DNA of 64,000 nt, taken from IMG/VR virus record IMGVR_UViG_3300017971_000224, positions 40,104 through 104,103 of that record; one strand, 5' to 3'. The notes under the pieces are model-generated. The model worked only from the letters and a program-made list of their open reading frames with translations. It searched no databases and was not told where the DNA came from. The stretch comes from a virus. A program made the position numbers and the translations under genes. This document shows positions 1 to 64,000 of this stretch, one piece after another; positions within the stretch are counted from its first letter, which is position 1; every line of letters starts with the position of its first letter.

Positions 1-522
<522 letters not shown>

Positions 523-561
523 CTTATTCGCATTTTTTGTCTCTTACTTTGGCGGTAAGCA

Positions 562-999
562 ATGGATGAAACAAATAGAACGAGGCACCGTGCCGTTGAC
601 CGTATTGATGGCTGCATAATACCTACTGGGTTTGAGTACTTCGTCGAGCTAATGGAGGAAATTAGTGCGGTGAAACACAAGGGTACTGTAAGCGTTTTTT
701 TGGATGAAACTGAGCGCCCTTTTCTATCTATCATGAAACAGGGCAGCAATAATCAGCGCATCACTATCGTGCTCAATAAGAGTAGAGAGTGGGAGCCAAC
801 AAGACGTTACAAAAGTATTACTCTTGAACCATGGCATACAGGAGATATCAGAGTTACGGTGCCTGCGAACGAGAAAGCACTGAAACAGGCATTCAAGCTT
901 GCACGCGAGTGGAAAGAGGCAAAGGATTTCCATAAGCCCACTACCACTGTGCTTGGTACAAAAAAAGGTATACGACGTCGGCCTCGTCCAAAACTGTAG
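562..999 (+). CDS. hypothetical protein with C-terminal PRPK tail
   Basis: 145 residues starting at ATG 562, with a weak upstream GGCGG. No family recognised. It has a mixed alpha/beta composition with a central ITIVLNKSREWEPTRRYKSI stretch and ends in RRRPRPKL directly before the stop. That tail is one of a set of similar basic proline tails in this phage (see findings). It lies 36 bp upstream of the polymerase gene and is probably co-transcribed. Confidence 0.75.
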   Translation: MDETNRTRHRAVDRIDGCIIPTGFEYFVELMEEISAVKHKGTVSVFLDETERPFLSIMKQGSNNQRITIVLNKSREWEPTRRYKSITLEPWHTGDIRVTVPANEKALKQAFKLAREWKEAKDFHKPTTTVLGTKKGIRRRPRPKL

Positions 1000-1035
1000 A
1001 CCCATCTTCTGTACAATTCTATCCTGAGACGAAGC

Positions 1036-4000
1036 ATGAAACACTTCGCACATCTGCACGTCCATTCTGAATATTCAATTCTTAAAGGGATTGGTGAGAT
1101 CAAGTCCTGGTATGAAGCAGCTGCAAAGCGTGGGATATCGGCATTAGCTTTTACTGAATATGGGAATATGAATTCTGCTATGGCTTCTTATCTACAGTCA
1201 TTAGATACGGATGGAGTGAAGGCAATATTTGGTATGCAAACTCTTGTTGTACAGGATGTGCATGCGACCATGCAAGAGGAACCAATAATATTACTGGCTA
1301 AAAATGAGACAGGTTATAAGAATTTATTGCAACTGAATAATTGGGCGTGGATAAATGGGTTTGATAGTAAACGTCAAACCGCACGCGTTGGCTATGAACA
1401 ATTATATGATTACAGGAAGGGTTTATTTGCATTGACAGGCTCGCTTTCTGGGCCTGTGGCAATGGCTTCTGAAGTTGATTTTCATATTGCTGAAAGAGCT
1501 ATTTATCAATTGAAAGAAATATTTGGTAAGCGCTTATATCTTGAACTTCAATTGAATGATGTACATGAACAAAAAATATATAATAATAAATTGATTAGAT
1601 TATCACATAATACAAATGTAGAAATAGTTATTACAAACGATTGTCATTATCCCAATAAAGGAGAACACAAATTAGCTGATGTTGTGGAGAAAATAGATCG
1701 AATGAGTATTAAATCCTCTAAAAGAGGAAGATCATTTGATAGCACACAAAAGTGGTTAAAGAGTTATAAACAATTAAATATTATTAGAAATAAACTTCAT
1801 GCTTATATTACATTAACAGATTTTAATAAATATGTCTCGAATACTAATAAAATAGCGGAACAATGTAATGTTAGTATATCTATTGGTAAACATAGTTTGC
1901 CACAATATGATATAAAATCACATCCTATGTATGAAGATGATATGAAAGATGATAAAGATTTATTTAATAAAATAGCTAAGACTGGATTTCGTAGTAAAAT
2001 AATAAAAAGTAAAAAGAGAAAGAATAATAAAAAGAAATATTTGAAACAGTTTAAATATGAAGTTGATATTATAGGCAAAGCAAATTTCATAAATTATTTT
2101 TTAATTGTTGAAGATATTATTAGATACGCGAGAGTATCAAATATTGAAGTGGGCGCAGCGCGCGGTTCTGTTGCTGGTTCATTGGTTGCATTCTGTATGG
2201 GTATTACTGATGTAGATCCGTTTGAATTTGATTTGATGTTTGAGCGTTTTTTGAATCCAACACGTATTAGTGGTGAGCGCGCGCAAAGTGCTGACGCGCT
2301 GCCTGATATTGACTTGGATTTTGAGAGGGTAAGGCGCCCTGAAATTAAGAAATATTTAGTTGAAAAGTATGGAGAAGATAGAGTTTGTACAATTGGTTCG
2401 TATCAGACTATGAAATTGAAGAGTTTATTACGTGACTTACATAGAGCATTCGAACATCGTATACCAGATGAGACAGGTTATTATGATTATAGTAATGATG
2501 AATTATTTGCTTTAATTAGGAAATTAGACAAAGACAAAATTGATGACTTAGATAAAGCTTTGAATAAAAGTGAAGCGTTTAAGGAGTTTTATAAAAGATT
2601 TCCTTATTTTGTTGACTTTTATTTGAAGAAACTTGATGGGCAAATTCGTTCACGCTCTAAACATGCGGCTGGTGTCATTGTGACACCAACATCCATATCA
2701 GATTGGATTCCGATTAGGACACAGAAGGTTGAAGATGAAGAGGAACGAGTCGCTGTTTCACAGTGGGAAGATACCTTTTGTGAGCGTCGTGGTTTGCTTA
2801 AGTTAGATGTGCTTGGCATCAAGACCCTCAACGTTTTCAAACGTGCCAGGGAGCTTATCCTCAAGCGACGCGGTAAAAAGATCGATCTATCTAAAGTTAG
2901 GTTGGACGACCAGGATGTGTTTGATGAATTTGATGCTGGTAAAACCGAGGGTGTTTTTCAGTTTAATTCTCATTTACAGAGTCAATATCTGAAGCGTTTA
3001 GATGTGACAGAGTTTGAAGATCTTATTACTACTAATGCTTTGTTGCGGCCTGGCCCAATGGATGCGAAGGCTCATGAATTATATATTGAATTGAAGTCTG
3101 GTGAACGCAAACCAAAATATGATCATCCTATGATTGAACCGTATCTGCGTAGGACATATGGACTTTATGTGTATCAGGAAGACGTTATGCGCACTGCGCA
3201 TGTTCTTGGTAAATTGACTTTGGCAGAAGCAGATATTATGCGCACTGCTATGAAAAAACACGACAAAGATCAGATGGAGGCTTTTCGTGAGAAATTTGTT
3301 AAAGGATGTGTGGAAAATGGTTTGAAGAAAAAACATGGGAATAAGGTTTGGGATAAATTACTGGCATTTTTTGCTTATGGTTTCAATAGATGTATACACG
3401 CCTTTTCAGAAATAACTCTATCAAATGGTAAAAAAAGAAGAATATCTAGATTGTATAATGATTATCTAAAAGGGAAGGAAATAGTATTAAAAAGTTATGA
3501 TATAGAAACTGGAAAAATTGTTGATAATGTAGTTGAAGAGATTGTATATACTGGTAAAAAGAATTTAGCTAAGTTTTTTCTACAAGATGGTAAGAATATA
3601 CGGTTGACAAGTAGACACGGTATTGGCACTGATCGTGGTTTTCGATTGATGAAAGATATTATTAATACCGATCTGATTTGGATATTAAATGGAAGTGAGG
3701 CGCAACAAGTTGGCGTTGATGCTTATAATACTTTTTATGATGATAGATACAAAGAAGATACATATGATATTGTAATGGTAAATAAACCGCATAATTATTT
3801 CGCCAATGACATACTTGTTCATAACAGCCACAGCGCAAGCTATGCATTGATTGGATATCTTTGTCAATGGTTGAAAGTATATTATCCGCTTGAATATTGG
3901 TCTGCGACATTAGAGTACGCTGCAGACGACGAAAAGAAGTCTGAAAATATATGGACTTTTCGTAGTACTATTATTAAGTATGGATATCAATTTGAACGCC

Positions 4001-4722
4001 CACGTGCAAATCGCAGTGATTATCATTTCTCGATATCTAAGCGAGGCAGAATCATATGGCCAATCAGGGCTATCAAAGGCGTGGGTGTTAAAAGTGCGAT
4101 TGCAATAGCTCAAGCTTGTAAGGAACATAAGCCAAAGACTCTTGTTGATTTTTATAATGTTGTACCGAAGAGGTCTGCTAATAAAAGAGTATTCAATAAA
4201 CTTATCACATCTGGCGCATTCGATAATTTTGGTACACCATATGAGATTGCAAAAGAATATTATGAAGATATTCGCCGCGAGGAAATACCTAAAGAACTTA
4301 ATGTGCCAAGTAAACGTAAAGCGTATTGGATGAAAATGCGCGAAAGTGTATTAGGTTATATGGAAAAATCTTTCCAACAACAGTTCTCTCACTGGTTCAG
4401 CAAGAGCATCACTCCAGTTTCTGAATTGGCCAATATACCAAGTGGTAAATATGTTATATCAGGTGGAAAAGTAAAGAGAAGTTTTCCTTATAATGCCAGA
4501 ACAGGTTGGATGTTTTTTGTCACAGTATATGATTTGGACGGGGAGTTCTTGTTAATGATTACCCCTGAGTATTATAAGAGACACAAGAAAAAAGTGAAAG
4601 AAGGCGACATCATCGAAGTGCTTGGTAGATGTGGGAGATCAAAGCGAGGAGAAATACAGATTACTCTTGGCAAGGATAAGGCGTCACAGCTAGAAGTATA
4701 TGACTTGTCTCATGAAATTTGA
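1036..4722 (+). CDS. dnaE: DNA polymerase III alpha subunit (DnaE type) with mini-intein
   Basis: 1228 residues; 1083 after removal of the intein (residues 786-930). The N-terminal PHP domain starts HLHVHSEYS with GISALAFTEYG downstream. The Pol III palm is shown by GAARGSVAGS and by PDIDLDFE, which carries the catalytic aspartates; RSKHAAGVIV and LLRPGPMDAK follow. After the intein comes SHSASYALIGY, the conserved DnaE helix. The C-terminus carries an OB-fold-like stretch (SGKYVISGGKV onward). This is the replicative chain-elongating enzyme, and the size fits a compact bacterial or phage alpha subunit. The proofreading exonuclease is probably supplied separately at 12571. The central coding part is more AT-rich than the flanks. 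Confidence 0.96.
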   Translation: MKHFAHLHVHSEYSILKGIGEIKSWYEAAAKRGISALAFTEYGNMNSAMASYLQSLDTDGVKAIFGMQTLVVQDVHATMQEEPIILLAKNETGYKNLLQLNNWAWINGFDSKRQTARVGYEQLYDYRKGLFALTGSLSGPVAMASEVDFHIAERAIYQLKEIFGKRLYLELQLNDVHEQKIYNNKLIRLSHNTNVEIVITNDCHYPNKGEHKLADVVEKIDRMSIKSSKRGRSFDSTQKWLKSYKQLNIIRNKLHAYITLTDFNKYVSNTNKIAEQCNVSISIGKHSLPQYDIKSHPMYEDDMKDDKDLFNKIAKTGFRSKIIKSKKRKNNKKKYLKQFKYEVDIIGKANFINYFLIVEDIIRYARVSNIEVGAARGSVAGSLVAFCMGITDVDPFEFDLMFERFLNPTRISGERAQSADALPDIDLDFERVRRPEIKKYLVEKYGEDRVCTIGSYQTMKLKSLLRDLHRAFEHRIPDETGYYDYSNDELFALIRKLDKDKIDDLDKALNKSEAFKEFYKRFPYFVDFYLKKLDGQIRSRSKHAAGVIVTPTSISDWIPIRTQKVEDEEERVAVSQWEDTFCERRGLLKLDVLGIKTLNVFKRARELILKRRGKKIDLSKVRLDDQDVFDEFDAGKTEGVFQFNSHLQSQYLKRLDVTEFEDLITTNALLRPGPMDAKAHELYIELKSGERKPKYDHPMIEPYLRRTYGLYVYQEDVMRTAHVLGKLTLAEADIMRTAMKKHDKDQMEAFREKFVKGCVENGLKKKHGNKVWDKLLAFFAYGFNRCIHAFSEITLSNGKKRRISRLYNDYLKGKEIVLKSYDIETGKIVDNVVEEIVYTGKKNLAKFFLQDGKNIRLTSRHGIGTDRGFRLMKDIINTDLIWILNGSEAQQVGVDAYNTFYDDRYKEDTYDIVMVNKPHNYFANDILVHNSHSASYALIGYLCQWLKVYYPLEYWSATLEYAADDEKKSENIWTFRSTIIKYGYQFERPRANRSDYHFSISKRGRIIWPIRAIKGVGVKSAIAIAQACKEHKPKTLVDFYNVVPKRSANKRVFNKLITSGAFDNFGTPYEIAKEYYEDIRREEIPKELNVPSKRKAYWMKMRESVLGYMEKSFQQQFSHWFSKSITPVSELANIPSGKYVISGGKVKRSFPYNARTGWMFFVTVYDLDGEFLLMITPEYYKRHKKKVKEGDIIEVLGRCGRSKRGEIQITLGKDKASQLEVYDLSHEI
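3391..3825 (+). other. mini-intein inside DnaE
   Basis: 145 residues inserted in frame between YGFNR and SHSASY of the polymerase. It starts with Cys (CIHAFSEITLSNG, block A), has a block B Thr-x-x-His (LTSRHGIGTDRG), a block F (YDIVMVNKPHNYFANDI) and ends LVHN followed by Ser+1. These are the residues needed for standard protein splicing. There is no room for a LAGLIDADG or HNH homing domain, so it is a minimal intein. It should be excised to leave the uninterrupted helix YGFNR-SHSAS. Confidence 0.93.
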
Positions 4723-4764
4723 ACTCCAACTTCATTAAAAATTTCTTAATATTTTTCTCTATGG

Positions 4765-4773
4765 TGGTATATA
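4765..4773 (+). promoter_or_regulatory. TGGTATATA promoter-like box
   Basis: TGGTATATA 53 bp upstream of the HU start codon. The same 9-mer, or one mismatch from it, occurs upstream of six other transcription units in the window (63489, 62345, 35226, 30860, 24278, 23659), always in the orientation of the downstream gene. It probably includes a -10 element. Confidence 0.6.
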
Positions 4774-4787
4774 TTATCGTACGCCGT

Positions 4788-4804
4788 CGGCAAACGGTTT
4801 GCCG
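4788..4804 (+). promoter_or_regulatory. 17-bp palindrome in HU leader
   Basis: CGGCAAACGGTTTGCCG is a perfect inverted repeat with 8-bp arms and a 1-bp centre. It lies between the TGGTATATA box and the Shine-Dalgarno sequence of the HU gene. An operator, possibly autoregulatory, or an mRNA hairpin is likely; no T-tract follows, so it is not a terminator. Confidence 0.55.
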
Positions 4805-4826
4805 CACTATAACAAGGAGTAAAAAG

Positions 4827-5267
4827 ATGGCGAAGGACAAGAAAGAGAAGAAAAGCAAGAAGGAAAAGAAAGAGAAGAAGTCCAACAACAACGAGGCGAC
4901 TGAAACTCAGGCTGCTGATGACGGCGAGGAGAAGAAGGCGAAGAAGTCCAAGAAGGACAAAAAGGACAAGAAATCAAAAAAGAAATCCAAAAGTTCGAAT
5001 GGCGAACCACAGACATTCACGGTTGCGGATCTTGCCGACAAGGCGGATGTGGATATCCGTGATGCGAAATCTCTGTTCAACATTCTTGGCCGTACTCTCG
5101 AGAAGATGCCATTGGGTTCGAAAGTACGACTCAACAACATCTGCAACTTCGTGAAGATCGAGACCAAGCCACGGAAAAGTCGCAATCCACGTACCGGGGA
5201 ACCAGTGGATGTTCCATCGAAGAGGAAGGTCAAGGCGAAGATTTCGAACAATCTGAAGAACCTCTGA
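4827..5267 (+). CDS. HU/IHF-family DNA-binding protein with Lys-rich N-terminal tail
   Basis: 146 residues from ATG 4827, preceded by AAGGAG; the frame stays open to 4719 but has no ribosome site there. Residues 1-55 are almost only K, E, D, S and N in a histone-H1-like tail. Residues 60-146 match the HU/IHF fold: a dimerisation helix (DAKSLFNILGRTLEKMP) and the arm signature SRNPRTGEPVDVPSKRKVKAKIS. It probably compacts or bends phage DNA. The tail is unusual for bacterial HU but resembles histone-tailed HU proteins. Its leader carries a palindrome at 4788. Confidence 0.92.
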   Translation: MAKDKKEKKSKKEKKEKKSNNNEATETQAADDGEEKKAKKSKKDKKDKKSKKKSKSSNGEPQTFTVADLADKADVDIRDAKSLFNILGRTLEKMPLGSKVRLNNICNFVKIETKPRKSRNPRTGEPVDVPSKRKVKAKISNNLKNL

Positions 5268-5283
5268 GCACGTCTGACCTGCA

Positions 5284-5796
5284 GTGGCAAAAAAACGAAA
5301 TCGGCTGAGGGAGCTTCTTCTCATCAAGGATCATCTCCTTGGTGAGAAGATTGTTCTCGATGTTTGGGATGATCTCAAGCTGAACGAAGACGAACCTGAA
5401 GTAATGATGCAGGATTGTCTTTTCGGGCACCAGTTGTCTGGGCATCTTGAGGCTGTGGCAGAGGCGCGATATGAACTTGGCAAGGTCGAGTTAGATCACG
5501 TCTATGCCGAGATGGACAATTTCGCGCGTGAGATGGAGGTCATGGCAAGACCAACAGATGCTAAGGTAAAAGCATGGATTCTACGTGAAGGAAAATATAT
5601 AACCAAACGCAAAGAATTAATTGAATTAAAAATGAAGTATCAATTCTTGAAAGTATTAAGTAAATCATTCGTAATGAAGGCTGATTTCATTCGTACGAAA
5701 GTGGCAAGCAGACGCGCTGAGCTCGCGATGCCAGCGACTTCTGTTGAGACAGTGAAGAGAAAGAAAAAAAAGAAGAAGAAAAAATCGGAGGAATAA
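5284..5796 (+). CDS. putative recombination mediator (UvsY-like by position)
   Basis: 170 residues, GTG start. Predicted all-helical, with the charged segment DAKVKAWILREGKYITKRKE and a long amphipathic helix after it, ending in a run of lysines. It lies between HU and the SSB/RecA pair, where phages often encode the UvsY recombination mediator, and the pattern of a helical body with AKVKAWI..KREL is similar. Sequence similarity is not strong enough to be sure; it could be another SSB- or recombinase-loading factor. Confidence 0.5.
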   Translation: MAKKRNRLRELLLIKDHLLGEKIVLDVWDDLKLNEDEPEVMMQDCLFGHQLSGHLEAVAEARYELGKVELDHVYAEMDNFAREMEVMARPTDAKVKAWILREGKYITKRKELIELKMKYQFLKVLSKSFVMKADFIRTKVASRRAELAMPATSVETVKRKKKKKKKKSEE

Positions 5797-6789
5797 ATGG
5801 CCGTCAAGACTGACCTGGCCAAGCTAGGTAAACGGGCCGCCGATCATAAAGCTGGTAGGGACAGATATGACGGCCCAGGCAATTTCATAGTTGAAGCAGA
5901 TTCAAGCAGGTTCATCATTCTCTGCCCACCGCACGAAAACATGGGTGGTTATCCATTCGTCGAAAACATGTATCATCACCGTGATATACCACGGGATGCT
6001 AATGGTAGTTTCAACATCCGCTGTATGCGGAATAACTACAAAGATGATACTAATAAATGCGCACCTTGTACAAAGATGGTCAAATTCAGAAAGAAGCGCA
6101 AGGACAAGGGCGACAAATGGGATGAGAAAGCGCGCGAACACGCACCAAAGTTGAAGCCAATTGGGCAGGTGATCGACATTACCTGTATCATGCGTGCCAA
6201 TGGCGAGATTAAGAAAAAAGTCAAGCCGTGTTTTGGCGCTTATGGCGACGAAGACGGTTGTGACAAGTGCTATATGCGCGACGCGTGTGAGGACCTCCCC
6301 AAGAAGTACTATTGCCCAGTGGGCGTGTGGGAGGAGCTGCTCGACCATTTCGAGGACGAGGGCGACATCACAGACTTGAGTAAGGCTATCCCAATTCGTA
6401 TTAAGCGTAAGGGTTCTGGTCGCTACGATACGAAGTACAAGACCAAGGCCTTCCCAAAGTCGGCTATCGAGTTCCCATCCAAAGCCAGGAAGCGTATCGA
6501 GAAAGCGCTCTATGATCTAAGTACTCTGGATCCAAAACCAGAGGGTACGGCGGATGAGATAAAAGAAAAGTACAGAAAGTTCTTCTCACTGGAGGATATA
6601 GATACTGACACCAGTGGCGATGATGATGACGACGAGCCCAAGCGTCGTCCGCGGTCTGGTGGTAAGAAAAAATCTGCAAAGAAAAATAACAAAAAGAAGT
6701 CCAGTGAGAATACGGACAAAAAGAAACGCGGCGAGAAGCTCAGGAACAAGTTGAAGAAGAAAGCGAAGAAGGGCAAACTCGACCGTTAG
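5797..6789 (+). CDS. single-stranded DNA-binding protein (gp32-like)
   Basis: 330 residues with a strong GGAGG ribosome site. The start and core (GNFIVEADSSRFIILCPPHEN, SFNIRCMRNNYK) resemble phage SSBs of the gp32 type. Two cysteine clusters are visible: CMRN...CAPC, and CFGAYGDEDGCDKCYMRDAC, the latter a likely zinc site. The C-terminus switches from an acidic stretch (DTDTSGDDDDDE) to a long Lys/Arg-rich tail, the reverse of the acidic tip usual for SSBs. Its partners are probably the recombinase at 6802 and the polymerase. Confidence 0.8.
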   Translation: MAVKTDLAKLGKRAADHKAGRDRYDGPGNFIVEADSSRFIILCPPHENMGGYPFVENMYHHRDIPRDANGSFNIRCMRNNYKDDTNKCAPCTKMVKFRKKRKDKGDKWDEKAREHAPKLKPIGQVIDITCIMRANGEIKKKVKPCFGAYGDEDGCDKCYMRDACEDLPKKYYCPVGVWEELLDHFEDEGDITDLSKAIPIRIKRKGSGRYDTKYKTKAFPKSAIEFPSKARKRIEKALYDLSTLDPKPEGTADEIKEKYRKFFSLEDIDTDTSGDDDDDEPKRRPRSGGKKKSAKKNNKKKSSENTDKKKRGEKLRNKLKKKAKKGKLDR

Positions 6790-6801
6790 TGGAATCAGTA
6801 A

Positions 6802-7887
6802 ATGATTTGTCGAATCCCCCGTAGGAAGACAGAGCACACACAGAAAAAAAAGGTATCCAGAAATCAGTTGATTCGTTCGCTGAAGAAAATCGGATACAAA
6901 GATCTATCGGATCAATCGAGTTCTCTGCTTGTTCGGCGATGTCTTCCTACGGGGATTCCATGTCTCGACGTGCTCTCAGCCTGTGACGTGGATGGTGTCT
7001 ACGGCTTACCATTTGGCCGTCAGATTGAATTCTCCGGGAAAGAAGATTCTGGTAAGACCAGCATCATGCTGGCCATAGCGGCCTCTGCACAGCGCCAGGG
7101 GTACATCGTGCTTTGGATAGAGACAGAGCAGACTTTGTCAAAGGAAAGAGCTCAGGTGCTGGGCGCTGACATCGATTACTTCCTGTTGGATGAGCCTGAC
7201 TACCTGGAACAGGCCATATCTCGTGTCAAAAAAGCGGTGGAAAAATTACCACAATATGATGAGAAAGGATATTCGAAGAATAAAGGTCTTGTGATTTTTT
7301 GGGACAGCATTGCCGCTACTCCAACAAAGGCAGAGTATGCGCCCAAGAAAAAGAAAGACGTCGATGAGGAAAAAGACAGTGCGATGGCTGATTTCGCAAG
7401 GAAGATGTCTCGCTTTCAACGGCAAATGAAGAAGAAGATTGCGAAGCGCAATGTGATGATGATCTACGCTAATCAAATCAAAGAGAAGATTGGTGTTATG
7501 TTTGGCTCGAAGACCGCCACTTACGGTGGGAAGGCGCTGAAGTATCATTGTACATTGAGATTCGTGATCACATACACGGGAAAAATAAAAGGGAAAAATA
7601 ACAAACCAGTCGGTATGACTATAAAAGTAGATAACATAAAGAATAAATGTCGTATGCCATTCAGAGGTTTTGAGGGCTTGGAATTCACCTTCGGCGGTGG
7701 ATTCAATTATCCACAAGCTCTTTTGTATGCTTTGGAAACACTTGGGTATGCAAAGAAAGAAGGACCAAAATATTTTGTGTATCCATTGGGTCAAGAAGCA
7801 TCTTATAAAAAATCTGAATTCGAGAAGTTAATAAAAAATAAACCTGTGATAGCAAGAAAACTCATGGAAGTTGTCAATGGTTCCTAA
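6802..7887 (+). CDS. RecA/UvsX-like recombinase
   Basis: 361 residues. The Walker A motif GKEDSGKTS occurs near residue 80, the Walker B-like LVIFWDSIAA near 165, and a RecA-type core with MMIYANQIKEKIGVMFG (L2 region) follows. It drives strand exchange for repair or recombination-dependent replication. The extreme N-terminus (MICRIPRRKTEH) is basic and weakly resembles the PRPK tags found on other proteins here. The gene follows the SSB directly and overlaps the next small gene. Confidence 0.9.
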   Translation: MICRIPRRKTEHTQKKKVSRNQLIRSLKKIGYKDLSDQSSSLLVRRCLPTGIPCLDVLSACDVDGVYGLPFGRQIEFSGKEDSGKTSIMLAIAASAQRQGYIVLWIETEQTLSKERAQVLGADIDYFLLDEPDYLEQAISRVKKAVEKLPQYDEKGYSKNKGLVIFWDSIAATPTKAEYAPKKKKDVDEEKDSAMADFARKMSRFQRQMKKKIAKRNVMMIYANQIKEKIGVMFGSKTATYGGKALKYHCTLRFVITYTGKIKGKNNKPVGMTIKVDNIKNKCRMPFRGFEGLEFTFGGGFNYPQALLYALETLGYAKKEGPKYFVYPLGQEASYKKSEFEKLIKNKPVIARKLMEVVNGS

Positions 7888-8191
7888 AGAGCGCATACTT
7901 CTCGCCTTGAATGAACATGTTACTGAAAGGTTGAGAGGGCAGGTGGATCACAATGTCTTACAGATGATTGAAGATTTGGTGAATAAAAGTACTGAAATAG
8001 TTTTATATAATATTATTAAAACGCACCCAGAGAATGAAATTGATATCGCATTAAGTAGGGTTTCTGGCAATGTGGAGAACTTTATTAGCCTTGTGGTATT
8101 GCAATTGATTGATTTTGGTAGTGGTAGGAACGAGGGCCCATTTATCAATATGTTCGATAGTCTCTTGCAGCAACAATGCGAACTGTCTTGA
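7877..8191 (+). CDS. hypothetical small helical protein
   Basis: 104 residues from ATG 7877, which overlaps the end of the recombinase gene by 11 bases; GGAAG lies upstream. An upstream TTG at 7871 is less likely. It is predicted helical with no recognisable domain. Its position between the recombinase and SbcD suggests a recombination accessory role, which is inference only. Confidence 0.7.
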   Translation: MVPKERILLALNEHVTERLRGQVDHNVLQMIEDLVNKSTEIVLYNIIKTHPENEIDIALSRVSGNVENFISLVVLQLIDFGSGRNEGPFINMFDSLLQQQCELS

Positions 8192-8200
8192 AGACCTGCA

Positions 8201-9310
8201 ATGACCCATATTATTACCAGTGCCGACTGGCATTTACGTAATTCTGATTCCTATGGCGTCTTTGATCACGATGGTGTCAATGACTTTCTGACTTATCGCG
8301 TTTCCGCGGCGAGGCAAACAATTCAATCAGCGATAGACTGCGGTGGCCATTTGGTCATTGCTGGTGACATGTTAGATGATAAAGTGGTTGATTCTGTAAC
8401 TATGTATCATGCTTCTGAACTTGTGCGTATGATGCAGGGCACCAGGTTGGCTGTGTTGTTGGAGGGCAACCATGGTTATGACAGTAAGAGTAATGCACAT
8501 TCTTCAATTGCTCATTGGAAGCATTTGGCTAATAAAAATATAAAGATTATTACATATCCAAAAGTGATACATAAAGATAATATTAGTTATCATTGTATTC
8601 CAGCTGTAAATGCTCTTGAAATAAATTTTGCTAAGATTGTTGATAGTCTTTGGTGCCATAAGAAAAAAGGCAATGTCAATATACTTGTAATACATGGGCC
8701 TGTTATTGGAGCTAGATTTGATAGCGGTATTAAATCTAAAACCGGTATCAAAATGAAAGATATCCATAGGGCAAGTAAGAAATATAATTATATTGTATGT
8801 GGTGATTTTCATAGATATCAAATGTTATTTGATAATGTTTGGTATACAGGTTCTTTAATACAAACTTCATTGCGTGATAAAAATCAGGATAAAGGATATC
8901 AAATAATAGATTTAGATAATGATGAAGTTAAATTTGTGAAATTAAATGGTCCAGAGTTTATTGAATTAGACTGGGAGATTACAAAAAAGATTAGTCCTAT
9001 TATTAGAAGGCCACATTTATATAAAGGAACATTAAAGAATAGTATTTGTGTCATACGTATATCAGGAACTTCATCAGAATTTAATACTGTATCAAATGAA
9101 TTAGATTCAGTTAGAGAATCACTCATAGAAAATGGATCAATTCGAGTTTTTATAGATAAGCAGACTACGGAATCAAAGAGAAAAAAAGCTACCATTAGTA
9201 TGAATATGGGATTTCAAGAAATGATTGAGTCATATGTGTCTTATAAGAAGCGTTCACTGCCAGCCAAAAAGAAGCAAGTCATAGAAAAAGGTTTGTTTTA
9301 TATAAGGTGA
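8201..9310 (+). CDS. sbcD: SbcD/Mre11-like nuclease subunit
   Basis: 369 residues with the calcineurin-like metallophosphoesterase motifs in order: SADWH (D-x-H), AGDMLDD (GD), EGNHGYD (GNH), VIHGP, and CGDFHRY (GDxH). It should be the nuclease partner of the SbcC-like ATPase at 13667, comparable with T4 gp47/gp46, processing DNA ends for recombination. The C-terminal half is AT-rich and less conserved. Confidence 0.92.
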   Translation: MTHIITSADWHLRNSDSYGVFDHDGVNDFLTYRVSAARQTIQSAIDCGGHLVIAGDMLDDKVVDSVTMYHASELVRMMQGTRLAVLLEGNHGYDSKSNAHSSIAHWKHLANKNIKIITYPKVIHKDNISYHCIPAVNALEINFAKIVDSLWCHKKKGNVNILVIHGPVIGARFDSGIKSKTGIKMKDIHRASKKYNYIVCGDFHRYQMLFDNVWYTGSLIQTSLRDKNQDKGYQIIDLDNDEVKFVKLNGPEFIELDWEITKKISPIIRRPHLYKGTLKNSICVIRISGTSSEFNTVSNELDSVRESLIENGSIRVFIDKQTTESKRKKATISMNMGFQEMIESYVSYKKRSLPAKKKQVIEKGLFYIR

Positions 9311-9314
9311 AAAA

Positions 9315-11945
9315 GTGGAAAACAAAATCACGCTTAAGTTCGAGCCATATTTCATATCATCCGAAGAAGATCTTGATGAACATCTCAATTGGATACAAAG
9401 AGATGCTGTTATAAAAGGTGCTGATGGCAGTATAATTTTTCAACAAAAAGATGTTGAATTCCCTGATTTCTGGTCCGATACAGCTGTCAATATAGTATCT
9501 GATAAGTACTTCAGAGGTATTCTCGGTTCTGATGAACGAGAATATAGTTTGAAACAGTTGGTGAACCGTGTTGTCGATACAATTACTCAGTATGGTATTG
9601 AGTTAGGATATTTTGATGATGAGAACGCTAAAATATTTCAGTGTGATTTGAAGTTTCTTATTTATATGCAATATTACTCTTTCAATTCTCCAGTTTATTT
9701 CAATGTTGGTATTGATCCGAATCCACAAGTCGCCGCGTGTTTCATACTTGGCGTAGATGACCACATGCCATCCATTATGGAATTGGCACGCACAGAAGCT
9801 ATGATTTTCAAGGGAGGTTCAGGCGCCGGTACTAATTTTTCCAAGCTCCGCAGCAAATACGAGCATCTATCAGGAGGAGGTAAAGCTAGTGGGCCTGTGT
9901 CTTTCATGCGTGGTTTGGATAGCTTCTCTGGCGTGATTAAGAGTGGTGGTAAAACTAGACGTGCTGCGAAGATGGCTATCCTTGACATAGACCATTTAGA
10001 TATATTGGAATTTGTTGAATGCAAGCTGATAGAGGAAGGTAAGGCTTCTGCTCTTATTCAAGCAGGATACAGCCCACATTTCGAAGCAGATAACAATGCG
10101 TATTCTTCTGTTGCGTTTCAAAATGAGAATCACACCATTAGAGTATTTGATAAATTCATGCAAGCTGTAGAACAAGATGATGAATGGGATTTACGTTACG
10201 TAACAAATCAACAACGCAAATACGTTAAAGCGCGTGAAATATTCATGCGTATCTGTGAATGCGCACACCAATGCGGCGATCCTGGGTTGTTATTTTCTGA
10301 TACAGCGAATCGATATCATACAACTCCAGCTTCTGGTAAAATTGTGGCTACTAATCCTTGTGGCGAATATATTGATATTGATGATTCCGCATGCAATTTA
10401 GGTTCATTCAATCTTATGCGTTTTGTACAACATCACGATAGTCATTTTTCATTTGATGTTGATGCATTTAAGGCGGCCGTTAGGATCGCAACGATAGCGC
10501 AGGAAATCATTATTGATAAAGCTAGTTATCCAACCGATAAGATCAAGCGTAATGCGGTTAATCATAGGCAATTAGGGCTTGGATATTCAAATCTAGGTAC
10601 GTTGATTATGTATTGTGGTTATCCATACGACTCACGCGACGGACGTGCACTGGCTGCTTCTATTTCTGCCTTGTTGACCTCTTCTGTATATAACACTAGT
10701 TGTGATGTTGCTCTTGTGAAGGGTACGTTTAAAGAGTTTGATAAGAATAAGGATAAGATGCAGCAAGTTTTGTGGCGTCATGCTTCTAATGTGAAAGATA
10801 TTGAGACAGATGTAGATGGTATTAAAGAGATCATAGATGCTGTTGAAGATACGTGGCAGTCTGTTACGGAGAAATATCAACATCATGGTATTCGCAATTC
10901 AAAAGCTACAGTGATAGCCCCAACAGGCACTATCGGGTTTATGATGGATTGCGATACGACTGGAGCTGAGCCAGAACTTTTTCTTGTAAAACACAAGACA
11001 CTGGTAGGTGGTGGTAGTATTAAAATCGTTAATAGGTCTATAGGTCATGTGCTGGCTAATTTAGGATATGACCAAAAAACAATATCTAAGATTGCAAATT
11101 ACATAACTGAGAATGAGACATTGGAACGATGTAAGTTAATCAAAAAAGAACATATTCCGATTTTTGATTGTGCTTTTGGCAGTAGTGAGAAAAGTAGAGT
11201 CATTGCCCCAGAAGGTCATGTCAGAATGTTGGCTGCTATTCAACCACATATATCTGGAGGTATTTCAAAGACAGTGAATCTTCCTGAAAAGGCTTCTGTG
11301 CAGGATGTATATAATATTTTTATGTTAGCGCACAAGCTTAAGCTAAAAGCTATTACAATTTATCGTAACAATTCGAAGGGCTCGCAACCGTTAAATGTGA
11401 AGAAAAATGATGATGATAAAAAGCCTAAGCAGGTAAAGAGAAAGATGGCTGCAGAGCGCAAGGCCTTAGCCCATGATTTTAATATTCAAGGCCATAAGAT
11501 CTATCTTCATTGTGGACTTTTCCCAGATGGCACATTGGGTGAAATTTTCATTCGTGCGTCTAAAGAAGGTTCCACTATGACGGGGTTATTGGATTCAATT
11601 GCCGTTTTAACATCTACCTCATTACAATATGGTGTACCTCTCGAGGTGCTTTCAAAGAAGCTGGCATATACTACTTTTGAGCCACAGGGATTTACACCTA
11701 AGATGGGTTATGCTCGCAGTATAACAGATTATATTTTTCGTTATTTGCTCCAGAAATTCAGCGGTCACGTTTTGGATGGTGACACAGTGATTGAAGATGA
11801 TGAAGAAGCTCCTGTGCCGCCACGTGCTTTGCTGGACACCCCTACATACGACGCTCCGCCGTGTCCCAACTGCGGTTCGATCATGGTCAGGAATGGTTCG
11901 TGTTTTAAGTGTGAGACATGTGGAGAGACTAGTGGGTGTTCATGA
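9315..11945 (+). CDS. nrdJ: adenosylcobalamin-dependent ribonucleotide reductase (class II)
   Basis: 876 residues, GTG start after AGGTG. Class II reductase signatures: GGSGAGTNFSKLR, ATNPCGEY with the active-site Cys, SACNLGSFNL, and the substrate loop VIAPTGTIGFMMDCDTTGAEP. The C-terminus carries the redox/zinc cluster CPNCGS...CFKCETCGETSGC. It converts ribonucleotides to deoxyribonucleotides without oxygen but needs B12, so the host should make or import cobalamin. No small subunit is present, as expected for class II. Confidence 0.95.
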   Translation: MENKITLKFEPYFISSEEDLDEHLNWIQRDAVIKGADGSIIFQQKDVEFPDFWSDTAVNIVSDKYFRGILGSDEREYSLKQLVNRVVDTITQYGIELGYFDDENAKIFQCDLKFLIYMQYYSFNSPVYFNVGIDPNPQVAACFILGVDDHMPSIMELARTEAMIFKGGSGAGTNFSKLRSKYEHLSGGGKASGPVSFMRGLDSFSGVIKSGGKTRRAAKMAILDIDHLDILEFVECKLIEEGKASALIQAGYSPHFEADNNAYSSVAFQNENHTIRVFDKFMQAVEQDDEWDLRYVTNQQRKYVKAREIFMRICECAHQCGDPGLLFSDTANRYHTTPASGKIVATNPCGEYIDIDDSACNLGSFNLMRFVQHHDSHFSFDVDAFKAAVRIATIAQEIIIDKASYPTDKIKRNAVNHRQLGLGYSNLGTLIMYCGYPYDSRDGRALAASISALLTSSVYNTSCDVALVKGTFKEFDKNKDKMQQVLWRHASNVKDIETDVDGIKEIIDAVEDTWQSVTEKYQHHGIRNSKATVIAPTGTIGFMMDCDTTGAEPELFLVKHKTLVGGGSIKIVNRSIGHVLANLGYDQKTISKIANYITENETLERCKLIKKEHIPIFDCAFGSSEKSRVIAPEGHVRMLAAIQPHISGGISKTVNLPEKASVQDVYNIFMLAHKLKLKAITIYRNNSKGSQPLNVKKNDDDKKPKQVKRKMAAERKALAHDFNIQGHKIYLHCGLFPDGTLGEIFIRASKEGSTMTGLLDSIAVLTSTSLQYGVPLEVLSKKLAYTTFEPQGFTPKMGYARSITDYIFRYLLQKFSGHVLDGDTVIEDDEEAPVPPRALLDTPTYDAPPCPNCGSIMVRNGSCFKCETCGETSGCS

Positions 11946-12574
11946 TGTCTATACACACCGATAATCGCGCAGCTATGTTCAAAAGAGATACCAAAACTAA
12001 GTGGCAAACGCCACTTTGGTTTTTTCGTTTCTTTGATAATCAGTATCATTTTGAATGGGATATGGCTGCGTCTAAAAAGAATCGATTATGTAAGAAATAC
12101 GTCAATCAGAAGATGGACGCCACGTCGTTTGATTGGCCATCTAACAGCAGTCTTTGGTGTAATCCACCATATGATAGTCGTCGTCTGCATTTGTGGTTTG
12201 AACGCGGGTGGGATGCGGCTAGACATGGTTCTACGGTCGTGTTCCTTGTGCATGCGCGTACAGATACTGTGTGGTATCACGAGTGGGCTATACGTGGTCA
12301 TGTTGGTTTCGTACGAGGCAGGATGAAATTTCTGTACAAAGACAGAGAGACAGATGCTGCGCCATTTCCATCTTTAGTGGTGATATATGATCCAAAAGCT
12401 GTCGAAAATTATGAGAAGAGTGGTATAGATCTATTACATCATTTTGATGGCTTCTGTATCGATGGTCGTTTGGGGACAACTTGGAGGAAATTACCACGTT
12501 ATCCTAGGGCAATTGTTAGATACCCAAGAAAAATAATAAGAACACCAAAACCAAAACATTGGAGTGGAAAGTGA
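11942..12574 (+). CDS. phage DNA N6-adenine methyltransferase (Dam-like)
   Basis: About 210 residues. ATG 11942 overlaps the reductase stop as ATGA. It has the phage Dam layout KWQTPLWFFRFF, FEWDMAASKKNRLCKKY, and the catalytic NPPY (LWCNPPYDSRR). It methylates adenine, possibly for host restriction evasion or self-marking. The last 30 residues are a basic, proline-rich extension (RYPRAIVRYPRK...TPKPK) not expected in the family, part of the recurring tag set. Confidence 0.88.
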   Translation: MMSIHTDNRAAMFKRDTKTKWQTPLWFFRFFDNQYHFEWDMAASKKNRLCKKYVNQKMDATSFDWPSNSSLWCNPPYDSRRLHLWFERGWDAARHGSTVVFLVHARTDTVWYHEWAIRGHVGFVRGRMKFLYKDRETDAAPFPSLVVIYDPKAVENYEKSGIDLLHHFDGFCIDGRLGTTWRKLPRYPRAIVRYPRKIIRTPKPKHWSGK

Positions 12575-13266
12575 ATGATATATATAAAAAAGATTGGAGA
12601 AAACTAAAGATAGCATGCTTTGACACTGAAACAACCGGTACGAATATCAATGACGATAGAATAACAGAAATGGGTATAATTATATTTAAGAAGGGTGAAC
12701 CAATAAAAAAATATTGTCGTTTGATCAATCCTAAGAAAAAAATTCATCCAAAAGCTGCGAAAGTAAGTGGTATCACAGATAGCGATGTGAAGGAGCAGCG
12801 TACTTTCAAACAACGTTTCAAAAAAATATATAAGCTTTTATATGGCGCAGATCTTTGGTGTGCATTCAACGATCAGTTCGATCGCGGTATCATGGCGGCT
12901 GAATTCAGACGTTGTGGTGAAGAATACGAGGATAAACCATGTATTGATCCAAGAATATGGGCAGACCACATGTGGCCAGGTCAGACAAACAATTTGGATT
13001 CTGTTTCTGCCAGATTGAGAGTGAATGTACCAAGAACAGTTACGGATGAATTGAAGATCAATGTTGCTCGCCATAGAGCTGATTACGATTCATTAGTGAC
13101 AGGATATTGTCTTTTTGCAATGATGTCTGCTATGCCAAAAACTTTGAGACAGACGTTGTATGTACAAGATTACATTTATAGGAGATGGTTGACAAACGTA
13201 TACAATAATAATCCAAGATTCGCTCGTAGTGTTGAACCAACTATGCCACCGGAACATGTCAGATAG
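12571..13266 (+). CDS. DnaQ-like 3'-5' exonuclease
   Basis: 231 residues from GTG 12571, which overlaps the previous stop as GTGA and has GGAG six bases upstream. DEDDh motifs: FDTETTG (Exo I), AFNDQFDRGIM (Exo II), and HRADYDSL (Exo III, His and Asp). It is most likely the proofreading (epsilon-like) subunit for the DnaE-type polymerase at 1036; a separate RNase-like role cannot be excluded. Confidence 0.9.
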   Translation: MNDIYKKDWRKLKIACFDTETTGTNINDDRITEMGIIIFKKGEPIKKYCRLINPKKKIHPKAAKVSGITDSDVKEQRTFKQRFKKIYKLLYGADLWCAFNDQFDRGIMAAEFRRCGEEYEDKPCIDPRIWADHMWPGQTNNLDSVSARLRVNVPRTVTDELKINVARHRADYDSLVTGYCLFAMMSAMPKTLRQTLYVQDYIYRRWLTNVYNNNPRFARSVEPTMPPEHVR

Positions 13267-13296
13267 AAACCGTGTTGTCTATGAGAAAAAAGAACG

Positions 13297-13689
13297 ATGA
13301 TTTGCAAAGCAATAAAATACCATCCACGTCCTCTCATTCAACGGTTTCCTAGACCGAAGCGTATACCGTATCCAAAAAAACCAATCCACCGAGGCGAATG
13401 CCGTGATGGCATACGTCCATGTCCTTTTGTTTCATGTAGGTATCATCTTTACGCAGATATAGTATCTGGTGTTTGGAAAGAATATTTTGAGGCTCCATGG
13501 CTTATGGAGGAGACGTGTGCTCTTGATTTGGCTGAAAGAGAACGTGGTATGAATCTTGATGACATTAGTTATTATTTTGATCTAACACGCGAGAGAATAA
13601 GGCAAATAATAGATAATTCTTTAAGAACCATCAGAACAAGAAAATTAGCTAGAGATAGGTCTATTCATGATAAAATTTCTATCGGTTGA
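13297..13689 (+). CDS. sigma-70 region 4-like DNA-binding protein
   Basis: 130 residues. The C-terminal half has a region 4 helix-turn-helix (DDISYYFDLTRERIRQIIDNSLRTIR). The middle has a Cys-rich block (CRDGIRPCPFVSCRYHLYADI) followed by ETCALDLAE. This arrangement resembles small sigma-like HTH proteins I associate with Myxococcota genomes. The N-terminus carries three basic proline motifs (HPRP, FPRPK, YPKK). It could redirect host polymerase or regulate phage promoters. Its end overlaps SbcC by 23 bases. Confidence 0.8.
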   Translation: MICKAIKYHPRPLIQRFPRPKRIPYPKKPIHRGECRDGIRPCPFVSCRYHLYADIVSGVWKEYFEAPWLMEETCALDLAERERGMNLDDISYYFDLTRERIRQIIDNSLRTIRTRKLARDRSIHDKISIG

Positions 13690-15538
13690 GCTCTTTAACT
13701 TCGTTACACATAAACATACTTACATAGATATGGAAAGCGGTGGTAGCCTGTATATTTCAGGTTGGAACAAAGATGCTCATGCCATTGGAAGTAATGGCGC
13801 TGGTAAATCACTTATCTATGATGCTATTTATTGGTGTTTATACGATGTCACTGTACGTGGATTTGGTAAAGATGATGTTATAGGCAAGAATGAAGATTAT
13901 ACTTGGGTACAAACATGTTGGTTGGATGATGATGGTCGTAGTGTTGTTATTAGAAGATTTCGTAATCACCCAGAATACAAACATGATGTTCAATTGTTAA
14001 TTGATGGTGAAGATGCAAGTAAGACTCGTAATATAAGTAAGCACGGTACTAACGCTCATATCGTGCGTATTTTCAAAATGGATAGGGTGGCGTTTCTGTA
14101 TTCTGTAATTTTCAGTAAAAGTCGAGGGAGTATCTGTGAAGCCAAGGATGTGAAGAGGCGCGAATTACTATCACACATTATTGGCCTGGATATTACAGAT
14201 GAAGGTTTGAAAGCGGCGCGTAAAGATCGCAAGGAACTTGATAAATATTTGAATACATTGAAAATAAAGCTGTCATCAGTTGAAACGGAATCTCATCAAT
14301 TTGAGAAACGACTTCATGATGCGCAGGAACAATTGATTGAGGAGGAGCGTAGGATTGAGGAAAGAAAAGCCAAAATTGCTAGTGAAAATAAAGATATCAA
14401 GGAAAAAGAAAAAGAACTAAAAGAAAAACGTAAGAAAATAAAAGACAAGATTAAGTCCATTGAAGGTAAACTTGTTGAACAGATAAATATTGATAAAGAA
14501 ATTACATCTATTGAAAATAATATTGATATGGTTAATGAAAAAGTATCCAAATATAAAGTTGATTTGGATTATAAAGTTCAAGTTGAAGATAAAGCACAGC
14601 GTGCAATGACGGCGTGTAGAGAGAAGTCAGGTTCTGTCTGCCCGACATGCGAGCAAGTAATACCCGGCAACCATGTACGACGTCAGCTGTTCAATCTCAA
14701 AAAACTTAGAGATAAAGCGCGTGCTGAGAAAAAGTATTGTGCCAAGAAATATCAGAAATGGGAAAAGAGACGCACACAACTTGTCAAGGAAAAAAATGCA
14801 CTCAAGTTGTCTGTTGATAAGAAATTGGAACGTCAATATTTCAAACTCGAATCGCAGTTGAAGTATATCAAACGTGATTTGAAACATATTGTATTTGTTG
14901 ATGAAAATAGTATTGAAGACAACAGTGACGCTTTGCGTCAAAAGGTGCGTTCTCTAAACGATGAACATCAGGACTCATTGAATAGGAAAAATCTTTTGGA
15001 GTCACAGATCAAAACTGTTGAACAGAAGCTTGCAATAGCTGAATTTTGGGTTGTAGGTTTTGGGTCAAAAGGTTTAAAAAACTTTGTGATCAACGGTATA
15101 TTAGGATTACTGGAACAGAGGACAAACGAGTACCTCAGTGAACTGACTGACGGTTATATGCGTGTGTCTTGGGAGAGTGAAAAACAATCAAAAAAGACAA
15201 AGAAATCTATGGATAAACTTATGTTAAATGTGAAGACAGGTAATAGAGGATATAGAGAATATCATTGGTGTAGTGAAGGGGAAAGATCCAGAGTTTGGTT
15301 GTCAACAGAGTTGGCATTAAATGAAATCAAAAGAACAACTGTTGATATAGGTCTGATAGATGAATGTCTTGATGGTTTGGATTCACAAGGCATTGTAAAG
15401 GCTGTCGAGTTAATAAGTGGCGAGAGTACGAAGAGAAAAATGATATGTATTTCACACAGAGAAGGTGTTGAAAAACATTTCAGAAATAAAAAAGTAGTTA
15501 TCATGCACAAGGGAACGTCAACGCTGCGCGCAGCATAG
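13667..15538 (+). CDS. sbcC: SbcC/Rad50-like ATPase
   Basis: 623 residues. Walker A GSNGAGKS sits near residue 45, followed by a long coiled coil broken by a zinc-hook CPTC (SVCPTCEQ), then the ABC signature CSEGERSRVWLS and Walker B VDIGLIDECLDGLDSQG. It is shorter than bacterial SbcC and close in size to phage gp46. It forms a DNA-end processing complex with SbcD (8201). Confidence 0.93.
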   Translation: MIKFLSVELFNFVTHKHTYIDMESGGSLYISGWNKDAHAIGSNGAGKSLIYDAIYWCLYDVTVRGFGKDDVIGKNEDYTWVQTCWLDDDGRSVVIRRFRNHPEYKHDVQLLIDGEDASKTRNISKHGTNAHIVRIFKMDRVAFLYSVIFSKSRGSICEAKDVKRRELLSHIIGLDITDEGLKAARKDRKELDKYLNTLKIKLSSVETESHQFEKRLHDAQEQLIEEERRIEERKAKIASENKDIKEKEKELKEKRKKIKDKIKSIEGKLVEQINIDKEITSIENNIDMVNEKVSKYKVDLDYKVQVEDKAQRAMTACREKSGSVCPTCEQVIPGNHVRRQLFNLKKLRDKARAEKKYCAKKYQKWEKRRTQLVKEKNALKLSVDKKLERQYFKLESQLKYIKRDLKHIVFVDENSIEDNSDALRQKVRSLNDEHQDSLNRKNLLESQIKTVEQKLAIAEFWVVGFGSKGLKNFVINGILGLLEQRTNEYLSELTDGYMRVSWESEKQSKKTKKSMDKLMLNVKTGNRGYREYHWCSEGERSRVWLSTELALNEIKRTTVDIGLIDECLDGLDSQGIVKAVELISGESTKRKMICISHREGVEKHFRNKKVVIMHKGTSTLRAA

Positions 15539-15547
15539 GGAGTAGAG

Positions 15548-16114
15548 ATGAAAGACCCAGCAGAATTGATGAAGTTGGTGAATTTCCAGAACATGAAGAT
15601 CCGCGAGCTCGGCCTCAAGATCAACGAACTTGAGGGACAGGCGATTCACTTGTACCAGAACTTCGATGCTTTGGCCCAGTTCTTGATCTACATGATTCAA
15701 AAGTTCGGAGAAGATCAAAGCGGTACTTGTTCGGTTGGCATTCCACTGGAAAGCCTGCGCTCGGTACCACCTGGAAGTTGGGTTAAGACAGAGAACATCG
15801 AGGACATGAAGATCTTGACCGTGATGGAACATGATACGATGGAGGAGATTATGGGTCAGGGCGGCGGTGGTCCAGTGCCATTGGCCGGTGCCACACCACC
15901 GGGACGGACAACACCTCCAGGACGTCCACAGCCTATGGCTGCCCCACCACCGCCGCCCCGCCCACCACGTCATTGCGCGCCACCACCGCCTTCAGCGAAG
16001 ATGGATATGGATGACGCCCCCACGTCAAAGCCATCAGTGCATGAGGTGACTTTGTCATCCCAGTCCGTGGTTCCGCAGGATAGCAACCCGGCGCCCAGCA
16101 CTGATGGTGAATGA
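15548..16114 (+). CDS. hypothetical protein with coiled coil and Pro-rich tail
   Basis: 188 residues after AGGGAG. The N-terminal 55 residues form an amphipathic helix. The centre is mixed, and residues 105-150 are Gly/Pro-rich (GQGGGGPVPLAG, then PPPPPRPPR). The low-complexity linker suggests a flexible binding tail. No family recognised. It overlaps the next gene region closely. Confidence 0.75.
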   Translation: MKDPAELMKLVNFQNMKIRELGLKINELEGQAIHLYQNFDALAQFLIYMIQKFGEDQSGTCSVGIPLESLRSVPPGSWVKTENIEDMKILTVMEHDTMEEIMGQGGGGPVPLAGATPPGRTTPPGRPQPMAAPPPPPRPPRHCAPPPPSAKMDMDDAPTSKPSVHEVTLSSQSVVPQDSNPAPSTDGE

Positions 16115-16115
16115 C

Positions 16116-16343
16116 ATGCCGATCTACGACTATTATTGTGAGAAATGCCATCAGAGGTTCGAGGACTGGCATACACGGATGGATGACGATCCGGAGCCAT
16201 GCCCAACGTGCGGAGCTCTCTCGCCGCGTGTGAGGCATACAAGCCAGAATCTGAAGAAGGTTGAATACGTACCTCCTCCGCGTGCGAAACGCAGATTTGG
16301 TGAACATCGGGCCTGGCACCATAAGCGTCCTAGGTGGGTCTGA
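16116..16343 (+). CDS. FmdB-type zinc ribbon protein
   Basis: 75 residues, starting MPIYDYYCEKCHQRFE and continuing to CPTCG, the classical FmdB regulatory zinc ribbon (two CxxC pairs). The C-terminus is basic (RAKRRFGEH...KRPRWV). Start ATG 16116 is preferred over ATG 16104, which lies within the previous gene. The stop overlaps the next start as TGATG. Confidence 0.85.
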   Translation: MPIYDYYCEKCHQRFEDWHTRMDDDPEPCPTCGALSPRVRHTSQNLKKVEYVPPPRAKRRFGEHRAWHHKRPRWV

Positions 16344-17104
16344 TGGCGAAGAAACCGATTCCAGTCCAAGAACAGCGTCGTTTATTGGTCGAGAACATGA
16401 GATATTTACATCATGTTTTCACCAGTTACGATAAACAATGGGTGATGGGAATCGATCCATCGTTGAATCATACAGCTGTAGCAGTGCAAAAAATACGGAA
16501 AAAGCGTGTCAAAGTATCCAGTTCACCAGCTACAATACGAGATTCAAAGCAGAAAAAAACCGCTACACATCGAATCGCGCTTACCCGTCATTTCCTGATA
16601 AACCAGGTTCAAAAATACCCACCATTATTGATTGCGGTTGAAGGCTATGCCTACGGCCGCGCCATGAATCGTGAGCTGCTTGGAGAAGTCGGAGGTATGA
16701 TTCGTCTGAATGTGTTTTGGGATCATCCAGATGAAGTTGGGCCGGTATTGATTGTTGGTGCCACGCAATTGAAAAAATTCATTTTGGGTTCAGGAACAGT
16801 AGGAGGTGGTAAAAAGACAAAACAATTAATAATTATGAATGTGTTTAAGAAATGGGGTATTGAAGTAGCTGATGATAATGAAGCTGATGCTATAGTGTTG
16901 GTTAGGATGGCAAAAGAATTCGTGAAATTTGTTTTAAAATTACATGATAAAATTCCGTCTGATGAAAAAGGATTACGTAATTTTGTAAATAATGGATGGG
17001 AAGAATATGGATATAAAAAATATATATGGGAAATATTTTGTTCGTTTGTGATCAATAAAGGTAATAACCAGCTCTTTGATTTTTGTAGTGAAGGCAAACT
17101 ATGA
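16343..17104 (+). CDS. RuvC-like Holliday junction resolvase
   Basis: 253 residues. RNase H-like nuclease motifs: MGIDPSLNHTAVA (first Asp), IAVEGYAYGRA (Glu), and DDNEADAIVL (C-terminal acidic pair). A central GGGKKTKQ segment matches the basic region of phage RuvC proteins. It resolves branched DNA before packaging. It overlaps the next gene by 4 bases (ATGA). Confidence 0.88.
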   Translation: MAKKPIPVQEQRRLLVENMRYLHHVFTSYDKQWVMGIDPSLNHTAVAVQKIRKKRVKVSSSPATIRDSKQKKTATHRIALTRHFLINQVQKYPPLLIAVEGYAYGRAMNRELLGEVGGMIRLNVFWDHPDEVGPVLIVGATQLKKFILGSGTVGGGKKTKQLIIMNVFKKWGIEVADDNEADAIVLVRMAKEFVKFVLKLHDKIPSDEKGLRNFVNNGWEEYGYKKYIWEIFCSFVINKGNNQLFDFCSEGKL

Positions 17105-17655
17105 AAATTAAGAGAAGGCCTAGAAAAATTTATAGAATTCCAAAAGAATCTTTGAAAAAAGGATGTGTTCTTGAGAGTAAATACTTTCCATATAAGTTGT
17201 TAATGTATATTATCAAATGGGGTATACCATATAATTTATATTCCAATAACAAAATGTATTATTTGAATATATTGGGTAAGGCGAAATACAAAAGAGAGAA
17301 ACATTTTAATAGAAAGCCAAGAAGTTATTCTTCATGCGAGCCAATTTATAATAACGGCGTTAAACCTAAAGACAAAGACCCAGTTTTATATAAACAATAT
17401 AAACAATTGAGAGAATGTTTTATTAATAAGGGTAGGCCATTACATGTTTACTGTGAATATGACATGCATCAGGTATCTTTGGAAACTTGTTTTTGCAGGT
17501 GTGATAAAGAATGTTCTTCGCTGCGGCCTCGCTGGTTGGTTGGGGAAGATGATGGTTTGTACAGTTATATGAATGATTTTATGAAATTGCAGAGGTTGGT
17601 CAATTTGTTGTACGGCACCGTTAGAAAACGTGACATAGAACCAACCAATCAATGA
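17101..17655 (+). CDS. hypothetical basic protein
   Basis: 184 residues. The N-terminus is strong in Arg/Pro (KIKRRPRKIYRIPKES), a weaker form of the PRPK tag. A Cys cluster near residue 130 (HQVSLETCFCRCDKEC) may bind metal. No known family. It is translationally coupled to the resolvase and to the next gene by 4-base overlaps. Confidence 0.7.
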   Translation: MKIKRRPRKIYRIPKESLKKGCVLESKYFPYKLLMYIIKWGIPYNLYSNNKMYYLNILGKAKYKREKHFNRKPRSYSSCEPIYNNGVKPKDKDPVLYKQYKQLRECFINKGRPLHVYCEYDMHQVSLETCFCRCDKECSSLRPRWLVGEDDGLYSYMNDFMKLQRLVNLLYGTVRKRDIEPTNQ

Positions 17656-17954
17656 AGAGTGAGCGTGAAAATTTTACCGAAGGTGAAAGGGATATGTGTC
17701 GTTATTTATTGGCGGTTGCAATCAAAGATGCTGTCACCAATAGTAACAAACAATATGATATGAAGTGTAAACGTGATGCAGTAAGATGGTTAAAATCTGA
17801 TAATGAAATGGGGTTCTCATTTATAAATGTTGTGTCTTTCTTATTTGGGGATCAATTAGATTATTCTTGTTTGAGGAAAAGGATATTAGAACTAATTGAA
17901 GAAAAATCAGTCACAGCAGATGACGCCAACATTGAAAGATTAATAGATGCATGA
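17652..17954 (+). CDS. hypothetical helical protein
   Basis: 100 residues, ATG overlapping the previous stop. Predicted helical; contains GERDMCRYLLAVAIKDA and an AVRWLKSD segment reminiscent of small phage proteins that modulate DNA metabolism, but no domain can be named. It overlaps the glycosylase start by 8 bases. Confidence 0.7.
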   Translation: MKSERENFTEGERDMCRYLLAVAIKDAVTNSNKQYDMKCKRDAVRWLKSDNEMGFSFINVVSFLFGDQLDYSCLRKRILELIEEKSVTADDANIERLIDA

Positions 17955-18510
17955 AATACCAAGACAATCCATTTGTAACATGTGCCGCCTGTGGAAAACC
18001 AGGAGGCAAGTGGTCGTGTCTGACGGCGGGATCCGTGAATGCCGAGTGGTGGTTGTTGGTGAGGCACCTGGTGCTGAAGAAGACAAGAAAGGCAAACCTT
18101 TCGTCGGTAAGAGCGGTAGCTTACTTCGAAGTGCTATTCAGGAATCTGTCGGGATCGTATTAGGTACAGATGCGGTCGTTCTCAATACTGTCAGCTGTAG
18201 ACCACCCAATAATAGAGACCCCAAGGATGATGAGAAAGACGCATGTTTGAATTGGTTGCGTCTCAATATACGCAGGATCAAACCGAGGATAGTATTATCT
18301 GTTGGCAAACATGCGGCGGCTGTATTCACCCCTGAGAGAGATAGAGGTTTATTTTTCAGTAAGCGATACTTATATGAGATGTGGCGCGAATATGGATTCA
18401 TTATGATGCATGTGTGGCACCCTGGTTATGTTCTAAGAAATCGAACAAGTATGAATGAATGGTGTAGGCATTTGAAACTTTTCGGCGAAAGATTGTTGGA
18501 GTTGTCATGA
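17947..18510 (+). CDS. uracil-DNA glycosylase, family 4 (Fe-S)
   Basis: 187 residues. Family 4 signatures: VVGEAPGAEEDKKGKPFVGKSG (uracil pocket), LNTVSCRPPNNRDP, and HPGYVLRN at the end. Cysteines for the 4Fe-4S cluster are CNMC at residues 10-13, the Cys of SCRPP and the Cys in DACLNWL. It removes uracil from DNA. Confidence 0.93.
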   Translation: MHEIPRQSICNMCRLWKTRRQVVVSDGGIRECRVVVVGEAPGAEEDKKGKPFVGKSGSLLRSAIQESVGIVLGTDAVVLNTVSCRPPNNRDPKDDEKDACLNWLRLNIRRIKPRIVLSVGKHAAAVFTPERDRGLFFSKRYLYEMWREYGFIMMHVWHPGYVLRNRTSMNEWCRHLKLFGERLLELS

Positions 18511-18707
18511 TAATAAAATATGAATCTATATCTTGCCCAAAGTGTGGTTCTTATATATGTCAAAGTGTTGTAGTTAATACATTGTTTTATGACTCAGGAC
18601 CGGAATGTGTTCATGTTGGTTATTGTATATTTTGCAGACATTATTATGAAATAGATCCTATTGGCGAACGTCTAGTTGATATGGGTTCAGTCAGTATAGC
18701 AAGGTGA
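18507..18707 (+). CDS. small zinc-ribbon protein
   Basis: 66 residues overlapping the glycosylase stop by 4 bases. CPKCG near the N-terminus and CIFC later form a two-knuckle zinc ribbon. Function unknown. Confidence 0.7.
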   Translation: MIIKYESISCPKCGSYICQSVVVNTLFYDSGPECVHVGYCIFCRHYYEIDPIGERLVDMGSVSIAR

Positions 18708-18711
18708 ACTA

Positions 18712-18990
18712 ATGCCAAAGACAAATATGAAACGTATGCGGCGTCGTATTAAACGCCATCGTAAAGAAAAAGAAGAATATGGAGGTCCTTTGATCGTTGT
18801 TGATGACGGCAATGATGTGAGATTCAATATTGGCAGTGGCAGGCTTGCTCCATGGAAAGGAGCATTGACTTCTGAGATGGCAACAGATCATGATGGTCGT
18901 GGTATTTTGAGGTGGATTATTGAAAAGAGTGATTTTGATGAGACTGCTAAAGAGATAATTACAGAGCAATTGGATTCGGTTTGGTTCTAA
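18712..18990 (+). CDS. hypothetical protein with basic N-terminus
   Basis: 92 residues. The first 22 are extremely basic (KRMRRRIKRHRKEK) and likely bind nucleic acid; the remainder is acidic and helical. No family recognised. Confidence 0.65.
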   Translation: MPKTNMKRMRRRIKRHRKEKEEYGGPLIVVDDGNDVRFNIGSGRLAPWKGALTSEMATDHDGRGILRWIIEKSDFDETAKEIITEQLDSVWF

Positions 18991-18991
18991 T

Positions 18992-19240
18992 ATGAACAAC
19001 GCAACCAGATATATATTAAGTTGTATTTTGCCAAGAACCCCTTCTTACATAGGTGGTAACTTTGCTATGACTACAAATGGTGCGTCAGAACCAGGGCCAA
19101 TGGTTCGTTGCATAGATTGCGTTGAACGTAAGAAATGTAAACGTATATCTAGAAATGTTAATAAATATAAGAAAAGAGAATGTAGATATTTTGTAATAGA
19201 TTTAGTGAAACAATCTAATTATTATGCAAATAAAAAATGA
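18992..19240 (+). CDS. hypothetical Cys-containing protein
   Basis: 82 residues. The C-terminal half carries CIDCVERKKCKR...CRYF, a probable metal site. The last gene before the short lipoprotein; AT-rich at its end. Confidence 0.6.
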   Translation: MNNATRYILSCILPRTPSYIGGNFAMTTNGASEPGPMVRCIDCVERKKCKRISRNVNKYKKRECRYFVIDLVKQSNYYANKK

Positions 19241-19258
19241 TATACGATACACAATTAC

Positions 19259-19286
19259 TTGAATATACAATTTATTCACATATAAT
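19259..19286 (+). promoter_or_regulatory. sigma70-like promoter for lipoprotein gene
   Basis: TTGAAT, a 16-bp spacer, then TATAAT, 28 bp before the ATG at 19314. It is the best rightward promoter near the end of the first block. Confidence 0.6.
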
Positions 19287-19313
19287 AATCTTTATTAGTA
19301 AGAGGAGGTTGCT

Positions 19314-19484
19314 ATGACCAGAATTCTTGGTTTGTTGTTGGTTTTTGTCGGTCTTTTGTTAGGTTGTCCGAAGAAAAGTGCCGTGAAACCGGCGGATGAA
19401 GAGCCGCAGCTCAAGGTGGATGGCGGGAAAGTTGAATCTCCACAGAAAGCGGAGATCGCGAAGGAAGATGCGGGGAAGAAATAG
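19314..19484 (+). CDS. small lipoprotein
   Basis: 56 residues after an AGGAGG ribosome site. Signal peptide MTRILGLLLVFVGLLLGC with a lipobox LLGC; the mature part is short and charged (K, E, D). Likely a membrane-anchored lipoprotein such as a superinfection or lysis accessory, which is inference. Its TAG stop ends one base before the convergent tRNA-Gln gene. Confidence 0.8.
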   Translation: MTRILGLLLVFVGLLLGCPKKSAVKPADEEPQLKVDGGKVESPQKAEIAKEDAGKK

Positions 19485-19557
19485 CAGGGGTGGGAGGGTT
19501 CGAACCCCCGGCCCCCAGGACCAAAACCTGGTGTTCTACCAACTGAACTACACCCCT
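19485..19557 (-). tRNA. tRNA-Gln (TTG)
   Basis: Acceptor AGGGGTG pairs fully; anticodon loop TTTTGGT; T-loop TTCGAAC. No encoded CCA. It abuts the convergent lipoprotein stop, and its first bases overlap the MazG stop codon. Confidence 0.93.
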
Positions 19558-19888
19558 ATCTGTTATCACCACTTCCATTTAGTGCATCTCGTTGTTTTCT
19601 AGATGCTAATTTTTGTAGATTTTCAAATGCAACTCCTTCCATGTCTAAACCGAGCTCAGTACACATAGCAGCTATGTACCAAAGAACGTCACCAAGTTCT
19701 TTGCTTATTTCTCTTATTTTATCAGGAGTCATTATTCCATTGTTGTCACGTAATACTTTCTTTACTTTCTCGGCTACTTCTCCGGCTTCTCCCGTAAGAC
19801 CAAGAACAGGATAAATATAGTTATTATAACGATTTGGATATTTGGCTGTTTCGAATGCACCTTCTTGATAATCGCGAAAACTTAGCAT
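19556..19888 (-). CDS. MazG-like nucleotide pyrophosphohydrolase
   Basis: 110 residues, start ATG after AGGAGA. The all-alpha NTP pyrophosphatase motifs are GEAGEVAEKVKK and ELGDVLWYIA (E-x-x-E and E-x-x-D metal ligands). It hydrolyses NTPs or, in some phages, alarmones. It sits inside the tRNA cluster with its stop in tRNA-Gln. Confidence 0.9.
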   Translation of the reverse strand: MLSFRDYQEGAFETAKYPNRYNNYIYPVLGLTGEAGEVAEKVKKVLRDNNGIMTPDKIREISKELGDVLWYIAAMCTELGLDMEGVAFENLQKLASRKQRDALNGSGDNR

Positions 19889-19908
19889 GTTTTATCTCCT
19901 TATGTGAA

Positions 19909-19996
19909 TGGCGGAAGGGGAGGGATTCGAACCCCCGGAGCTTTTACACCCTCTTGTTTTCAAGACAAGTACCATAAGCCGCTCGGTCACCCTTCC
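19909..19996 (-). tRNA. tRNA-Ser (TGA)
   Basis: Class II with a long variable arm; acceptor GGAAGGG, G discriminator, loop CTTGAAA. The 3' CCA is encoded. Confidence 0.93.
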
Positions 19997-20008
19997 ACAA
20001 GAACAAGA

Positions 20009-20093
20009 CGGAAGGTAGAGGATTCGAACCTCTGGAGCTGTTACACCCTCACGCTCTCCAAGCGCGCGCCTTAAACCGCTCGGCCAACCTTCC
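20009..20093 (-). tRNA. tRNA-Ser (GGA)
   Basis: Class II, acceptor GGAAGGT, anticodon loop TTGGAGA, long variable arm, G discriminator, no encoded CCA. Confidence 0.93.
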
Positions 20094-20101
20094 AAGATGA
20101 T

Positions 20102-20186
20102 CGGAAGAGAGAGGATTCGAACCTCTGAGGCTGTTACACCCACTTGTTTTCGAGACAAGCGCCTTCAACCACTCGGCCACTCTTCC
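20102..20186 (-). tRNA. tRNA-Ser (CGA)
   Basis: Class II, acceptor GGAAGAG, anticodon loop CTCGAAA, long variable arm, no encoded CCA. Confidence 0.93.
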
Positions 20187-20187
20187 A

Positions 20188-20275
20188 TGGCGGAAGGTAG
20201 AGGATTCGAACCTCTGGAGCTGTTACACCCGCTGGTTTAGCAAACCAGTGCCTTCAACCTCTCGGCCAACCTTCC
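20188..20275 (-). tRNA. tRNA-Ser (GCT)
   Basis: Class II, anticodon loop TTGCTAA, long variable arm, CCA encoded. With TGA, GGA and CGA it makes four adjacent serine isoacceptors with near-identical bodies, pointing to local duplication. Confidence 0.93.
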
Positions 20276-20415
20276 CTTGTATTATATTTGTGAGATTTTC
20301 TAATTCTTTGATTGTGAAATCAATTATATCTACCATTTCTTGTTGTGTTTTGCCAAGGCACAGCTGCCTAGTGAAACATTCGATCATAATTTTTGCTTGT
20401 TTGGTCCCCATAGTT

Positions 20416-20490
20416 TGCCCCTGGAAGGATTCGAACCTTCACTGCGCGGTGCTTGAAACCGCTGTCTCTACCAAGTTGGACTACAGGGGC
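20416..20490 (-). tRNA. tRNA with Leu anticodon CAA, short variable arm
   Basis: Acceptor GCCCCTG, loop TTCAAGC, A discriminator. The variable region is only GCAGT (5 nt), not the long arm expected for bacterial leucine tRNAs. Confidence 0.88.
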
Positions 20491-20545
20491 ATGATAACAA
20501 AAACAGCTTGACAATATCAGTGACTCAGTTATTATGGCGGCTTCG

Positions 20546-20599
20546 AAACACCGTAACCATCTTCTGCAGGCGCCCTGGAGAAACGTGGTTACGGTGTTT
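20546..20599 (-). other. long hairpin between tRNAs
   Basis: Perfect 14-bp inverted repeat (20546-20559 with 20586-20599) whose loop folds further (TTCTGCAG with CTGGAGAA, one mismatch). No T-tract. It may be an RNase III-type processing site in the tRNA precursor. Confidence 0.6.
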
Positions 20600-20604
20600 T
20601 GCTT

Positions 20605-20679
20605 TGCCCACCCTGAGATTCGAACTCAGACTTTCACGGACCTGAACCGTGTCCCTCTACCAAGTTGGGGTAGGTGGGC
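20605..20679 (-). tRNA. tRNA with Leu anticodon CAG, short variable arm
   Basis: Acceptor GCCCACC, loop TTCAGGT, variable region AAAGT, A discriminator, no CCA. Its 5' end abuts the structured RNA element at 20680. Confidence 0.88.
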
Positions 20680-20916
20680 TGGGGAAGGTACTGGTCGGAT
20701 TCTCACCGGCGGTCCACCGATAGGGCCATGGTGGTCACTCACCCAGTGCGTTACCGGGAGTTGCTTATTCTGGCCCATAGCGCGACCCGTCGCGCACGCA
20801 GTACCACAGGAAATGCAGCAGCGGGACACCCCGGCGTCAGGATCTTGAGGCATCGGAACCGGGTCTAACATCCTCAAGTCTGTGTCCAGGCCACCTCGAC
20901 CTCTCGACTGCTGCGA
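20680..20916 (-). ncRNA. unidentified structured RNA, 237 nt
   Basis: It fills the space between two tRNAs exactly. Nested perfect helices: domain 1 has 20815-20821 with 20908-20914 (7 bp), 20824-20829 with 20882-20887 (6 bp) and 20844-20850 with 20872-20878 (7 bp). Domain 2 has GGTACTG 20687-20693 with CAGTACC 20799-20805 (7 bp), 20723-20728 with 20771-20776 (6 bp), and the GCGCGA/TCGCGC hairpin at 20780-20795. Clearly GC-richer than its surroundings. It does not match RNase P, tmRNA, 6S or riboswitch cores that I know. Strand is assumed from the flanking tRNAs. Confidence 0.65.
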
Positions 20917-21001
20917 TGTGCGGGGGAGGATTCGAACCTCCATGTTTAGCCTGAGGCGGCAGGTTTACAGCCTGCTGGTTTCACCGTTCACCCACCCGCA
21001 C
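20917..21001 (-). tRNA. tRNA-Tyr (GTA)
   Basis: Class II with a 17-nt variable arm, acceptor GTGCGGG, loop CTGTAAA, A discriminator, no encoded CCA. Confidence 0.92.
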
Positions 21002-21010
21002 ATAAATCAA

Positions 21011-21083
21011 TACTCGTGCAGGGATTCGAACCCCGAACATCCTGGTCCTAAGCCAGGCGCCTCTGCCGTTGGGCTACACGAGC
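21011..21083 (-). tRNA. tRNA with Leu anticodon TAG, short variable arm
   Basis: Acceptor GCTCGTG (G1-T72 wobble), loop CTTAGGA, variable region ATGTT, A discriminator. Confidence 0.88.
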
Positions 21084-21122
21084 AAATGAGGTAATGAAAT
21101 GTCGAAAGGAGGTAAAAAATCA

Positions 21123-21207
21123 GGTACTGGCAGGATTTTGGCTACCTGCGGTATGGTCTCTTGACCCTGCTTTGTGGCAGTCGACACCCGTGCCGATCCG
21201 CAGTACC
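21123..21207 (-). ncRNA. second structured RNA element sharing ends with the 237-nt RNA
   Basis: The 85-nt segment is closed by GGTACTG (21123-21129) and CAGTACC (21201-21207), the same helix as in domain 2 of the element at 20680, with the same flanking bases (GGATT after the first arm, CGCAGTACC at the other end). Internal GGTC-TCTT-GACC and GGCA/TGCC hairpins are possible. No protein is evident in 21084-21210. Confidence 0.5.
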
Positions 21208-21210
21208 TTT

Positions 21211-21489
21211 CTAGAACTTCTTCCCTCTACGCGCTTGGTGCTTTTGCCAACGTTTCCTCTGGCGCTCGAGGAAATCGTTTTTCAATGGCGCGAGCTCCTC
21301 CAGCACGATGTGGGAAGAGGTTTGGCTATCTTCAGAAAAAACCAACACCGTATCTTGATTTATATACGTTGTTGATTCTTTACACCACATACATTCTTGT
21401 ACCCTTATTCTCTGGTATTCGTCAATATAAACATTAAGCTGTGCGCCACAAACATTGCAATAATATTGTTTTGGTTCAATAGCTATCAT
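21211..21489 (-). CDS. zinc-ribbon protein
   Basis: 92 residues. The N-terminus has YYCNVCGAQLNVYI followed by ECMWC (two CxxC). The C-terminal half is helical and basic. Its ATG overlaps the upstream stop by 4 bases (ATGA). Confidence 0.72.
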   Translation of the reverse strand: MIAIEPKQYYCNVCGAQLNVYIDEYQRIRVQECMWCKESTTYINQDTVLVFSEDSQTSSHIVLEELAPLKNDFLERQRKRWQKHQARRGKKF

Positions 21490-21722
21490 TTCTTTTTCTC
21501 AATCTTTTTCATGACTTTCGCCATTCTTTTCTCTTGACCGTGAAAACATTTCATGATCTTTTTTAGTGCCTTTTTTGGGTTGTGGTGCATTATCTTACAA
21601 TGTGTGCTTTGTTCTTCAGCTACCCATTTTTGATCTTTTTCGTGCCAGAAGACAGAGAATTGGTAGTTTTTTAAGAGAGGATATTTCACTACACAGGCTC
21701 CACATCCCAAGCGACCATACAA
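21486..21722 (-). CDS. hypothetical small basic protein
   Basis: 78 residues or fewer; the ATG lies two bases before the 3' end of tRNA-Thr, so a later start is possible. The C-terminus is Lys-rich (MAKVMKKIEKKK). FSVFWHEKDQKWVAEE resembles a small beta domain. Unknown role. Confidence 0.55.
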   Translation of the reverse strand: MYGRLGCGACVVKYPLLKNYQFSVFWHEKDQKWVAEEQSTHCKIMHHNPKKALKKIMKCFHGQEKRMAKVMKKIEKKK

Positions 21723-22492
21723 GAGCCAGTGAGAGGAATCGAACCCCCAACATCTTCATTACAAGTGAAGCGCTCTACCGATTGAGCTACACTGGCATAC
21801 TCAAAATCACCACGTTCGATCGCCTCGAGATGTTTGATTGAAGGACGGCATTGGTTCAATGATTTGTTGTTGTTCAATACACTCGTTGCAATCTTCGAGA
21901 TAATATCCGGATCCGTCCAATATGACTGGCCTTTTTTCAATCTCAATTTCCGCACATGGTAACGGACAGCAGATTCTGACAGCTCTGTGACTCTGCAGAT
22001 TTCTTTGACGGTAATTGTACCTGATTTCCAGATTATACCCATTGCTCTGCATTTTATTTCGATTGCTTTTCTGCTTCTTCCAAGGCGTTTGGATGCATAT
22101 TTCAATGGCATTCTTCCGGCGAGAAAAAGTAGTAAATCTTCTTCTTTTTTTGTCCATGGTTTTACCTTAATGCCATGTCTTGATGGCATTATTTGTGCTT
22201 TCAAACCAAGTTTTTGAAGTTTGGTCCCAACAGCATTAATAGATCTATTCAGTTTTTCTGATATTTGTTTTTTTGTATGTGTTGGTAGAAGTTTTTTTAG
22301 TTGTTGAATTTCTTCATCAGACCACGGTGGATTATGTTTTAATTTTGCTATACCAAGTTGATTGACTTTGTTTTGTATTACTTTATGGCTTCTATCTAAA
22401 GCTTCTGCAATTTCTTTTATTGATCTACGACCATGCCAATATCGTATGTAGTCGTATTCTTCTTCAGTGAATCTTCTTGAATTATCACCCAT
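21689..22492 (-). CDS. repeated HTH (Myb/SANT-like) DNA-binding protein
   Basis: Up to 267 residues. It contains three tandem helix-turn-helix units with shared phrasing (IKEIAEALDRS, KQISEKLNRSINAV, LKYASKRLGRSRKAI), each preceded by a Trp/acidic helix (PPWSDEEI, KPWTKKEED), and a fourth HTH (TVKEICRVTELSESAVRYH). Such proteins bind DNA as arrays. Oddly, the frame runs through the whole tRNA-Thr gene (21724-21796) before stopping; the last ~40 residues are translated tRNA and may be an artefact or a readthrough tail. Confidence 0.75.
   Translation of the reverse strand: MGDNSRRFTEEEYDYIRYWHGRRSIKEIAEALDRSHKVIQNKVNQLGIAKLKHNPPWSDEEIQQLKKLLPTHTKKQISEKLNRSINAVGTKLQKLGLKAQIMPSRHGIKVKPWTKKEEDLLLFLAGRMPLKYASKRLGRSRKAIEIKCRAMGIIWKSGTITVKEICRVTELSESAVRYHVRKLRLKKGQSYWTDPDIISKIATSVLNNNKSLNQCRPSIKHLEAIERGDFEYASVAQSVERFTCNEDVGGSIPLTGSCMVAWDVEPV
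21724..21796 (-). tRNA. tRNA-Thr (TGT)
   Basis: Acceptor GCCAGTG pairs perfectly, loop CTTGTAA, T-loop TTCGATT. It lies wholly inside the 3' end of the HTH gene frame. Confidence 0.93.
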
Positions 22493-22494
22493 GA

Positions 22495-22623
22495 TTATTC
22501 TTCACATTCATCGCAGATTTTTATATCTTTTTTAGCTTCTTTTTTTGTTAATTTATCACCGCAATATAAACAACATTTTGGATGTGGTCTATTGTAATCT
22601 TTTTTCTTTGTTTTCTTTTCCAT
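22495..22623 (-). CDS. mini zinc-ribbon protein
   Basis: 42 residues starting MEKKTKKKDY, with two knuckles (CCLYCGD and ICDECEE) flanking a Lys-rich linker. It ends just upstream of the HTH gene start and is probably co-transcribed with it. The ribosome site is weak. Confidence 0.55.
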   Translation of the reverse strand: MEKKTKKKDYNRPHPKCCLYCGDKLTKKEAKKDIKICDECEE

Positions 22624-22639
22624 TATTTTACTCGCAGTC

Positions 22640-22677
22640 CCAACCCGCCCCCTACTACAACTTCAGGGGCGGGTTGG
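22640..22677 (-). terminator. 12-bp GC-rich hairpin
   Basis: CCAACCCGCCCC (22640-22651) and its perfect complement (22666-22677) around a 14-nt loop. No U-tract on either side, so it may be a processing or stability element and not a classical terminator. The surrounding 22624-22740 has no gene. Confidence 0.5.
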
Positions 22678-22740
22678 AATGTGCCCACGGAGGGGAAGGC
22701 ACACATGCAGTATAACCGAGTCTCGTCTCATACAAAATGA

Positions 22741-22814
22741 TCCGGGTAGAAGGACTCGAACCTCCGACTTCCTGGTCCCAGGCCAGGAGCGCTACCAATC
22801 TGCGCCATACCCGG
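22741..22814 (-). tRNA. tRNA-Pro (TGG)
   Basis: Acceptor CCGGGTA, stem CCTGG, loop CCTGGGA. Position 33 is C where U is almost universal. No encoded CCA. Confidence 0.9.
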
Positions 22815-22818
22815 TCGA

Positions 22819-22893
22819 TGTCCGTCCTGGGATTCGAACCCAGACTGGCAGCGCCCTCAACGCTGTTCCTCTACCTTGTTGGGATAGACGGAC
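22819..22893 (-). tRNA. tRNA with Leu anticodon GAG, short variable arm
   Basis: Acceptor GTCCGTC, loop TTGAGGG, variable region CCAGT, A discriminator. Confidence 0.88.
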
Positions 22894-23144
22894 TAGAATG
22901 CCAGAGTTGGTGGTGTTCCATTGGTGAAGTACTCATACCATTCTTCTAACCAATCTCTTCTCACATCATCTGGCTCAATTAATCTCCATGGTTTATTGCC
23001 TGTTTCTGGTTCTGGTGGCATTAACTTACAACAGAACACAGGGCAATATCTGCATATTGCTGATTGTCCATATTCATTAATCTCATGTATATATAAACAA
23101 TCTTCCGGACAATTATCAGGAAATTCTAATCCTTGAATATGCAT
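22893..23144 (-). CDS. Cys-rich hypothetical protein
   Basis: 83 residues; cysteines at CPEDCLYIH and CRYCPVFCCKL suggest an Fe-S or zinc site. AAAGGA lies before the ATG. The stop codon shares one base with the 5' end of tRNA-Leu(GAG). Function unknown. Confidence 0.7.
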   Translation of the reverse strand: MHIQGLEFPDNCPEDCLYIHEINEYGQSAICRYCPVFCCKLMPPEPETGNKPWRLIEPDDVRRDWLEEWYEYFTNGTPPTLAF

Positions 23145-23146
23145 TG

Positions 23147-23653
23147 TTATTCCTTTGGTCTTGGATATCTTTGTATTGATACACTTGCTTTTCTTCTTGT
23201 CTCATGTTCATAACATTTGATGCAGATGCTGTGAGGCCAGTCGCCAACTCGTCTGAGTAGTGATACGAGACATGCGATTTCGGCTTTGGCGTTGTACGGT
23301 AGTAATATGTTTGGAGGCTTCTTGATGGTTATGGCTTTGCCAGTACTGCCGATGATTAGCAGCCCCCAGTTATCTGGGACTTCATGTTTTTCAATGATCC
23401 CCGCTGGTGCACAGTAGTAGCGGATTCTACCCATCCCCATCTCAGTCTTCTTCCTAAAGCTCTTTTTTTTGTCCTTTAGGAAATCAGATCTTGAGATCTT
23501 GCATTCAATAACTACGCTCACATTGCTACCAAATGCAAGTACGTCTGGTGACTCACGTGTCGTGCTAACAATTTCTGTTATCACAACTGGATATTTTTTC
23601 TTGGCCCAGCGTGCAGCTTTTGCGATGACTTGTTCATGTGTGTAAGTGTACAT
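23147..23653 (-). CDS. PD-(D/E)XK-like nuclease or holliday-type endonuclease fold
   Basis: 168 residues from ATG 23653; an upstream GTG at 23668 overlaps the promoter box. It has SPDVLAFGSNVSVVIECKIS, the D...ECK active-site pattern, followed by SDFLKDKKKSFRK. It resembles small phage restriction-like nucleases (MmcB/VRR type). It ends in QRYPRPKE, a PRPK tail. The TGGTATATA box lies at 23659, so the leader would be very short. Confidence 0.7.
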   Translation of the reverse strand: MYTYTHEQVIAKAARWAKKKYPVVITEIVSTTRESPDVLAFGSNVSVVIECKISRSDFLKDKKKSFRKKTEMGMGRIRYYCAPAGIIEKHEVPDNWGLLIIGSTGKAITIKKPPNILLPYNAKAEIACLVSLLRRVGDWPHSICIKCYEHETRRKASVSIQRYPRPKE

Positions 23654-23658
23654 GTATG

Positions 23659-23667
23659 TATATACCA
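23659..23667 (-). promoter_or_regulatory. TGGTATATA box
   Basis: Matches the shared 9-mer and reads leftward toward the nuclease gene, only 6 bp from its ATG, which implies a near-leaderless transcript or a later start. Confidence 0.5.
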
Positions 23668-23681
23668 CAACGCTGAATTTT

Positions 23682-24245
23682 TTATTGAGTTTTTGGTCTT
23701 GGATATCTTTTTATTGGCCTGGGGTATCTTTTTATTTTTGCATTAAGTTCTTTTTTCTTACCGCCATTCCATAATTTGTTTTGACAAATATATCCTATAG
23801 TAGACAAATGCACTCCATATATTGATGCAATGTATTTTAATGTATTACCATGTGTACGTAGTGTCTTAATCTCTTCAACGTCTTGTTCAGATAATTTAGC
23901 ACTTGGATTTTTAGAACCCACTAATGAACGTTGATCAAGTATCATGTCATTCATATTATCTTGATGTGTGCCGATGATTAAATGTTTTGGGTTACAGCAC
24001 AATGTATTATTGCATGTGTGTCGCACACACATACCACTTGGGATTGGTCCATTGACATCTTCATACACAAGTCTGTGGGCCCTATACCATTTGCGATGTT
24101 TTTTTGAATAGTATACTTTGAACTCACCATAGTAGTTGTTAGTGCGACCCGATCTGGACTTCGCACCAGTCCATAACCAACATTCGTTAGGACCGCGCTG
24201 TTCTATCTTCTCCCATATGCGTTTGTGTATCTCTTTGTCGATCAT
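23682..24245 (-). CDS. HNH endonuclease, free-standing, with C-terminal HTH and PRPK tails
   Basis: 187 residues. HNH core: YRAHRLVYED, CVRHTCNNTLCCNPKHLIIGT. An HTH follows (LSEQDVEEIKTLRTHGNTLKYIASIYG, then LSTIGYICQ). Typical of homing endonucleases spread through phage genomes, here inside a tRNA cluster. The C-terminus carries two copies of KRYPRP. Part of this tail has DNA similarity to that of the neighbouring nuclease (23147). Confidence 0.9.
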   Translation of the reverse strand: MIDKEIHKRIWEKIEQRGPNECWLWTGAKSRSGRTNNYYGEFKVYYSKKHRKWYRAHRLVYEDVNGPIPSGMCVRHTCNNTLCCNPKHLIIGTHQDNMNDMILDQRSLVGSKNPSAKLSEQDVEEIKTLRTHGNTLKYIASIYGVHLSTIGYICQNKLWNGGKKKELNAKIKRYPRPIKRYPRPKTQ

Positions 24246-24277
24246 TGTTGACTCTTTCTACTTGTTGGTATCAATCT

Positions 24278-24286
24278 AATATACCA
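24278..24286 (-). promoter_or_regulatory. TGGTATATT box
   Basis: One mismatch to the shared 9-mer, 32 bp upstream of the HNH ATG and reading leftward. Confidence 0.5.
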
Positions 24287-24342
24287 CTAAAGTAAAAAGA
24301 ATTCTTATACTTATGGGAGTTGAACTTCCGAGTCGAACCCGT

Positions 24343-24416
24343 TGCCACGGGAGGGATTCGAACCCTCACTTATGCGATTTTAAGTCGCATGCCTCTACCA
24401 GTTGGGCTACTGTGGC
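24343..24416 (-). tRNA. tRNA with Leu anticodon TAA, short variable arm
   Basis: Acceptor GCCACAG with an A6-C67 mismatch, loop CTTAAAA, variable region TAAGT, A discriminator. Just 3' of it (24301-24342) there are two T-arm-like fragments, possible tRNA remnants. Confidence 0.85.
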
Positions 24417-24421
24417 GTGAA

Positions 24422-24554
24422 TCGGGAGAGGTGGAATCGAACCACCGACCTGGGAGCTCCATATGCTGAAGTGGCGTCTTAGTTCCATGTGTGAGGCACG
24501 AGCGTTAGTTTAGACGTCACTTACATCCCCGCTCTACCACTGAGCTATCTCCCG
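24422..24554 (-). tRNA. tRNA-like gene with 61-nt insert in the anticodon loop
   Basis: 133 nt. Acceptor CGGGAGA, D-arm GCTC/GAGC and T-arm GGTGG-TTCGATT-CCACC are intact, A discriminator. The anticodon stem halves are GGGAT and CTCCC (T31-C39 mismatch), separated by 68 nt instead of 7. The insert closes on itself with an 11-bp stem with one mismatch (24469-24479 with 24512-24522) and carries TTCAGCATA at its 3' end. If it splices after U33 the anticodon would be TGG. It could also be a non-coding tRNA mimic. Confidence 0.6.
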
Positions 24555-24559
24555 AAAGG

Positions 24560-24700
24560 TGGACGGGCTAGGATTCGAACCTAGAAAAACTATGCTGAAA
24601 CAACTTCTGAGTTCTCAATCGTATTGAGTGATGAAAGAAATTGTTGTTGCTTGCGTTGCTAGCTCTATAGGCTAGTGCCTTACCATTTGGCTACCCGTCC
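24560..24700 (-). tRNA. tRNA-like gene with 69-nt insert in the variable region
   Basis: 141 nt. Acceptor GGACGGG, D-arm GCC/GGC, T-arm CTAGG-TTCGAAT-CCTAG. A full anticodon arm CTAGC-CTATAGA-GCTAG is present (nominal ATA, an unusual A34). Then come 69 extra nucleotides ending in TTCAGCATA before the TTTTT variable loop. The insert holds an AACAAC/GTTGTT closing stem (24599-24604 with 24643-24648) and a CTCAAT-CGT-ATTGAG hairpin. Removing it restores a perfect 72-nt cloverleaf. Confidence 0.6.
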
Positions 24701-24701
24701 A

Positions 24702-24778
24702 TGGTGGGGGCAATAGGACTCGAACCTATAGCCATCTGCTTGTAAGGCAGACACTCTGCGCAATTGAGTTATGCCCCC
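24702..24778 (-). tRNA. tRNA-Val (TAC)
   Basis: Acceptor GGGGGCA, loop CTTACAA, CCA encoded. Confidence 0.93.
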
Positions 24779-24786
24779 ATGGGTTG

Positions 24787-24859
24787 TGGACCAGGGCGGA
24801 ATTGAACCGCCGACTCGAGGCTCTTCAGGCCCCAGCTCTACCTACTGAGCTACCGGTCC
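24787..24859 (-). tRNA. tRNA-Phe (GAA)
   Basis: Acceptor GGACCGG (one G-T), stem GGGGC, loop CTGAAGA, A discriminator, no CCA. Confidence 0.92.
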
Positions 24860-24916
24860 ACAAGATTCGTATTCAGTTTTCAAAGACTAAACATCAACGG
24901 ATTGCCGAAGATGTTT

Positions 24917-24993
24917 TGGCGGGCCCAACGGGATTCGAACCCGTGTTACCGGCGTGACAGGCCAGCGTGCTAACCTGGCTACACTATGAGCCC
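24917..24993 (-). tRNA. tRNA-Asp (GTC)
   Basis: Acceptor GGGCTCA, loop CTGTCAC, G discriminator, CCA encoded. Confidence 0.93.
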
Positions 24994-24997
24994 ATAC

Positions 24998-25183
24998 CTA
25001 CAGAATTCTGAGTTCCTTCCTACGAACCCATTGTTCTGTTCCATCCTTCCATCGAACCTTTACTGACTGCATCTTAGTAGTGCCTTTTCCATCTAGTACT
25101 CGACCGGTCTTACCGTTCTTACGGTGCTCTACAATAGTCGAGCCGTGAGTCAGCCAGTGATATCTTCTTTTCCCATCACTCAT
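24998..25183 (-). CDS. small SH3/KOW-like protein
   Basis: 61 residues. A compact beta pattern ending TKMQSVKVRWKDGTEQWVRR resembles small SH3-barrel proteins. It overlaps the upstream gene by 8 bases. Function unknown. Confidence 0.65.
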   Translation of the reverse strand: MSDGKRRYHWLTHGSTIVEHRKNGKTGRVLDGKGTTKMQSVKVRWKDGTEQWVRRKELRIL

Positions 25184-25433
25184 GGCGTATGTCTTCTGAC
25201 ATCTTCTCTTCGTCTTTTTTTCTCTTCGCTCGTACCATGTGTTCGGGGATCGCTATCATCGACACACTGATCTGTGGCCCTTTCTCTCCGAACTTCCAAA
25301 TCTCGTTCTGGATGATGGTATGTAGCCGTCCGATCTCTTTCGGCGTAAACCATTCACAGTCCTGAGTTTCGGCACAGAAATGCACACGATGGTATAACGG
25401 CTCGTCTCTTTTTATGTTTTTCCCAATACCCAC
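25176..25433 (-). CDS. hypothetical protein
   Basis: About 85 residues. GTG 25433 is favoured because AGGAG lies at proper spacing; GTG 25436 is too close. It contains an HRVHFCAETQDCEWF segment and a Lys/Glu-rich C-terminus. No family recognised. Confidence 0.65.
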   Translation of the reverse strand: MGIGKNIKRDEPLYHRVHFCAETQDCEWFTPKEIGRLHTIIQNEIWKFGEKGPQISVSMIAIPEHMVRAKRKKDEEKMSEDIRHE

Positions 25434-25475
25434 CACATCTCCTTTCAGAAGTACGGCGGGGTACTTCTGAAATTT

Positions 25476-26342
25476 TCAATCCACCCAGGCCACACCTTCC
25501 ATGCGGCCCTCGTTGGACTCGGTATTGCGAATCACCTTGCGCCAGCTCTTGAACGACACCGTCTTGTGCTCCGGGTGCCGCACCTTCCCGCGCACGAAGA
25601 TCTCCCGCCCCCTGATCGAGTAGCCATGCTCGAGGCGCACTCCATCAGCGACGATCAGCTCTTCTGCCACGTGCTGGTTCCCACCACCTCCACGTCTTCC
25701 TCGCCTGGCTGCGGCGATGTCGACTTTCCTTTGCACCAGGCCTTTGCCTACCGCTTCGTCGATATTGGCCTGCTCGTTGGCGTCCACGTTGAGGAAGAAC
25801 CATTCTCCCTGGCGGATGGTACGCCCCATCTGCTTGCCTTCGTACAGCCACACGGTCGGAGCCTTGAGTCTGTCGTGGGCCCGCTGGACCGTTGGTGCCG
25901 CTTCTGGCAGCTGGGCGATGAACAATTGTCTTTCGTCCACACCCAACAGAAAGTGGCGTTTGTTGCTCGATGTGCGCCGACGGACAACCACACGCCCCTT
26001 CTTCAGACGGCGCACGATGTCTCGCTGTGGCACTTCACGCGCGACGTACTGGCCCACCTCCTCGGTGAATTCCCGGGCCTTTTCGTGGACCATCAACACC
26101 AGTTGACTGAGTTTTTTGTCGGTGTTGATCACCTGGATGTTCACCTCTTCGCCAGGCCAGATCCTGAAGTATTCGCTGCGCCAGTTGCCCTTGATCTTGC
26201 GCTGGATGTCCATGCCGAACACAGCGCGGTTGACACCTCGGCCACCGACAGGATTGTCTGTGATTTCCAACTTGAGACCGGCCTTCGCGAATTGCGAGAC
26301 CAGCGACTCGCACATGATTCTGAACTGACCCTTCATCAACAT
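25476..26342 (-). CDS. hypothetical protein, GC-rich gene
   Basis: 288 residues after AAAGGA. Mixed alpha/beta with a basic middle (RRLKKGRVVVRRRTSS) and a Gly/Arg loop (RRGRRGGGGN). No domain recognised. Clearly GC-richer than adjacent genes, suggesting a different origin. The long frame on the opposite strand is a composition shadow. Confidence 0.75.
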   Translation of the reverse strand: MLMKGQFRIMCESLVSQFAKAGLKLEITDNPVGGRGVNRAVFGMDIQRKIKGNWRSEYFRIWPGEEVNIQVINTDKKLSQLVLMVHEKAREFTEEVGQYVAREVPQRDIVRRLKKGRVVVRRRTSSNKRHFLLGVDERQLFIAQLPEAAPTVQRAHDRLKAPTVWLYEGKQMGRTIRQGEWFFLNVDANEQANIDEAVGKGLVQRKVDIAAARRGRRGGGGNQHVAEELIVADGVRLEHGYSIRGREIFVRGKVRHPEHKTVSFKSWRKVIRNTESNEGRMEGVAWVD

Positions 26343-26357
26343 CTTGTGTCCTTTTGA

Positions 26358-26429
26358 CGAGCGGCTAAGGAATCGAACCCTACAGACGGTCGGGTTTGGA
26401 GCCCAACCCGCTTACCCAGAGCGCCGCCC
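26358..26429 (-). tRNA. tRNA-Trp (CCA)
   Basis: Acceptor GGGCGGC (one G-T), loop CTCCAAA identical to bacterial Trp tRNAs, G73. The D-arm is irregular (GCT/AGC only) and the variable region 7 nt; an alternative GGGTT/AACCC stem is possible. No encoded CCA. Confidence 0.75.
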
Positions 26430-26431
26430 AA

Positions 26432-26507
26432 TGGCTCCAGGGGTGGGGCTCGAACCCACGGCCAGCGACTTAACAGGCCGCCGCTCTACCAGCTGAGCTA
26501 CCCTGGA
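26432..26507 (-). tRNA. tRNA-Asn (GTT)
   Basis: Acceptor TCCAGGG, stem GCGGC, loop CTGTTAA, G discriminator, CCA encoded. Confidence 0.92.
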
Positions 26508-26510
26508 ACA

Positions 26511-26545
26511 GGCGCAGCTCTTACCAATTGAACGGGCTACTAAGT
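26511..26545 (-). pseudogene. 5'-half tRNA remnant
   Basis: Reading leftward, TAGCCCGTTCAATTGGTA AGAGC resembles a tRNA acceptor end and D-arm but no anticodon or T-arm follows before tRNA-Asn. The rest of 26546-26700 has no convincing gene. Confidence 0.45.
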
Positions 26546-26700
26546 CGATCTGACCCGGACAATAAGTCCGAATATGGCAGAGAAAAGGAGGTTGTGGTTT
26601 GGACCATGAACGTGACGCTGGTTGTAGTTTTCATGGCATCCTCCTGTGGGATCATTCGATCCTATCACCCACCATCGGCAAAGCACAACTCAAAATATAA

Positions 26701-26889
26701 TTATTTTCTAATTATTTTTGGCGATGGGGTTGGGGATAATGATTGTTGATTGGACTCTTCTTCAAGTTCTTGAGTACATTGCTCACAAACAACTATATGC
26801 ATACCATCATAAGGCATGAATTTATATGGAGGATTTCCGCATAATTCGCACGGCACTGCGCATTCAACATTTATTTTGTCTGTTGCCAT
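26701..26889 (-). CDS. zinc-ribbon hypothetical protein
   Basis: 62 residues after AGGGG; CELCGN and CEQC knuckles about 20 apart, then a Ser/Pro-rich tail. It overlaps the end of the membrane protein gene by 19 bases. Confidence 0.7.
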   Translation of the reverse strand: MATDKINVECAVPCELCGNPPYKFMPYDGMHIVVCEQCTQELEEESNQQSLSPTPSPKIIRK

Positions 26890-27377
26890 GGTTTCCCCTC
26901 ATCAAGAACATGTTGTTGTATTTCCTTGAACGTGACTTGTGGTTTTTCACCGGATTTAAACATAGTAGATGTCGGAGTTGGTTTTGTTATAGTAACTAGT
27001 TTTTTATCATGTGATGATTCTTCAGCTACGCATTGGCTATCCTGGCATTCGTGCATTACGGGACAGTCGCTATCCGATTGACATTCTCCCATGAATGCTC
27101 TGATTGCATCAGGTTCATCAGCTGCTGACACCGGCATCATAGGTGCCGCTGTATTCATTTGAAGTTTTATTTCATACATTAGATCTTTTAGTTCATCATG
27201 TTTTTCATTTAGTTTAGATATTTCTTGTGTTGAATAATTAAATAAACTATGAAGCATTAATTCATTTTTACTGTCACTTTTGATTGCAGCTATTAATGCA
27301 GCTATTGCTGTAATCAATGCTGGTATAGATACTAGAATATTTTTTGAGCCGCTGACTTTTTTCTCCTTATCAGACAT
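26871..27377 (-). CDS. membrane protein with Cys-knot-like motif
   Basis: 168 residues after GGAGGG. One transmembrane helix (NILVSIPALITAIAALIAAI, residues 13-32), a coiled region (ISKLNEKHDELKDLMYEI) and then CQSDSDCPVMHECQDSQCV, a small disulphide-rich motif common in Myxococcota envelope proteins. A membrane-anchored protein with a coil and an exported Cys module is likely; a spanin-like role is possible but unproven. Confidence 0.75.
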   Translation of the reverse strand: MSDKEKKVSGSKNILVSIPALITAIAALIAAIKSDSKNELMLHSLFNYSTQEISKLNEKHDELKDLMYEIKLQMNTAAPMMPVSAADEPDAIRAFMGECQSDSDCPVMHECQDSQCVAEESSHDKKLVTITKPTPTSTMFKSGEKPQVTFKEIQQHVLDEGKPWQQTK

Positions 27378-27442
27378 ATCATCCCTCCTTGTGCTGATTT
27401 AATCGTTATAGTATCACAATAAGTAATCAGTACCAGGAGTAA

Positions 27443-27515
27443 CGCGTCCGGCAGGATTCGAACCCGCGTAGTTCTGATTAGAAGTCAGATGCCTGATCCC
27501 CTAGGCTACGGACGC
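27443..27515 (-). tRNA. tRNA-Arg (TCT)
   Basis: Acceptor GCGTCCG, loop CTTCTAA, G discriminator, no CCA. Confidence 0.93.
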
Positions 27516-27595
27516 GAAAGAAGTGGTGATAGCCGCCCACATCACTATCACCCGCACAAGCCCCAACCGAACCAAATGCTTGCACATCCCTGTAA

Positions 27596-27669
27596 CACGC
27601 CCGGCAGGATTCGAACCTGCGACCTCCTGGCCCGCAACCAGGCACGCTATCCAACTGCGCTACGAGCGC
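27596..27669 (-). tRNA. tRNA-Arg (GCG)
   Basis: Acceptor GCGCTCG (one G-T at each of two pairs), stem CCTGG, loop TTGCGGG, G discriminator. Confidence 0.9.
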
Positions 27670-27860
27670 TCGTCTTCGTCGATGAAGACTGTATTTTTTG
27701 GAAGTTTTTTTAGACTGAATGGTAACTCTTGATGATAATCCTCTGGTGGGAAAATACCCACAGGTATAAGAGTTTGTGTTGTAGCTGTCATCACTTCGTG
27801 GTCACCATACCCATCTTCGATGAGTTCAGTGATTCTTTGGTGTAGTTCCGATAGTGTCAT
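27660..27860 (-). CDS. hypothetical protein
   Basis: 66 residues from ATG 27860 (AGGTG upstream); a longer frame to 27890 lacks a ribosome site. LHQRITELIEDGYGDHEVMTATTQ recalls small phage proteins of unknown role. Its last 10 bases lie in tRNA-Arg(GCG). Confidence 0.65.
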   Translation of the reverse strand: MTLSELHQRITELIEDGYGDHEVMTATTQTLIPVGIFPPEDYHQELPFSLKKLPKNTVFIDEDERS

Positions 27861-27861
27861 T

Positions 27862-28845
27862 TTACGCACCTGCTGAGCACAGAGACACATAAGGGTAGCC
27901 TTGCCGTTCCTTATACAGAATTTGCCCAGCCAGTTGTTGGTTGGCTACAGTCGCCACACTCATCTTGGGCAGTCTGCTGTCGGCTGCACCTTCTGACAGC
28001 AGCGGCTGTTGTGTCACGTGTTCGATCGTTTTTTCGCTCAGCAGTTTGACCTGCGCATTGGCGTTTTTCAGTGCGCGGTGAATACCAGCCAGCGATTTGA
28101 CCTCCACGCTCATGGGCACAAAGAATTTTGACGCTTGCCTGTGCCGCTTTTGATACTGAATTGCGAGTGAGCCGTAGCAGACTCTTATCAGTGGTTCCCA
28201 CACACGTTCCCAGAACGCCATGTTTGGAGCGCGTTCGACACCAACCACGTTTTCTCCCAGCAAGATGATGGCACCAATTTGTTTTGGCACCAACTCAAAC
28301 TCAGCTACGAACTCATCCAGCTGCTTTTCAAAGTGCTTCAAGAAGTAAGTGAGGTGGCCACCAGTATGTGGCACTCCACTTTCTTTGTTCAGACTTCTGA
28401 TGTGCGGCCAGATCTTGTCATAACCTTGTCTGTGTCTCATACTGAGAGCATGAGATCGTATTGATGCTGGCAATACCAACATGGTGATCGCTTTCTGGTC
28501 TCTGATGTAACCACCTTGGCTGTCCTCGATGCACATGGCTGTCTCGATGGACTTGCGGCCGTTTGCTTTGACCAAAAACGCGCTTGGCACAGCGTGGTCT
28601 TGTGCACGTTCTCTTGTCACCCAACCAGCACCTGTCGGTACGATGCTTGGTCGTGTGCTGTCTGTATTGCGCACTTGAACCGTACCATAGTTCGATGTTT
28701 CCACATGGAAGTCTGGTGGTGCGAAGTCGTCATCTTGCGCGTCGCCCTCGTCGATGAGCGGGATGACAGACATGTGGCCCACGGTTTGGGTTCTGCCACG
28801 TCCCATTCCTCTGAGGATTTCTTCGACTGTGAGGTTGCGTGTCAT
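27862..28845 (-). CDS. ARPP-1 (DUF6569)-like protein
   Basis: 327 residues. Features fit the ARG-and-rhodanese-associated family: a beta-rich start (MSVIPLID), a glycine-rich block (IVPTGAGWVTRERAQDHAVP), CIEDSQGG, an LPASIRSHA segment, and near the end KQIGAIILLGENVVGVERAP followed by WERVWEPLI. Molecular function is unknown. It overlaps the TROVE-like gene (28842) by ATGA, so the two are translationally coupled. Confidence 0.72.
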   Translation of the reverse strand: MTRNLTVEEILRGMGRGRTQTVGHMSVIPLIDEGDAQDDDFAPPDFHVETSNYGTVQVRNTDSTRPSIVPTGAGWVTRERAQDHAVPSAFLVKANGRKSIETAMCIEDSQGGYIRDQKAITMLVLPASIRSHALSMRHRQGYDKIWPHIRSLNKESGVPHTGGHLTYFLKHFEKQLDEFVAEFELVPKQIGAIILLGENVVGVERAPNMAFWERVWEPLIRVCYGSLAIQYQKRHRQASKFFVPMSVEVKSLAGIHRALKNANAQVKLLSEKTIEHVTQQPLLSEGAADSRLPKMSVATVANQQLAGQILYKERQGYPYVSLCSAGA

Positions 28846-30455
28846 GACAGTGCCTTTCTCGTCTCAACTGACCCCAGGGCCAGACGTAGTAGGGCGTTGA
28901 TTCCATTCACTGGCTCTGCCTCGATCATCCCTCGGATGAAGGTGGCTGTGAGCTGCCCAGGTTGCTGCACTGGCATTGTTGGTACACCGTCGTTGGGCGC
29001 CAGCTCACGTGCACCTTTCGACTCGGCAGCGAACACCGGGTTTAAATGATACACAGGCGTATCAATACCGATCTCCCGCACGTGGTGCATGACCTCAGCG
29101 AAGCGCCCGGCTGGTGCATTCTCGTATCCGTCGCTGATCACGAACACAGCCTCGGGTTCGTCGTTCAGCGCCTCCACCAAGCTGTCAGCAATGGCTGTGT
29201 CACCCATCGGACGGACGAGACCATCGCCAGCTTCGATGTCTGTACCACTGACATGGTACTCCTGACTCTCATCACCGGTGTGCAACAGGGTGTCGCGCAT
29301 GGCCAAGGCCACCGCCAGGGGTCGCAGTGGTTGGCTGCGGTGACCAGCCATCGATTGTGACGCGTCCACGATGACGGCCACCGATTTGTAGCGCGTTGGG
29401 AACATCGCTGCGGTCTCCTTCGCCTTCTCGTCCAAGGCGTTCGCAATCTCTTGCGTCAGCCCACACTCGAACGCGTAGAGGTATAGGCGCACAGCGTCGT
29501 ACTTCGTCGGGTCCATGTCGACTTCGACGTTTGCGCGCTTTGCTCTTTTCTGTACTGCCATCTTCTGGTGGCCGGTGAGCTTGCCGCCCTTGGCCACAAG
29601 TTTCAGCACATCCTCCTTCTTCGTGTCGGGGTGGTATGTGCTTCTCAGGCCCTCCAGGACCTCCAGAGGAAGTTTAGAGCCAGCCTTGATATCTTCCTTC
29701 GCTTTTTCAAACGAAACGAAGAGAGGCAGGCTCAGGCGTTCACGCACGTCCAGGATGAAGCCCACGCACTCGAGCACTTCCTTGTATCTGTTCAGCTGGC
29801 AGTGCTTCCGGATGTTCTGCTCGAGAATCGTTAGCTCCTTCTTCTTTCGGTAACGCCCACCCTTCTTCAGGATCGATCCGATGATTGATGTTAGCCGTAG
29901 GCCCCAGGCGTGGGTCAGTGCCGCCCGCATTTTTGTCCTGTACTTCACCGACCAGAGTTGCAGTCTCGGGCTCGAGAGCAGCGTGCGCAGGATCAGTTTT
30001 CTTGTCCTGGCGTTGTTCGCCTTCTTCAGACCCAGGGATGCATCACCCACCCGCAGTCCATCGATCAGCTTCAACATGCGCTGTGGTGGCAGAGCTTGGA
30101 ACAGGTGGTACAGCACCATGCGTTCTTGTCCCGGCTCGAGGAACGCTTGTTCCACGCCGTTCCGGGGGAATGACAGCAGCTTCTTCATACCGATCTGCAC
30201 GCTGCGGTCGGTCAACCCTGGCAGCGTCAACAGCACGGCGTATACGTCCCTCTCCAGGCCAAAGAGTTCGTCGTGCACACGCAGTTCGGCAGCCTGTTGT
30301 TCGGCGCGCGTGTTGTAGTGCGTCGCGCGCCCCATGGAGCTGACAGCTGTGTCCAGGAATGAGCAGACGGATTTGCTCATCTTCTTCACAGCAGTCTTGT
30401 TCCGTGGCATCCACAGCAGCTGTTCATTCGAGTGCGTTTGCACCAACGTATTCAT
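28842..30455 (-). CDS. TROVE/Ro60-like protein with vWA domain
   Basis: 537 residues. N-terminal ~330 residues are helical repeats in the manner of the TROVE module (LPLEVLEGLRSTYHPDTKKE, KLTGHQKMAVQKRAK). C-terminal vWA domain with MIDAS ligands VDASQSMAG (D-x-S-x-S), MGDTAIADS (T) and VFVISDGYE (D). Ro60 and its bacterial relatives bind Y RNAs and misfolded RNAs and help RNA degradation. Its position in a tRNA/structured-RNA region fits that role. The TROVE assignment rests on layout, not on a database match. Confidence 0.68.
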   Translation of the reverse strand: MNTLVQTHSNEQLLWMPRNKTAVKKMSKSVCSFLDTAVSSMGRATHYNTRAEQQAAELRVHDELFGLERDVYAVLLTLPGLTDRSVQIGMKKLLSFPRNGVEQAFLEPGQERMVLYHLFQALPPQRMLKLIDGLRVGDASLGLKKANNARTRKLILRTLLSSPRLQLWSVKYRTKMRAALTHAWGLRLTSIIGSILKKGGRYRKKKELTILEQNIRKHCQLNRYKEVLECVGFILDVRERLSLPLFVSFEKAKEDIKAGSKLPLEVLEGLRSTYHPDTKKEDVLKLVAKGGKLTGHQKMAVQKRAKRANVEVDMDPTKYDAVRLYLYAFECGLTQEIANALDEKAKETAAMFPTRYKSVAVIVDASQSMAGHRSQPLRPLAVALAMRDTLLHTGDESQEYHVSGTDIEAGDGLVRPMGDTAIADSLVEALNDEPEAVFVISDGYENAPAGRFAEVMHHVREIGIDTPVYHLNPVFAAESKGARELAPNDGVPTMPVQQPGQLTATFIRGMIEAEPVNGINALLRLALGSVETRKALS

Positions 30456-30618
30456 AGCATCACCTCTCCCGTGGAGTTCTCCATCAAATTGTTTGTGGAG
30501 GAAAGGAAAGATCTAGCGGTAATTACGGAAGCTGGGTCTTTGACATAAACTATTTGTCTGAACCAGCATCACAGTTCCCGCTAAAAGAAATGGTTGAGTC
30601 AATTAGAGCATCACGTTT

Positions 30619-30692
30619 TCTAAGTGACTGGACTTGAACCAGCTACCTACGGTTTTCAGGACCGTTGCTCTTTCCAACTGAGCTACACTAAA
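30619..30692 (-). tRNA. degenerate tRNA, anticodon TGA, short variable arm
   Basis: Acceptor TTTAGTG/CACTTAG with a T-T mismatch, D-arm GCTC/GAGC, stem ACGGT, loop CCTGAAA with C33, variable region AGGTA, A discriminator. Nominally Ser(TCA), but not the class II shape of the other serine tRNAs. Upstream lies a repeated leader (see repeat at 30693). Confidence 0.6.
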
Positions 30693-30757
30693 GTGACCCT
30701 CAAGTTCTCAACCAAAACAAGGCGTTTAAAGCGAGGGAAGTAGGACATCACGATTGA

Positions 30758-30830
30758 GTGAAAGAGAAGGATTTGAACCTTCAACCTTCGGCTCTGCATG
30801 CCGATGCTCGACCACTCGAGCTGTCTTCCT
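30758..30830 (-). tRNA. tRNA-Cys (GCA)
   Basis: Stem TCGGC, loop ATGCAGA, T-arm GAAGG-TTCAAAT-CCTTC. Acceptor AGGAAGA pairs at six of seven positions and the discriminator is C, so it may be degenerate. Confidence 0.78.
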
Positions 30831-30859
30831 AAAGTGACCTCCAAGTTCTCGCTAAAAAA

Positions 30860-30868
30860 TATATACCA
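30860..30868 (-). promoter_or_regulatory. TGGTATATA box upstream of tRNA-Cys
   Basis: Exact copy of the shared 9-mer, 29 bp before the tRNA-Cys 5' end and reading leftward. Confidence 0.55.
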
Positions 30869-30939
30869 CAGGTGCTCGAACTTTTCGCAAGTTTTTTTCT
30901 TATTTTTTCACTTTTTCTTCCATAATATATTGGGTGGAA

Positions 30940-31013
30940 TGCCCCCGGTGGGATTTGAACCCAACGTTGCCGGATTGAAAGCCCGGTGTCCTACCCGTTT
31001 GAACGACGGGGGC
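30940..31013 (-). tRNA. tRNA-Glu (TTC)
   Basis: Acceptor GCCCCCG pairs fully, loop CTTTCAA, A discriminator, no encoded CCA. Confidence 0.93.
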
Positions 31014-31019
31014 GAAGGA

Positions 31020-31742
31020 TTATTCTGCAATTGCGTCGTTGATCGCTGCATATATTTCATCTTTTGCTCTTGCTATTTTATAGTATGGAACATGGAAAAA
31101 TTCAGCTAGATGATTATTACGTATCACAAATTCAAATGGCAAATTGGATATGAGGCCTACGTGGCGTTCACGCATTTTTTGAATACGATCGTTTTTAATT
31201 TTATTCACCAGCTCTTCTGGTGGTGTGAGTAGTGAATGTAGGACACGCCGTGCAAAAGGTTTTAATCTTTTTTCTGTGTGTTCTAATATTTCTTTGTATC
31301 TATAATCCCATTTTGCTTGGCATGAATATGGATATGATTTGATTTTATCGACTGAGATATCTTGGTTTTTCATTACCTCAATTTTTACATGTTGTTTTGG
31401 ATCTTTAGGTGTGTATTTAGAATCTTTTCTAAATGCTGTCACAGCAGTATTTAAGAAGTTTTTGCGTGCTATATACATACACCAAGTTTTGATTGATGCG
31501 CGTGTCTCATCATATTTGTCTAGATTCTTAAACATTTTTAAATATGCTTCTTGAACAAGATCTTCTTTATCTATAAATGACGGTATAGATACTTTCCCAG
31601 CTTCACGCATAAGGAATGGCCGCAACTCTTGAATAGTTTTGAGGAATAGCTGTTTTCTTTCGTCAGTGACTGTGAATTTTTTCTGGCGTGGATAGAGTTT
31701 CGGGCGTGGGCGGAGCTTCGGGCGTGGTTTTCTGACAATCAC
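31020..31742 (-). CDS. RNA polymerase sigma factor (sigma-70 family, ECF-like)
   Basis: 240 residues, GTG start behind GGAGGG. Region 2 is clear (KEDLVQEAYLKMFKNLDKY, ASIKTWCMYIARK). Region 4 is less clear; a charged helical C-terminus follows. The N-terminus has three tandem basic proline units (RKPRPKL, RPRPKL, YPRQKK). With 13297 this gives two sigma-like proteins, suggesting phage-specific promoters. Confidence 0.8.
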   Translation of the reverse strand: MIVRKPRPKLRPRPKLYPRQKKFTVTDERKQLFLKTIQELRPFLMREAGKVSIPSFIDKEDLVQEAYLKMFKNLDKYDETRASIKTWCMYIARKNFLNTAVTAFRKDSKYTPKDPKQHVKIEVMKNQDISVDKIKSYPYSCQAKWDYRYKEILEHTEKRLKPFARRVLHSLLTPPEELVNKIKNDRIQKMRERHVGLISNLPFEFVIRNNHLAEFFHVPYYKIARAKDEIYAAINDAIAE

Positions 31743-31876
31743 TGTACCCTCCGATTTTTTATCAGCGTATAGGACTATCGGTGGTGTGACTGATACGCAA
31801 TAGAAAAATACAGATGATTGTCTTGAAACGTTAGGAATTACTTTAAGATTGGAACGTACTATTGGAGAACTTTTGT

Positions 31877-32488
31877 TTAAATTATCAAGTCAATAAGGTT
31901 ATCAATATCATGACATTCTGGTTGGCTTTGGACTGCCTGTTGAGCTTTTTTGGTGGCTGCTTTCTTACCCATTCCACTTTCGCACAGGACCTCAACGATC
32001 TGCTCGACACGATAGTCCTCGAACTCATTGTTTTCATTGGCTTCATTGGTTTGTTCGAGAGACTGAGCCATGAGATCTCTCATCAGCATACGCTTGCGCC
32101 CGGTTGGTGGTGGTGCGTTGTTTGATTCGTCTTCTGTGGCTTCTTCGACGCATTGAGCCAAGTTGTAGAACCCACGGTCTGCTGTCCACTTGATCTTCTG
32201 AACCACACCCACAGCATTGCTGTTGATGGTGATGCGCGCATTGACCTCGGCATACACCATCTCCTCTTCCTCCTCGACTTGGTACCAGCCGTTGTGTGCG
32301 TACAGGATTGGGACTACGGTGCGCACCTTCCACAATGTTGGGTCCATCTCGATGCTGTAGACGTGGGTGTCGGTGTCGTGTGCTGCTAGTGCCACGCCCA
32401 GTGCTTGGGTCAACCATTGGGGCAACCAGATCTCTTTGAGATATGCACGCTTTTGTTTTCTGTTGGCGTCATGTCCTTGGACTAGCAT
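31877..32488 (-). CDS. hypothetical protein
   Basis: 203 residues, strong AGGAGGATATC ribosome site. An alpha/beta N-terminal domain, an acidic patch (EEEEEM) and a C-terminal UBA-like or coiled segment (VEQIVEVLCESGMGKKAATKKAQQAV). Unknown function. Confidence 0.75.
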   Translation of the reverse strand: MLVQGHDANRKQKRAYLKEIWLPQWLTQALGVALAAHDTDTHVYSIEMDPTLWKVRTVVPILYAHNGWYQVEEEEEMVYAEVNARITINSNAVGVVQKIKWTADRGFYNLAQCVEEATEDESNNAPPPTGRKRMLMRDLMAQSLEQTNEANENNEFEDYRVEQIVEVLCESGMGKKAATKKAQQAVQSQPECHDIDNLIDLII

Positions 32489-32545
32489 GATATCCTCCTG
32501 TGAATACCTTTATTCTACAGCAAAAGTTTTGCTATTTTTCTATAA

Positions 32546-33508
32546 TCAGGCAGCTTTGAGGAGGGTGTCGATCCGGTTCATGGCCTCGGTCTTCATCTGC
32601 GCGGCGCCGCCCCACCACACGCTATTCAGGCGCGCTTCGTCACCACGGGACTGGCGGTGGTGGTCCGTGTACTCGGCCACGGCGTTGATCGCTGCCCACG
32701 CAGTACCGCGGAAGTCGGCGAGGCCGATGCCCTGGTCAAAGAGACGCACGACCTTGTTCCTGTTGTTCTGTGTGCGCGTCGGCACCTCGTTCTCGTCCTT
32801 TGCCGGGAACAAGCCCTGCGCCAGCATCTGCATCTGGATGTCGGTGAACTTCTGCCGCGCCATCCAGTCCGCGCGCTCCTGGAACCTGTTGAAGTACAGG
32901 TGTGCGAGCCCCAGCGCTTCTCTCGCCTGCTCCATCTTGTCCTTGTACTTGGTTGTGTGGCGGATCCTGAAGGTGTTGGTGGCACGGCCCATGGCGATGT
33001 TCAGCGTGTTTTGGCAGACCACTCTTTCCGGTGTGAACATGCCGCTGCAAGCGCCGCTACCGTCGTGCGACGTGCTCAGTAGCAGGTACTGCTCGAGGAT
33101 GTCGTTTCCGGCCACACGCATGACCTCGGGCAGCTTCGCCTGCATCCACACCTTGCGACCGTTCCACAGGCTGCCAGCCGTGTGGTACATGGCGAGCTTC
33201 TCGCCCACGATCCCGTCCAGGAGCTCGAAGGCATCTCGATTCTGGATGCAGTGGTAGCGGCTGCCGCACACGCCCAGCGCCTCTTCCGTGTCCTTGCGCA
33301 CGATGGCGTAGTTGCCCACCATCACGTTCATGCGCTCCTCACCGTAGTGCTCGGTGAACAGCTCGCGGGTCTCAACTTCCCAGTCCAAGCCCGCGGCCAC
33401 GAGAGCCTCGTCACTGGTCGCGGCGTCTGGGACCTCCACACCCATACCGTGCCACGGGCGCTGTCCGTAGTAGAACATGTTGTCGTGTTCCTGGATACCT
33501 GCGGTCAT
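32546..33508 (-). CDS. DUF932 phage/plasmid protein
   Basis: 320 residues. Family hallmarks: PWHGMGVEV at residue 18, LDWEVETREL, VGNYAIVRKDT, GVCGSRYHCIQN and FTPERVVCQNTLNIAM. DUF932 proteins occur in phages and plasmids, function poorly defined. Upstream (33520-33586) is an AT-rich promoter region. Confidence 0.92.
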   Translation of the reverse strand: MTAGIQEHDNMFYYGQRPWHGMGVEVPDAATSDEALVAAGLDWEVETRELFTEHYGEERMNVMVGNYAIVRKDTEEALGVCGSRYHCIQNRDAFELLDGIVGEKLAMYHTAGSLWNGRKVWMQAKLPEVMRVAGNDILEQYLLLSTSHDGSGACSGMFTPERVVCQNTLNIAMGRATNTFRIRHTTKYKDKMEQAREALGLAHLYFNRFQERADWMARQKFTDIQMQMLAQGLFPAKDENEVPTRTQNNRNKVVRLFDQGIGLADFRGTAWAAINAVAEYTDHHRQSRGDEARLNSVWWGGAAQMKTEAMNRIDTLLKAA

Positions 33509-33586
33509 AGTGAGATCCTTTCTGTTTGCTGTATCGATGATTCAATACTAGCATACAGTTTTTTCTATTTTTCTATAAAGGAAAGT

Positions 33587-34009
33587 TTAGGAAGCGACAG
33601 GTGAGATTTCGATCTTGACCACTTCTTTGTCTTCGCCGATGGTCGTGTGCTCTTCCAACCCCTTGTTGTAGCTCGACTGCATCTTGCGCGCGAAGTCCAT
33701 GATCGGGCGTGGCTGGTCCGGATACTTTGCCAGCAGCTTCTCTTTGGCCAGCATCACGTCGTTGACCATCTTGTCCACGATCAGCTTGTACTTTGGTGTA
33801 CGTGCGCCTTTGCGTGGTGTGATGGTGATGGCGCAAGCCCACTTGCCCAGGACGTGGAGTCCAGCACCGAGCAGGCCAAGCACCTTCTCTTCCTGCTTGA
33901 CGATCTTTTCGTCCACAGACTTCAACCGTTCTTTGAGCTCATCTCGCTCTTCTCTCAGTTTGCGCAGCTTTGTGGTGGCTTTCTTCTCCTTGTCACTGTA
34001 CTTCGCCAT
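33587..34009 (-). CDS. hypothetical coiled-coil protein
   Basis: 140 residues from ATG 34009 (AGGGAG upstream); a longer frame to 34069 has no ribosome site. Residues 5-45 are a Lys/Glu coiled coil (LRKLREERDELKERLKSVDE). Unknown function. Confidence 0.75.
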   Translation of the reverse strand: MAKYSDKEKKATTKLRKLREERDELKERLKSVDEKIVKQEEKVLGLLGAGLHVLGKWACAITITPRKGARTPKYKLIVDKMVNDVMLAKEKLLAKYPDQPRPIMDFARKMQSSYNKGLEEHTTIGEDKEVVKIEISPVAS

Positions 34010-34016
34010 GTCTCCC

Positions 34017-34310
34017 TCAGAGGCAGCGCTTCTCGCCGCAGTCTTGGTCCGCACACACCAGCCAGTCACTCAACGGATATGTTGAGTCGCTGACCCTCAT
34101 AGTGAATTCGGAACGGTGAAAAAATACCAACATATATGTACCGCATTTGTTGCATTTTTTTGGGAAAAAGTATTCGTACCGCAACAGACGTAGAATGTAC
34201 CTCCACGCATCCCATGCCATACAGCAGACAGATTTTAAATGACCCTGTTTCAGGTGAATCCATCCAGCTATTGTGAAGTTCTTGATGTGTATTAACGTAT
34301 TATTCTTCAT
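34017..34310 (-). CDS. hypothetical protein with zinc ribbon
   Basis: 97 residues from ATG 34310, no clear ribosome site. CNKCGTY and CADQDCGE form a plausible zinc ribbon. Its start lies just inside the gap after the lipoprotein gene at 34319. Confidence 0.45.
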   Translation of the reverse strand: MKNNTLIHIKNFTIAGWIHLKQGHLKSVCCMAWDAWRYILRLLRYEYFFPKKCNKCGTYMLVFFHRSEFTMRVSDSTYPLSDWLVCADQDCGEKRCL

Positions 34311-34318
34311 GATCGTAT

Positions 34319-34552
34319 TCACCGTTGGCAGCTTTTGATGCAACGGTTCTTTTCATTGACGCACGCCTTCTTCGTGTTGATGTGGCTTCGCGACAGACAT
34401 GTCTCGTACTGTGCATCGCACTCGGCGATGCACTGGTACACGTTGCTTGTATCTGTGGTGGTCGTGCTTGCGTATGGTGAGGTATATCCACCAGGTGGCA
34501 CAGATATACATCCTATACAAAAAAACATTGTCACGATGATGATTTTCAACAT
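34319..34552 (-). CDS. lipoprotein, six-Cys type
   Basis: 77 residues after GGAGG. Signal peptide MLKIIIVTMFFCIGC, lipobox CIGC. The mature part has paired cysteines (CIAECDAQYETC...ACVNEKNRCIKSC), similar in layout to the lipoprotein at 53668. Confidence 0.8.
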   Translation of the reverse strand: MLKIIIVTMFFCIGCISVPPGGYTSPYASTTTTDTSNVYQCIAECDAQYETCLSRSHINTKKACVNEKNRCIKSCQR

Positions 34553-34560
34553 ATTGCCTC

Positions 34561-34836
34561 CTATAGTTCTACATATGGCAGCCATTCTGCCGGGACAGAA
34601 AAGTCTGTGGCTATGCCCATTACACCAACAGAGAAGTGGTGGTCCATGTCGCTGTCTGCCAACAGCATCCAGAAACCTTGTTCGTTTTGGACTTCGACAC
34701 GATCACCAAACAGGCGCCAGGCATGAGCTCGCATACCTTTGTTACCGTTGGTACCGAACACACCAATGGTTGCGCCCTTGCTGATAGCGGTTCGGATTGT
34801 GTCGTATTGTTTTTCTTCTTTGACGCTGAATAGCAT
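34561..34836 (-). CDS. hypothetical protein
   Basis: 91 residues behind GGAGGAATAA. A GIFGTNGNKGMR-like turn and VMGIATDFSVP; beta-rich. Unknown. Confidence 0.75.
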   Translation of the reverse strand: MLFSVKEEKQYDTIRTAISKGATIGVFGTNGNKGMRAHAWRLFGDRVEVQNEQGFWMLLADSDMDHHFSVGVMGIATDFSVPAEWLPYVEL

Positions 34837-34933
34837 TTATTCCTCCACCATCTATAATTACACGATAGCAAAAGATTCGTAGAATTTTTCTATGAATGTG
34901 ATGTAGAAAATTGGAGGCAGGATATCTGAGCGC

Positions 34934-35158
34934 TCATTCTCTCTCGTCGTACTCTTCTTTTGGATAGTCGCGCTCTCTCTTCTCATCAATGATGAGAGTG
35001 AGCCCACCATCCCTACGACGTGATGGAAACACAAGGCATTTCATCTCTGATAGATCAATTTCACATCGTGGTGCGCCCCATTCACCAATGTAGAACGGAG
35101 GCTTCTCGGGATCGTTTTTATCGATTTTCTTCAATGGGATTTCAATACGTCCAGACAT
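34934..35158 (-). CDS. hypothetical protein
   Basis: 74 residues; AAGGA upstream. Charged, with RIEIPLKKIDKND at the N-terminus and a basic/acidic C-terminus. Its promoter region at 35160-35300 includes the TGGTATATA box. Confidence 0.7.
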   Translation of the reverse strand: MSGRIEIPLKKIDKNDPEKPPFYIGEWGAPRCEIDLSEMKCLVFPSRRRDGGLTLIIDEKRERDYPKEEYDERE

Positions 35159-35225
35159 TGTGTTTCCTTTTCTCCTTTGACGTTGACATATAATATATCT
35201 GCTGAACCCTATAAAGGCGCACCTC

Positions 35226-35234
35226 TATATACCA
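35226..35234 (-). promoter_or_regulatory. TGGTATATA box
   Basis: Exact copy of the shared 9-mer, 67 bp upstream of the gene at 34934 and reading leftward. The rest of 35159-35308 shows no gene. Confidence 0.55.
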
Positions 35235-35308
35235 TAATTGGTGAAAGTTTTTGTGAATTTTTCAGGGTTGCCTAAAAGGCTAGGAATGGCGATACTTTGA
35301 CGGATTTT

Positions 35309-36637
35309 TTAGGCGCTTAAGGCACAAATGATCTTTGCGAACAGCTCGTCGCATGCATCTCGGTGCTCCACGCTGCCGTCCTCGAGACCACCGTCATGTG
35401 CCAGCTCATGCACGAGGGTGGAGATTAGCTGTTTGCGGTCTGTCAGCGTGCGTCTGGCGAGCTCAATGCGTCCATCACCCTGCCAGCGGCCGAGGATGGC
35501 GTCTGAGTAGAAGTCCACGATGTTGATCTCGTGGCCAGGGCAGTGCTCTTTCACCAGGTTCACAGCCCATTCGAAGCGCACCTGCTCCTCGGCCTCCAGC
35601 TCCATCAGGCTGTAGATGTGCTTGGCCTGTGTCTCCAGCTGCTGCTGCTTGCTCTCGTATGACCCCGTCTCCTTTTCTATGACAGCTTTCAGCGTGCGGC
35701 CCACAGCCACACCCTTGATACCATAGTGCTTGGCGTCCATGGTCTCGACACTGCTCGACACAGGAACGGCCTCGTCGCCGTGCTTCTCGGTGAAGATCTT
35801 GGCCATGGCCGTGGAGATGGTGCTGTTCGTGTACAGGTTATCGCGAACTGCACGCCCCTCTTCCCATTCATCATTCTGAAGCAGCTGCCAGATGTCTTCG
35901 GTCTTCACCATCTTGCGGGACAGAGCCTTGTTCAGCACTTTGGTGATCGCGTACTTCAAGGACCAGGGATCGGCCAGTCGACGGTCACGATCCAAGTCCA
36001 CATCGTCCAGGTCGTAGCCGTAGAAGTAGCGACCAGGCAACCGACCAACGTACACACCCTTGACGTACAGCACGCCAACCTTGTCCTCTGCCGTCAGGAT
36101 CCTGTCATAGTCCAGGTCGATCATGTCGGCCTTCTTGATCTTCGACAGGAAGAGACAACGTTCCTTGATCTCGTCCCAGTCCTCTTTGCCCAGCCCAATG
36201 ACATCGACCTGGATCGCATTGCGGTATTTGACGGGTGAGCACTCCACCTTCAGGACCTCAGCCCCGAACTGGTCGCTGTGCTCGATGTGCGGGATCCACT
36301 GCTCGGCCCCAGACCGGCAACGCACGGTGAAACCCATGCGGCTGAGAACCAACCACGCCAGCTTGAAGCCCTCACCGAACTTGCCACGCTGCCGGTTGTC
36401 TTCGGCCTTGGACGTGGTGCCCATGAGCAGAGTCTCGCGGTCGATGACCACACCTTGGTTCACGATGCGCAGCATCGGCTCCTTGGTGTTGGTAATGTAG
36501 TTGACCTCCATGTCCCGGCCGATGTCGTGAGCGTCCTGGGCGTTCTGCAGGAGCTCCCTGATGGCCTCCCACGCGCCCCAGTTGCGCACGTAGCCAGGGT
36601 TCAAGGTGAGCTCGAGAGTGGTTCTGGTGGCGCGCAT
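35309..36637 (-). CDS. GHKL ATPase with C-terminal HExxH domain
   Basis: 442 residues. N-terminal HSP90/MutL-type ATPase: AIRELLQNAQDAHD (N box), IVNQG, and GKFGEGFKLAWLVL (G2 box). The C-terminus has VHELAHDGGLEDGSVEHRDACDELF, a zinc-protease-like HExxH with a downstream His. The combination in one phage protein is unusual; it could process or remodel another protein. ATPase assignment is firm, the peptidase part tentative. Confidence 0.8.
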   Translation of the reverse strand: MRATRTTLELTLNPGYVRNWGAWEAIRELLQNAQDAHDIGRDMEVNYITNTKEPMLRIVNQGVVIDRETLLMGTTSKAEDNRQRGKFGEGFKLAWLVLSRMGFTVRCRSGAEQWIPHIEHSDQFGAEVLKVECSPVKYRNAIQVDVIGLGKEDWDEIKERCLFLSKIKKADMIDLDYDRILTAEDKVGVLYVKGVYVGRLPGRYFYGYDLDDVDLDRDRRLADPWSLKYAITKVLNKALSRKMVKTEDIWQLLQNDEWEEGRAVRDNLYTNSTISTAMAKIFTEKHGDEAVPVSSSVETMDAKHYGIKGVAVGRTLKAVIEKETGSYESKQQQLETQAKHIYSLMELEAEEQVRFEWAVNLVKEHCPGHEINIVDFYSDAILGRWQGDGRIELARRTLTDRKQLISTLVHELAHDGGLEDGSVEHRDACDELFAKIICALSA

Positions 36638-36691
36638 ATCGTCTCCTATTGAGTCACACGTGGTTTGTATTCACACATTGTTGTTGTGGTT

Positions 36692-37150
36692 CTATTTGTC
36701 CTTGGGTCCGGTGATGAAGTACTTCATCGTTCTCTTCTCGCCCTTGCTCTGGACCTGCCCGGCCTTCTTCAACGCGGCAATGGCGATGCTGATGTACTTG
36801 CTGGCCTCCCCCAAATGTTCGCCGATCTCGCTCACGCTCATCTCAGCACCGCTTTCACGCAGCACCTTGAGGATGTTGCGCTTGAGGACCTTGGGTTCAC
36901 TGTGACGCTGCTCGCCGTTGACGCCGAACAGTTCCTTGAGTGTCATCTCCTGGACGTACTCCGTCACGCCTTTGTCGTCGAGCATGCCCAGGAAGTCGCT
37001 GAATGCCATGTCCGGTGTCATGTCGCTGATCTGCTCCTTGATCACGGGCCCGACGCCGTACAGCTCAATGAACTTCTTCAGCATCCCCTCGTTGGTCAAT
37101 TGCCCCGTGGCCTTCTCGTTCTTGCTCTTGTTACTGATCTTTTTGCTCAT
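36692..37150 (-). CDS. winged-helix regulator
   Basis: 152 residues from ATG 37150 with GAGGAG; a longer frame exists without one. The C-terminal winged helix (KRNILKVLRESGAEMSVSEIGEHLGEASKYISIAIAALKKAG) is clear. N-terminal helices may dimerise. Probably a transcription regulator for the nearby GC-rich gene block. Confidence 0.8.
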   Translation of the reverse strand: MSKKISNKSKNEKATGQLTNEGMLKKFIELYGVGPVIKEQISDMTPDMAFSDFLGMLDDKGVTEYVQEMTLKELFGVNGEQRHSEPKVLKRNILKVLRESGAEMSVSEIGEHLGEASKYISIAIAALKKAGQVQSKGEKRTMKYFITGPKDK

Positions 37151-37291
37151 CTTTTTCTCCTCTTTTATCAGAGCGTTGTTTGTAATCAGTATATCATCGA
37201 ACATCAAAGCATTTTGCTATTTTCATTTTATTCAATCGCTATGTCAATTAAAAACAGCATAACTTTGACAGAATTCTATGACCTTTTATCT

Positions 37292-37864
37292 TTATATTAT
37301 TACGTACGATATATGCGAATTGTAGCCAATGTCTTGCGGTCCAAATTCCTTCGCGGTTGTCAGTGTTGAATTGAACAGGTCGTTGGTGGCCATTTTTTTT
37401 CGGAGCTGTTTTTCAACACCGCTCCACCACCTACCACCCTGGGCTCCTGTGGCTATCAACGCCTGGCACAGGGCGATCGACTGGCGGTAGGCCGTGGTGA
37501 GGTCAGGACATTCTGTGCCTGGTGTCGTGACGCAGGCAATGCCCTTTTGTCCGGGCCTGGAGAACACACGCACGCCGTCGACTACCAGGTCTACCTGTTT
37601 GGAGTACGGGGTTCTGAGGCAAACCACAGCGCCGTGATGCGAGCCCTCGTGGTGCTTGGTGATCTGAATTGCGCCATGGCAGCGCTCCCAGCTCGGCACG
37701 AGGTTGGCGTTGTGCTTCATGCCCACTACCCGGCATCCGTCCAGCTCGGCAAAGGCCTGGACCAGCGGCAGCACGCCCAGAGGGTACTCAGCACCTGTGT
37801 CACGGTCGCCAAACGTGGCCTCGATTTTGGTGCCCTGCTTGGTTTGTAGCTGGTACCGGTACAT
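37292..37864 (-). CDS. hypothetical protein
   Basis: 190 residues from ATG 37864 with GGAGG; upstream frame is an artefact. No recognised fold; conserved-looking HGAIQITKHHEG and TTPGTECPD segments. Confidence 0.72.
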   Translation of the reverse strand: MYRYQLQTKQGTKIEATFGDRDTGAEYPLGVLPLVQAFAELDGCRVVGMKHNANLVPSWERCHGAIQITKHHEGSHHGAVVCLRTPYSKQVDLVVDGVRVFSRPGQKGIACVTTPGTECPDLTTAYRQSIALCQALIATGAQGGRWWSGVEKQLRKKMATNDLFNSTLTTAKEFGPQDIGYNSHISYVII

Positions 37865-37874
37865 GACATCCTCC

Positions 37875-38234
37875 CTAGAACAGGTCGTAGAGCAGGCCGT
37901 GGACGTAACCGTAGGGCTCGCAGTTGTAGCGCTCTGCGATGTACCGCCAGATGATGTCCTGCGACACGCCACGCGGCTCGGTGTCGCCAGCCCCAAGGTC
38001 GCTGTTGCCCGGCTTGCGGCGGGCGGTCTGGATGACGTAGAACGCGGCCTCCACGGCCGTGGTCAGCTCGTTGCCCGCCGCGAACTCCTCGTCCAGCAGA
38101 CGCAGCGCCTTGCACGCGGCCTTGCTCAGCCGGTGTGCTGCGAGGCCAGCACCCTTCATGTGGGTGTAGAGCTGCCAGTCATCGGCCTTCATCTTCATGA
38201 TCTTCTCTTCGTGCTGCTGTCGGATCTTGTTCAT
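37875..38234 (-). CDS. hypothetical helical protein
   Basis: 119 residues, AGGAGA ribosome site. Helix-rich, with AFYVIQTARRKPG and IAERYNCEPYGYVHGLL. Unknown function. Confidence 0.72.
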   Translation of the reverse strand: MNKIRQQHEEKIMKMKADDWQLYTHMKGAGLAAHRLSKAACKALRLLDEEFAAGNELTTAVEAAFYVIQTARRKPGNSDLGAGDTEPRGVSQDIIWRYIAERYNCEPYGYVHGLLYDLF

Positions 38235-38308
38235 GGTGTTTCTCCTAAAACTTTGGTGGTTTTTTCGTGCCCTTTAAGGGGGCGGCGGTTGTCCACCGCC
38301 CCCAGGTT

Positions 38309-40738
38309 TTACTTCAACATCTCTCGGATGATGCCCAGCGCCACGTCCGTCTCGTTGACCACGGACACACCGTCCACGACCTCACCGAACACCGCGCGCT
38401 TGGCCTCGATCATGCTGGCCAGGTACGTGTCGATCGAACCCATCATGTCCAGGTACTCGACGAACACCGGCGCGGTCTGGCCGATCCTGTGCAGCCTGTC
38501 CTCGGCCTGCGCCAGGTCAGCGGGGCGCCAGGTGCGCTCGACGAACAGCGCGTTCTGGCAGCGGTCCTGGAGGCCGTCAGTGCCGGTGCCAGCGGCCATG
38601 ATGCTGAGCACTGCCACTCGAGCCTGGCCAGTCCTGAAGGTGTCCACGGCAGCCTGGCGCTGGTCGCTGGTGTCGCCACCGAGGATGCTCACGACCTCGT
38701 GCCCGGCCTCGCGCAGTCCCTTGGCCATGGCGGTCAGCACGCTGCGATGGTGGGCGAAGATCACAAGCTGCTCGTCCTCGCGGCTGGCCAAGAAGTCAGC
38801 GGCGTGGGCCACAGCCTGCTCGGTCTTGGCCTCAGCAGCCAGGCGTCGCAGTGTGGTCAGGCGGGCGATGGCCTCGGCACGCTGGGCTTTGGCCAGCTTG
38901 TCACCACCTTGTGCAGCGGCCCAGGACAGGAAGTCGCTGGCAGCCTGGCTGTACTCACGGCGGTCAGCGGCCTTGACCTCGATGTTGGTGCAGGTCACGG
39001 TCTTGGCCGGCAGGTCCTCGAGCACCTCGGACTTGCGCCTGCGGACCATGTAGTGACCGATCAGCTGGTCGTGGAGGCGATCGGCATTGCTCACGCCCGT
39101 GAAGTCCCAGCCCCAGCGCCCACGGTGCCCGGCGCAGAACTCGATCCCGAAGTTGAAGAAGGACTTCCACACCACGGGGTCGCAGATGTTCAGCTGGTGC
39201 CAGAGCTCTTTCGGGCGGTTCAACATGGGAGTGCCGGTGAGCAGCATGCGCTTGGTGACGGTCTTGGCGATGGCGTTGCACGCCTTGCTCCGTGCGCTCT
39301 TGCTGTTCATGACATAGTGGCTCTCGTCGAGCACGAGGGTGGAGAAGCCCGCGGCGCACAACACGTCTTGGTGGCGGCGCAGCAGGTCGTAGTTGATGAC
39401 CACGACGTCGGCAGCCTTGCAATTTTCGGTAGTCATACTGTCGCTTTTGTTGGTTTTGCGGCCCTCGACCACCTCGAAGATCTTGTTGCCGTCGACAACG
39501 GCGATCTTGTGGGTGACGCCGTTGTTGAGCCAGGTGTTGACCTGGCGCGCCCAGTTGAGTTTGACGTTGGCCGGGACCACGATGAGCGCCGGGAGGCGGC
39601 TTGCGTCGCGGCTGAGGTACGCCAGGGCCTGCACGGTCTTGCCAAGGCCCATGTCGTCGGCCACGATGGCCCCGAACTTCTCGCCCTGCCGCTCCAGGAA
39701 CCGGACGCCGGCACTCTGGAAGGGGTAGAGCCGGCCACCGGGCAGCTCGATGGCCTCGTCAGCCTCGACGTTGGTGGCCCGTGCCAGGCGCTTGGCGTCG
39801 GCCTCGCGCTCCTCGCGCCCTTCGAGCTCAGGGGCCCACCGCACGTCCTCGCCGTACATGTCCTTGATGATGGCCACGGCCTCGTCCCAGCTCGGGCGAG
39901 TGACCCACCACGCCTTGGTCTGGGGGTCGAAGCGGCGATGGCCGCGGGGCAGGGCCTTGATGCGGGCCACCAGCGTGGGGTTGTACGGCGCCTTGATGCC
40001 CAGCTCGCTGCCGCGCACCTTGGTCAGACAGGTGGGCTCGTTGTTCTCGGGCTTGGCCTTGGGCGTGGCCTCGGTGGTCGCAGGCGCCTGCTCGGTCTGC
40101 TCGACCAGCTCACGGGCCTCGCGGCTGAAGGTGGCCTTGGGGAAGTTCTCAGCGATCATGGCGAAGACCTGCTTGGCGATGGCTGGCTTGGTCGCGAACT
40201 CGTTGCGCTTCTCGGCCCGGTTGAAGAACCGGGTGGGGATCGCCCGGAACTTGTCGAGCAGCTCGGGGCAGTAGCTGGTCTTGACGGCGAGGCGCTTGCC
40301 GTACTTGCCTGCGTCCACGACGCTGACGGCGGCCTTGCGCGCGCCCTGGTCATGACCCTTGATGCGAAGGTTGGCACCGGCGATGGCCGCGCTGTTCCGG
40401 AGGCCGAGGGCCACAAGGGCGTCGCAAGCGGCTGTGGCCTGCTCAGGGGCGAGACCCTGGCACAGGGCCTGGAGGATGGCGTTGCCCGCCTTGTTCAGGC
40501 CGGCGTCGAGGGAGATGGTGAGACCGGCTCGGGCACAGGCCTCGTCAAAGGCCACGGGGTCAGCCGCGCCGTTGACCTGGTCGAGGACGTAGCGGTAGGT
40601 CTGGGCGCACCACGGCCCCATCCCGCGCTCGGCGCTCTCGGGCACGAAGAGCGGCTCACCACACACGACGCAGTTGCCCAGCTGGCGGCGCTCCAGCTCC
40701 ACGTTCACGCTGTTGTTGTCCTTGGTGGTCTTACACAT
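38309..40738 (-). CDS. SNF2-family helicase (SMARCAL1-like)
   Basis: 809 residues. N-terminal CVVCGEPL/CAQTYRYV zinc module, a HARP-like segment (RRFDPQTKAWWVTRP), then SF2 motifs: DDMGLGKTVQ (I), VVPANVKLNW (Ia), LDESHYV (II), LTGTPMLN (III), and the C-terminal lobe ending AEDRLHRIGQ (VI). Such annealing helicases act at replication forks; a phage copy fits the repair module. The 859-residue frame on the other strand is a GC-composition shadow. Confidence 0.92.
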   Translation of the reverse strand: MCKTTKDNNSVNVELERRQLGNCVVCGEPLFVPESAERGMGPWCAQTYRYVLDQVNGAADPVAFDEACARAGLTISLDAGLNKAGNAILQALCQGLAPEQATAACDALVALGLRNSAAIAGANLRIKGHDQGARKAAVSVVDAGKYGKRLAVKTSYCPELLDKFRAIPTRFFNRAEKRNEFATKPAIAKQVFAMIAENFPKATFSREARELVEQTEQAPATTEATPKAKPENNEPTCLTKVRGSELGIKAPYNPTLVARIKALPRGHRRFDPQTKAWWVTRPSWDEAVAIIKDMYGEDVRWAPELEGREEREADAKRLARATNVEADEAIELPGGRLYPFQSAGVRFLERQGEKFGAIVADDMGLGKTVQALAYLSRDASRLPALIVVPANVKLNWARQVNTWLNNGVTHKIAVVDGNKIFEVVEGRKTNKSDSMTTENCKAADVVVINYDLLRRHQDVLCAAGFSTLVLDESHYVMNSKSARSKACNAIAKTVTKRMLLTGTPMLNRPKELWHQLNICDPVVWKSFFNFGIEFCAGHRGRWGWDFTGVSNADRLHDQLIGHYMVRRRKSEVLEDLPAKTVTCTNIEVKAADRREYSQAASDFLSWAAAQGGDKLAKAQRAEAIARLTTLRRLAAEAKTEQAVAHAADFLASREDEQLVIFAHHRSVLTAMAKGLREAGHEVVSILGGDTSDQRQAAVDTFRTGQARVAVLSIMAAGTGTDGLQDRCQNALFVERTWRPADLAQAEDRLHRIGQTAPVFVEYLDMMGSIDTYLASMIEAKRAVFGEVVDGVSVVNETDVALGIIREMLK

Positions 40739-40996
40739 GATGTTGCCCTCGTTGGTTTGAGTTCTCGACGTGATGTCATCGTCTCAAAAAATGCTGATTT
40801 AATCAAACTTTATTTTCTTTATTTTACAACAACAAGTTTTTATTGAATTTATTGGAAATCAAGATGAGTACTGCATTGAGACGATCTTCATTGGCAGCCA
40901 CATCTCGAGCTATGCCAGCCATACAGTAGGCTATATTAGCCACGAACCAGGGCTTTGAAATTATTAGTGTTTTTAGCTTTATGCTAGGCTAGGAGA
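40739..40996. other. AT-rich promoter region with 13-bp GGCTA palindrome
   Basis: No gene. The AT-rich segment resembles the region at 43320-43380 (AAATAAAGAAAA, then TTGAT-AAAT-AGC). GGCTATATTAGCC (40929-40941) is a perfect 13-bp palindrome. Confidence 0.55.
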
Positions 40997-41299
40997 TCAG
41001 GCAGGAACGTGGACCCAGATGAAGCCGTGGCAGTGGCGGCAGCCGTACACGTACATGTCGCCGTCCAGGGCCAGGACCTCGACACCGGTGCTCTCTGCGT
41101 GGCAGCGGGCGCAGCTCACGTCGCACACGAAGCGGTGCAGCACGCGCACTTTCTCATCGGTGTCCGGGCGCCGCACCCAGTCCGGGCGCTGCTGGGGGTT
41201 GACGAGCAGCACGCCCCGGCCCTCGGGCAGGTCCTCGAGCACCTCGCAGAACGAACCCAGTGCGTCTCCAGGCATCTTGCTTTTCCAATAGGTATCCAT
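40997..41299 (-). CDS. zinc-ribbon protein
   Basis: 100 residues. CARCHAESTG and CRHCHGFI cysteine pairs in the C-terminal half; N-terminal half unknown. Confidence 0.72.
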   Translation of the reverse strand: MDTYWKSKMPGDALGSFCEVLEDLPEGRGVLLVNPQQRPDWVRRPDTDEKVRVLHRFVCDVSCARCHAESTGVEVLALDGDMYVYGCRHCHGFIWVHVPA

Positions 41300-41343
41300 C
41301 GTTCTGACCTCCGTTTGCCCAGCACAGGGCAGCCTGCTAAGCC

Positions 41344-41814
41344 TCAGCTACAGTCTGGGCACAAGTGCCGTTTGACTTCTCGCACTGCGCCGTCTTGTTG
41401 TTGCATCATCAATACTGGTATGCAGTCTGTTCTCCATTTCCCGCAGTTCCAGCAGCACTTGAGCCCGTGGTATCGGATGATCGACAGATAAAGAATGCCC
41501 GCAGCTCGCCACGGGTCATTGCCCAGCGGGTGTTGTTGTAGATCGGGGTCTGCTGCTTCGATCTCCACTTGCTCTTGAGCCACTACCCATCCAGCGCCAA
41601 GTGCCACGGGCAGCCCTTTGTAGTCGCCGGCCACCTGCTTGCACACTTCCCAGCACCTGTTGAGTGTGGGCAGCCGCTCGTACCACACCGGGTGCTTGTC
41701 TTCGAGCTCTTGAGCGGTGAGGAGGGCACACTCGGCACAGCACGCACGCGCACTTGTCAGCCCGTCATAGTCGTGTTGCTCTATTTCGTTGCCACAGATT
41801 GGACAGCGCTTCAT
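41344..41814 (-). CDS. Cys-rich hypothetical protein with two zinc knuckles
   Basis: 156 residues. An N-terminal ribbon (CPICGNEI, CCAEC) and a C-terminal Cys cluster (CCWNCGKWRTDC, CPDCS). Unknown function. Confidence 0.72.
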   Translation of the reverse strand: MKRCPICGNEIEQHDYDGLTSARACCAECALLTAQELEDKHPVWYERLPTLNRCWEVCKQVAGDYKGLPVALGAGWVVAQEQVEIEAADPDLQQHPLGNDPWRAAGILYLSIIRYHGLKCCWNCGKWRTDCIPVLMMQQQDGAVREVKRHLCPDCS

Positions 41815-42005
41815 GGTTGATCCTCCTCGGTCAGGGGTGGGTGCAGGTGACAGTCCTCACCATGCACCGGGCACGTGGTGTGGAACCTGGCCTGCTCGGC
41901 GCCGCACACCTGGCACACCCAGCGCCCCACGTCATCGAGGCGCATCCCGCGCAGGCCTCGGGGATCGTCGCACGTGCAGTTCCAGCAGTAGCCATTGGCA
42001 GTCAT
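41811..42005 (-). CDS. small Cys-rich protein
   Basis: 64 residues from ATG 42005. Clusters CWNCTCDD and CQVCGAEQ, then CPVHGEDC; likely zinc or Fe-S binding. Overlaps the previous start by ATGA. Confidence 0.7.
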   Translation of the reverse strand: MTANGYCWNCTCDDPRGLRGMRLDDVGRWVCQVCGAEQARFHTTCPVHGEDCHLHPPLTEEDQP

Positions 42006-42190
42006 CGGTTCTGCCCCCAGACCTCGGGCAGGAACCCGCCCTTGCACAGCCAGCCGTGCAGCGCGTCGAGGTGGTTGACCAGTTCGATCACCTCGTAGTC
42101 GTAGCACCCGCCCTTCGAGTCGCAGCCGTCACGCTCGGCGATGTCCACACAGATCTGCAGGATCTCTTTGAGACAGGCGTTGGGGTCCAT
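42002..42190 (-). CDS. hypothetical protein
   Basis: 62 residues from ATG 42190 with AGGACA. Helical; CGGCYD-like Cys motif (DGCDSKGGCYDYE). Confidence 0.68.
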   Translation of the reverse strand: MDPNACLKEILQICVDIAERDGCDSKGGCYDYEVIELVNHLDALHGWLCKGGFLPEVWGQNR

Positions 42191-42209
42191 CACTTGTCCT
42201 TTCTTGTTG

Positions 42210-42416
42210 TCATGACGCCACCACTCTTTGCACCGACCGGACACCAGCGTAGAAAAACGTGGTGCCGCTTGGTCTGCGCACGTGGACCTTCACAGTGTTC
42301 TCACCGTAGTCCTCGACGCGCAGCACATAGTCGATGTTCTCAGGCTTGCTGCCATCGCCCCACACCACACGGTCACCGGGCACGAGGTCAACGGTCTTTT
42401 TCTCGATGGTCTCCAT
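42210..42416 (-). CDS. hypothetical beta-barrel-like protein
   Basis: 68 residues after GGGAGAG. DLVPGDRVVWGD and VKVHVRRPSG suggest a small SH3/OB-like barrel. Unknown. Confidence 0.68.
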   Translation of the reverse strand: METIEKKTVDLVPGDRVVWGDGSKPENIDYVLRVEDYGENTVKVHVRRPSGTTFFYAGVRSVQRVVAS

Positions 42417-42424
42417 GTTCTCTC

Positions 42425-42444
42425 CCTAGCCCAGCGATGGGCTA
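42425..42444 (-). repeat. TAGCCC...GGGCTA palindrome
   Basis: TAGCCC-N6-GGGCTA; its right arm contains the stop codon of the gene at 42442. One of the dispersed family. Confidence 0.6.
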
Positions 42445-42672
42445 GTACAGTATCACTCCCATGCTCAGCTCTTCGCAGTGCCGGGGCGCGTCCTCCAGCT
42501 CCAGGCCCAGGCGACCAGCGGCCCAGCCCACCTCGACCATGACATCCTCGCCGCAGGCCAATGCCGGGCAGGGCTCAGCCATCCCCCGTCTGCTGTACTC
42601 TGGCAGGACCTCCACCTTGATGTTGAGCTTGTGGAGCTCGGTGGCGATCTTCATTGCCTGGTACAGGGTCAT
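42442..42672 (-). CDS. hypothetical protein, paralogue of 45150
   Basis: 76 residues. Shares MTL-QA-KI at the N-terminus, a YS-R-M motif, EVGWA-G-LG and a G-V-LY ending with the protein at 45150. Both lie in the same block; probable duplication. Confidence 0.72.
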   Translation of the reverse strand: MTLYQAMKIATELHKLNIKVEVLPEYSRRGMAEPCPALACGEDVMVEVGWAAGRLGLELEDAPRHCEELSMGVILY

Positions 42673-42705
42673 GCTGAGTCTCCCTCGTTGTAGCCCATCA
42701 CTGGG

Positions 42706-43083
42706 CTAGTAGTAGTCGTCGGGATCGGGCGCCTGGTCCCAGGCGCACTCCATCAGCTCATCCAGCTCCACGGCACAGACCTCGCCGTCGGCCCACTTCA
42801 CCACCACGATGTCGACGTGCAGCGCGCGGTACTCGCCGGGCTTGCCGTAGACGGACGAGAGCTTGATCATGGTGTCCTGGTCCATGTCCAGGATCTCGTG
42901 GGTTTCGCACTCGACGTCGTACACCTCGAAGTCTCCACCCTCTTCGGGGTGGCAGTCCTCGGGTGGCCCCCAGATCTTGGCGGGGATCACGGGTGTGGCG
43001 TAGGCCTCGAAGCGCAGGGTGCGCTCACCATGCCGGGGGCCAGTGACGATCTCGTGGTGGTACTCGAAAAAGATGGTGCTCAT
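42706..43083 (-). CDS. hypothetical acidic protein
   Basis: 125 residues, strongly acidic, HHEIVTGPRHGERTLRF near the N-terminus and DPDDYY at the end. Its TAG stop forms part of the TAGCCC...GGGCTA palindrome at 42690. Unknown function. Confidence 0.72.
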   Translation of the reverse strand: MSTIFFEYHHEIVTGPRHGERTLRFEAYATPVIPAKIWGPPEDCHPEEGGDFEVYDVECETHEILDMDQDTMIKLSSVYGKPGEYRALHVDIVVVKWADGEVCAVELDELMECAWDQAPDPDDYY

Positions 43084-43084
43084 G

Positions 43085-43300
43085 TCAGCTCTCCTCTCGC
43101 TGGATCCCGGTCAGGTTGCGCAGACGACGGACCTGTGCGACAGACACCAGGCCCAGCTGCTCGGCGACCTCTACCTCGCTCAGACTACAGTCGGACAGCA
43201 GCGCGTTGCGCAGGCGCTGGCGCTCGCGCTCCGCCAGGTACTGATCGGCGGCGCTGATCGCCTCGCGTGCTTTCTGCTGCCATCTTTCGTAGTCTGTCAT
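43085..43300 (-). CDS. small HTH protein
   Basis: 71 residues, LSEVEVAEQLGLVSVAQVRRLRNLTG as an HTH. Possible regulator. Confidence 0.68.
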   Translation of the reverse strand: MTDYERWQQKAREAISAADQYLAERERQRLRNALLSDCSLSEVEVAEQLGLVSVAQVRRLRNLTGIQREES

Positions 43301-43387
43301 TGATCGTCCTCCAGCTTTCCATTATGCACGAAACGCTTATTTCATCAACATTTCTTTTCTTTATTTCATAACGTGTTGATATCTAGC
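43301..43387 (-). promoter_or_regulatory. AT-rich promoter region
   Basis: Leftward TTGATG, 16-bp spacer, CATAAT with an A-tract upstream; similar to 40739-40850. Confidence 0.5.
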
Positions 43388-43861
43388 CTATTCCTCGGCT
43401 AATGCGTACAGTGCCCAACTGCCCCCGGGCGCCGTTACCAGACCGGTGCCAGCGCATCGATCACAGCCTGGACACGGATCGTCGCTCACGTCGCCAAACT
43501 CCCAGCGCACCACTCGTTTGCCGCGCACGATCTCGGCCACCTCGCGCCCATGGCAGTTGCACTCGCGCTGGGACTCCGGGAGCACAGCACAGCTCGCCAC
43601 GAGTCGGTACCGATACTCGCCCTCGCGGTACGCTGCTGGCCATTCGCAGCTGTAGTTGCCGTGTGCATACACCGTGCACGACAGGCCCCAGTAGTCGTTG
43701 CCAGTGAAATAGTCCAACACCCACGGCACGTAGTCCGGATCCACGTTGTCCCACACGCCCCAGGCGCAGGCCTCGAGGGCCTTGGGCGGGGCCTCGAATT
43801 CATAGCCCCCGGTGTCGATGCCGTAGCCTATCGTGAGGCTAAGCCGCTGTTCCTCGGTCAT
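43388..43861 (-). CDS. hypothetical Cys-rich protein
   Basis: 157 residues from ATG 43861 (GGAG). Cysteine clusters ECNCHG and CPGCDRCAGTG resemble a DnaJ-like zinc centre. Unknown. Confidence 0.72.
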   Translation of the reverse strand: MTEEQRLSLTIGYGIDTGGYEFEAPPKALEACAWGVWDNVDPDYVPWVLDYFTGNDYWGLSCTVYAHGNYSCEWPAAYREGEYRYRLVASCAVLPESQRECNCHGREVAEIVRGKRVVRWEFGDVSDDPCPGCDRCAGTGLVTAPGGSWALYALAEE

Positions 43862-44190
43862 TGTCGCATCTCCTTTCGCACGGGCAGGCTGAGTAGTTCC
43901 ACCACCGTCAGGGCCACGGAGTGCTCGAGTTCTGCCCACGGCAAGCCCTCTGACACGTTGTCTGGCCACATGGCAGCGATCATGGGCTCGCCCGTTTGAT
44001 AATCGGTGTAGTATTGGAACGGTATGAGCTCACCATTCATGGTGGCCATGCCAATGATCATCAGCTGTGGTTCGTCGCCCGGCTCAGGCCGGGAGCAGTG
44101 CCAGTGCACGATGACGCCTCGCACTTCACCCTTGTGCTGCCCGCGCTTCACGGTGTGGAAATACAGGTCAATGGCGTCTGAGCTCAGCAT
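43858..44190 (-). CDS. hypothetical protein
   Basis: 110 residues after AAGGGAG. Beta-rich, contains MIIGMATMNGELIPFQYY. Unknown function; overlaps the next gene by ATGA. Confidence 0.72.
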   Translation of the reverse strand: MLSSDAIDLYFHTVKRGQHKGEVRGVIVHWHCSRPEPGDEPQLMIIGMATMNGELIPFQYYTDYQTGEPMIAAMWPDNVSEGLPWAELEHSVALTVVELLSLPVRKEMRQ

Positions 44191-44274
44191 GGCTTCTCCC
44201 TTGGCTGTTGGTGAGAAGACGCGGGGCCCTGGTACTTTCTGACAGCAAACATCAAAAAAAATCAGCCTTTCTTT

Positions 44275-44841
44275 CTACCTCAGACCGTAAGTGGTCATTG
44301 TCGTAAAAGCGCTCAGAAGTTCTTCAAGCGTGCACGTGGTTCTGTCGGGTGGCCGCAGTGCTGAAAAGATCGTGTACCAGTCACGCCACCACCACGTGAT
44401 GTCACGATAGCGCAGAGCCAGGTAGCAGCCGTTGGGCTCAGGGCGCAGAGCACGGCACACCAGCGGCCTGCGCCTCCACGACAGCACGCAGCCCCGGGCG
44501 CCGAGCATGCTGCATTGCCCCAGGATATGGCCTGTGCACGGCCCGTGGTACGGTAGGTCCTCGAACAACTCGTCGGTGGTTCGTGGTCGGACAAAGTACC
44601 GGCGGCGCGATCCTTCGGTCGGACCTCGCACCCAGTCCAGGGCCCAGCGGCCAGAGGCCAGGGCCTGCATCACGAGCTCAACACTGTGATCGAAGTCCGC
44701 GGGGTGCGCTGCACCGGGCTCGGTATGGCAACAGCGCCCGCGGCACACTTGGCACAGGACCGTTGGCCTGTACACGGCTATGTCAGCCCCGGCCACGGCT
44801 AATGCCCACAACACGGGTAGTCGATGCACCCGCAGCTGCAA
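44275..44841 (-). CDS. YkgJ-like cysteine-cluster protein
   Basis: Up to 188 residues; the ATG overlaps 44799 and a GTG later may be the real start. CQVCRGRCCHTEPG plus CSMLGARGCVLSWRRRPLVCRALRP match the YkgJ/Fe-S-like pattern (C..C..CC, then C....RP..C). Function unknown. Confidence 0.68.
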   Translation of the reverse strand: MQLRVHRLPVLWALAVAGADIAVYRPTVLCQVCRGRCCHTEPGAAHPADFDHSVELVMQALASGRWALDWVRGPTEGSRRRYFVRPRTTDELFEDLPYHGPCTGHILGQCSMLGARGCVLSWRRRPLVCRALRPEPNGCYLALRYRDITWWWRDWYTIFSALRPPDRTTCTLEELLSAFTTMTTYGLR

Positions 44842-45095
44842 CCGATCCGCGACCCGTCCTGGAGGTAGACCCCGTAGCGATCGAAGTGTGAGGCCACGGC
44901 GCCGGGCGAACGATCGCCACGCTCGTACGCCGTGCGGCCGTCATATCGTCCGTGGTTCACCTCGTGATCCGACTTCTCGCAGTCGACGCACGCAACGCGC
45001 CCCCCGCCGTACCACTTGGCGCGCGTCCCCCGCCGCAGACGCCAGCCACAGTGCACGCAGGTCCCCGCGTACTTCAACGTGATGACTCGTGCCAT
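44799..45095 (-). CDS. zinc-ribbon protein
   Basis: 98 residues from ATG 45095 (TTG upstream less likely). CVHCGW and CVDCEKSD knuckles, then CSCGCIDYPCCGH at the end. Unknown role. Confidence 0.7.
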   Translation of the reverse strand: MARVITLKYAGTCVHCGWRLRRGTRAKWYGGGRVACVDCEKSDHEVNHGRYDGRTAYERGDRSPGAVASHFDRYGVYLQDGSRIGCSCGCIDYPCCGH

Positions 45096-45149
45096 GTCCA
45101 GACCCAACCCTTCTAGCCCCTCACGGGGCTGCTGTAGCCCTTGTCAGGG

Positions 45150-45386
45150 CTAGTAGAGGACGACGCCCGTGCCCAGTGCATCGCTCCTCGACGGTACCTC
45201 GCGCAGCGTCATTCCCAGCACGCCACACGCCCAGCCCACCTCAGTCCAGCAGTCGACGTCGCAGTACAGGGCGACACACGTCTTGCCGTACATGCACCGC
45301 CCACTGTACTCTTCCCTGACCTCGACGCCATCAACCCCAGCGTCCTCGAGCAGTCTCACGATTTTGTGTGCCTGGTCCAGTGTCAT
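45150..45386 (-). CDS. hypothetical protein, paralogue of 42442
   Basis: 78 residues with AAAGGA. Related to 42442 along its length. Its stop codon again lies in a TAGCCC...GGGCTA palindrome. Confidence 0.72.
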   Translation of the reverse strand: MTLDQAHKIVRLLEDAGVDGVEVREEYSGRCMYGKTCVALYCDVDCWTEVGWACGVLGMTLREVPSRSDALGTGVVLY

Positions 45387-45422
45387 GTCGCGTTCCTTTC
45401 TCTGGTTTGAGGTGTTCGGGGC

Positions 45423-45638
45423 TCAGGCGTCCCACGTCTTGACGCAGGTGCCGTCGATGTACGCCGTGATGTGCAGCACACCGTCGAGGTCCACGCCCAT
45501 TGCGTCCCGGAGCTCGGCGTGCAGCGCCATCTCCGTACCGGCCTCTGCCAGCAGCCGGCCGTCTGACCACGCGAGGTGCTGGCCCCTGCCCTTGTACGTG
45601 GAGTGCGTTGTGTAGATGCCAGTTGTGCCTGTTGCCAT
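45423..45638 (-). CDS. hypothetical protein
   Basis: 71 residues after AAAGGAG. Contains TTHSTYKGRG and AYIDGTCVKTWDA, no known family. Its promoter is at 45690. Confidence 0.7.
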   Translation of the reverse strand: MATGTTGIYTTHSTYKGRGQHLAWSDGRLLAEAGTEMALHAELRDAMGVDLDGVLHITAYIDGTCVKTWDA

Positions 45639-45689
45639 GGTCGATCTCCTTTAGCCCTCAACGAGGCTGGTTTAGCTTACCAAACAGCT

Positions 45690-45717
45690 ATTCTAAAGCC
45701 TTATTCAACAATGTCAA
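45690..45717 (-). promoter_or_regulatory. sigma70-like promoter
   Basis: Leftward TTGACA, 16-bp spacer, TAGAAT, 52 bp upstream of the gene at 45423. Confidence 0.7.
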
Positions 45718-45767
45718 CAAAAAAAGTGTAAATAAAACCACAACAAGTTCCTATCACCGTTTATCCC

Positions 45768-45788
45768 GTAGTATACAAAGTATACTAC
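45768..45788. promoter_or_regulatory. 21-bp operator-like palindrome
   Basis: GTAGTATAC-AAA-GTATACTAC; related smaller palindromes occur at ~45924 (AGTACAG/CTGTACT) and ~46246 (TAGTAC/GTACTA) in the same region. Confidence 0.55.
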
Positions 45789-46628
45789 ATCGGATATCTC
45801 ACCTCTAATCTAGCCCACCGCACGGCTAAAAACGCGCCCGCCCGCAGCCAGCCACCAGCCCCGCGCTGTTCCCCCACCAAATAGTTCCAACTACCACGAC
45901 TATCACTGCTGTACTCCCCACTACCCACTACCGTAGTACAGTACCCTGTACTGATATGTACTCGTTTTGAGGGTTTCGTTGTTTCCCTTTATATATTCTT
46001 TGTGCATTATGCGGTGTGCGGCTTTTCACGTGTGTTGTGTTGTGTGTCGGTCGTGTGGGTGTACGTCAGTGGCCACAGGCTCACAGTTTACAAGTTTACA
46101 CAGTGGTTGTGGGGTGGGTGTGGGACGTGGTTAAACACCCCAAAACACCTGCCGCCACACCTCATCGAGGCCGTCAACCCCCAATTTTGACGTTTTTTCT
46201 GTCGCCGTTGAACCTCCTGTGTCGAGAGACACCACCCCGTTTCTATAGTACGTAGTACTACGGGAAAACTTTGGTGACTTTCACAGCCCCGCATAGGGCT
46301 GTAGCACCTGCACCTCAGGCTAAAAGTGTTTTAGCCGCAGCTAAGGCTAACTCAGCCTTGCACAGGTTTAGCCACACGTTATGCTAGTGTCTCGTTTTGA
46401 CGCTTTCACACCTCCGGCTTAGGCACCAGCCCATCACTAGGCTAACGCCGAGTTAGTGTATCACTTTGGTACAGGGTTGATCCCGGGCTCAGCCCCGATA
46501 AAGCCCTACGTCATCAGCCACACCTTAGGCTAAAAGCTCCTTGACTTTGACGGTTTTGTACCTTGCCTTTAGAGACACCTCCAAATATTTCGACCTCGGT
46601 TTTCAGCCTCGCTCTTGCACCTGGCCCC
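45789..46628. other. non-coding region with scattered GCTA palindromes
   Basis: No convincing gene. Several TAGCC/GGCTA elements (for example TTAGCC...GGCTAA near 46330) and TTTTGACG motifs. Confidence 0.55.
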
Positions 46629-47126
46629 CTACGGCATGCACACCCAGACCGGGGTGCTGCTGGTGCCCGCCACCCGCGTGACCGACGAGAACACCTCGCA
46701 CAGCTCAGCCTCGATCTCTGACGGTCTCAGGTCCGCCTTTCGAGGGCTCTGTGGGTAGTTGCACACCACGGATCCGTCCCACGTGCAGGCGTCGAACAGC
46801 TCACGGATCGTGATGCGCAGCATGGTGCGCGAGCTCAGTACGTTGAGCACGTTGCTGGCATACACCAGGGTGTATGTGCGGCTGAGCGCTCGGGTGTCGT
46901 GCACGCCTGGCCTGACGTTCTCCCCGAAGTCGTAGGCTGTGACGTCCAGGCCCCTGGCCCTTAGCATCTGCGCGTGTTGCGCCGTGGTCCCGGATCCGAA
47001 GTCTAGGATTGTGTCCTCGGGCCTGGCGATCTCCAGCACCATGCGTGGGACGATGGCCTTGGCACCCACGGCACCTGCGCCCCGGCTTGTGGCGTTAGCC
47101 ACCTTGACATCAGCGGTCGAATACAT
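46629..47126 (-). CDS. SAM-dependent methyltransferase
   Basis: 165 residues, strong GGAGGTG. Class I MTase motif I (ILDFGSGTTAQHAQML) and motif II-like TAYDFGEN; the final motifs are weak. Substrate unknown. Confidence 0.75.
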   Translation of the reverse strand: MYSTADVKVANATSRGAGAVGAKAIVPRMVLEIARPEDTILDFGSGTTAQHAQMLRARGLDVTAYDFGENVRPGVHDTRALSRTYTLVYASNVLNVLSSRTMLRITIRELFDACTWDGSVVCNYPQSPRKADLRPSEIEAELCEVFSSVTRVAGTSSTPVWVCMP

Positions 47127-47165
47127 GGAAACACCTCCACATCTTTTGACGGTTTTTGACCGGCC

Positions 47166-47393
47166 TTAGCGCACCACGCCACAGGCGCACCCCGTGCACC
47201 CACACAGGGCGCGCCGCACACGGCGCACACGGCGGCGCATGGCCCCGTCCCCGTTGTCTGCCAGGTGGCAAACGTAGGTCCACACGTCACACCCCAACGC
47301 CTGTGCGTGTGAGGCCACGGTCTGTGGCACGCGCACCCGGGTCTCGGTGCCGTGGAATGAATTCGACAGGGTCACGGTGGTGGTCTTGCTCAT
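47166..47393 (-). CDS. hypothetical small protein with Cys-rich tail
   Basis: 75 residues after AGAGGAG. Beta-rich start (TTTVTLSNSFHG) and a basic, Cys-rich end (RRALCGCTGCACG). Confidence 0.62.
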   Translation of the reverse strand: MSKTTTVTLSNSFHGTETRVRVPQTVASHAQALGCDVWTYVCHLADNGDGAMRRRVRRVRRALCGCTGCACGVVR

Positions 47394-47484
47394 GTTCGCG
47401 CTCCTCTTTTTGACGGTCCCCAGCCCGCCGTTAGGGGTGGAGCCGGGCTGTTCTGTGGCACAACCCGGTGGAAGCCTAGGGGCA

Positions 47485-47497
47485 GGCTAATCTAGCC
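47485..47497 (-). repeat. GGCTA-ATC-TAGCC palindrome
   Basis: 13-bp perfect palindrome that contains the TAG stop of the gene at 47492. Same architecture as those at 40929 and 63436. Confidence 0.6.
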
Positions 47498-48013
47498 TAC
47501 GGCCTTGGTCAGCACCTCGGCACCCGCCCGCACCACGAGGTCCTCCACGCGCTCGACCTCCGCACTTTTGACGGATATGGACCCGCGCTTGTGCTGCGGC
47601 GGGAGCTTTGACGTCACCTCGCGATCGAAGCGCTCCATGGCATCGGTCACGCCCTCCTGCTCCAGGACAGCGTTGCGCGCCTTGGTCCCCTGCTTGCCGA
47701 TTTTGATGGCCTCAGGGATCGCCTCTGCGAGGTAGCGCAGGGCGTCGTCACGCGTGATCCCCATGCGACGGATGAGGAGCGCACACACGATCGTGAAGGG
47801 GATCGACGTGGTGGGCTTGGCGTCGGGCACATCACGGCCCTTGGCGAACTCCCCGCACACGTGCACGTGAAAGTCAAAGGAGTGCGCGCCCGTTTCGAGG
47901 GCATCGCGTGCGCCGTTTACCGTGTCTTTGCTCCCCCCATCTGTGAGGATCTTCGCCAGGGCGACGATCTGAGTGGAGGTGAGGTCCGCGATCTTGGTGG
48001 TGTTCTTGGCCAT
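47492..48013 (-). CDS. hypothetical protein
   Basis: 173 residues from ATG 48013; GGAG upstream with spacing 10. Helical: LTSTQIVALAKILTDGG and RYLAEAIPEAIKIG. Unknown. Confidence 0.72.
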   Translation of the reverse strand: MAKNTTKIADLTSTQIVALAKILTDGGSKDTVNGARDALETGAHSFDFHVHVCGEFAKGRDVPDAKPTTSIPFTIVCALLIRRMGITRDDALRYLAEAIPEAIKIGKQGTKARNAVLEQEGVTDAMERFDREVTSKLPPQHKRGSISVKSAEVERVEDLVVRAGAEVLTKAVG

Positions 48014-48104
48014 GGTACGCGCTCCCGTTTTGATGGGTGCCCATCTCCCCGTTAGGGCATGGTGAGGGGTTGTTCTTGGGCACAACCCCACAAAGCCCGG
48101 GACT

Positions 48105-48911
48105 CTACTCGCTCGCGCTCAGCGCGGCGCTCAGCTTCGCCTTGCGTGCACCATGCGCAGGGAAGCCCACGATCCCCTTGCGCTGGCGTTGACAGAGCTT
48201 GCACGTGGCACACGTGATATCATCGCGCACCGCAGCAGGACACACGCCCACGGTGCGGCCCGCAGGGGTTTTGACGGGTTTGTCGGTGCCCATAGGGAGC
48301 ACGCAGACCACGGGCGCGATCTCAAGTTCGGCCAGTGCGTCCACTTCTGCCAGGTTATCCGCGCTCAGGTTTACCGTGAATCCGCTTTCATTCATTGCCT
48401 GGATCACGGCCCTATTGTGCGCCGCATTTTCCTTGCCCGTTTCTCCCAATACGTCGTGATGCGTATACGTGAACCCCCCGCGGTTTGCGCCCACGGAATT
48501 TGCCTGGCACAACATGGCAGCAGACTCTGCGCAGATGCGATCGGGGTTGTCTTGCTCGGGGCGCAGATCTCCTAGTTCATTGTGTCGCCAGATCGTGACG
48601 CTATCCGGATCCATCTCTGCCACGGATTGGCAGAAATTTGACCAATTTGAGACGCTGTTATAGGCGCTGGCGTCGACGCGGTCCCAATGAAATCTACAGT
48701 TTCCCCCCTCCCCGTAACAACCCCCCGATCCACGGAGCGGGCAGACGATCGGGCAAGTGGAACGGCTCGAACGGCTCACCGGGATCTCACCGGTTTTGAT
48801 ATTCTTTGAGACGTGGGTTAGTTGGTGCGTTGTCGGGCTCGCATTGCGTTTGGCGACGGTGAGAAGTGCGAGGAAAAGAGCGGCGATCGTGTTCTTGATC
48901 TCTGTCATCAT
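48105..48911 (-). CDS. Cys-rich phage protein (SSRSTCP...CPL...GCYGE type)
   Basis: 268 residues. N-terminal hydrophobic stretch, then SRSSRSTCPIVCPLRGSGG with CYGEGGNC, and CATCKLCQRQ near the C-terminus. The pattern recurs in phage proteins of unknown function; a metal cluster is likely. Confidence 0.68.
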   Translation of the reverse strand: MMTEIKNTIAALFLALLTVAKRNASPTTHQLTHVSKNIKTGEIPVSRSSRSTCPIVCPLRGSGGCYGEGGNCRFHWDRVDASAYNSVSNWSNFCQSVAEMDPDSVTIWRHNELGDLRPEQDNPDRICAESAAMLCQANSVGANRGGFTYTHHDVLGETGKENAAHNRAVIQAMNESGFTVNLSADNLAEVDALAELEIAPVVCVLPMGTDKPVKTPAGRTVGVCPAAVRDDITCATCKLCQRQRKGIVGFPAHGARKAKLSAALSASE

Positions 48912-48977
48912 GGCTTGATCCCTTCTGACGTCTTATGAAAACTTGGTGTGTTTTCTGCGCCCGTTTGCGTGTCTTGT

Positions 48978-49538
48978 TTAGAACGTTCCCCGGTAGTTTC
49001 CAGCGCCATCCCAGAACAAGCGCGATCCGTCGGGCGCGATCGTTCCCTCGTCGTCAAAGTGCCAACCGTCGACGCTGGCGATCGTTGCGGCAAGCTTGCC
49101 GATCGCGTTTTCTGTTTCGGTGTAGTGACATTGCGCGTAGTAGAGACGATCGCCCATGGTTTCGCACGTGCTGTCATCATATGGCACGTGGATCGGTGCG
49201 TGCGCCGCTTTCTCGTCGAGACGATCTGCCATTGTCCCGAAGATCGGCGCGATCGTCGCGTTGTCTTGCGTCGCCAGCGCTTCCTGAATTTGGCCACTAT
49301 GATCGCGCCGATCGGCGCGATCCTTGCGCTGGCGCGCTTCTGATTTGTACCATCGATCGTCTTTGTTGAGCTTGCGCGCGTGCTTCGGAGTGCGATCGAT
49401 CGCGTTCGGCGCCACGGACTCGAACAACTTGCGATCGCGCTTTGCTGCGTTGCGTGTTGCTGTTCTGCGCGTTGCGCGCTTGCGGTTCTTTGGTGCGCTT
49501 GTGGCCAGTGTTGCGAGTGTTGCGAGTGTTGCGAGCAT
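48978..49538 (-). CDS. hypothetical protein with short N-terminal repeats
   Basis: 186 residues from ATG 49538. Starts MLATLATLATLATS, encoded by near-identical 9-bp DNA repeats. Then a basic region (KNRKRATRRTATRN). Unknown; repeats may vary by slippage. Confidence 0.68.
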   Translation of the reverse strand: MLATLATLATLATSAPKNRKRATRRTATRNAAKRDRKLFESVAPNAIDRTPKHARKLNKDDRWYKSEARQRKDRADRRDHSGQIQEALATQDNATIAPIFGTMADRLDEKAAHAPIHVPYDDSTCETMGDRLYYAQCHYTETENAIGKLAATIASVDGWHFDDEGTIAPDGSRLFWDGAGNYRGTF

Positions 49539-49570
49539 CGTGTTTCCCTCGTGTTTCGTGGTTTCTCGTT

Positions 49571-49891
49571 TCAATCCAAGATCGGGCAATGGCAAATTGC
49601 GGTTCTGTCTTCGCGCTTTGCGGGTGCGCTGTTGAGTTCAACAAAGAGGCTTGCGTGATAGGCCTCAAGTTCGGTTTTGATGCGCTCGCACCTTGCCACG
49701 GCGATCGGGTAGAGACGATCGCAAGCTGCGAGCGTGCGCGCTTGGCACGCTTCGGGTGCCCAGTATGCATGCCAAGCGGCGATCGTTTCGGGTGCTACTT
49801 GTACTGTGTGCGCAAGTGGCAAGCGCTTGTGATTGGCGATCATGCTGGCGACGGCAAGAGCGGCGGAGATACAAAGCAAGATCGTGATCAT
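49571..49891 (-). CDS. hypothetical membrane or secreted protein
   Basis: 106 residues after GAGGG. N-terminal hydrophobic segment (ILLCISAALAVASMIA) and a helical remainder with Cys. Upstream hairpin at 49922. Confidence 0.68.
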   Translation of the reverse strand: MITILLCISAALAVASMIANHKRLPLAHTVQVAPETIAAWHAYWAPEACQARTLAACDRLYPIAVARCERIKTELEAYHASLFVELNSAPAKREDRTAICHCPILD

Positions 49892-49921
49892 GTGGTTTCC
49901 CTCGTGTTGATATCTCTTTAT

Positions 49922-49941
49922 ATCACGCTTTAGAGCGTGAT
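49922..49941. promoter_or_regulatory. palindrome ATCACGCT...AGCGTGAT
   Basis: Perfect 8-bp arms around 4 bp in the leader of the gene at 49571; an operator or hairpin. Confidence 0.5.
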
Positions 49942-50194
49942 TAGATATTTTTTTAATAACGTATTGATATCATTGAAATCTTAGCTCTTGTCTAGGCTAG
50001 TATTTCGTGTTGTGTGTGCATATGTCACATTAGCCTACATGCAAGCTAAGTTATTGAATTCATTGACTAAGCAATGTGATCTCATTACCCTATAACTTCA
50101 CATAAAAGACCTATAACTATCGGCACAACTTATTGTTATTATTATACAATCTCGACCATAGGCAAAAAAACGGTTTTCGATTGTGTTTTTCCAA

Positions 50195-50212
50195 TGTCCT
50201 ACATGTAGGACA
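50195..50212. promoter_or_regulatory. 18-bp perfect palindrome
   Basis: TGTCCTACATGTAGGACA; a second half-match (TTGTCCTACAT) lies at ~50263, with GATGTAG/CTACATC arms around 50232-50274. Operator-like. Confidence 0.55.
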
Positions 50213-50508
50213 AGGTATACAAATGGGGGTGGATGTAGTATGGCGGGCGCGCCCCTACTACCTTGTCCTACATCTAGTTTGTGGTGCTCGTTTCACTTGT
50301 TTTGGTATAATACTTGCTAGAAAAGTGAGACAATACCTACATTTGTTTACACACATAATTATATATAACTTATGCATAATTTATATATCATTGTACCTAT
50401 GGCACCATATATATATGTCGTGCTGAGAGCTCCTAGGATGCTCTCTAACGAACGAAAAAATCGGAGATATCAGCCTATGGATAGGCTTGCGATCGTCCAA
50501 TACAGAGG

Positions 50509-50530
50509 AAATGTGATCTAAATCACATTT
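50509..50530. promoter_or_regulatory. near-consensus CRP-type operator
   Basis: Arms AAATGTGAT and ATCACATTT around CTAA, 21 of 22 bases matching the ideal Escherichia coli CRP site. No gene follows within 1 kb on the right; the nearest leftward gene starts at 49891. Confidence 0.55.
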
Positions 50531-50670
50531 TAAAATATATCTTATCACTGCCTCAAAACGAGACGATCACTAGTGTGTCAAATTGCGACAGTGCATAGCT
50601 TATCGCTAGGCTACCCAAGCCGAGACCTAGGCTAGTCTAGCAAGTATCGTGCCAAGCAGTGATATTGAGA

Positions 50671-50920
50671 TAACAACTTACACATGAATACATATCAATA
50701 CATTTACATACATAAGAGCATATCTTCACACATATGGTTACAATTGAACACAAAAGAGCATAATTGCATACAAAAGCATACTTATACGCATAACTACGCA
50801 TATAAAACTACAATTACATACAATCTCTTACTTGTATCTACAATTGAACACAAAAACGCATAAATACATACAAAAGAACACATTGCAGCATATGAACACA
50901 CAATCGCGCACACACGCGCA
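50671..50920. repeat. 25 decameric units YA-N6-YA, exact 10-bp period
   Basis: In 25 consecutive 10-bp units position 10 is A, position 9 and position 1 are pyrimidines in every unit, and position 2 is A in 23. Flexible TA/CA steps recur once per helical turn. No coding frame. See findings. Confidence 0.85.
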
Positions 50921-51165
50921 CTTGTGGCGCATCTAACCTACACGTAGGCTAAAGTAGGATAACGCAAGGCTAAATAGCTTATCACTAGGCTAGCAATAAT
51001 CGTGCCATCATCTTAGCTTGGCGCGTGGCTAATTTTCACCGTATCTTATCATAGAAAACTGGCCAGATGTTATGTTGGCACGATTCTCGCAATGTTAGGT
51101 GCCGGAATATTTTGGGGTCATATTTTTGATGCCCTAGCCCACCCCCCGGCTACCACAGCCTACCG

Positions 51166-51275
51166 GTGAGCTAATCATAGACATCAGTGAGCTAATACAG
51201 TATTGAGAGCTAATCATAGACACCGGTGAGCTAATACCGTCATGAGTGAGCTAATTACAGACACCGGTGAGCTAA
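51166..51275. repeat. tandem ~20-bp repeats containing GAGCTAAT
   Basis: Six copies of GAGCTAAT at 51168, 51189, 51207, 51228, 51248, 51269 (spacing 18-21), alternating two unit types with a ~40-bp super-period. AT-rich flanks, no gene in 51276-51544. Confidence 0.7.
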
Positions 51276-51544
51276 TCCCAATCCCCTATGACCCACCAAT
51301 CCCACGGCATCCACCATAGTCACAGACCCCCCGGGCCCCACCACCAATTGCCAGCCCACACAGAACTCAACAGAACTAGTATCACGTCTGTAGAAAAAAA
51401 TATTAGAGTTGGCGGGCCGCGTCCAGTCCCGTCTATCAACGTACATCCGCCACCCGGCCCCCGTCACAGGGGCTGTGGGACTGGGCGCCCGGCGCTTACC
51501 ACGCCACGCCACTCACGTTCAACAACCTGTTCTGGGAACGTTAA

Positions 51545-51952
51545 CTAAGAAAGTAGGTCACTGCGTCCAAGGACCTCAACGTCGTACACCAATTGATAAA
51601 TGAATTCTCTATTTCTGGTACAGAACTGACTCCCAGCCAACATGCCCATAGACTTGATGAATGCGTTATACGTTTCTACCTCGGCAACAGCGTATAGATG
51701 TAGACGATTTGTTTCTACGCCCCACACACATTTATACAGTTCTTTGACCACGTCCCCAACCATTCTCATGGCTTGGTACACGGCGTCTACATCACCCAGT
51801 TCCAGGGCCTCAAGTATTGTAAATACAGTAATTGTTTCTAATCCTTTTTCTGCGAAGAAATGGCGTACTAGCCACACAGGCCATTCCCTACACGGAGTGG
51901 CGTCCTTCATTATGTCATCTATACTCCAGTGCCTAATCCTTTTGGTTTTCAT
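51545..51952 (-). CDS. hypothetical protein
   Basis: 135 residues from ATG 51952 (AGGTG). Helical, with EALELGDVDAVYQAMRMVGDVV. Unknown. Confidence 0.7.
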   Translation of the reverse strand: MKTKRIRHWSIDDIMKDATPCREWPVWLVRHFFAEKGLETITVFTILEALELGDVDAVYQAMRMVGDVVKELYKCVWGVETNRLHLYAVAEVETYNAFIKSMGMLAGSQFCTRNREFIYQLVYDVEVLGRSDLLS

Positions 51953-51986
51953 CTTTGGCACCTGACTTTTTATAATGGTTTTTTAT

Positions 51987-52223
51987 CTAGCCAGAGAACG
52001 TAGAGCTGCAGCCCTCACACACGTCGATGAACAACGTTGTGGACAACGGTGGATCACTGTACAGCAGATCGTCGTCAATCAGCGGGGAGCCGGGTGCCTG
52101 GCCCAAGAACGAGTCCTCGCCCCACACGTCCTCACTCAGCTCACTACAGCCGTTGTGCGTCTCAAGCGTGAACATCAACCAATGCCTCCCACCACACACA
52201 GGACACGGTCTAAGACTTCTCAT
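51987..52223 (-). CDS. zinc-ribbon protein
   Basis: 78 residues; CPVCGGRHWL at the start and CEGC at the end. ATG overlaps the HD gene stop by one base. Confidence 0.7.
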   Translation of the reverse strand: MRSLRPCPVCGGRHWLMFTLETHNGCSELSEDVWGEDSFLGQAPGSPLIDDDLLYSDPPLSTTLFIDVCEGCSSTFSG

Positions 52224-52771
52224 CACAGACTCCTATCACCATTCAGGGTTACGAGTGCGGACACCATGATTTTTGACATTCGTTGCCAGAGTCCTTCACA
52301 CAGTCCCGGGCGGTAGACAGCCGCCGTGAAGTCCGTGTGCTCCTTGCAGTACATCTTTAGCCGTGAGTCTTGGTACTTGACGCAGGTCTCGAGGTTCGCG
52401 AGTCTGTCCCCGGCCTTCGTGATGAGAGCGGCTATGTGCACTGGGTTCCTGGCGTCACACGCAGCCAGCCGCTTACGGCTCTGGGCCTTACGCGCTCTGC
52501 GATTCGGTCCCGGTCTATCTGATACCAGGTCCACGGCGTGAGCGATTTGCCAGTCGAAGTTCTGCGCCACGTCGTCAAGCGTGGCACTCGTGTCCTCAAC
52601 TATATCGTGGAGATAGCCGACAACCGAGATCATGGAGCCGTAGTGCTGGAGATGGCGCACAACGTGATCCAGGTGCTCGACGTACGGCCGGTGGTCGTAC
52701 AGCTGTGTACCATGTGCGTGGTACGCCAGGCCCCGGGCCCTTGCCACATCCACCCAGTCATAAGTTTTCAT
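52223..52771 (-). CDS. HD-domain phosphohydrolase (SpoT/MESH1-like)
   Basis: 182 residues. PYVEHLDHVVRHL, then SVVGYLHDIVEDTSATLDDV (HD motif) and ALITKAGDRLANLETC, the layout of alarmone (ppGpp) hydrolases. It may degrade host stringent-response signals. It lacks a synthetase domain. Confidence 0.82.
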   Translation of the reverse strand: MKTYDWVDVARARGLAYHAHGTQLYDHRPYVEHLDHVVRHLQHYGSMISVVGYLHDIVEDTSATLDDVAQNFDWQIAHAVDLVSDRPGPNRRARKAQSRKRLAACDARNPVHIAALITKAGDRLANLETCVKYQDSRLKMYCKEHTDFTAAVYRPGLCEGLWQRMSKIMVSALVTLNGDRSL

Positions 52772-52773
52772 GG

Positions 52774-53079
52774 TTATTCTCGTATGATGAGTTTTGAATC
52801 CGGTAGAGGAAACACTTCCGTATCCCTCTCAAGTATTTGTACATTTCCGCTTTCGACGAAACAAACGGCGAGAGATAGTTTCTTTTTTAGCCATTTATCT
52901 GTATCAAATACAGTTGTTGTTAAACCTTTTGTTCCAGGTTTACAATGATCTACACCAATTTCTTTTGGATTTATTAAAATTGCCGGCATTCTGCTGTCAC
53001 CAACGTAAAAAACTTCTCCATATTCCATACTAAATAATTTTTTCTCTTTGTTTTTTGTTTTTTTTATAGTGATTTTCAT
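52774..53079 (-). CDS. hypothetical protein
   Basis: 101 residues from ATG 53079 (GGAG). KKKLSLAVCFVESGNVQ and PLPDSKLIIRE; unknown. A longer upstream frame overlaps the next gene. Confidence 0.68.
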   Translation of the reverse strand: MKITIKKTKNKEKKLFSMEYGEVFYVGDSRMPAILINPKEIGVDHCKPGTKGLTTTVFDTDKWLKKKLSLAVCFVESGNVQILERDTEVFPLPDSKLIIRE

Positions 53080-53083
53080 CTTA

Positions 53084-53269
53084 TTACTCCGTTGTGTCGT
53101 ACTCTTTGTACCTCTGTCTTTCGGCTTTGTTTCTATATCTTTTCCACCAGCGTCTTGCCCGAGCCACATGCGTCGAATTACAGCCCTTCTCAGGGCAAGG
53201 GTTCTCCCATCTCGGACCGTTATCATGGTATCTCTCTGTACCCCGGCGATGATTGGGGCCCTTGCTCAT
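53084..53269 (-). CDS. small basic protein
   Basis: 61 residues, CPEKGCNSTHVARARRWWKRYRN; looks nucleic-acid-binding. Confidence 0.62.
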   Translation of the reverse strand: MSKGPNHRRGTERYHDNGPRWENPCPEKGCNSTHVARARRWWKRYRNKAERQRYKEYDTTE

Positions 53270-53288
53270 TGTGCCTGCTCGTAGCTGA

Positions 53289-53615
53289 TCATTCTAGAAC
53301 CTCGTGCAGCCACGCCAGCGTGTTACACAATTTGCACGGCTTGTTGGAATAGAAGTTATTGTCCCAGTCCCATACTCCGGAGACAGAATGCGCGTGCCCA
53401 GGGGCATTCTTGATGTTTGGCCTTGGTGGCCCCACCCACACCAGTGCCTCGGGCGTTCTCTTGGGACCGTGCTGGTTGCAGTACCAAGCGTCGAGAAACT
53501 CCAACACAGCCCCGCGCAGCCGTCCGTTCTCGTCGCGGAGTCTTTCGACCTCATACTCGAGACAGTCGACGCAAACGTCTCGGTCGGCCTCACATGTGCA
53601 AGCTGCTCCACCCAT
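53289..53615 (-). CDS. Cys-rich coiled-coil protein
   Basis: 108 residues from ATG 53615 with an ideal GGAGGAG. CTCEADRDVCVDCLEYEVERLRDENGRL then CKLCN at the end. Unknown. Confidence 0.72.
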   Translation of the reverse strand: MGGAACTCEADRDVCVDCLEYEVERLRDENGRLRGAVLEFLDAWYCNQHGPKRTPEALVWVGPPRPNIKNAPGHAHSVSGVWDWDNNFYSNKPCKLCNTLAWLHEVLE

Positions 53616-53667
53616 CACACTCCTCCTCGCCGCGTAGGGCGTCCTACAAACACGCTCATTCACCTAT

Positions 53668-53889
53668 TTACTGCACCTGCTCGTCACACGCCGTGAGGCA
53701 ATCACTGAGCTTGAACTCACAGCTGTTCCAGTAGTAGACGCTATTGGCATCGCGGCACGCGTCACGCTCCTCCACGCACTTTTTCTCGCACAGTTCTGTT
53801 GGCGTCATTGGCATGGGTTCGGGTACCGTGGCACACGACACAGGTAGAATTAGCGACAGTAGAGCAAGTTGGCGGCAGTGGTTATTCAT
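53668..53889 (-). CDS. lipoprotein, six-Cys type
   Basis: 73 residues; signal LALLSLILPVSC and mature CEKKCVEERDACR...CLTACDEQ. Resembles the lipoprotein at 34319 in Cys spacing. Confidence 0.68.
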   Translation of the reverse strand: MNNHCRQLALLSLILPVSCATVPEPMPMTPTELCEKKCVEERDACRDANSVYYWNSCEFKLSDCLTACDEQVQ

Positions 53890-54073
53890 CGTCTTGCTGA
53901 ATTTCTATAATACAACCTCCTTCATACGAATATGGTAGATGGACTTCCTCGCCAGGAGCCACCGGAATTTGTGGGGATGCGTCTTCAGCCTGTACGAAGA
54001 CCGGGTGCTCAGACTCGTTTCTCAGTTTGCGGCCGTTGTTCAGCAAGCGAAATCGATCGAAGTGCATTGGCAT
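53882..54073 (-). CDS. hypothetical protein
   Basis: 63 residues from ATG 54073 (AGGAGA). Ends in an acidic patch. Unknown function. Confidence 0.65.
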   Translation of the reverse strand: MPMHFDRFRLLNNGRKLRNESEHPVFVQAEDASPQIPVAPGEEVHLPYSYEGGCIIEIQQDDE

Positions 54074-54081
54074 TTTGTCTC

Positions 54082-54456
54082 CTACGTCAGTTCCCAATAG
54101 AAGTTCATGGCCGTGAGGCCTGGTCTTTCTCCGTTCTTTGATGATGTACTGTGTATCACTTGTTCCCAACCAGCTTCCACATATTTTTCGGCTACACGCT
54201 GTCTGACGTCATTTGAGTATTCGCCGCTTACGATAACTGTCATTGGATTTCGTATGGCTTGGTTATTTCTCTTTGCACATTGAACTAATTCTTTTATTTT
54301 TTCTTCAATCTCATTTATTAGTTTATCTACCATCGCGTATCTAGCTATTCCCCTAACTTCATCTGGGGTCGTGAGTTTGCGTTGGTTACTACGCTCTTTG
54401 ATCCATTGCATCATTTTTGTGACTTCCAACATCATTTCTCGTTCTGATCTGCTCAT
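54082..54456 (-). CDS. hypothetical protein
   Basis: 124 residues from ATG 54456 (AAGG). Helical N-terminus, then a VIVSGEYSNDVRQRVAEKYVEAGW alpha/beta segment. Unknown. Confidence 0.68.
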   Translation of the reverse strand: MSRSEREMMLEVTKMMQWIKERSNQRKLTTPDEVRGIARYAMVDKLINEIEEKIKELVQCAKRNNQAIRNPMTVIVSGEYSNDVRQRVAEKYVEAGWEQVIHSTSSKNGERPGLTAMNFYWELT

Positions 54457-54460
54457 TTTA

Positions 54461-54682
54461 TTACCTTTGTTCGTCAGGGTTACAATCAAATCTTTCGCAC
54501 AGTTTTCTGGCGTTCATCTCACCTAGGCCAGTGCATTTCTGTATCAGCCAGTAGAGAGGAGCTGGCGACATGAACCGCACAGTACGTACAAGACCTTCAA
54601 GTATTTCTTCATCAGAAGGTTTTGTTTTAAAACGACGTACATGTTCAACGACGACGTCTCTGTTTCTTTGATAACGATTCAT
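54461..54682 (-). CDS. hypothetical protein
   Basis: 73 residues from ATG 54682. Contains KCTGLGEMNARKLCERF, similar to a helix-hairpin-helix. Unknown. Confidence 0.62.
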   Translation of the reverse strand: MNRYQRNRDVVVEHVRRFKTKPSDEEILEGLVRTVRFMSPAPLYWLIQKCTGLGEMNARKLCERFDCNPDEQR

Positions 54683-54686
54683 AATG

Positions 54687-54899
54687 CTATTCCTCTGGGA
54701 AATGACCATATGCCATCAGGCACAACAAATCATTTCTAAGTTTTTCCGTCAGTTCGTTTTCCGGATGCTTGTTGATCCACAGGAGCTTAGCCACATTGTA
54801 TGCAGCGGCGACTGGATCTTTCAATGAATACATTACTTGTTTTCTTGTATATCCAAGTTGTTCATACAACTGGAACAACATTTCAATTCTATTCATCAA
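54687..54899 (-). CDS. hypothetical helical protein
   Basis: 70 residues, helical. Overlaps neighbours by 11 bases. Unknown. Confidence 0.65.
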   Translation of the reverse strand: MMNRIEMLFQLYEQLGYTRKQVMYSLKDPVAAAYNVAKLLWINKHPENELTEKLRNDLLCLMAYGHFPEE

Positions 54900-55302
54900 T
54901 ATGCCTCATTATTCTTTGGACGATGTTATTTCTGTACAGATAATCAGGGACTGAATTTGTTAATTCTGATCTGTATTCTTCACACAATGTTTTAAGTTTT
55001 TTGTATTTTTTTATTACCAAAAATAATTCAGATATTTCATTTGGACTGAGTCTGACACCCTTCCCAACTTTTCTATTCTTGTGCATTCTTTCGAGCACAG
55101 GGCTCATATATGGCTTCTTTAGATTTACATACTCTTCTTGCAGGTATTTGACTTCTGCCTCGGCATTCGCGCATCGTACAGCCAATTCCTTGCACAAGGC
55201 ATGGGCTCTTTCCAGGTCTTCTTGTTCCCTGGTCTTAGTGTGTTTGATTTTTTGTTGTTTTGCCCAGAGTTCCGACTGAGTATCAGGATCTATTGGAGAC
55301 AT
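54889..55302 (-). CDS. hypothetical coiled-coil protein
   Basis: 137 residues, long helix from residue 15 (QQKIKHTKTREQEDLERAH). Unknown. Confidence 0.68.
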   Translation of the reverse strand: MSPIDPDTQSELWAKQQKIKHTKTREQEDLERAHALCKELAVRCANAEAEVKYLQEEYVNLKKPYMSPVLERMHKNRKVGKGVRLSPNEISELFLVIKKYKKLKTLCEEYRSELTNSVPDYLYRNNIVQRIMRHIDE

Positions 55303-55488
55303 TTATTTATCCTCTTCCGCGTTTTTTATCACTGAAAGGACATTCAATTGAGTTTTTTTCAATAAATCTTCAATAATTTTCAATTGATTTCTAAGTATTT
55401 CTTGATCTTTTTCTAGATTTTTTATCCTATTTTGTAATGCATTTATGATTTTTTCATCATTTTCCATTTGTTTTAACCAGATTTTCAT
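55303..55488 (-). CDS. small coiled-coil protein
   Basis: 61 residues, nearly all coiled coil (ALQNRIKNLEKDQEILRNQL). Overlaps the upstream gene by 32 bases. Confidence 0.6.
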   Translation of the reverse strand: MKIWLKQMENDEKIINALQNRIKNLEKDQEILRNQLKIIEDLLKKTQLNVLSVIKNAEEDK

Positions 55489-55657
55489 AGAATTTGTGAG
55501 TATTTTCCTCTATTTCTTTTTGTTTTTCTTTAGGATATTCCCATAGATGACCGAATCTTTTATCTTCATTGCACTTAGCACATCTCCAGTATGGTGCCTC
55601 GTTATACAACTTCATCAGGATACTGCAGTTCAAACAGACAGGAGGCCCCAGTCCCAT
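55457..55657 (-). CDS. zinc-ribbon protein
   Basis: 66 residues from ATG 55657 (AAAGGA). CLNC and CAKC knuckles, then a charged helix. Confidence 0.65.
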   Translation of the reverse strand: MGLGPPVCLNCSILMKLYNEAPYWRCAKCNEDKRFGHLWEYPKEKQKEIEENTHKFYENLVKTNGK

Positions 55658-55671
55658 TACTTTTCCTTTCA

Positions 55672-56310
55672 CTATACACCGATTGCACTGGTTATTTTTC
55701 TATGTTCTTTGAACGCCGCATCATATGGCTCGCGTTTTTCTTTCCATAGCTTTACGTCTTCTGCCGTAATTTTCTTGTCACCAGTCAAGTCTTTGAACCA
55801 AGACCATGTTTTTTCGTCATATGGATCAATAAATTTTTCTGCCATAGCTATATAATATCCGTCTTTAACCAATCCCATAATGCAAGCATTGGTTATTTCG
55901 TATTCAAAAGCTGTTTTGTTCATAAGCACATAATCATCTTCGTTCCAAAACTCTTGGTCGCATGCGATTTCGATTTTCTTTGCAGAATGCGCGAGTCCGT
56001 TGAATGTACCTGACCGTAAATTAGATTTCAATTTTCTATTACGTAGTGTACATGTGATTTTCTTTATATGTTTTCGTAGAGAATTTGTATTGAATGGATG
56101 AGGCCCCATATCAGAAAGATATAGTGATAGTATTCTTTGTATTTGAGTTTGTGATATTTTCAATCCTTTATCAACAGTAAAGGACATTCCTTCCACTGTG
56201 AAATCAACTAATATTTTTCTAGTGATTAATGTTATTGTTAATATCATTACTGGTATCAATAAAATTGAAAATACAAAAACAATGATAACTGCAACTGAAG
56301 CGGCGTTCAT
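55672..56310 (-). CDS. membrane protein
   Basis: 212 residues, ATGA overlap with the next gene. One N-terminal TM helix (SVAVIIVFVFSILLIPVMILTITLI), cytoplasmic or external rest with no known domain. Confidence 0.7.
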   Translation of the reverse strand: MNAASVAVIIVFVFSILLIPVMILTITLITRKILVDFTVEGMSFTVDKGLKISQTQIQRILSLYLSDMGPHPFNTNSLRKHIKKITCTLRNRKLKSNLRSGTFNGLAHSAKKIEIACDQEFWNEDDYVLMNKTAFEYEITNACIMGLVKDGYYIAMAEKFIDPYDEKTWSWFKDLTGDKKITAEDVKLWKEKREPYDAAFKEHRKITSAIGV

Positions 56311-56630
56311 GTCAATAACCACCTGTTGACGTTTTTGCCAGTTCTTGTGCAGAGTATTTTACCATCTTGTTTCACTAGTTCCATACGCTCAAGTTCGCGC
56401 AGTTTTCTATGAACGTCACTGTGCTTTGGCGATACGTTACTCATCCAGATATTGATCTCGAATGCCGTCATTCCATTAGGATAAATATTCTTATGTTTGT
56501 ACATGGCCGAGTACACCTCGACCTGGCGTTCGGTAAGCTTGCCAGATGCTATCAGCTTGTTGTACGCCTCCTGCTGGCGTCTGCGTGCTTCGAGCACGTC
56601 ACTGGTTGGTTCTAGTGTCATGGCCTCCAT
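56307..56630 (-). CDS. MarR-like winged-helix regulator
   Basis: 107 residues after AGGAG. LTERQVEVYSAMYKHKN, MTAFEINIWMSN, DVHRKLRELERMELV and KILCTRTG fit a winged helix. Confidence 0.7.
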   Translation of the reverse strand: MEAMTLEPTSDVLEARRRQQEAYNKLIASGKLTERQVEVYSAMYKHKNIYPNGMTAFEINIWMSNVSPKHSDVHRKLRELERMELVKQDGKILCTRTGKNVNRWLLT

Positions 56631-56633
56631 CGG

Positions 56634-56915
56634 CTACTCCTTCGGGCAGCAGCGATACTCTGTGCCGCCATAATGGTTCCTGACATGACGCTCACAGTTC
56701 AAGCATACTTCGTTTGTGGGATCATCTCCACGCTCAAAGCGATGTGATTGTAGAGTCAGCATATTTGAACGAGCGTCTTGTTCCAGGATTTTCATGGCGT
56801 AGGAATTTGCTTGTTGTAGATCACTTAGCAATATTTTTGTAGTGCTATGTAATTTGCCAAAACTCGTATGGACTTCAATATATGTAACAATTTCTTCCGG
56901 CATAATAATCACCAT
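56634..56915 (-). CDS. hypothetical protein with zinc knuckle
   Basis: 93 residues; CLNCERH with CCPKE at the end. TAATG overlap. Unknown. Confidence 0.65.
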   Translation of the reverse strand: MVIIMPEEIVTYIEVHTSFGKLHSTTKILLSDLQQANSYAMKILEQDARSNMLTLQSHRFERGDDPTNEVCLNCERHVRNHYGGTEYRCCPKE

Positions 56916-57115
56916 TAACTACTGGCTTTGATGAATTTCTTCAGCAGCAGACGTAGTTTCTTTGCGTCTTCAACCGTCAGCATGCACGGTACATAACCGT
57001 AGTCAATGCGTTGGGTACGTGAAAAAAGTATGGCTCGTTTCTTTTGTTTTGTGCAATGGCATAGATACAGAGTGCCTGTCTCTGTTTCTACTGCGCCATA
57101 TGTTTTTTGACTCAT
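56915..57115 (-). CDS. hypothetical protein
   Basis: 66 residues, beta-rich; unknown function. Confidence 0.65.
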   Translation of the reverse strand: MSQKTYGAVETETGTLYLCHCTKQKKRAILFSRTQRIDYGYVPCMLTVEDAKKLRLLLKKFIKASS

Positions 57116-57315
57116 ATTTTACTCTTTGGGCTATCAGATACTATAATCTCTTTGGTGTCGCCACATTTTCGGCAGTAAAGCATAGAGTATGTTATTGTGT
57201 GGTCATAGGCAGGGGTACCTAATCCAGTTGTTTGCCCATTCATTTTATAATAATTAGCTCTGACGATGTGGTATTCATGGCCTGTTTCTCTGCAACTTGC
57301 TGCTGTGTGTCCCAT
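57112..57315 (-). CDS. Cys/His-rich small protein
   Basis: 67 residues after GGAGG. CRETGHEYHI and YCRKCGDTKEI form a split zinc ribbon. Confidence 0.68.
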   Translation of the reverse strand: MGHTAASCRETGHEYHIVRANYYKMNGQTTGLGTPAYDHTITYSMLYCRKCGDTKEIIVSDSPKSKI

Positions 57316-57340
57316 TAGTATTGTTCCTCCATATGATGTG

Positions 57341-57634
57341 TTATTCCAATACTATATGCGCTTTTAGCGGTATTACTATTCTTTCATTTGGTTCAAATTC
57401 TATCTGACCATCGTTTAAGCGAACTACTTGTGTCTTATCGCGACTGGCTGCTGCTTGTTTTTTGTTTGTTGGCTTTGATGATATTTTCATGAATACATAT
57501 AAATAATTATCGTCTTCATCTGGCTCTTCAGCTTCATAGTCCTCTAATTCATTTGGATATGTAAAAACTTCTCCATGTTTTATTCGTTCTAAAGTGGCTG
57601 CTGGTTGCGTTACTCTTCTATCTTTCACCTGCAT
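57341..57634 (-). CDS. hypothetical protein
   Basis: 97 residues after AGGAGA. Acidic central region. Unknown. Confidence 0.68.
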   Translation of the reverse strand: MQVKDRRVTQPAATLERIKHGEVFTYPNELEDYEAEEPDEDDNYLYVFMKISSKPTNKKQAAASRDKTQVVRLNDGQIEFEPNERIVIPLKAHIVLE

Positions 57635-57890
57635 CTTTTTCTCCTCTTATAACAAATTCGTTTCTTATTGTATCAGTATTATTCATTTTTTGTGTTGCTA
57701 ACAAACAATAATAATGTGCTCCTATTGTGACACGTCGCCCTTTATGACCACCAGACTTGTAAGCAGGTCGCACCATGAGCTCACAATCTGTTTGATCTTC
57801 GCCACAAATAAAACATGTCAATGATGGATCGCCATCTTCATATATTTTCAATACTAGAGAATTTGTTAACTCTTGTTTGGATCCTGACAT
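57618..57890 (-). CDS. hypothetical protein with zinc-type Cys pairs
   Basis: 90 residues. CFICGEDQTDC, then HYYCLL. Unknown. Confidence 0.68.
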   Translation of the reverse strand: MSGSKQELTNSLVLKIYEDGDPSLTCFICGEDQTDCELMVRPAYKSGGHKGRRVTIGAHYYCLLATQKMNNTDTIRNEFVIRGEKDAGER

Positions 57891-57970
57891 CCTGCTTCCT
57901 TCAACATTCGCAGTATTTCAGGTGGGTCGCCCCAAGCTGGATCTAGATTATTTACTTTCAATATCGCCAC
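57866..57970 (-). CDS. possible 34-residue ORF
   Basis: GTG start, weak ribosome site; the sequence LDPAWGDPPEILRMLKEAG reads like a genuine peptide and overlaps both neighbouring genes. Low confidence. Confidence 0.35.
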   Translation of the reverse strand: MAILKVNNLDPAWGDPPEILRMLKEAGCQDPNKS

Positions 57971-58352
57971 CAATAATGACTTTGCCGGTAGATTTAAGCC
58001 CATTTAAAACTGTATCTAAATCCTTACCCTTGAATCGATGACGATGTTGATGTTCTGGCGCGTCGTCTTTGCCTAAAGCACGCAACGCTCGTAATACAAT
58101 CCAATTCTTGGAAACTTCTTGAGTATCTACTTTTTGCCAAATTTCTTCTAGGGCTTTTTTCATTCTGTCGTTTTTATCAAGCAAATCTCCATAATTTCTC
58201 CATGCATCACGTTCGTTGGCGGCGTGTTCAAAAGCTTCAAGTGCCTTGATCATCAGCTGAGCCAGAATGAAATCTGGAGTATCAGATACATTTTCGAGCG
58301 TGTATGTGTTGATCAATTTTTCCAGATCTTTTCTGAATCCTTGGTTGCTCAT
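57948..58352 (-). CDS. hypothetical helical protein
   Basis: 134 residues from ATG 58352 (GAGGTGG). Helices with many charged residues. Unknown. Confidence 0.7.
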   Translation of the reverse strand: MSNQGFRKDLEKLINTYTLENVSDTPDFILAQLMIKALEAFEHAANERDAWRNYGDLLDKNDRMKKALEEIWQKVDTQEVSKNWIVLRALRALGKDDAPEHQHRHRFKGKDLDTVLNGLKSTGKVIIGGDIESK

Positions 58353-58360
58353 GATCCACC

Positions 58361-58570
58361 TCAATACAGGACAGCCTCTACACCACCAACGATGAAACGT
58401 TTATTTTGTCCGAAAACTGTTTGGTCTAGCATACACACATTGATATTTTGTGGTGTAATACCATATTTCTTTTCAAACTCATTAATAACATCTTGAATTA
58501 CTCTAGATAGATCATGTTCTAGTTCTGCTTTGGCTTCTTTCAGCTGATTGATATGAACTGACAGATCCAT
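58361..58570 (-). CDS. hypothetical protein
   Basis: 69 residues; amphipathic N-terminal helix then GQNKRFIVGGVE. Unknown. Confidence 0.66.
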   Translation of the reverse strand: MDLSVHINQLKEAKAELEHDLSRVIQDVINEFEKKYGITPQNINVCMLDQTVFGQNKRFIVGGVEAVLY

Positions 58571-58585
58571 TGTTAGCTCCTATAT

Positions 58586-58891
58586 CTATATTGGTGTTCT
58601 TACGGTTGCGCTCTTGAACGGCCAACCAATACATACATTGACCATTACTTTTCTACCATTTAGGTTTGTTGCTTTTACTTTATATAATGCAGCATCATTT
58701 TTGTTACATCCTCTGAATCCGACGAGAAATATTGATTTATCAAGTATTTCAATATCTGTGAATCCTAGTATTTCCACAGCTTTTATAGCTTGGTCTTTTG
58801 TTGTACATGCGCCTCTAGCTAATGAAAATGATATTATTAATATAAGTGTTATGTAGAATATTGTTGTCGTTATAGATTGTTTTTTACGCAT
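58586..58891 (-). CDS. secreted hypothetical protein
   Basis: 101 residues from ATG 58891. Signal peptide (SITTTIFYITLILIISFSLARG) with no lipobox; mature part has two CxxK-like Cys. Function unknown. Confidence 0.66.
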   Translation of the reverse strand: MRKKQSITTTIFYITLILIISFSLARGACTTKDQAIKAVEILGFTDIEILDKSIFLVGFRGCNKNDAALYKVKATNLNGRKVMVNVCIGWPFKSATVRTPI

Positions 58892-59135
58892 CAAATTTCC
58901 CGTTTATTATTGAATCTAATATTTTACACGCAAGGTGATCGGCATCAGTGAGTGTTATATCTCCAGGGCCATATCTCCATATCATATCGTTTATTCCACG
59001 TTTTAATTCTGATACGTTGTCTGGTTCTAATTCTTTTGGTGTTGGTTCTGCTGATGTGGTTGGAGGAAATCCAAATCGTCTACGTTCTGATTTAGAAAGC
59101 GCACCGGCAGGGCCGCCTTTTGGTGAATCGTCCAT
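58884..59135 (-). CDS. hypothetical protein
   Basis: 83 residues after GAGG. Pro/Gly-rich start then helix. Unknown. Confidence 0.65.
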   Translation of the reverse strand: MDDSPKGGPAGALSKSERRRFGFPPTTSAEPTPKELEPDNVSELKRGINDMIWRYGPGDITLTDADHLACKILDSIINGKFDA

Positions 59136-59136
59136 A

Positions 59137-59547
59137 TCAACCGCCTCCTGTTTCAGCCAAAATCTTCTTGTAATAACTCACTAGCTCGTCGATATTTTCT
59201 TTGTTTTTGATGAGGCTCATGGCTTTCAGCGCACGTCTTTGTTCTTTGGCGTCAAGCCATTGATTATCTTTGTACTCTTTTTTCAAATCTTTCTTTTGTT
59301 CTCGGTACACATCAATCTCAGCGTCGATAGCGTTGATCGAGCGGATGAAGTCCGCGATGAGCTGTTCTTTGCTTCTGGATGTGTCTTCTGGCTCGGCTTC
59401 CGCCTCTTGTTGCAGCTTGGCGGCTATGGCCTTGCGCAGTGCTTTCTTCTTGGTGGTATCATCGTACGGCACGTCATAGACTCGTGCCATTTTTTTAAGT
59501 TGTTTTTTTGAAAGTTCTTCAAGATTCTTTGGTATTTGATTCGTCAT
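59137..59547 (-). CDS. hypothetical helical protein
   Basis: 136 residues from ATG 59547 (GAGG). SAP-like start (LEELSKKQLKKMARVYDVPYDDTTKKKALRKAI), long charged helix. May bind DNA. Unknown. Confidence 0.7.
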   Translation of the reverse strand: MTNQIPKNLEELSKKQLKKMARVYDVPYDDTTKKKALRKAIAAKLQQEAEAEPEDTSRSKEQLIADFIRSINAIDAEIDVYREQKKDLKKEYKDNQWLDAKEQRRALKAMSLIKNKENIDELVSYYKKILAETGGG

Positions 59548-59689
59548 CATCAACCTCTTCACTCAAAATGAGTCTCAGCTTTGGTTGTTTGCCAGCCGGC
59601 GGAATTGGAGTGTCATGTGGTGATTCGTTTTCATAGTGTAGAAAAACTTTCAACCACTTCTTCTTGAATTCTTTCCAATTTATGACCAT
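59519..59689 (-). CDS. hypothetical 56-residue protein
   Basis: MVINWKEFKKKWLKVF at the start, acidic tail. Overlaps the next gene by 29 bases. Ribosome site weak (GAGAAG). Confidence 0.6.
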   Translation of the reverse strand: MVINWKEFKKKWLKVFLHYENESPHDTPIPPAGKQPKLRLILSEEVDDDESNTKES

Positions 59690-60003
59690 TGTATTTCTTC
59701 TCTTTTATGACAATAATGTTCTATGATTTGTTCTTTTGTAAATTGGCTTTCATGGGGACCGGCCCGGTTGTTGGATATGATCTCATCAGCAGTATCTCCA
59801 TACATACTGCTGCTTCCGTTTTTTTCTACACGCGCAAGACGTTGTTCAAGTTCTGTAAGACCTCGTTTGCCATATTCTTCTTTATAGTATTCCTTGAATT
59901 CTTCTAACGACAAACCAAAAGTCGCTGGTGCGTCTACAACAGTAGACCACTCCATGTACCAGTCGTGTTCTCCGTCATTCAGCTTGATTATGAATCTGGG
60001 CAT
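59680..60003 (-). CDS. hypothetical protein
   Basis: 107 residues from ATG 60003 (AGAGG). Helical C-terminus. Unknown. Confidence 0.66.
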   Translation of the reverse strand: MPRFIIKLNDGEHDWYMEWSTVVDAPATFGLSLEEFKEYYKEEYGKRGLTELEQRLARVEKNGSSSMYGDTADEIISNNRAGPHESQFTKEQIIEHYCHKREEIQWS

Positions 60004-60212
60004 TCTTCTACCTCTGCCGCGTCTAACCACGCGGCATACGTGTGTTCAAATGTACCGTGATCATCGGGATGTAATTCTATTATCATACCACTTTTGAGTA
60101 TTACTTTAACTATTGTGCCACTACTCCATGAATCTGTTTTACTCATGTAATCGATATTATTGAATGGTATGATTGTTCCAAATTTTGATTGGAAAAAATT
60201 GCTAGGCATCAT
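59988..60212 (-). CDS. hypothetical protein
   Basis: 74 residues, beta-rich (IVKVILKSGMIIELH). GGAGGGGG upstream. Unknown. Confidence 0.65.
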   Translation of the reverse strand: MMPSNFFQSKFGTIIPFNNIDYMSKTDSWSSGTIVKVILKSGMIIELHPDDHGTFEHTYAAWLDAAEVEECPDS

Positions 60213-60732
60213 CCCCCTCCCTTATCCAAAATTCGCACAGTTTGGAGAAGTGTTTGGTACTCAGGTATATTGGAAGATCTTTCACTGGTTTTTTATGATG
60301 TGCAAGATACGGGATGATATCCCAATCCTCTCCAGCCTCGAATCTTGAAGCTGCTGCACAAAGGATTTTTTGAGCTTTTTCTGGTTCGTTGAAAAATCTC
60401 AGTATGTTGTCTAGATTTTTCCATTCTTCTGCTATTGGCCAATCGACAACTTTGTCTTCTTTGCACCTGTCTCTTGCCGCGTTTTGAGACACTAGCGCAT
60501 AGAAAATTCGTGTTCGTAGATTACAGTGGCCTATGGTCGGGGTCTTTGGCTTCTCTAATCCATATGCTTTGCCGAGCGCCCACGCGTAGTTCGGGCAAAT
60601 ATTGACAAATGCCAGTGCATGGTGAAGATATGCTTCTCTGATTTCATCTTCTTCCAACTCCCCATATTTTGATTTCATTCCTTCTGAGCGCCACATTTGT
60701 CTGATCACGGCCAGAGCTGCATTGTCATTCAT
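60202..60732 (-). CDS. hypothetical helical protein
   Basis: 176 residues from ATG 60732 (GAGGG). Helix-rich with no known domain. Confidence 0.7.
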   Translation of the reverse strand: MNDNAALAVIRQMWRSEGMKSKYGELEEDEIREAYLHHALAFVNICPNYAWALGKAYGLEKPKTPTIGHCNLRTRIFYALVSQNAARDRCKEDKVVDWPIAEEWKNLDNILRFFNEPEKAQKILCAAASRFEAGEDWDIIPYLAHHKKPVKDLPIYLSTKHFSKLCEFWIREGDDA

Positions 60733-60733
60733 A

Positions 60734-60934
60734 TCAGTCCCTCTTGTAGGTTTTCTCAATATAGTCTTTGGCTTCTTTTAATGTCTGGAAGTTGTGTGTA
60801 GATACAGGCCCAAATGCACCGAAAATATCTTTGCCATAATCTAATACATAACCGTAGTTATATTTGTCGTCTTGAAAGAAATGTCGGAAGTTGCCGCGAG
60901 GAGAACGCCATATTGGTTTCGATCTTTTTCTCAT
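60734..60934 (-). CDS. hypothetical protein
   Basis: 66 residues after AGGAGA. Basic start, then YVLDYGKDIFG. Unknown. Confidence 0.66.
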   Translation of the reverse strand: MRKRSKPIWRSPRGNFRHFFQDDKYNYGYVLDYGKDIFGAFGPVSTHNFQTLKEAKDYIEKTYKRD

Positions 60935-61374
60935 GGAAATTTTCTCCTACCGGCGTCATCTTTGCCATATTTATCAAGGCAATAATCACACTCCTTATTA
61001 CCACGAAATCCTTCTTCATCTAGAACTTGTTTTTCTAGTTCACAAAACCACCAACGAAGATTTTGTCGTGGTTCGTTGCTAAAACCATGCTCTACAGCAG
61101 ACAAATTACTAGATGCAAATTTGCCGTATCTCATAAACTCAAGTGCTCGCATGACGCCGAATGCCTCACAGTACCATGGGCAATTGCAGGATAAAGAGAC
61201 TCTGTCTGTGTCTTCACCGTGATTTCTGAGAGCGTCCCTGGACGCGTGTAGCAGTGCTTTGATAGTGCTTTCTGTTTCTTTGATTATGACATCTGTCAAT
61301 TTTTTTAGTCTGACTGTTGACGTCAAGCCTTCGCGAAAGTATTTTGGTTTGTTGTTATTTGGTAATGAGCTCAT
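60931..61374 (-). CDS. hypothetical protein with Cys clusters
   Basis: 147 residues. LSCNCPWYCEAF and CDYCLDKYG suggest metal binding. Unknown. Confidence 0.66.
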   Translation of the reverse strand: MSSLPNNNKPKYFREGLTSTVRLKKLTDVIIKETESTIKALLHASRDALRNHGEDTDRVSLSCNCPWYCEAFGVMRALEFMRYGKFASSNLSAVEHGFSNEPRQNLRWWFCELEKQVLDEEGFRGNKECDYCLDKYGKDDAGRRKFP

Positions 61375-61377
61375 TTA

Positions 61378-61602
61378 TTACCTCTCGATCGTATCGCCAG
61401 CTGGAATAACTTCTACTTCTATATATGGAAAATGTTTTTTTACATACGCCACACCACATCTATATGCAACATCAAACGATAATGTAAGTGGTTCTATACT
61501 GACGTGCGCCGGGAATGGAGAAGGAAAATTAGTTTTTAAAAAGACTTTGTCAGTTGCGTGTGCCAGTATAACTGTGGCTTTAACAAATCGTAGACCGTAC
61601 AT
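61378..61602 (-). CDS. hypothetical protein
   Basis: 74 residues, beta-rich; overlaps the next gene by one base. Unknown. Confidence 0.66.
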   Translation of the reverse strand: MYGLRFVKATVILAHATDKVFLKTNFPSPFPAHVSIEPLTLSFDVAYRCGVAYVKKHFPYIEVEVIPAGDTIER

Positions 61603-61976
61603 TATATTATTCCTATATATTTAAGTAAAGCCATGGCGATTAGAACAAATAATGATAATACACCAATTACAATACATATTAGAACGAATGCGACTATGAT
61701 TTCTATTATTGTAAAACCTTTATTTAGATTTGATTTATTTCTTTTTATTAATTTCATTATCTCGTCTATCTTTACTTCTACAGCTCCAGCGGCTATTGCT
61801 TTTTCTTGAAGCTGTTCATCAAGCTCATAGCAAGGATGTAATTTTGTATTTAAGAATTTCGAACGATCCAATCCAAGTTTTTCTTCAGCAAACTTATGAA
61901 GGAATTTGACATCACCATCAGATATTAGTTTTTGATTATGTATCATCATCTTTTTTGGGCGCGGATATAGCGGCAT
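61602..61976 (-). CDS. tail-anchored membrane protein with N-terminal PRPK tag
   Basis: 124 residues after GAGGA. Starts MPLYPRPKKM; C-terminal TM helix (FTIIEIIVAFVLICIVIGVLSLFVLIAMALL). Unknown function; the tag on a membrane protein argues against a purely DNA-binding role. Confidence 0.7.
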   Translation of the reverse strand: MPLYPRPKKMMIHNQKLISDGDVKFLHKFAEEKLGLDRSKFLNTKLHPCYELDEQLQEKAIAAGAVEVKIDEIMKLIKRNKSNLNKGFTIIEIIVAFVLICIVIGVLSLFVLIAMALLKYIGII

Positions 61977-62325
61977 CTTTTCCTCTGTTCTTTTTGAAGC
62001 AATTGCGTATTACTTGCATCTTCCAATATGTGTCAATCAGAATGCAAAGTTGACGTACAGATACATCTATTGTAGCTGTGTCGCCGTTCATGGTGCGCAT
62101 GCCATAATCGGCTTCAGAAAGTAATCTCGTTATTTCTTTGTCATTGAGAGTGCTGTAATCTTGATCTCTAGCACATGTGATGAGATTGACTAATTTCTTT
62201 TGATCGTTGTCTGATAGAAGCGGTGTTTCTATCTCTTTCAAATCTCCAGTTGAAATGTAGAACGTATGTGTTTTCGCACGTGGATATTTTTGTTTTTCCG
62301 CGTGTTTTTTTATTTTGTACGGCAT
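61936..62325 (-). CDS. hypothetical protein with basic N-terminus
   Basis: 129 residues after GGAGG. N-terminal KIKKHAEKQKYPRAK, a weak form of the tag. Unknown. Confidence 0.68.
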   Translation of the reverse strand: MPYKIKKHAEKQKYPRAKTHTFYISTGDLKEIETPLLSDNDQKKLVNLITCARDQDYSTLNDKEITRLLSEADYGMRTMNGDTATIDVSVRQLCILIDTYWKMQVIRNCFKKNRGKDAAISAPKKDDDT

Positions 62326-62344
62326 GGCGATAACCTCCGACGGT

Positions 62345-62353
62345 TATATACCA
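62345..62353 (-). promoter_or_regulatory. TGGTATATA box
   Basis: Exact shared 9-mer, 19 bp before the ATG at 62325 and reading leftward. Confidence 0.55.
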
Positions 62354-62361
62354 CAATGCCT

Positions 62362-63399
62362 TTATTTTTTTACTGACAAAATGGCATCACGAATAGCGAT
62401 TGCGAGATTGTAGGCGAGGGGTGGGGCCACTGAGTTTCCAATCTGCCCAAGAACAGAATAGATCGGGCCACTGAAAACGTAGTCCTTTGGGAATCCCTGG
62501 ATGATTTTGATGTCCTCGAGCGACAGCCTGTAGCACCCGTGGTTCTTTCCTTGTACAGCCTTGTCCAGAGCATCCAAACGCGTCTTCTGGATGCCGTGTG
62601 CCCAAATCTGGAGCTTCTCCCACACGCCTTTGGCGTAGGCTGAGTTCATGATGGAGGTTGTTGGATTCTTCTTCTTGAGGCCAGAAGTCAATGTTGGTGC
62701 CAATGTGTCGAATCCGATGGCTGGCAATCCGAGAGCTTCGCGCACGCCCATCTCGAAGCTGTGTGTGGGTAACGGTATGTGGAAATTCTTCATAAATTTC
62801 TTATTTCTGAACCCAATGAAAAACACGCGTTGTCGATTCTGTGGGCATCCGAAATCGTTGGCGTGCAACAAGCATTTGATAGTAGTGTACTTTTCATCTC
62901 TTGCCGGGATGAATATCTGCTCGCGCACGTACTCGTAGAAGCGATCGGAGAGAATGTTGGGGACATTTTCAATCAAGAAGATTTTCGGTCGTAGTGTTTT
63001 GACGATCTGCATGAACGCAGGGATCATGTCGCGTTCATCATCACCCCCCTTCAGCTTCCCATTTTTCGAGAACGGTTGGCACGGAGGGCCGCCAATGATG
63101 ACATCTGGTTTGTCATATTTTCTGAAATCTGTTTCCGTCACATCGCCATGAACCTTGATTTTTTGATGGTTTAGGCGAAGTGTGTTGGCTGATTTGTCGT
63201 GGGTCTCATTGAAGCAGAGGATGTCGAAGCCCGCGCGAATGAACCCTAGATCCAGTCCGCCACATCCGCTGAATAACGATATGGTTTTGATGCCGTTTTT
63301 TTTCAATTGTTGAATGAAATCACCAGGTTCAATTTTCGGTGTAGGAACCTTATAATTTTGTTTCATTTTCTTCGTTTTTGGTCTAGGTTTTAGTTGCAT
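62362..63399 (-). CDS. DNA (cytosine-5) methyltransferase
   Basis: 345 residues, AAGGAGG ribosome site. Motifs I SLFSGCGGLDLGF, IV GGPPCQPFSKNG (catalytic Cys), VI IENVPN, VIII QNRQRVFFIGF, IX RLSLEDIKIIQGFP, X QIGNSVAPPLA. Target site not known. N-terminus carries KPRPKTKK, the tag. Protects phage DNA from host restriction or marks it. Confidence 0.95.
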   Translation of the reverse strand: MQLKPRPKTKKMKQNYKVPTPKIEPGDFIQQLKKNGIKTISLFSGCGGLDLGFIRAGFDILCFNETHDKSANTLRLNHQKIKVHGDVTETDFRKYDKPDVIIGGPPCQPFSKNGKLKGGDDERDMIPAFMQIVKTLRPKIFLIENVPNILSDRFYEYVREQIFIPARDEKYTTIKCLLHANDFGCPQNRQRVFFIGFRNKKFMKNFHIPLPTHSFEMGVREALGLPAIGFDTLAPTLTSGLKKKNPTTSIMNSAYAKGVWEKLQIWAHGIQKTRLDALDKAVQGKNHGCYRLSLEDIKIIQGFPKDYVFSGPIYSVLGQIGNSVAPPLAYNLAIAIRDAILSVKK

Positions 63400-63426
63400 T
63401 TGTCACTTCCTCCTTGACTATTAGCA

Positions 63427-63455
63427 GTATAGTCGGCTAAATTAGCCTAGTCAAT
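63427..63455 (-). promoter_or_regulatory. sigma70 promoter of the methyltransferase with embedded operator
   Basis: Leftward TTGACT, 17-bp spacer, TATACT. The spacer holds the 13-bp palindrome GGCTAAATTAGCC (63436-63448), ideally placed for repression. Confidence 0.75.
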
Positions 63456-63467
63456 GTTAAAAATTCT

Positions 63468-63497
63468 TGACAAATGTTTCCTAGGTGATGGTATATA
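63468..63497 (+). promoter_or_regulatory. divergent promoter with TGGTATATA
   Basis: Rightward TTGACA, 18-bp spacer, TATATA; 19 bp to the ATG at 63517. It faces the Dcm promoter, making a divergent control region. Confidence 0.7.
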
Positions 63498-63516
63498 GAA
63501 AAAATTGAGGTAAAAC

Positions 63517-63930
63517 ATGTCAGAGATCTGCACCTACGTTGAGTTCTACTTTTCCGGTATGCTCTTTCCTGAAGTATCACGTCAGGAGATGGATTCTGAT
63601 GACTACCGTGAAGTGCGGCAAGACATGCCAGGAAGGTCATATGCCTTTGCATTCAACAGAATTGAAACGATCACCGTTGAATTCTCAAATGGAGTCAGAC
63701 GAAAAATTACGCAAAGTCTTGGAAGAAGTCCTATTTATTATCCGGATGGAAAGGTTTTTAGCATTGCAGAGATTAAAGAACAAAAACCTGATTCGGTGTT
63801 GTATAGAAATATGTGTGTGAATGATTGGGATGCAGTCGTTTGCACAAAGCAAGGTAATTACCAGCATTTAGAAGAAGGTGATGTAGTTTTTGGTGAGAAT
63901 TATAGCTTCACGTATAAGAGACGAAAATGA
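63517..63930 (+). CDS. hypothetical protein
   Basis: 137 residues after TTGAGG. Beta-rich with AFNRIETITVEFSNGVRR and SPIYYPDGKVF. Unknown function; first gene of the rightward block. Confidence 0.7.
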   Translation: MSEICTYVEFYFSGMLFPEVSRQEMDSDDYREVRQDMPGRSYAFAFNRIETITVEFSNGVRRKITQSLGRSPIYYPDGKVFSIAEIKEQKPDSVLYRNMCVNDWDAVVCTKQGNYQHLEEGDVVFGENYSFTYKRRK

Positions 63931-64000
63931 GTTGGAAGAGCGGTACTGAATTATATGAAGCAATAATGGACGCTTTGCGTAAAACAGGATTGTCTCACGA
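63927..64000 (+). CDS. hypothetical protein, start only (runs off window)
   Basis: ATG overlaps the previous stop as ATGA; the first codons read MSWKSGTELYEAIMDALRK. Cut by the window edge. Confidence 0.6.
   Translation, partial: MSWKSGTELYEAIMDALRKTGLSH

What the first reader, a model, noticed from the sequence alone, without database searches (positions are those of the whole stretch)
20416..24416. All five leucine-anticodon tRNAs lack the long variable arm
CAA, CAG, TAG, GAG and TAA tRNAs have 5-nt variable regions although bacterial tRNA-Leu is class II. Ser and Tyr tRNAs in the same cluster keep long arms. All five have A73. This may be a separate phage lineage of leucine acceptors, an evasion of tRNA-targeting defences, or re-assigned specificity.
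Basis: partly seen in the sequence, partly recalled or inferred. Interest (0 to 1): 0.74.

Follow-up and report, generated by a model that had tools for sequence, protein, structure and literature searches.

The report
Short-armed leucine tRNAs in a phage
The phage's five leucine tRNAs really do lack the long side arm that textbooks give to bacterial leucine tRNAs, but the same short form is common in other phages and is the only UUA/UUG-reading leucine tRNA found in the two Actinobacteria checked, so this is a genuine, under-described but not unique leucine tRNA type.

Summary
All five Leu-anticodon tRNAs (CAA, CAG, TAG, GAG, TAA) have 5-nt variable regions and A73, while clustered Ser (x4) and Tyr keep 16-17-nt arms; an independent 142,861-b contig carries identical copies. 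The premise that bacterial tRNA-Leu is always class II is wrong. Short-arm Leu tRNAs occur in over 100 IMG/VR stretches (8 of 41 Leu tRNAs in a class-unbiased viral sample), named isolates (Escherichia phage heid on K-12, Sf14, EFDG1, P59, Phendrix), mobile tRNA arrays, and chromosomes, where in Planktophila and Corynebacterium pelargi they are the only UUR readers found. All five window tRNAs keep the published E. coli LeuRS determinants (A73, A15:U48, G18G19, A20a) plus A14; 2 of 517 viral non-Leu class I tRNAs keep the five scored ones. With anticodon and variable region masked, a classifier assigns all five to the chromosomal class I Leu type (1 of 1304 viral non-Leu tRNAs). All six Leu codons align with leucine in homologues. 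Best reading: ordinary leucine acceptors charged by host bacterial-type LeuRS, which does not need the arm. Reassignment is not supported; defence evasion is possible but untested. The origin of the short-arm lineage is unresolved.

The parts
20416..20490 (-). tRNA-Leu(CAA), class I, variable region GCAGT, A73, no encoded CCA
20605..20679 (-). tRNA-Leu(CAG), class I, variable region AAAGT, A73, no encoded CCA
21010..21084 (-). tRNA-Leu(TAG), class I, variable region ATGTT, A73, no encoded CCA
22819..22893 (-). tRNA-Leu(GAG), class I, variable region CCAGT, A73, no encoded CCA
24343..24416 (-). tRNA-Leu(TAA), class I, variable region TAAGT, A73, no encoded CCA
19909..20275 (-). four class II tRNA-Ser genes (TGA, GGA, CGA, GCT) with 16-nt variable regions, internal control
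20915..21002 (-). class II tRNA-Tyr(GTA), 17-nt variable region, internal control
19484..31013 (-). tRNA cluster of 23 ARAGORN genes in which the Leu tRNAs lie, interspersed with ORFs including an HNH endonuclease (23682-24245)

Best explanation
The five genes encode working leucine tRNAs of a short-variable-arm (class I) type that is shared between phages, mobile tRNA arrays and many bacterial chromosomes. They are charged with leucine by the host's bacterial-type LeuRS, which reads A73 and the D-loop/elbow core (A14, A15:U48, G18G19, A20a) and does not need the long arm. They form part of a large phage tRNA set that supplies decoding of all leucine codons during infection. Shown here: short arms, intact LeuRS determinants, unchanged meaning of Leu codons, same type as chromosomal sole UUR decoders. 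Inferred: expression, charging, and use in translation. Not resolved: whether the short form arose once or several times, and whether losing the arm itself brings an advantage.
For: The set A14+A15+U48+A20a+A73 is in 5/5 window Leu tRNAs versus 0/12 other class I tRNAs of the window, 2/517 viral and 0/55 bacterial non-Leu class I tRNAs; all five also have G18G19 and the Leu 3-bp D-stem. PMC9976931 section 12: in E. coli the arm and anticodon are not crucial, A73, A15-U48, G18G19 and A20a are, and variants without the arm stay active. In Planktophila versatilis (complete genome, 38 tRNAs) and C. pelargi (36 tRNAs read of about 48) Leu-TAA and Leu-CAA are class I and the only UUR readers found, so such bacteria must charge class I tRNA-Leu. 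Strict class I UUR pattern in 33 of 149 Actinomycetota genomes. A classifier with anticodon and variable region masked puts all five with chromosomal class I Leu; 1/1304 viral non-Leu tRNAs do so. All six Leu codons in RNR and DnaE score best as Leu against actinobacterial homologues. Escherichia phage heid, grown on K-12 whose six Leu genes read here are class II, carries only short-arm Leu tRNAs.
Against: No expression or charging data. The determinants come from E. coli; the host and its LeuRS are unknown. A classifier trained on class II Leu only does not recognise class I Leu bodies (37 of 273 called Leu), and without the D arm the signal is lost, so the Leu call rests on the D arm, A73 and the anticodon rather than on the whole body. 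The pattern-found comparison sets were selected in part on CCAA, A20a and U48.
Confidence: 0.85

Rival explanations
1. Defence evasion: the short arm removes a handle used by host tRNA-attacking enzymes that recognise class II tRNAs, so phage Leu tRNAs survive when host Leu tRNAs are modified or cut.
For: [quoted passage not shown] Phage tRNAs evading anticodon nucleases is a published proposal (PMC10264068, listed). A phage on E. coli K-12 carries short-arm Leu tRNAs although the host's are class II.
Against: Ser and Tyr tRNAs in the same cluster keep long arms; the same short form is the ordinary chromosomal UUR tRNA in Actinobacteria; no Leu-specific arm-dependent toxin is known to me; most viral Leu tRNAs stay class II (33 of 41).
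Confidence: 0.1
2. Neutral inheritance (sub-case of the best explanation): the phage acquired short-arm Leu tRNAs from a chromosomal or mobile-array source and the class has no functional consequence; bacterial LeuRS tolerates either form.
For: Same type on chromosomes, arrays and phages; LeuRS does not need the arm; class I and II Leu coexist in single phages such as Phendrix and EFDG1.
Against: All five are short while about 80% of viral Leu tRNAs are long, which neutrality alone does not predict unless the set was acquired or copied together.
Confidence: 0.55
3. Reassignment: the tRNAs carry another amino acid and recode Leu codons, or cause mistranslation.
For: Short-arm bodies are unlike class II Leu overall.
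Against: LeuRS determinants intact; all six Leu codons align with Leu; classifier errors point to no single other amino acid; the type is the sole UUR reader found in two bacteria.
Confidence: 0.03

Closest known systems
Chromosomal class I tRNA-Leu(UAA/CAA) of Actinomycetota (e.g. Planktophila versatilis, Corynebacterium pelargi)
   Same: Short variable region, A9, A14, A15:U48, A20a, 3-bp D-stem, A73; D arm TA-NNCCCAA..GGNAGAGG-like
   Different: In the two genomes checked only UUR readers are short and CUN readers are class II; the phage has short forms for CUN as well
Short-arm tRNA-Leu of Ounavirinae phages (Escherichia phage heid, Shigella phage Sf14) and Herelleviridae (Bacillus phage P59, Enterococcus phage EFDG1)
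   Same: TAG, CAA and/or TAA tRNA-Leu with 5-7-nt variable regions inside large tRNA clusters
   Different: One to three short Leu genes rather than five; EFDG1 also has a class II Leu-TAA
Mobile tRNA arrays (tRNA array units of mycobacteria; Microcoleus L236 and Actinomycete L225 arrays)
   Same: Large tRNA sets with short-arm Leu tRNAs; a short-loop tRNA-Leu(TAG) is reported in PMC6582537
   Different: Found in bacterial genome contigs; Leu-TAA of the Microcoleus array is class II
Human mitochondrial tRNA-Leu(UUR)
   Same: Leucylated without a long arm, through A73 and A14 (PMC9976931)
   Different: Organellar, with a mitochondrial synthetase

Membership tests
tRNA-Leu (leucine isoacceptors of bacterial LeuRS) | Leucine anticodon | tested here: met
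   CAA, CAG, TAG, GAG, TAA
tRNA-Leu (leucine isoacceptors of bacterial LeuRS) | A73, A14, A15:U48, G18G19, A20a | tested here: met
   5/5; determinants from PMC9976931
tRNA-Leu (leucine isoacceptors of bacterial LeuRS) | 3-bp D-stem with unpaired 13-22 and a 20a insertion | tested here: met
   5/5 for both; 7% and 37% respectively in viral non-Leu class I tRNAs
tRNA-Leu (leucine isoacceptors of bacterial LeuRS) | Charged with leucine | not testable with these tools
   needs an aminoacylation assay
Class II tRNA-Leu (textbook bacterial form) | Variable arm of about 10 or more nt | tested here: not met
   5-nt variable regions in all five
Class II tRNA-Leu (textbook bacterial form) | G9 (empirical mark of class II Leu in the sets compared here) | tested here: not met
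   A9 in 5/5; G9 in 33/33 viral Asn-anchored class II Leu
Chromosomal class I tRNA-Leu type | Body (anticodon and variable region masked) closest to chromosomal class I Leu | tested here: met
   5/5, margins 2.3-11.7 nats; 1/1304 viral non-Leu; not met once the D arm is also masked
Defence-evading phage tRNA | Altered target site or demonstrated resistance to a host tRNA-attacking enzyme | not tested
   host unknown; anticodon loops of all five look ordinary

The most novel reading that the evidence does not exclude
The short form is selected in phages because it escapes host tRNA-attacking enzymes that grip the long arm of class II tRNAs (MenT-like), so phages keep Leu decoding going while host Leu tRNAs are disabled; a five-member class I Leu set would be the full version of this strategy.
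Probability: 0.08. Interest if true: 0.75.

Novelty: new member of a known kind. Interest (0 to 1): 0.38.

Why it matters
A 2023 identity review still states that cytosolic tRNA-Leu carries a long variable arm (PMC9976931), yet short-arm Leu tRNAs are the only UUA/UUG readers found in two Actinobacteria and are common in phages, including one growing on E. coli K-12. That is a natural experiment on what LeuRS needs from its tRNA, a caution for class-based tRNA annotation and phylogeny, and it offers a laboratory system (Felixounavirus on K-12) to ask whether arm class affects infection or resistance to tRNA toxins.

Tried and rejected
Annotation or assembly artefact: rejected (Rfam, ARAGORN and an independent contig agree). 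Codon reassignment: rejected by the codon test. Phage-only lineage: rejected. Simple arm deletion from class II Leu: not supported, because position 9 and the D-stem sequence differ and a class II-trained classifier fails on class I bodies. Single origin of class I Leu: with 61 columns the tree needs 5 changes and one clade is not rejected (p-AU 0.277), but without the D arm it needs 19, so origin is unresolved. Host assignment: the search for related loci returned only near-identical copies, though it works from a few short peptides and can miss divergent relatives; phage hits to DnaE and SNF2 are under 60% identity and come from many hosts; NrdJ is 45-49% identical to Actinobacteria and 49% to one Deltaproteobacterium, so the host stays unknown. 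The first tRNA-Asn anchor pattern was off by one base and found one locus; it was repeated correctly. One script failed on a bad regular expression.

Full report
Observation. The window is positions 40104-104103 of a 104,103-b virus record. ARAGORN lists 23 tRNA genes between 19484 and 31013, all on the minus strand; the Rfam tRNA model finds most of the same genes plus one with a large insertion. The five Leu-anticodon genes have variable regions of exactly 5 nt and A73; the four clustered Ser genes have 16 nt and Tyr has 17. A pattern built on the D arm, class I spacing, Leu anticodon and T-loop hits these five only, with no hit in 100 shuffles. The five sequences recur unchanged in a 142,861-b contig with another IMG/VR sample number.

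Is it exceptional? To avoid selecting for the answer, viral tRNA clusters were sampled through tRNA-Asn instead: of 41 parsed Leu tRNAs in that sample 8 were class I and 33 class II. In named phages, BLAST with one window tRNA and with a hand-made class I Leu consensus found similar sequences in 205 and 294 records; not all of these need be class I. Five were read in detail: Escherichia phage heid (host K-12 MG1655) has Leu TAG, CAA and TAA with 5-, 6- and 7-nt variable regions; Shigella phage Sf14 the same; Bacillus phage P59 two with 5 nt; Gordonia phage Phendrix two short and one long; Enterococcus phage EFDG1 one short and one long. My script's label for the 7-nt genes reads 'II' because of a cut at 6 nt; they have no long arm. 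The E. coli K-12 genes leuQ, leuP, leuV, leuX, leuZ and leuU have 13-15-nt arms; leuT and leuW were not read.

Chromosomes. All 38 tRNAs of Planktophila versatilis (complete genome) were read: Leu TAA and CAA are 74 nt, class I, and the only UUR readers, whereas Leu GAG and TAG are class II. In C. pelargi (36 tRNAs read of about 48 matches) the same split holds, with CAG, GAG and TAG class II. A strict class I UUR pattern hits 33 of 149 genomes drawn across the phylum; as it demands one exact D-arm form, this is a lower bound. Class I Leu(TAA) also lies in a Gly-Cys-Leu order like E. coli glyW-cysT-leuZ in a Rokubacteria MAG, and next to tRNA-Cys in a Deltaproteobacteria and a Planctomycetota MAG. 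So the short form is a normal cellular leucine tRNA in several lineages. Papers held here hardly mention it: a short-loop tRNA-Leu(TAG) in a mycobacterial tRNA cluster (PMC6582537), and a statement that Leu-2, 3 and 5 of M. tuberculosis have long loops, which implies that the others do not (PMC11541572). Absence elsewhere is only absence from this library.

How it works. The leucine identity review (PMC9976931) lists A73, the A15-U48 pair, G18G19 and A20a as E. coli determinants, says the long arm and the anticodon are not crucial, that tRNA-Leu variants without the arm stay active, and that sequence-specific reading of the arm is unique to Archaea. All five window tRNAs have all of these plus A14 and the Leu-type 3-bp D-stem. 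The combination A14+A15+U48+A20a+A73 occurs in 2 of 517 viral non-Leu class I tRNAs, 0 of 12 other class I tRNAs in the window and 0 of 55 in the two bacterial genomes, while class II Leu tRNAs share it (97% in the Asn-anchored viral set, 100% in the two genomes). What changes with the class is position 9: A in class I Leu, G in class II Leu. The core is class I in build with the leucine determinants kept.

Same type as the chromosomal ones? A naive Bayes classifier without anticodon, position 9 and variable region, trained on class II Leu only, fails on class I Leu (37 of 273 called Leu; other calls scatter over Arg, Tyr, Thr, Ile). This is a negative result for simple arm loss. When 90 chromosomal class I Leu tRNAs are added as a class, all five window genes fall into it, as do 106 of 162 viral class I Leu and 4 of 8 in the Asn-anchored set, but only 1 of 1304 viral non-Leu tRNAs. 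With the D arm masked the assignment is lost, so the signal is the D arm, where most LeuRS determinants also lie; shared ancestry and shared constraint cannot be told apart. Trees agree (5 versus 19 changes of class with and without the D arm).

Meaning of the codons. Phage RNR (876 aa) and DnaE (1228 aa) were aligned to actinobacterial homologues. Leu scored best for each of CTA, CTC, CTG, CTT, TTA and TTG (5 to 45 positions each); 55 of 61 codons agreed with the standard code, and the other six are non-Leu codons with 2 to 14 positions. There is no sign of recoding.

Function in the phage. The cluster in the window plus two Met, one Lys and one Val gene further along the longer contig give a large tRNA set. 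Supplying tRNAs when the host pool is unsuitable or degraded is the likeliest use; this is inference from gene content. None of the five Leu genes encodes CCA, so host CCA addition would be needed. The evasion idea deserves a test because MenT3 depends on a long loop, but the phage's clustered Ser and Tyr tRNAs keep theirs.

Verdict. Real, correctly seen, and at odds with the textbook statement, but a new member of a widespread, poorly described kind rather than a new kind. The five-member set is the most extensive short-arm Leu set seen here; the Microcoleus array (L236) comes close with four short genes and one 12-nt arm, and an Actinomycete array (L225) has four.

Noticed in passing
window 24424-24556 and 24560-24700 (-): Two adjacent tRNA-like genes with 60-75-nt insertions, one in the anticodon arm and one after it; both inserts contain TTCAGCATA near their 3' end. 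Possibly intron-bearing tRNAs or tRNA mimics.
   Followed up: partly
window 30619-30692 (-): Class I tRNA with a Ser (TGA) anticodon, C33 and a weak acceptor stem, near tRNA-Cys; both are preceded by nearly the same leader GAGAACTTG(G)AGGGTCACTTTAG. SerRS would not be expected to charge it.
   Followed up: no
window 28842-30455 (-): 537-aa protein with a weak vWA-domain match in its C-terminal half and a 42% identical homologue in one 462-kb uncultured phage (LR756500.1), beside an ARPP-1 domain protein. Resembles Ro60/TROVE proteins by eye only.
   Followed up: partly
window 1036-4722 (+): DnaE-type DNA polymerase III alpha with an in-frame intein-like insertion (about residues 793-930; weak Pfam intein match).
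   Followed up: no
window 23147-24245, 31020-31742, 61602-63399 (-): Recurring peptide (K/R)RYPRPK or close variants at ORF ends or starts, apparently from a dispersed DNA repeat at ORF boundaries.
   Followed up: no
window 25-522: Simple repeat giving an almost pure poly-aspartate ORF.
   Followed up: no
L163, L167, L204: Class I Leu(TAA) beside tRNA-Cys in Planctomycetota, Rokubacteria (Gly-Cys-Leu order like E. coli glyW-cysT-leuZ) and Deltaproteobacteria MAG contigs, so the short form is not confined to Actinobacteria.
   Followed up: partly
L407 (viral, tRNA-Leu TAA): A short-arm Leu(TAA) tRNA with G15 and G48 instead of A15:U48, an exception to the determinant set.
   Followed up: no

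What the first reader, a model, noticed from the sequence alone, without database searches (positions are those of the whole stretch)
20680..21207. Candidate new ncRNA family with closing helix GGTACTG:CAGTACC
A 237-nt and an 85-nt element share the same terminal helix and flanking bases (3' AATCC-N2-CCAGTACC when read leftward). The larger one has five further perfect helices of 6-7 bp and fits exactly between two tRNAs. No known RNA class fits.
Basis: partly seen in the sequence, partly recalled or inferred. Interest (0 to 1): 0.77.

Follow-up and report, generated by a model that had tools for sequence, protein, structure and literature searches.

The report
tRNA-derived RNAs in phage tRNA cluster
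Two related folded RNAs lie among the tRNA genes of an uncultured virus (very probably a bacteriophage); they look like duplicated tRNA genes that kept the outer tRNA frame but lost a usable anticodon, so they are unusual but not a wholly new kind of RNA.

Summary
On the minus strand the helix GGTACTG:CAGTACC closes two elements: E1 (20687-20805, 119 nt, not 237) and E2 (21123-21207, 85 nt). The rest of the 235-nt spacer is a separate folded element, E3 (20815-20914). E1 and E2 share at least 28 identical bases at matching positions, and their helices changed in step. Shuffled sequence essentially never gives this.

"No known RNA class fits" is only partly right. Neither E1 nor E2 matches Rfam. 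However, a covariance model made from E1 and E2 alone, run over 0.65 Mb of other phage DNA, found four places, all on tRNA genes, three starting on the exact first base. E1 carries a T-arm-like stretch at the exact tRNA position. GGTACTG is an ordinary tRNA acceptor stem, present in viral tRNAs of six isotypes. The best reading is a duplicated, non-decoding tRNA derivative, made and processed with the cluster. No homologue was found outside copies of this same virus, so function is inferred.

The search also showed that the virus encodes a Ro60 homologue preceded by Y-RNA-like RNAs, two of which enclose "tRNAs". E1 and E2 lack the Y motif.

The parts
20687..20805 (-). E1: 119-nt tRNA-like RNA; 7-bp acceptor-like helix GGTACTG:CAGTACC, hairpin GCGCGA-CGGG-TCGCGC in the D-arm position, anticodon arm replaced by GGGCCA...TGGCCC enclosing about 42 nt, T-arm-like GCCGG-TGAGAAT-CCGAC
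   Evidence: (full-length tRNA alignment, 7.6 bits)
21123..21207 (-). E2: 85-nt paralogue; same closing helix, hairpin TCGGCA-CGGG-TGTCGA, short arm CTGC-CACAAA-GCAG in the anticodon position, variable-arm-like GGTC-AAGA-GACC, T-arm-like GCAGG-TAGCCAAAAT-CCTGC
   Evidence: cloverleaf -31.7 versus MFE -31.9 kcal/mol
20815..20914 (-). E3: 100-nt folded element between tRNA-Tyr and E1, closing helix GCAGCAG:CTGCTGC, inner helices GGACAC:GTGTCC and CTTGAGG:CCTCAAG; not homologous to E1/E2 by any test made
   Evidence: z -1.95; 10 of 300 shuffles fold as well
20915..21002 (-). tRNA-Tyr(gta), neighbour
21010..21084 (-). tRNA-Leu(tag), between E2 and tRNA-Tyr
20605..20679 (-). tRNA-Leu(cag), 7 nt beyond the 3' end of E1
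21211..21489 (-). 92-aa ORF ending 3 nt before E2; same strand

Best explanation
E1 and E2 are two copies of one tRNA-derived RNA that no longer decodes. Shown here: a tRNA-sized frame (7-bp acceptor helix; a hairpin in the D-arm position; a T-arm-like 3' part in the exact tRNA register) on the same strand as, and packed among, the tRNA genes; helices that changed in step after duplication; no canonical anticodon arm (E2 has a 4-bp stem with loop CACAAA and no U33; E1 has a 42-nt extension instead). Inferred: they are transcribed with the tRNA cluster, their ends are made by the tRNA-maturation enzymes that recognise the acceptor/T half, and they persist as stable tRNA mimics. The role I consider most likely is to occupy host enzymes that act on tRNAs, for example as decoys for tRNA-cutting nucleases, rather than to translate. 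The mimic role is my weakest step (about 0.3 by itself). Decay to functionless tRNA remnants is the main alternative.
For: (1) The model R3, built only from E1 and E2, gave four matches at E <= 10 in 652,582 bases of phage loci not chosen for this motif. All four lie on ARAGORN tRNA genes, three starting on the exact first base (tRNA-Ser L040:25348, tRNA-Phe L004:6948, tRNA-Tyr L055:16000; E 0.008, 0.023, 0.12). (2) The model of this virus's own tRNAs (R1), run without filters, aligns to E1 over 1-74/74 with ends 20685-20805. (3) E1 has GGTGAGAATCC, 9 of 11 identical to GGTTCGAATCC, at the fixed tRNA distance from the acceptor strand: 27 of 200,000 shuffles of the interior do as well. (4) GGTACTG:CAGTACC is the acceptor of ordinary viral tRNAs for Cys, Thr, Asp, Phe, Leu and Ile. 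(5) Between E1 and E2 four pairs changed on both sides; slid structures give none. (6) Same strand as, and packed among, the tRNAs. (7) The same array has two clear tRNAs with inserts of about 60-70 nt, one in the anticodon arm as in E1.
Against: Rfam's tRNA model does not report E1 or E2, even at E <= 10. R1 gives E1 only 7.6 bits (E 0.25) and E2 no full-length match. E1 prefers another fold of its 3' part by about 6 kcal/mol, and one T-stem pair is broken (C-A). R3's matches to tRNAs have modest E-values, several loci searched were found because they hold tRNAs, and R3 was built on hand-trimmed copies of two sequences. The two-sequence covariation is reached by 33 of 500 shuffles. No independent homologue shows selection, and no transcript data exist.
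Confidence: 0.6

Rival explanations
1. E1 and E2 are decaying tRNA genes (pseudogenes), duplicated with the array and without present function.
For: tRNA-derived features with a lost anticodon arm; one broken T-stem pair in E1; phage tRNA clusters gain and lose genes readily (general knowledge).
Against: After duplication the D-position stem changed at three pairs on both sides and still pairs, while the acceptor helix and loop stayed identical; E2's cloverleaf is within 0.2 kcal/mol of its minimum.
Confidence: 0.3
2. E1 and E2 are a true new ncRNA class, not derived from tRNA, that sits in the tRNA cluster for co-processing (as GOLLD and ROOL sit near tRNA islands) and binds an unknown protein through the GGTACTG helix and the ACGGGT hairpin.
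For: No Rfam match; the best-conserved hairpin loop (ACGGGT) is not a typical D-loop; both copies keep it with three compensatory changes in its stem; E2 does not align to the tRNA model.
Against: The pair's own model finds tRNA genes almost exclusively; tRNA T-arm register in E1; no relatives found beyond copies of this virus.
Confidence: 0.17
3. E1 and E2 are members of the virus's Ro60 RNP: additional Y RNAs or clients of the Ro60 homologue encoded at 28842-30455.
For: The same virus encodes a Ro60-fold protein and Y-RNA-like hairpins, two of which enclose tRNA-like domains; the bacterial Y RNA YrlA contains a tRNA-like domain (PMC7790460).
Against: E1/E2 lack the Y stem motif (stem-ACTT/ACTG-stem-TTCAGA) and the Y model R2 gives no match there (but R2 does not recognise the window's own Y candidates well either). 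They lie about 9 kb from the Ro60 gene, whereas every R2 match at E <= 0.1 in other viruses lies within about 1 kb upstream of it.
Confidence: 0.08

Closest known systems
tRNA (Rfam RF00005), including tRNA-like pseudogenes
   Same: 7-bp acceptor-type helix, hairpin in the D position, T-arm register, class II size of E2, location in a tRNA cluster, matches between the pair's model and tRNA genes
   Different: No canonical anticodon arm, T-loops altered (TGAGAAT; TAGCCAAAAT), score below any tRNA cut-off
Phage T4 species 1 and 2 RNAs (rnaC, rnaD)
   Same: RNAs annotated as small and stable, 139 and 119 nt, at one end of a phage tRNA cluster; rnaC also ends in a T-arm-like CCGGGTTCGAATCCCGG hairpin
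   Different: No sequence similarity noted; T4 RNAs are documented RNAs, E1/E2 are predictions
YrlA and other bacterial Y RNAs (RF02553)
   Same: Non-coding RNA that mimics a tRNA; a Ro60 homologue is present in the same virus
   Different: E1/E2 have no Ro60-binding Y stem; Y candidates in this virus are elsewhere (30515-30857)
GOLLD and ROOL RNAs
   Same: Structured phage RNAs of unknown function near tRNA islands (PMC12286853)
   Different: Very much larger and ornate; no Rfam match here

Membership tests
tRNA | 7-bp acceptor stem | tested here: met
   perfect GGTACTG:CAGTACC in both
tRNA | T-arm: 5-bp stem and 7-nt loop T-T-C-R-A-N-T in register | tested here: inconclusive
   E1: register right, loop TGAGAAT, one mismatch; E2: perfect stem but 10-nt loop
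tRNA | anticodon arm with 7-nt loop and U33 | tested here: not met
   E2 loop CACAAA on a 4-bp stem; E1 about 42-nt extension
tRNA | score above the Rfam cut-off of 29 bits | tested here: not met
   no report; 7.6 bits for E1 with the local model
tRNA | maturation by RNase P and CCA addition | not testable with these tools
   needs an assay
Y RNA (YrlA and relatives) | Ro60-binding stem motif | tested here: not met
   model R2 without filters: no match in E1/E2, and the ordered motif is absent on reading; R2 covers one sub-type only
tmRNA, GOLLD, ROOL and other Rfam families | match to the family model | tested here: not met
T4 species 1 RNA type | stable tRNA-cluster RNA made by tRNA processing | not testable with these tools
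   location agrees; transcript not tested

The most novel reading that the evidence does not exclude
E1 and E2 are functional, non-decoding tRNA mimics made by a virus that also carries a Ro60 homologue and tRNA-bearing Y RNAs, so that this virus runs a whole set of tRNA look-alikes that divert or guard host tRNA-acting enzymes during infection.
Probability: 0.2. Interest if true: 0.65.

Novelty: new member of a known kind. Interest (0 to 1): 0.38.

Why it matters
Phages often carry unexplained RNAs inside tRNA clusters. Showing that such an orphan pair is tRNA-derived turns 'no known class' into a testable idea: tRNA-shaped RNAs that are processed like tRNAs but cannot decode. Beside a viral Ro60 homologue with tRNA-bearing Y RNAs, it would let one ask directly whether viruses deploy tRNA look-alikes against host tRNA surveillance.

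Tried and rejected
(a) A cross-phage family defined by the GGTACTG acceptor: odd tRNA-like hits in L065, L074 and L082 suggested it, but an open census found 55 places, nearly all ordinary tRNAs of six isotypes; rejected. (b) Exact-pattern matches in L041, L042, L044 and in six bacterial genomes: their folds do not resemble the pair and the chance expectation is a few; read as chance. (c) E1/E2 as Y RNAs: no match. (d) T4 rnaC/rnaD as homologues: no similarity seen; kept only as an analogy. (e) The model of the pair in the whole records behind 18 other loci (most of them Ro60-bearing): no match outside the window's virus and its copy. (f) BLAST of the region against phages: the matches listed lie on the neighbouring true tRNAs. 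(h) Literature: no held paper on the T4 species 1/2 RNAs or on phage Y RNAs was found; the main papers on bacterial Y RNAs are not held.

Full report
What was checked. The window lies in a 104-kb virus record with a cluster of tRNA genes on the minus strand between 19.5 and 31 kb. It is very probably a bacteriophage: it has a DnaE-type polymerase and other phage replication genes. The finding concerns two elements in that cluster.

The observation. Read on the minus strand, GGTACTG...CAGTACC closes E1 (20805 to 20687, 119 nt) and E2 (21207 to 21123, 85 nt). It contains E1 plus a second unit, E3 (20815-20914), with its own closing helix GCAGCAG:CTGCTGC. The spacer has six compatible perfect helices of 6-7 bp, against 2.9 in shuffles (2 of 300 reach six). 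Two elements using the same 7-bp helix within 2 kb occur 0.017 times per shuffle of the array. E1 and E2 further share CG after the 5' arm, the hairpin loop ACGGGT, and AATCC-N2-CCAGTACC. They are paralogues.

Known families. Rfam gives no match to E1 or E2, even at E <= 10.

What they are. I built a covariance model (R3) from E1 and E2 only, on copies trimmed by hand to align them. In 652,582 bases of phage loci not selected for this motif it gave four matches at E <= 10, and all four lie on tRNA genes. Three begin on the exact first base: tRNA-Ser L040:25348, tRNA-Phe L004:6948, tRNA-Tyr L055:16000. Conversely, a model of this virus's tRNAs (R1) aligned to E1 from end to end, with a long insert in the anticodon arm, though at only 7.6 bits. 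E1 has GGTGAGAATCC at the tRNA distance from the acceptor strand (9 of 11 identical to GGTTCGAATCC; 27 of 200,000 shuffles). E2 has a perfect 5-bp T-stem there with a 10-nt loop, and its cloverleaf is within 0.2 kcal/mol of its minimum. Between the two, four base pairs changed on both sides and one is broken; sliding the structure by 1 to 3 columns leaves no such pair. With two sequences this is suggestive, not proof: 33 of 500 shuffles do as well.

A hypothesis tested and dropped. Three odd tRNA-like hits with the same acceptor (L065, L074, L082) suggested a cross-phage family. An open census of viral tRNAs with acceptor GGTACTG showed that nearly all are ordinary tRNAs (Cys, Thr, Asp, Phe, Leu, Ile). 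The acceptor is therefore ordinary.

Distribution. Outside copies of the same virus (L002/L003, identical over 13 kb) no homologue was found in IMG/VR or in 84,980 species genomes with exact-pattern scans, nor with R3 in the records behind 18 other loci, one of which is the copy itself. Such scans miss diverged relatives.

How it probably works. They lie on the same strand as the cluster: E2 starts 3 nt after the stop codon of a 92-aa ORF, and E1 ends 7 nt before tRNA-Leu. The simplest course is co-transcription and trimming by tRNA-maturation enzymes (inferred). Without a canonical anticodon arm they should not decode (E2 loop CACAAA; E1 has a 42-nt extension). Their likeliest use is as tRNA mimics (inferred). 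[quoted passage not shown] The chief alternative is decay.

Context found on the way. The gene at 28842-30455 (minus) has no Pfam match at 1e-3, but its AlphaFold2 model (mean pLDDT 80.9) matches Ro60/TROVE structures. The ten best rows by Z (12.4-16.6) are all Ro60/TROVE proteins aligned over about 400 residues, including Ro60 of Thermus phage phiLo (9l5y); the rows below them match only the vWA domain. It is followed by an ARPP-1 gene. Relatives occur in about 16 distinct large virus contigs. Directly upstream of the gene in many of them are hairpins with the order stem-ACTT/ACTG-stem-TTCAGA. For 14 of them 98% of cells pair, with 38 cells changed on both sides (helices were chosen by eye, loops cut). 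The model from these (R2) finds 15 places at E <= 0.1 in 417 kb, all within about 1 kb upstream of the Ro60 gene. The window has three of its own variant: 30722-30857 and 30592-30713, which enclose ARAGORN's tRNA-Cys and tRNA-Ser, and 30515-30585. These are Y-RNA candidates, seen by eye and not matched by R2. Phage Ro60 is already known (PMC7824862; PDB 9l5y).

Verdict. A real paralogous pair, best read as tRNA-derived non-decoding RNAs. It is a new member of a known kind, of moderate interest, with function not shown.

Noticed in passing
window 28842-30455 (-): Ro60/TROVE-fold protein by structure prediction, without a significant Pfam match, followed by an ARPP-1 gene (27862-28845); the pair recurs in large virus contigs, about 16 distinct ones for the Ro60 homologue.
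   Followed up: yes
window 30515-30585, 30592-30713, 30722-30857 (-): Three Y-RNA-like hairpins just upstream of the Ro60 gene; two enclose domains that ARAGORN calls tRNA-Ser and tRNA-Cys.
   Followed up: partly
L056, L058, L059, L060, L062, L063, about 9000-9900 (L056: 490-742): Tandem Y-RNA-like hairpins immediately upstream of Ro60 homologues, strongly covarying; not tested further against known bacterial Y RNAs.
   Followed up: partly
window 24559-24700 and 24421-24554 (-): Two clear tRNAs with inserts of about 60-70 nt (variable region; anticodon arm) that ARAGORN misses; no tRNA match longer than about 91 nt was seen among 118 in seven other phage loci.
   Followed up: partly
window 20541-20600 (-): Very stable hairpin with a 14-bp perfect stem (z about -6) between two tRNA-Leu genes; no Rfam match.
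   Followed up: no
L050 about 5720-5890, L053 about 9740-9890: tRNAs directly upstream of the Ro60 gene with long insertions that resemble a Y-type helix placed inside the tRNA, seen by eye only.
   Followed up: no
L065 5612-6257: A poor tRNA, a manA RNA just under its cut-off and an 83-nt match to tmRNA that lacks most of the molecule lie side by side.
   Followed up: no

Follow-up and report, generated by a model that had tools for sequence, protein, structure and literature searches.

An unbroken 25-unit array of 10-bp repeats in a non-coding region of a large uncultured phage

A 25-unit decamer array in exact 10-bp register

The 25 decamers in constant phase found in a large uncultured phage are a genuine cis element whose arrangement is far from random. 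The array occupies positions 50679 to 50928 (forward strand) of the window, the whole 64-kb stretch of DNA that was analyzed, and has the consensus YAYAWNNNNN (mostly YACAW). Its core is YAYA, usually YACA, and repeats at intervals of 10.0 bp in 25/25 units, with zero indels over 250 bp. The original prediction placed the array at 50671 to 50920 and stated that every one of the 25 decamers cut in that frame begins with a pyrimidine and finishes with YA and that 23 have A at position 2. Our recount yielded the same numbers, and 50679 to 50928 was found to be the more natural register. In this register, positions 1, 2, and 3 were Y, A, and Y in 25/25 units each, position 4 was A in 22/25, and position 5 was W in 23/25; positions 6 to 10 carried 0.3 to 0.5 bit.

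The periodicity was evaluated against the rest of the window and against permuted sequences, as had been proposed, and both comparisons upheld the pattern. The best 25-unit YA score was 25 at the array and, the array neighborhood aside, rarely exceeded 10 elsewhere in the window. The Fourier spectrum peaked at 10.0 bp (2.79) and was flat at 10.5 bp (0.21). Among 2,000 dinucleotide-preserving shuffles, the best fraction of units in phase had a mean of 0.52 and a maximum of 0.75, versus 1.0 observed (i.e., at most 75% of units compared with 100% in the array). A stricter motif, YAYWH-N5 repeated nine times, had 17 matches versus 0 in 100 window shuffles. The array sequence was identical across three assemblies of the same phage.

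The period of 10 ruled out a coding origin. Simple tandem duplication was ruled out because Tandem Repeats Finder did not report the array and because the spacers stayed at background: identity between units at positions 5 to 10 was 0.27 to 0.43 at all lags from 10 to 150 bp, with 0.39 expected from column composition. Both exclusions had been part of the original prediction. Only the 4-bp core is constrained. One weak duplication was detected within the array, in which a 54-bp segment (50739 to 50792) recurs 100 bp away (50839 to 50892) with 80% identity, and 9/11 of the differences fall at positions 6 to 9 of the decamer. A literature search on YA periodicity found nothing, and we know of no other 25-unit 10-bp array.

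Source genome and genomic context of the array

The window forms the final 64 kb of an IMG/VR virus record of 104 kb. It is also contained in a second record (G001; 142,861 bp), which matched it with 100% identity in the parts compared. G001 carries a 144-bp direct terminal repeat, from which we conclude that the genome is circularly complete at about 142.7 kb. Genes for a terminase, a Mu-type portal, a capsid E-family protein, DNA polymerase III alpha, a class II ribonucleotide reductase (RNR), RecA, a Dam methylase, and an HU-domain protein were identified. At least 23 tRNA genes lie at 19484 to 31013 of the window; five of them are tRNA-Ser genes, four of which are tightly clustered at 19909 to 20275. 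Genes for DNA polymerase, RNR, and terminase point to a large phage with a lytic life style, and Pfam scans of the phage genome found no integrase or partition family. Cultured phages are remote (best terminase match, about 32% identical), and no nucleotide homologues were found among them. The HU-type DNA-binding protein (4719 to 5267, forward strand; PF00216, E value of 4.2e-13; phrog_379) consists of a C-terminal HU domain preceded by a long N-terminal extension and is encoded directly after the DNA polymerase III alpha gene. It is a possible architectural partner of the array.

The array lies in the largest non-coding stretch of the phage, an intergenic region of 1.65 kb (49892 to 51544, delineated by ORF maps and composition) between leftward genes. 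The segment at 50 to 51 kb has a GC content of 37% between GC-richer flanks, the left one at 56 to 65%. Across positions 38000 to 50000, the GC content rises to 60 to 65%, whereas the replication and structural genes have about 40%. Roughly half of all CGATCG sites in the window fall within 48.5 to 49.8 kb, and the ORFs at 48908 to 49770 are Arg/Ser-rich and may be non-genes. The nearest convincing genes are 1.8 kb to the left and 0.6 kb to the right of the array. The left one (48105 to 48911, reverse strand) is an early phage gene of the DUF7227 family (PF23872; Pfam E value of 5.6e-69), which is related to phage GP88. The first gene to the right of the region on the ORF map (51545 to 51961, reverse strand) encodes a 138-amino-acid protein that matched no known family in family searches.

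Further iterons and repeats are present within 400 bp of the array. A composite repeat belonging to direct repeat families D3 and D9 occurs in two copies on the forward strand, one on each side of the array: the left copy, ATAGCTTATCGCTAGGCTA ... CTAGTCTAGCAAGTATCGTGCCA, at about 50595 to 50654 and the right copy, ATAGCTTATCACTAGGCTAGCAATAATCGTGCCA, at 50974 to 51007 (D3, 95%; D9, 87%). A second iteron set, consisting of six copies of GAGCTAAT, occupies 51166 to 51286 (forward strand), with starts at 51168, 51189, 51207, 51228, 51248, and 51269 and a spacing of 18 to 21 bp (about 20). These iterons, at 51168 to 51286, carry composite flanks (AGACAYCRGT). The region also contains an inverted repeat at 50199 to 50277 (repeat I1; 19-bp arms, 95% complementary, 41 nt apart) and, at 50509 to 50530, the CRP-consensus-like palindrome AAATGTGATCTAAATCACATTT, the only TGTGA-N6-TCACA in the window. 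The original prediction had likewise placed the array in the largest non-coding region, beside palindromes and a CRP-like site.

A candidate counterpart in a distant relative

Relatives were collected by terminase (52 to 59% identity) and provided about 600 kb of sequence, several of the records being fragments. No array with the same motif was detected in the terminase relatives at three or fewer mismatches over nine units; most relatives examined were without an array, and several of these were fragments. Beyond the window, the strongest period-10 value in a base-neutral period scan fell at the end of G012 (147.7 kb), in the non-coding DNA of a relative with about 50% protein identity. The 10-bp signal at this site exceeded all 200 shuffles at three array lengths (e.g., 6.76 versus a shuffle maximum of 4.41 for 10 units and 3.95 versus 2.19 for 18 units). 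On the reverse strand, the successive decamers read GTACC..., GCACA..., GTACC..., TCACA..., GTACC..., GCACA..., and GCACC..., i.e., YAC(A/C) every 10 bp. With a requirement of at least 7/8 YAC in 10-bp phase, this intergenic site was the only other place in the approximately 600 kb from relatives. Matches in another relative, G011, were rejected as chance, one being inside a methyltransferase-like ORF and the other weak.

Gene order also connects the two sites. The G012 genome from 24 to 0 kb parallels the window from 31 to 47 kb, and the synteny continues through GP88 (in G012) or DUF7227 (in the window) to the array, with the same strand relation. On this basis, the G012 site is at the equivalent map position in the same orientation and is regarded as a weaker counterpart of the window array. 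The G012 array is short (7 to 8 units) and partly a 20-bp duplication, and the surrounding region is also repeat-rich. The G012 contig joins through 19-bp repeats, and the circular join is supported by synteny. An Illumina-adapter-like sequence with an N run beside 9- and 19-bp repeats (L256:1556-1664) is likely an assembly artefact. G012 encodes an HU-domain homologue. The pattern was originally proposed to be sought in related phages; the comparison, which covered distant relatives, found that 1 of about 9 keeps a weaker version.

DUF7227/GP88 genes in the vicinity of arrays

DUF7227 and GP88 appear to form one superfamily, judging from a profile comparison (E value of 1.3e-4; probability of 53%). 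Members with conserved Cys residues were observed at 48105 to 48911 of the window, at L256:373-1305, and in L271, L286, and L289. In cultured phages, genes of this type are often located near genome ends, and their neighborhoods are repeat-rich. A structural model predicted an alpha/beta fold with TIM-barrel-like elements and Cys clusters, with no PDB match at an E value of ≤1e-3. A literature search on DUF7227/GP88 found nothing. Because array-bearing contigs often encode GP88/DUF7227, the protein was at first attractive as an array partner. We rejected it as a dedicated partner, given that 9 cultured-phage loci and 80 unbiased GP88 loci were without 10-bp arrays. Repeat enrichment near the GP88 gene was weak in both sets of loci, and the gene seems merely to share a repeat-rich neighborhood with the arrays.

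Phased arrays in other viral and bacterial sequences

A search of IMG/VR for at least 17 YA-N8 units returned 98 stretches, most of which were ordinary minisatellites or coding repeats; about 10 had truly variable spacers. Two groups were recognized among the variable-spacer arrays. The first, alternating CTAA-N6-TTAG, was observed in several unrelated phage contigs (L014, L029, L036, L045, L056, L070, and L220 to L223) in non-coding DNA, with up to 44 decamers. To our knowledge, such arrays have not been described before. Those in L014/L045, L029, L036, L056, and L070 resemble the phage array in their unbroken 10-bp phase, free spacers, and non-coding location but differ in their alternating palindromic 20-bp units, their motif, and the absence of GP88/DUF7227 in the records searched.

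The second group, YACAA-N5, occurs in some unrelated phages. Two such arrays (L122 and L164) occupy matching positions next to proteins that appear homologous on visual inspection. Another (L161) extends into the 5' end of a small gene that has a ribbon-helix-helix-like sequence (a weak match; E value of 0.085). In bacterial genomes, nearly all YACAA arrays were exact minisatellites; the one variable-spacer case (L505:37-110) is directly upstream of an ORF that, as we read its sequence, resembles a DnaB-type replicative helicase. The core common to the YACAA arrays partly reflects selection, as the search favored the YAYAW motif by design. As sequence patterns, the YACAA-N5 arrays are compatible with being sites at which small proteins bind DNA cooperatively near control regions. 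More speculatively, and with considerable doubt on our part, the 25-unit array of the window may belong to a recurrent and so far undescribed class of helically phased decamer arrays in phages (YACA/YACAA every 10.0 bp, with free spacers). On arrays of this class, an uninterrupted filament or wrap of protein and DNA would form at the control region of large phages, with no plasmid-type partition motor involved.

Interpretation of the array

The explanation that we tentatively favor, while granting that it may well be wrong, is a cis-acting protein-assembly site, i.e., an origin or a regulatory nucleoprotein scaffold, with protein binding, cooperativity, and an origin or segregation output as its presumed properties. 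Twenty-five identical-phase 4-bp sites, one per helical turn, would take up a putative small phage DNA-binding protein, whose copies would line up next to one another and coat or wrap some 250 bp. Contact between neighboring copies would fix the spacing at exactly 10 bp. Together with the GAGCTAAT iterons, the flanking repeats, and the AT-rich DNA, the array would most likely form a phage control region, that is, a replication origin, possibly with segregation or regulatory roles. By analogy, it may work like the decamer/undecamer direct repeats of plasmid parC or like origin iterons. Against this explanation, no RHH_1, ParA, or TubZ gene was found in the genome, most of the relatives examined (several of them fragments) are without the array, no skew turn coincides with it, and the G012 array is short.

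The closest analogue is the ParR/parC pair of type II partition systems (R1, pB171, and pSK41). ParR of pB171 binds 10-bp direct repeats and that of R1 binds 11-bp repeats (PMC9426499), and pSK41 ParR wraps DNA as a continuous superhelix with 12 dimers per turn and phosphate contacts at 10-bp repeats (PMC5016525). One ParR dimer is accommodated per ~10 bp in a wrapped superhelix (PMC9426499, PMC5016525). Like parC, with its head-to-tail direct repeats of 10 to 11 bp (20 bp in pSK41), the phage array consists of contiguous direct repeats in non-coding DNA, here at exactly 10 bp. It differs from R1 parC, which has about ten repeats close to parM/parR, in having 25 units of which only a 4-bp core is kept, and from parC plasmids generally in belonging to a large phage in which no partition gene was found. 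In the omega/parS (pSM19035) and ParG (type Ib) systems, many short sites are likewise bound cooperatively by small ribbon-helix-helix dimers, but omega sites are heptads rather than decamers, and both proteins need ParA, which was not found in the phage.

The region also resembles iteron origins (lambda O-type and plasmid Rep) in combining several iteron sets, AT-rich DNA, and inverted repeats within one non-coding region, and the GAGCTAAT set has the two-turn spacing usual for such origins. Unlike the phage array, origin iterons are normally 17 to 22 bp long with most bases conserved. An adjoining initiator or helicase gene was sought and not found; the neighbors of the array matched no initiator family, and the DNA polymerase gene is 46 kb away. 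GC skew, which is confounded by gene direction, changes sense near 19.5 and 62 kb of the window rather than at 50.7 kb, and it shows no clear turn at the G012 site. A skew-based origin call at the array was unsupported in either genome. Such a set of iterons resembles both origins and partition sites, but no origin is marked here by skew.

The original prediction had offered two interpretations, a segment evolved for wrapping or bending and an iteron array such as a centromere or origin. The iteron array fits best, in view of the fixed 10.0-bp register, the 4-bp core, the free spacers, the adjoining iterons, and the similar pattern in a relative; the pure bending idea has lost ground. As a rival, it holds that flexible TA/CA steps once per turn ease wrapping by HU, gyrase, or a similar protein without sequence-specific recognition. 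YA steps do concentrate at register positions 1 (25/25) and 3 (22/25) and are scarce in the rest of the array, the phage has its own HU-domain protein with a homologue in G012, and a period below 10.5 suits left-handed wrapping. We nevertheless consider bending unlikely. In a roll/twist model, the ratio of end-to-end to contour length was 0.982 at 10.5 bp/turn, compared with 0.991 ± 0.006 for shuffles (minimum, 0.943). Forcing 10.0 bp/turn gave 0.965 versus 0.991 (shuffle minimum, 0.966), i.e., DNA that is only slightly more bent. Selection for bending would not require an unbroken 10.0-bp register, and with an exact 10.0-bp period, the bend face would rotate through more than a full turn across the 250 bp. 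Both the A at position 4 and the W at position 5 exceed what YA steps need, and G012 has an HU gene yet only a short array. A protein array is favored over sequence-directed bending because the register never slips, predicted curvature is ordinary, spacers are free, and the period is 10.0 rather than 10.5 bp, as expected if neighboring protein copies set the spacing. The HU-domain protein as an architectural partner is kept as the main rival.

Transcription control, in which binding sites for a repressor or activator, aligned along one face of the helix, would govern the flanking leftward operon, seems rather improbable to us. The array sits between genes of a leftward block, close to the CRP-like palindrome, and the L161 array reaches the start of a small gene. 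Promoter-like matches were nevertheless at chance level (4 versus 5.6 expected), 25 contiguous sites far exceed usual operators, and the nearest convincing genes are 1.8 and 0.6 kb away.

The likeness to parC in repeat length and head-to-tail layout (PMC9426499) raises the possibility that the array serves the segregation system of a phage-plasmid as a genuine plasmid-type centromere (parC, tubC, or parS-like); with 12 ParR dimers per superhelical turn, 25 sites would correspond to about two turns (PMC5016525). We regard such a centromere as quite unlikely and did not classify the array as one, since no ParA, TubZ, or ribbon-helix-helix gene was detected. Searches of G001 and G012, each run with a positive control, found no ParA-type ATPase (AAA_31; control positive in 14/14 genomes), no TubZ (Tubulin family; control positive in 13/14 genomes), and no RHH_1 (ribbon-helix-helix ParR-type) match at an E value of ≤1, at which a divergent ribbon-helix-helix protein could be missed. 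The neighbors of the array matched no ribbon-helix-helix family. A search for ParM with StbA_N had no match in the phage, and its control likewise matched nowhere. The absence of integrase and partition families from the Pfam scans and the gene content suggestive of a lytic phage also weigh against a centromere.

A functionless, drifted minisatellite expansion, to which the 54-bp internal recurrence and the repeat-rich region in the relative could be attributed, is very improbable, as drift would erode core and spacers alike, whereas the core is intact in 25/25 units with spacers at background at all lags, and the same pattern occurs at the equivalent place in G012.

Implications for large uncultured phages

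If a protein does bind once per turn over 250 bp, as the protein-assembly explanation holds, the array would offer a clean and very long series of sites, one per turn, on which to test how contacts between proteins determine the helical repeat and wrapping of DNA. The control region of a large phage lineage without a cultured member would be marked as well, and the YACA-N6 phase would provide a sequence signature for such regions in metagenomic phages, whose origins are usually unknown.
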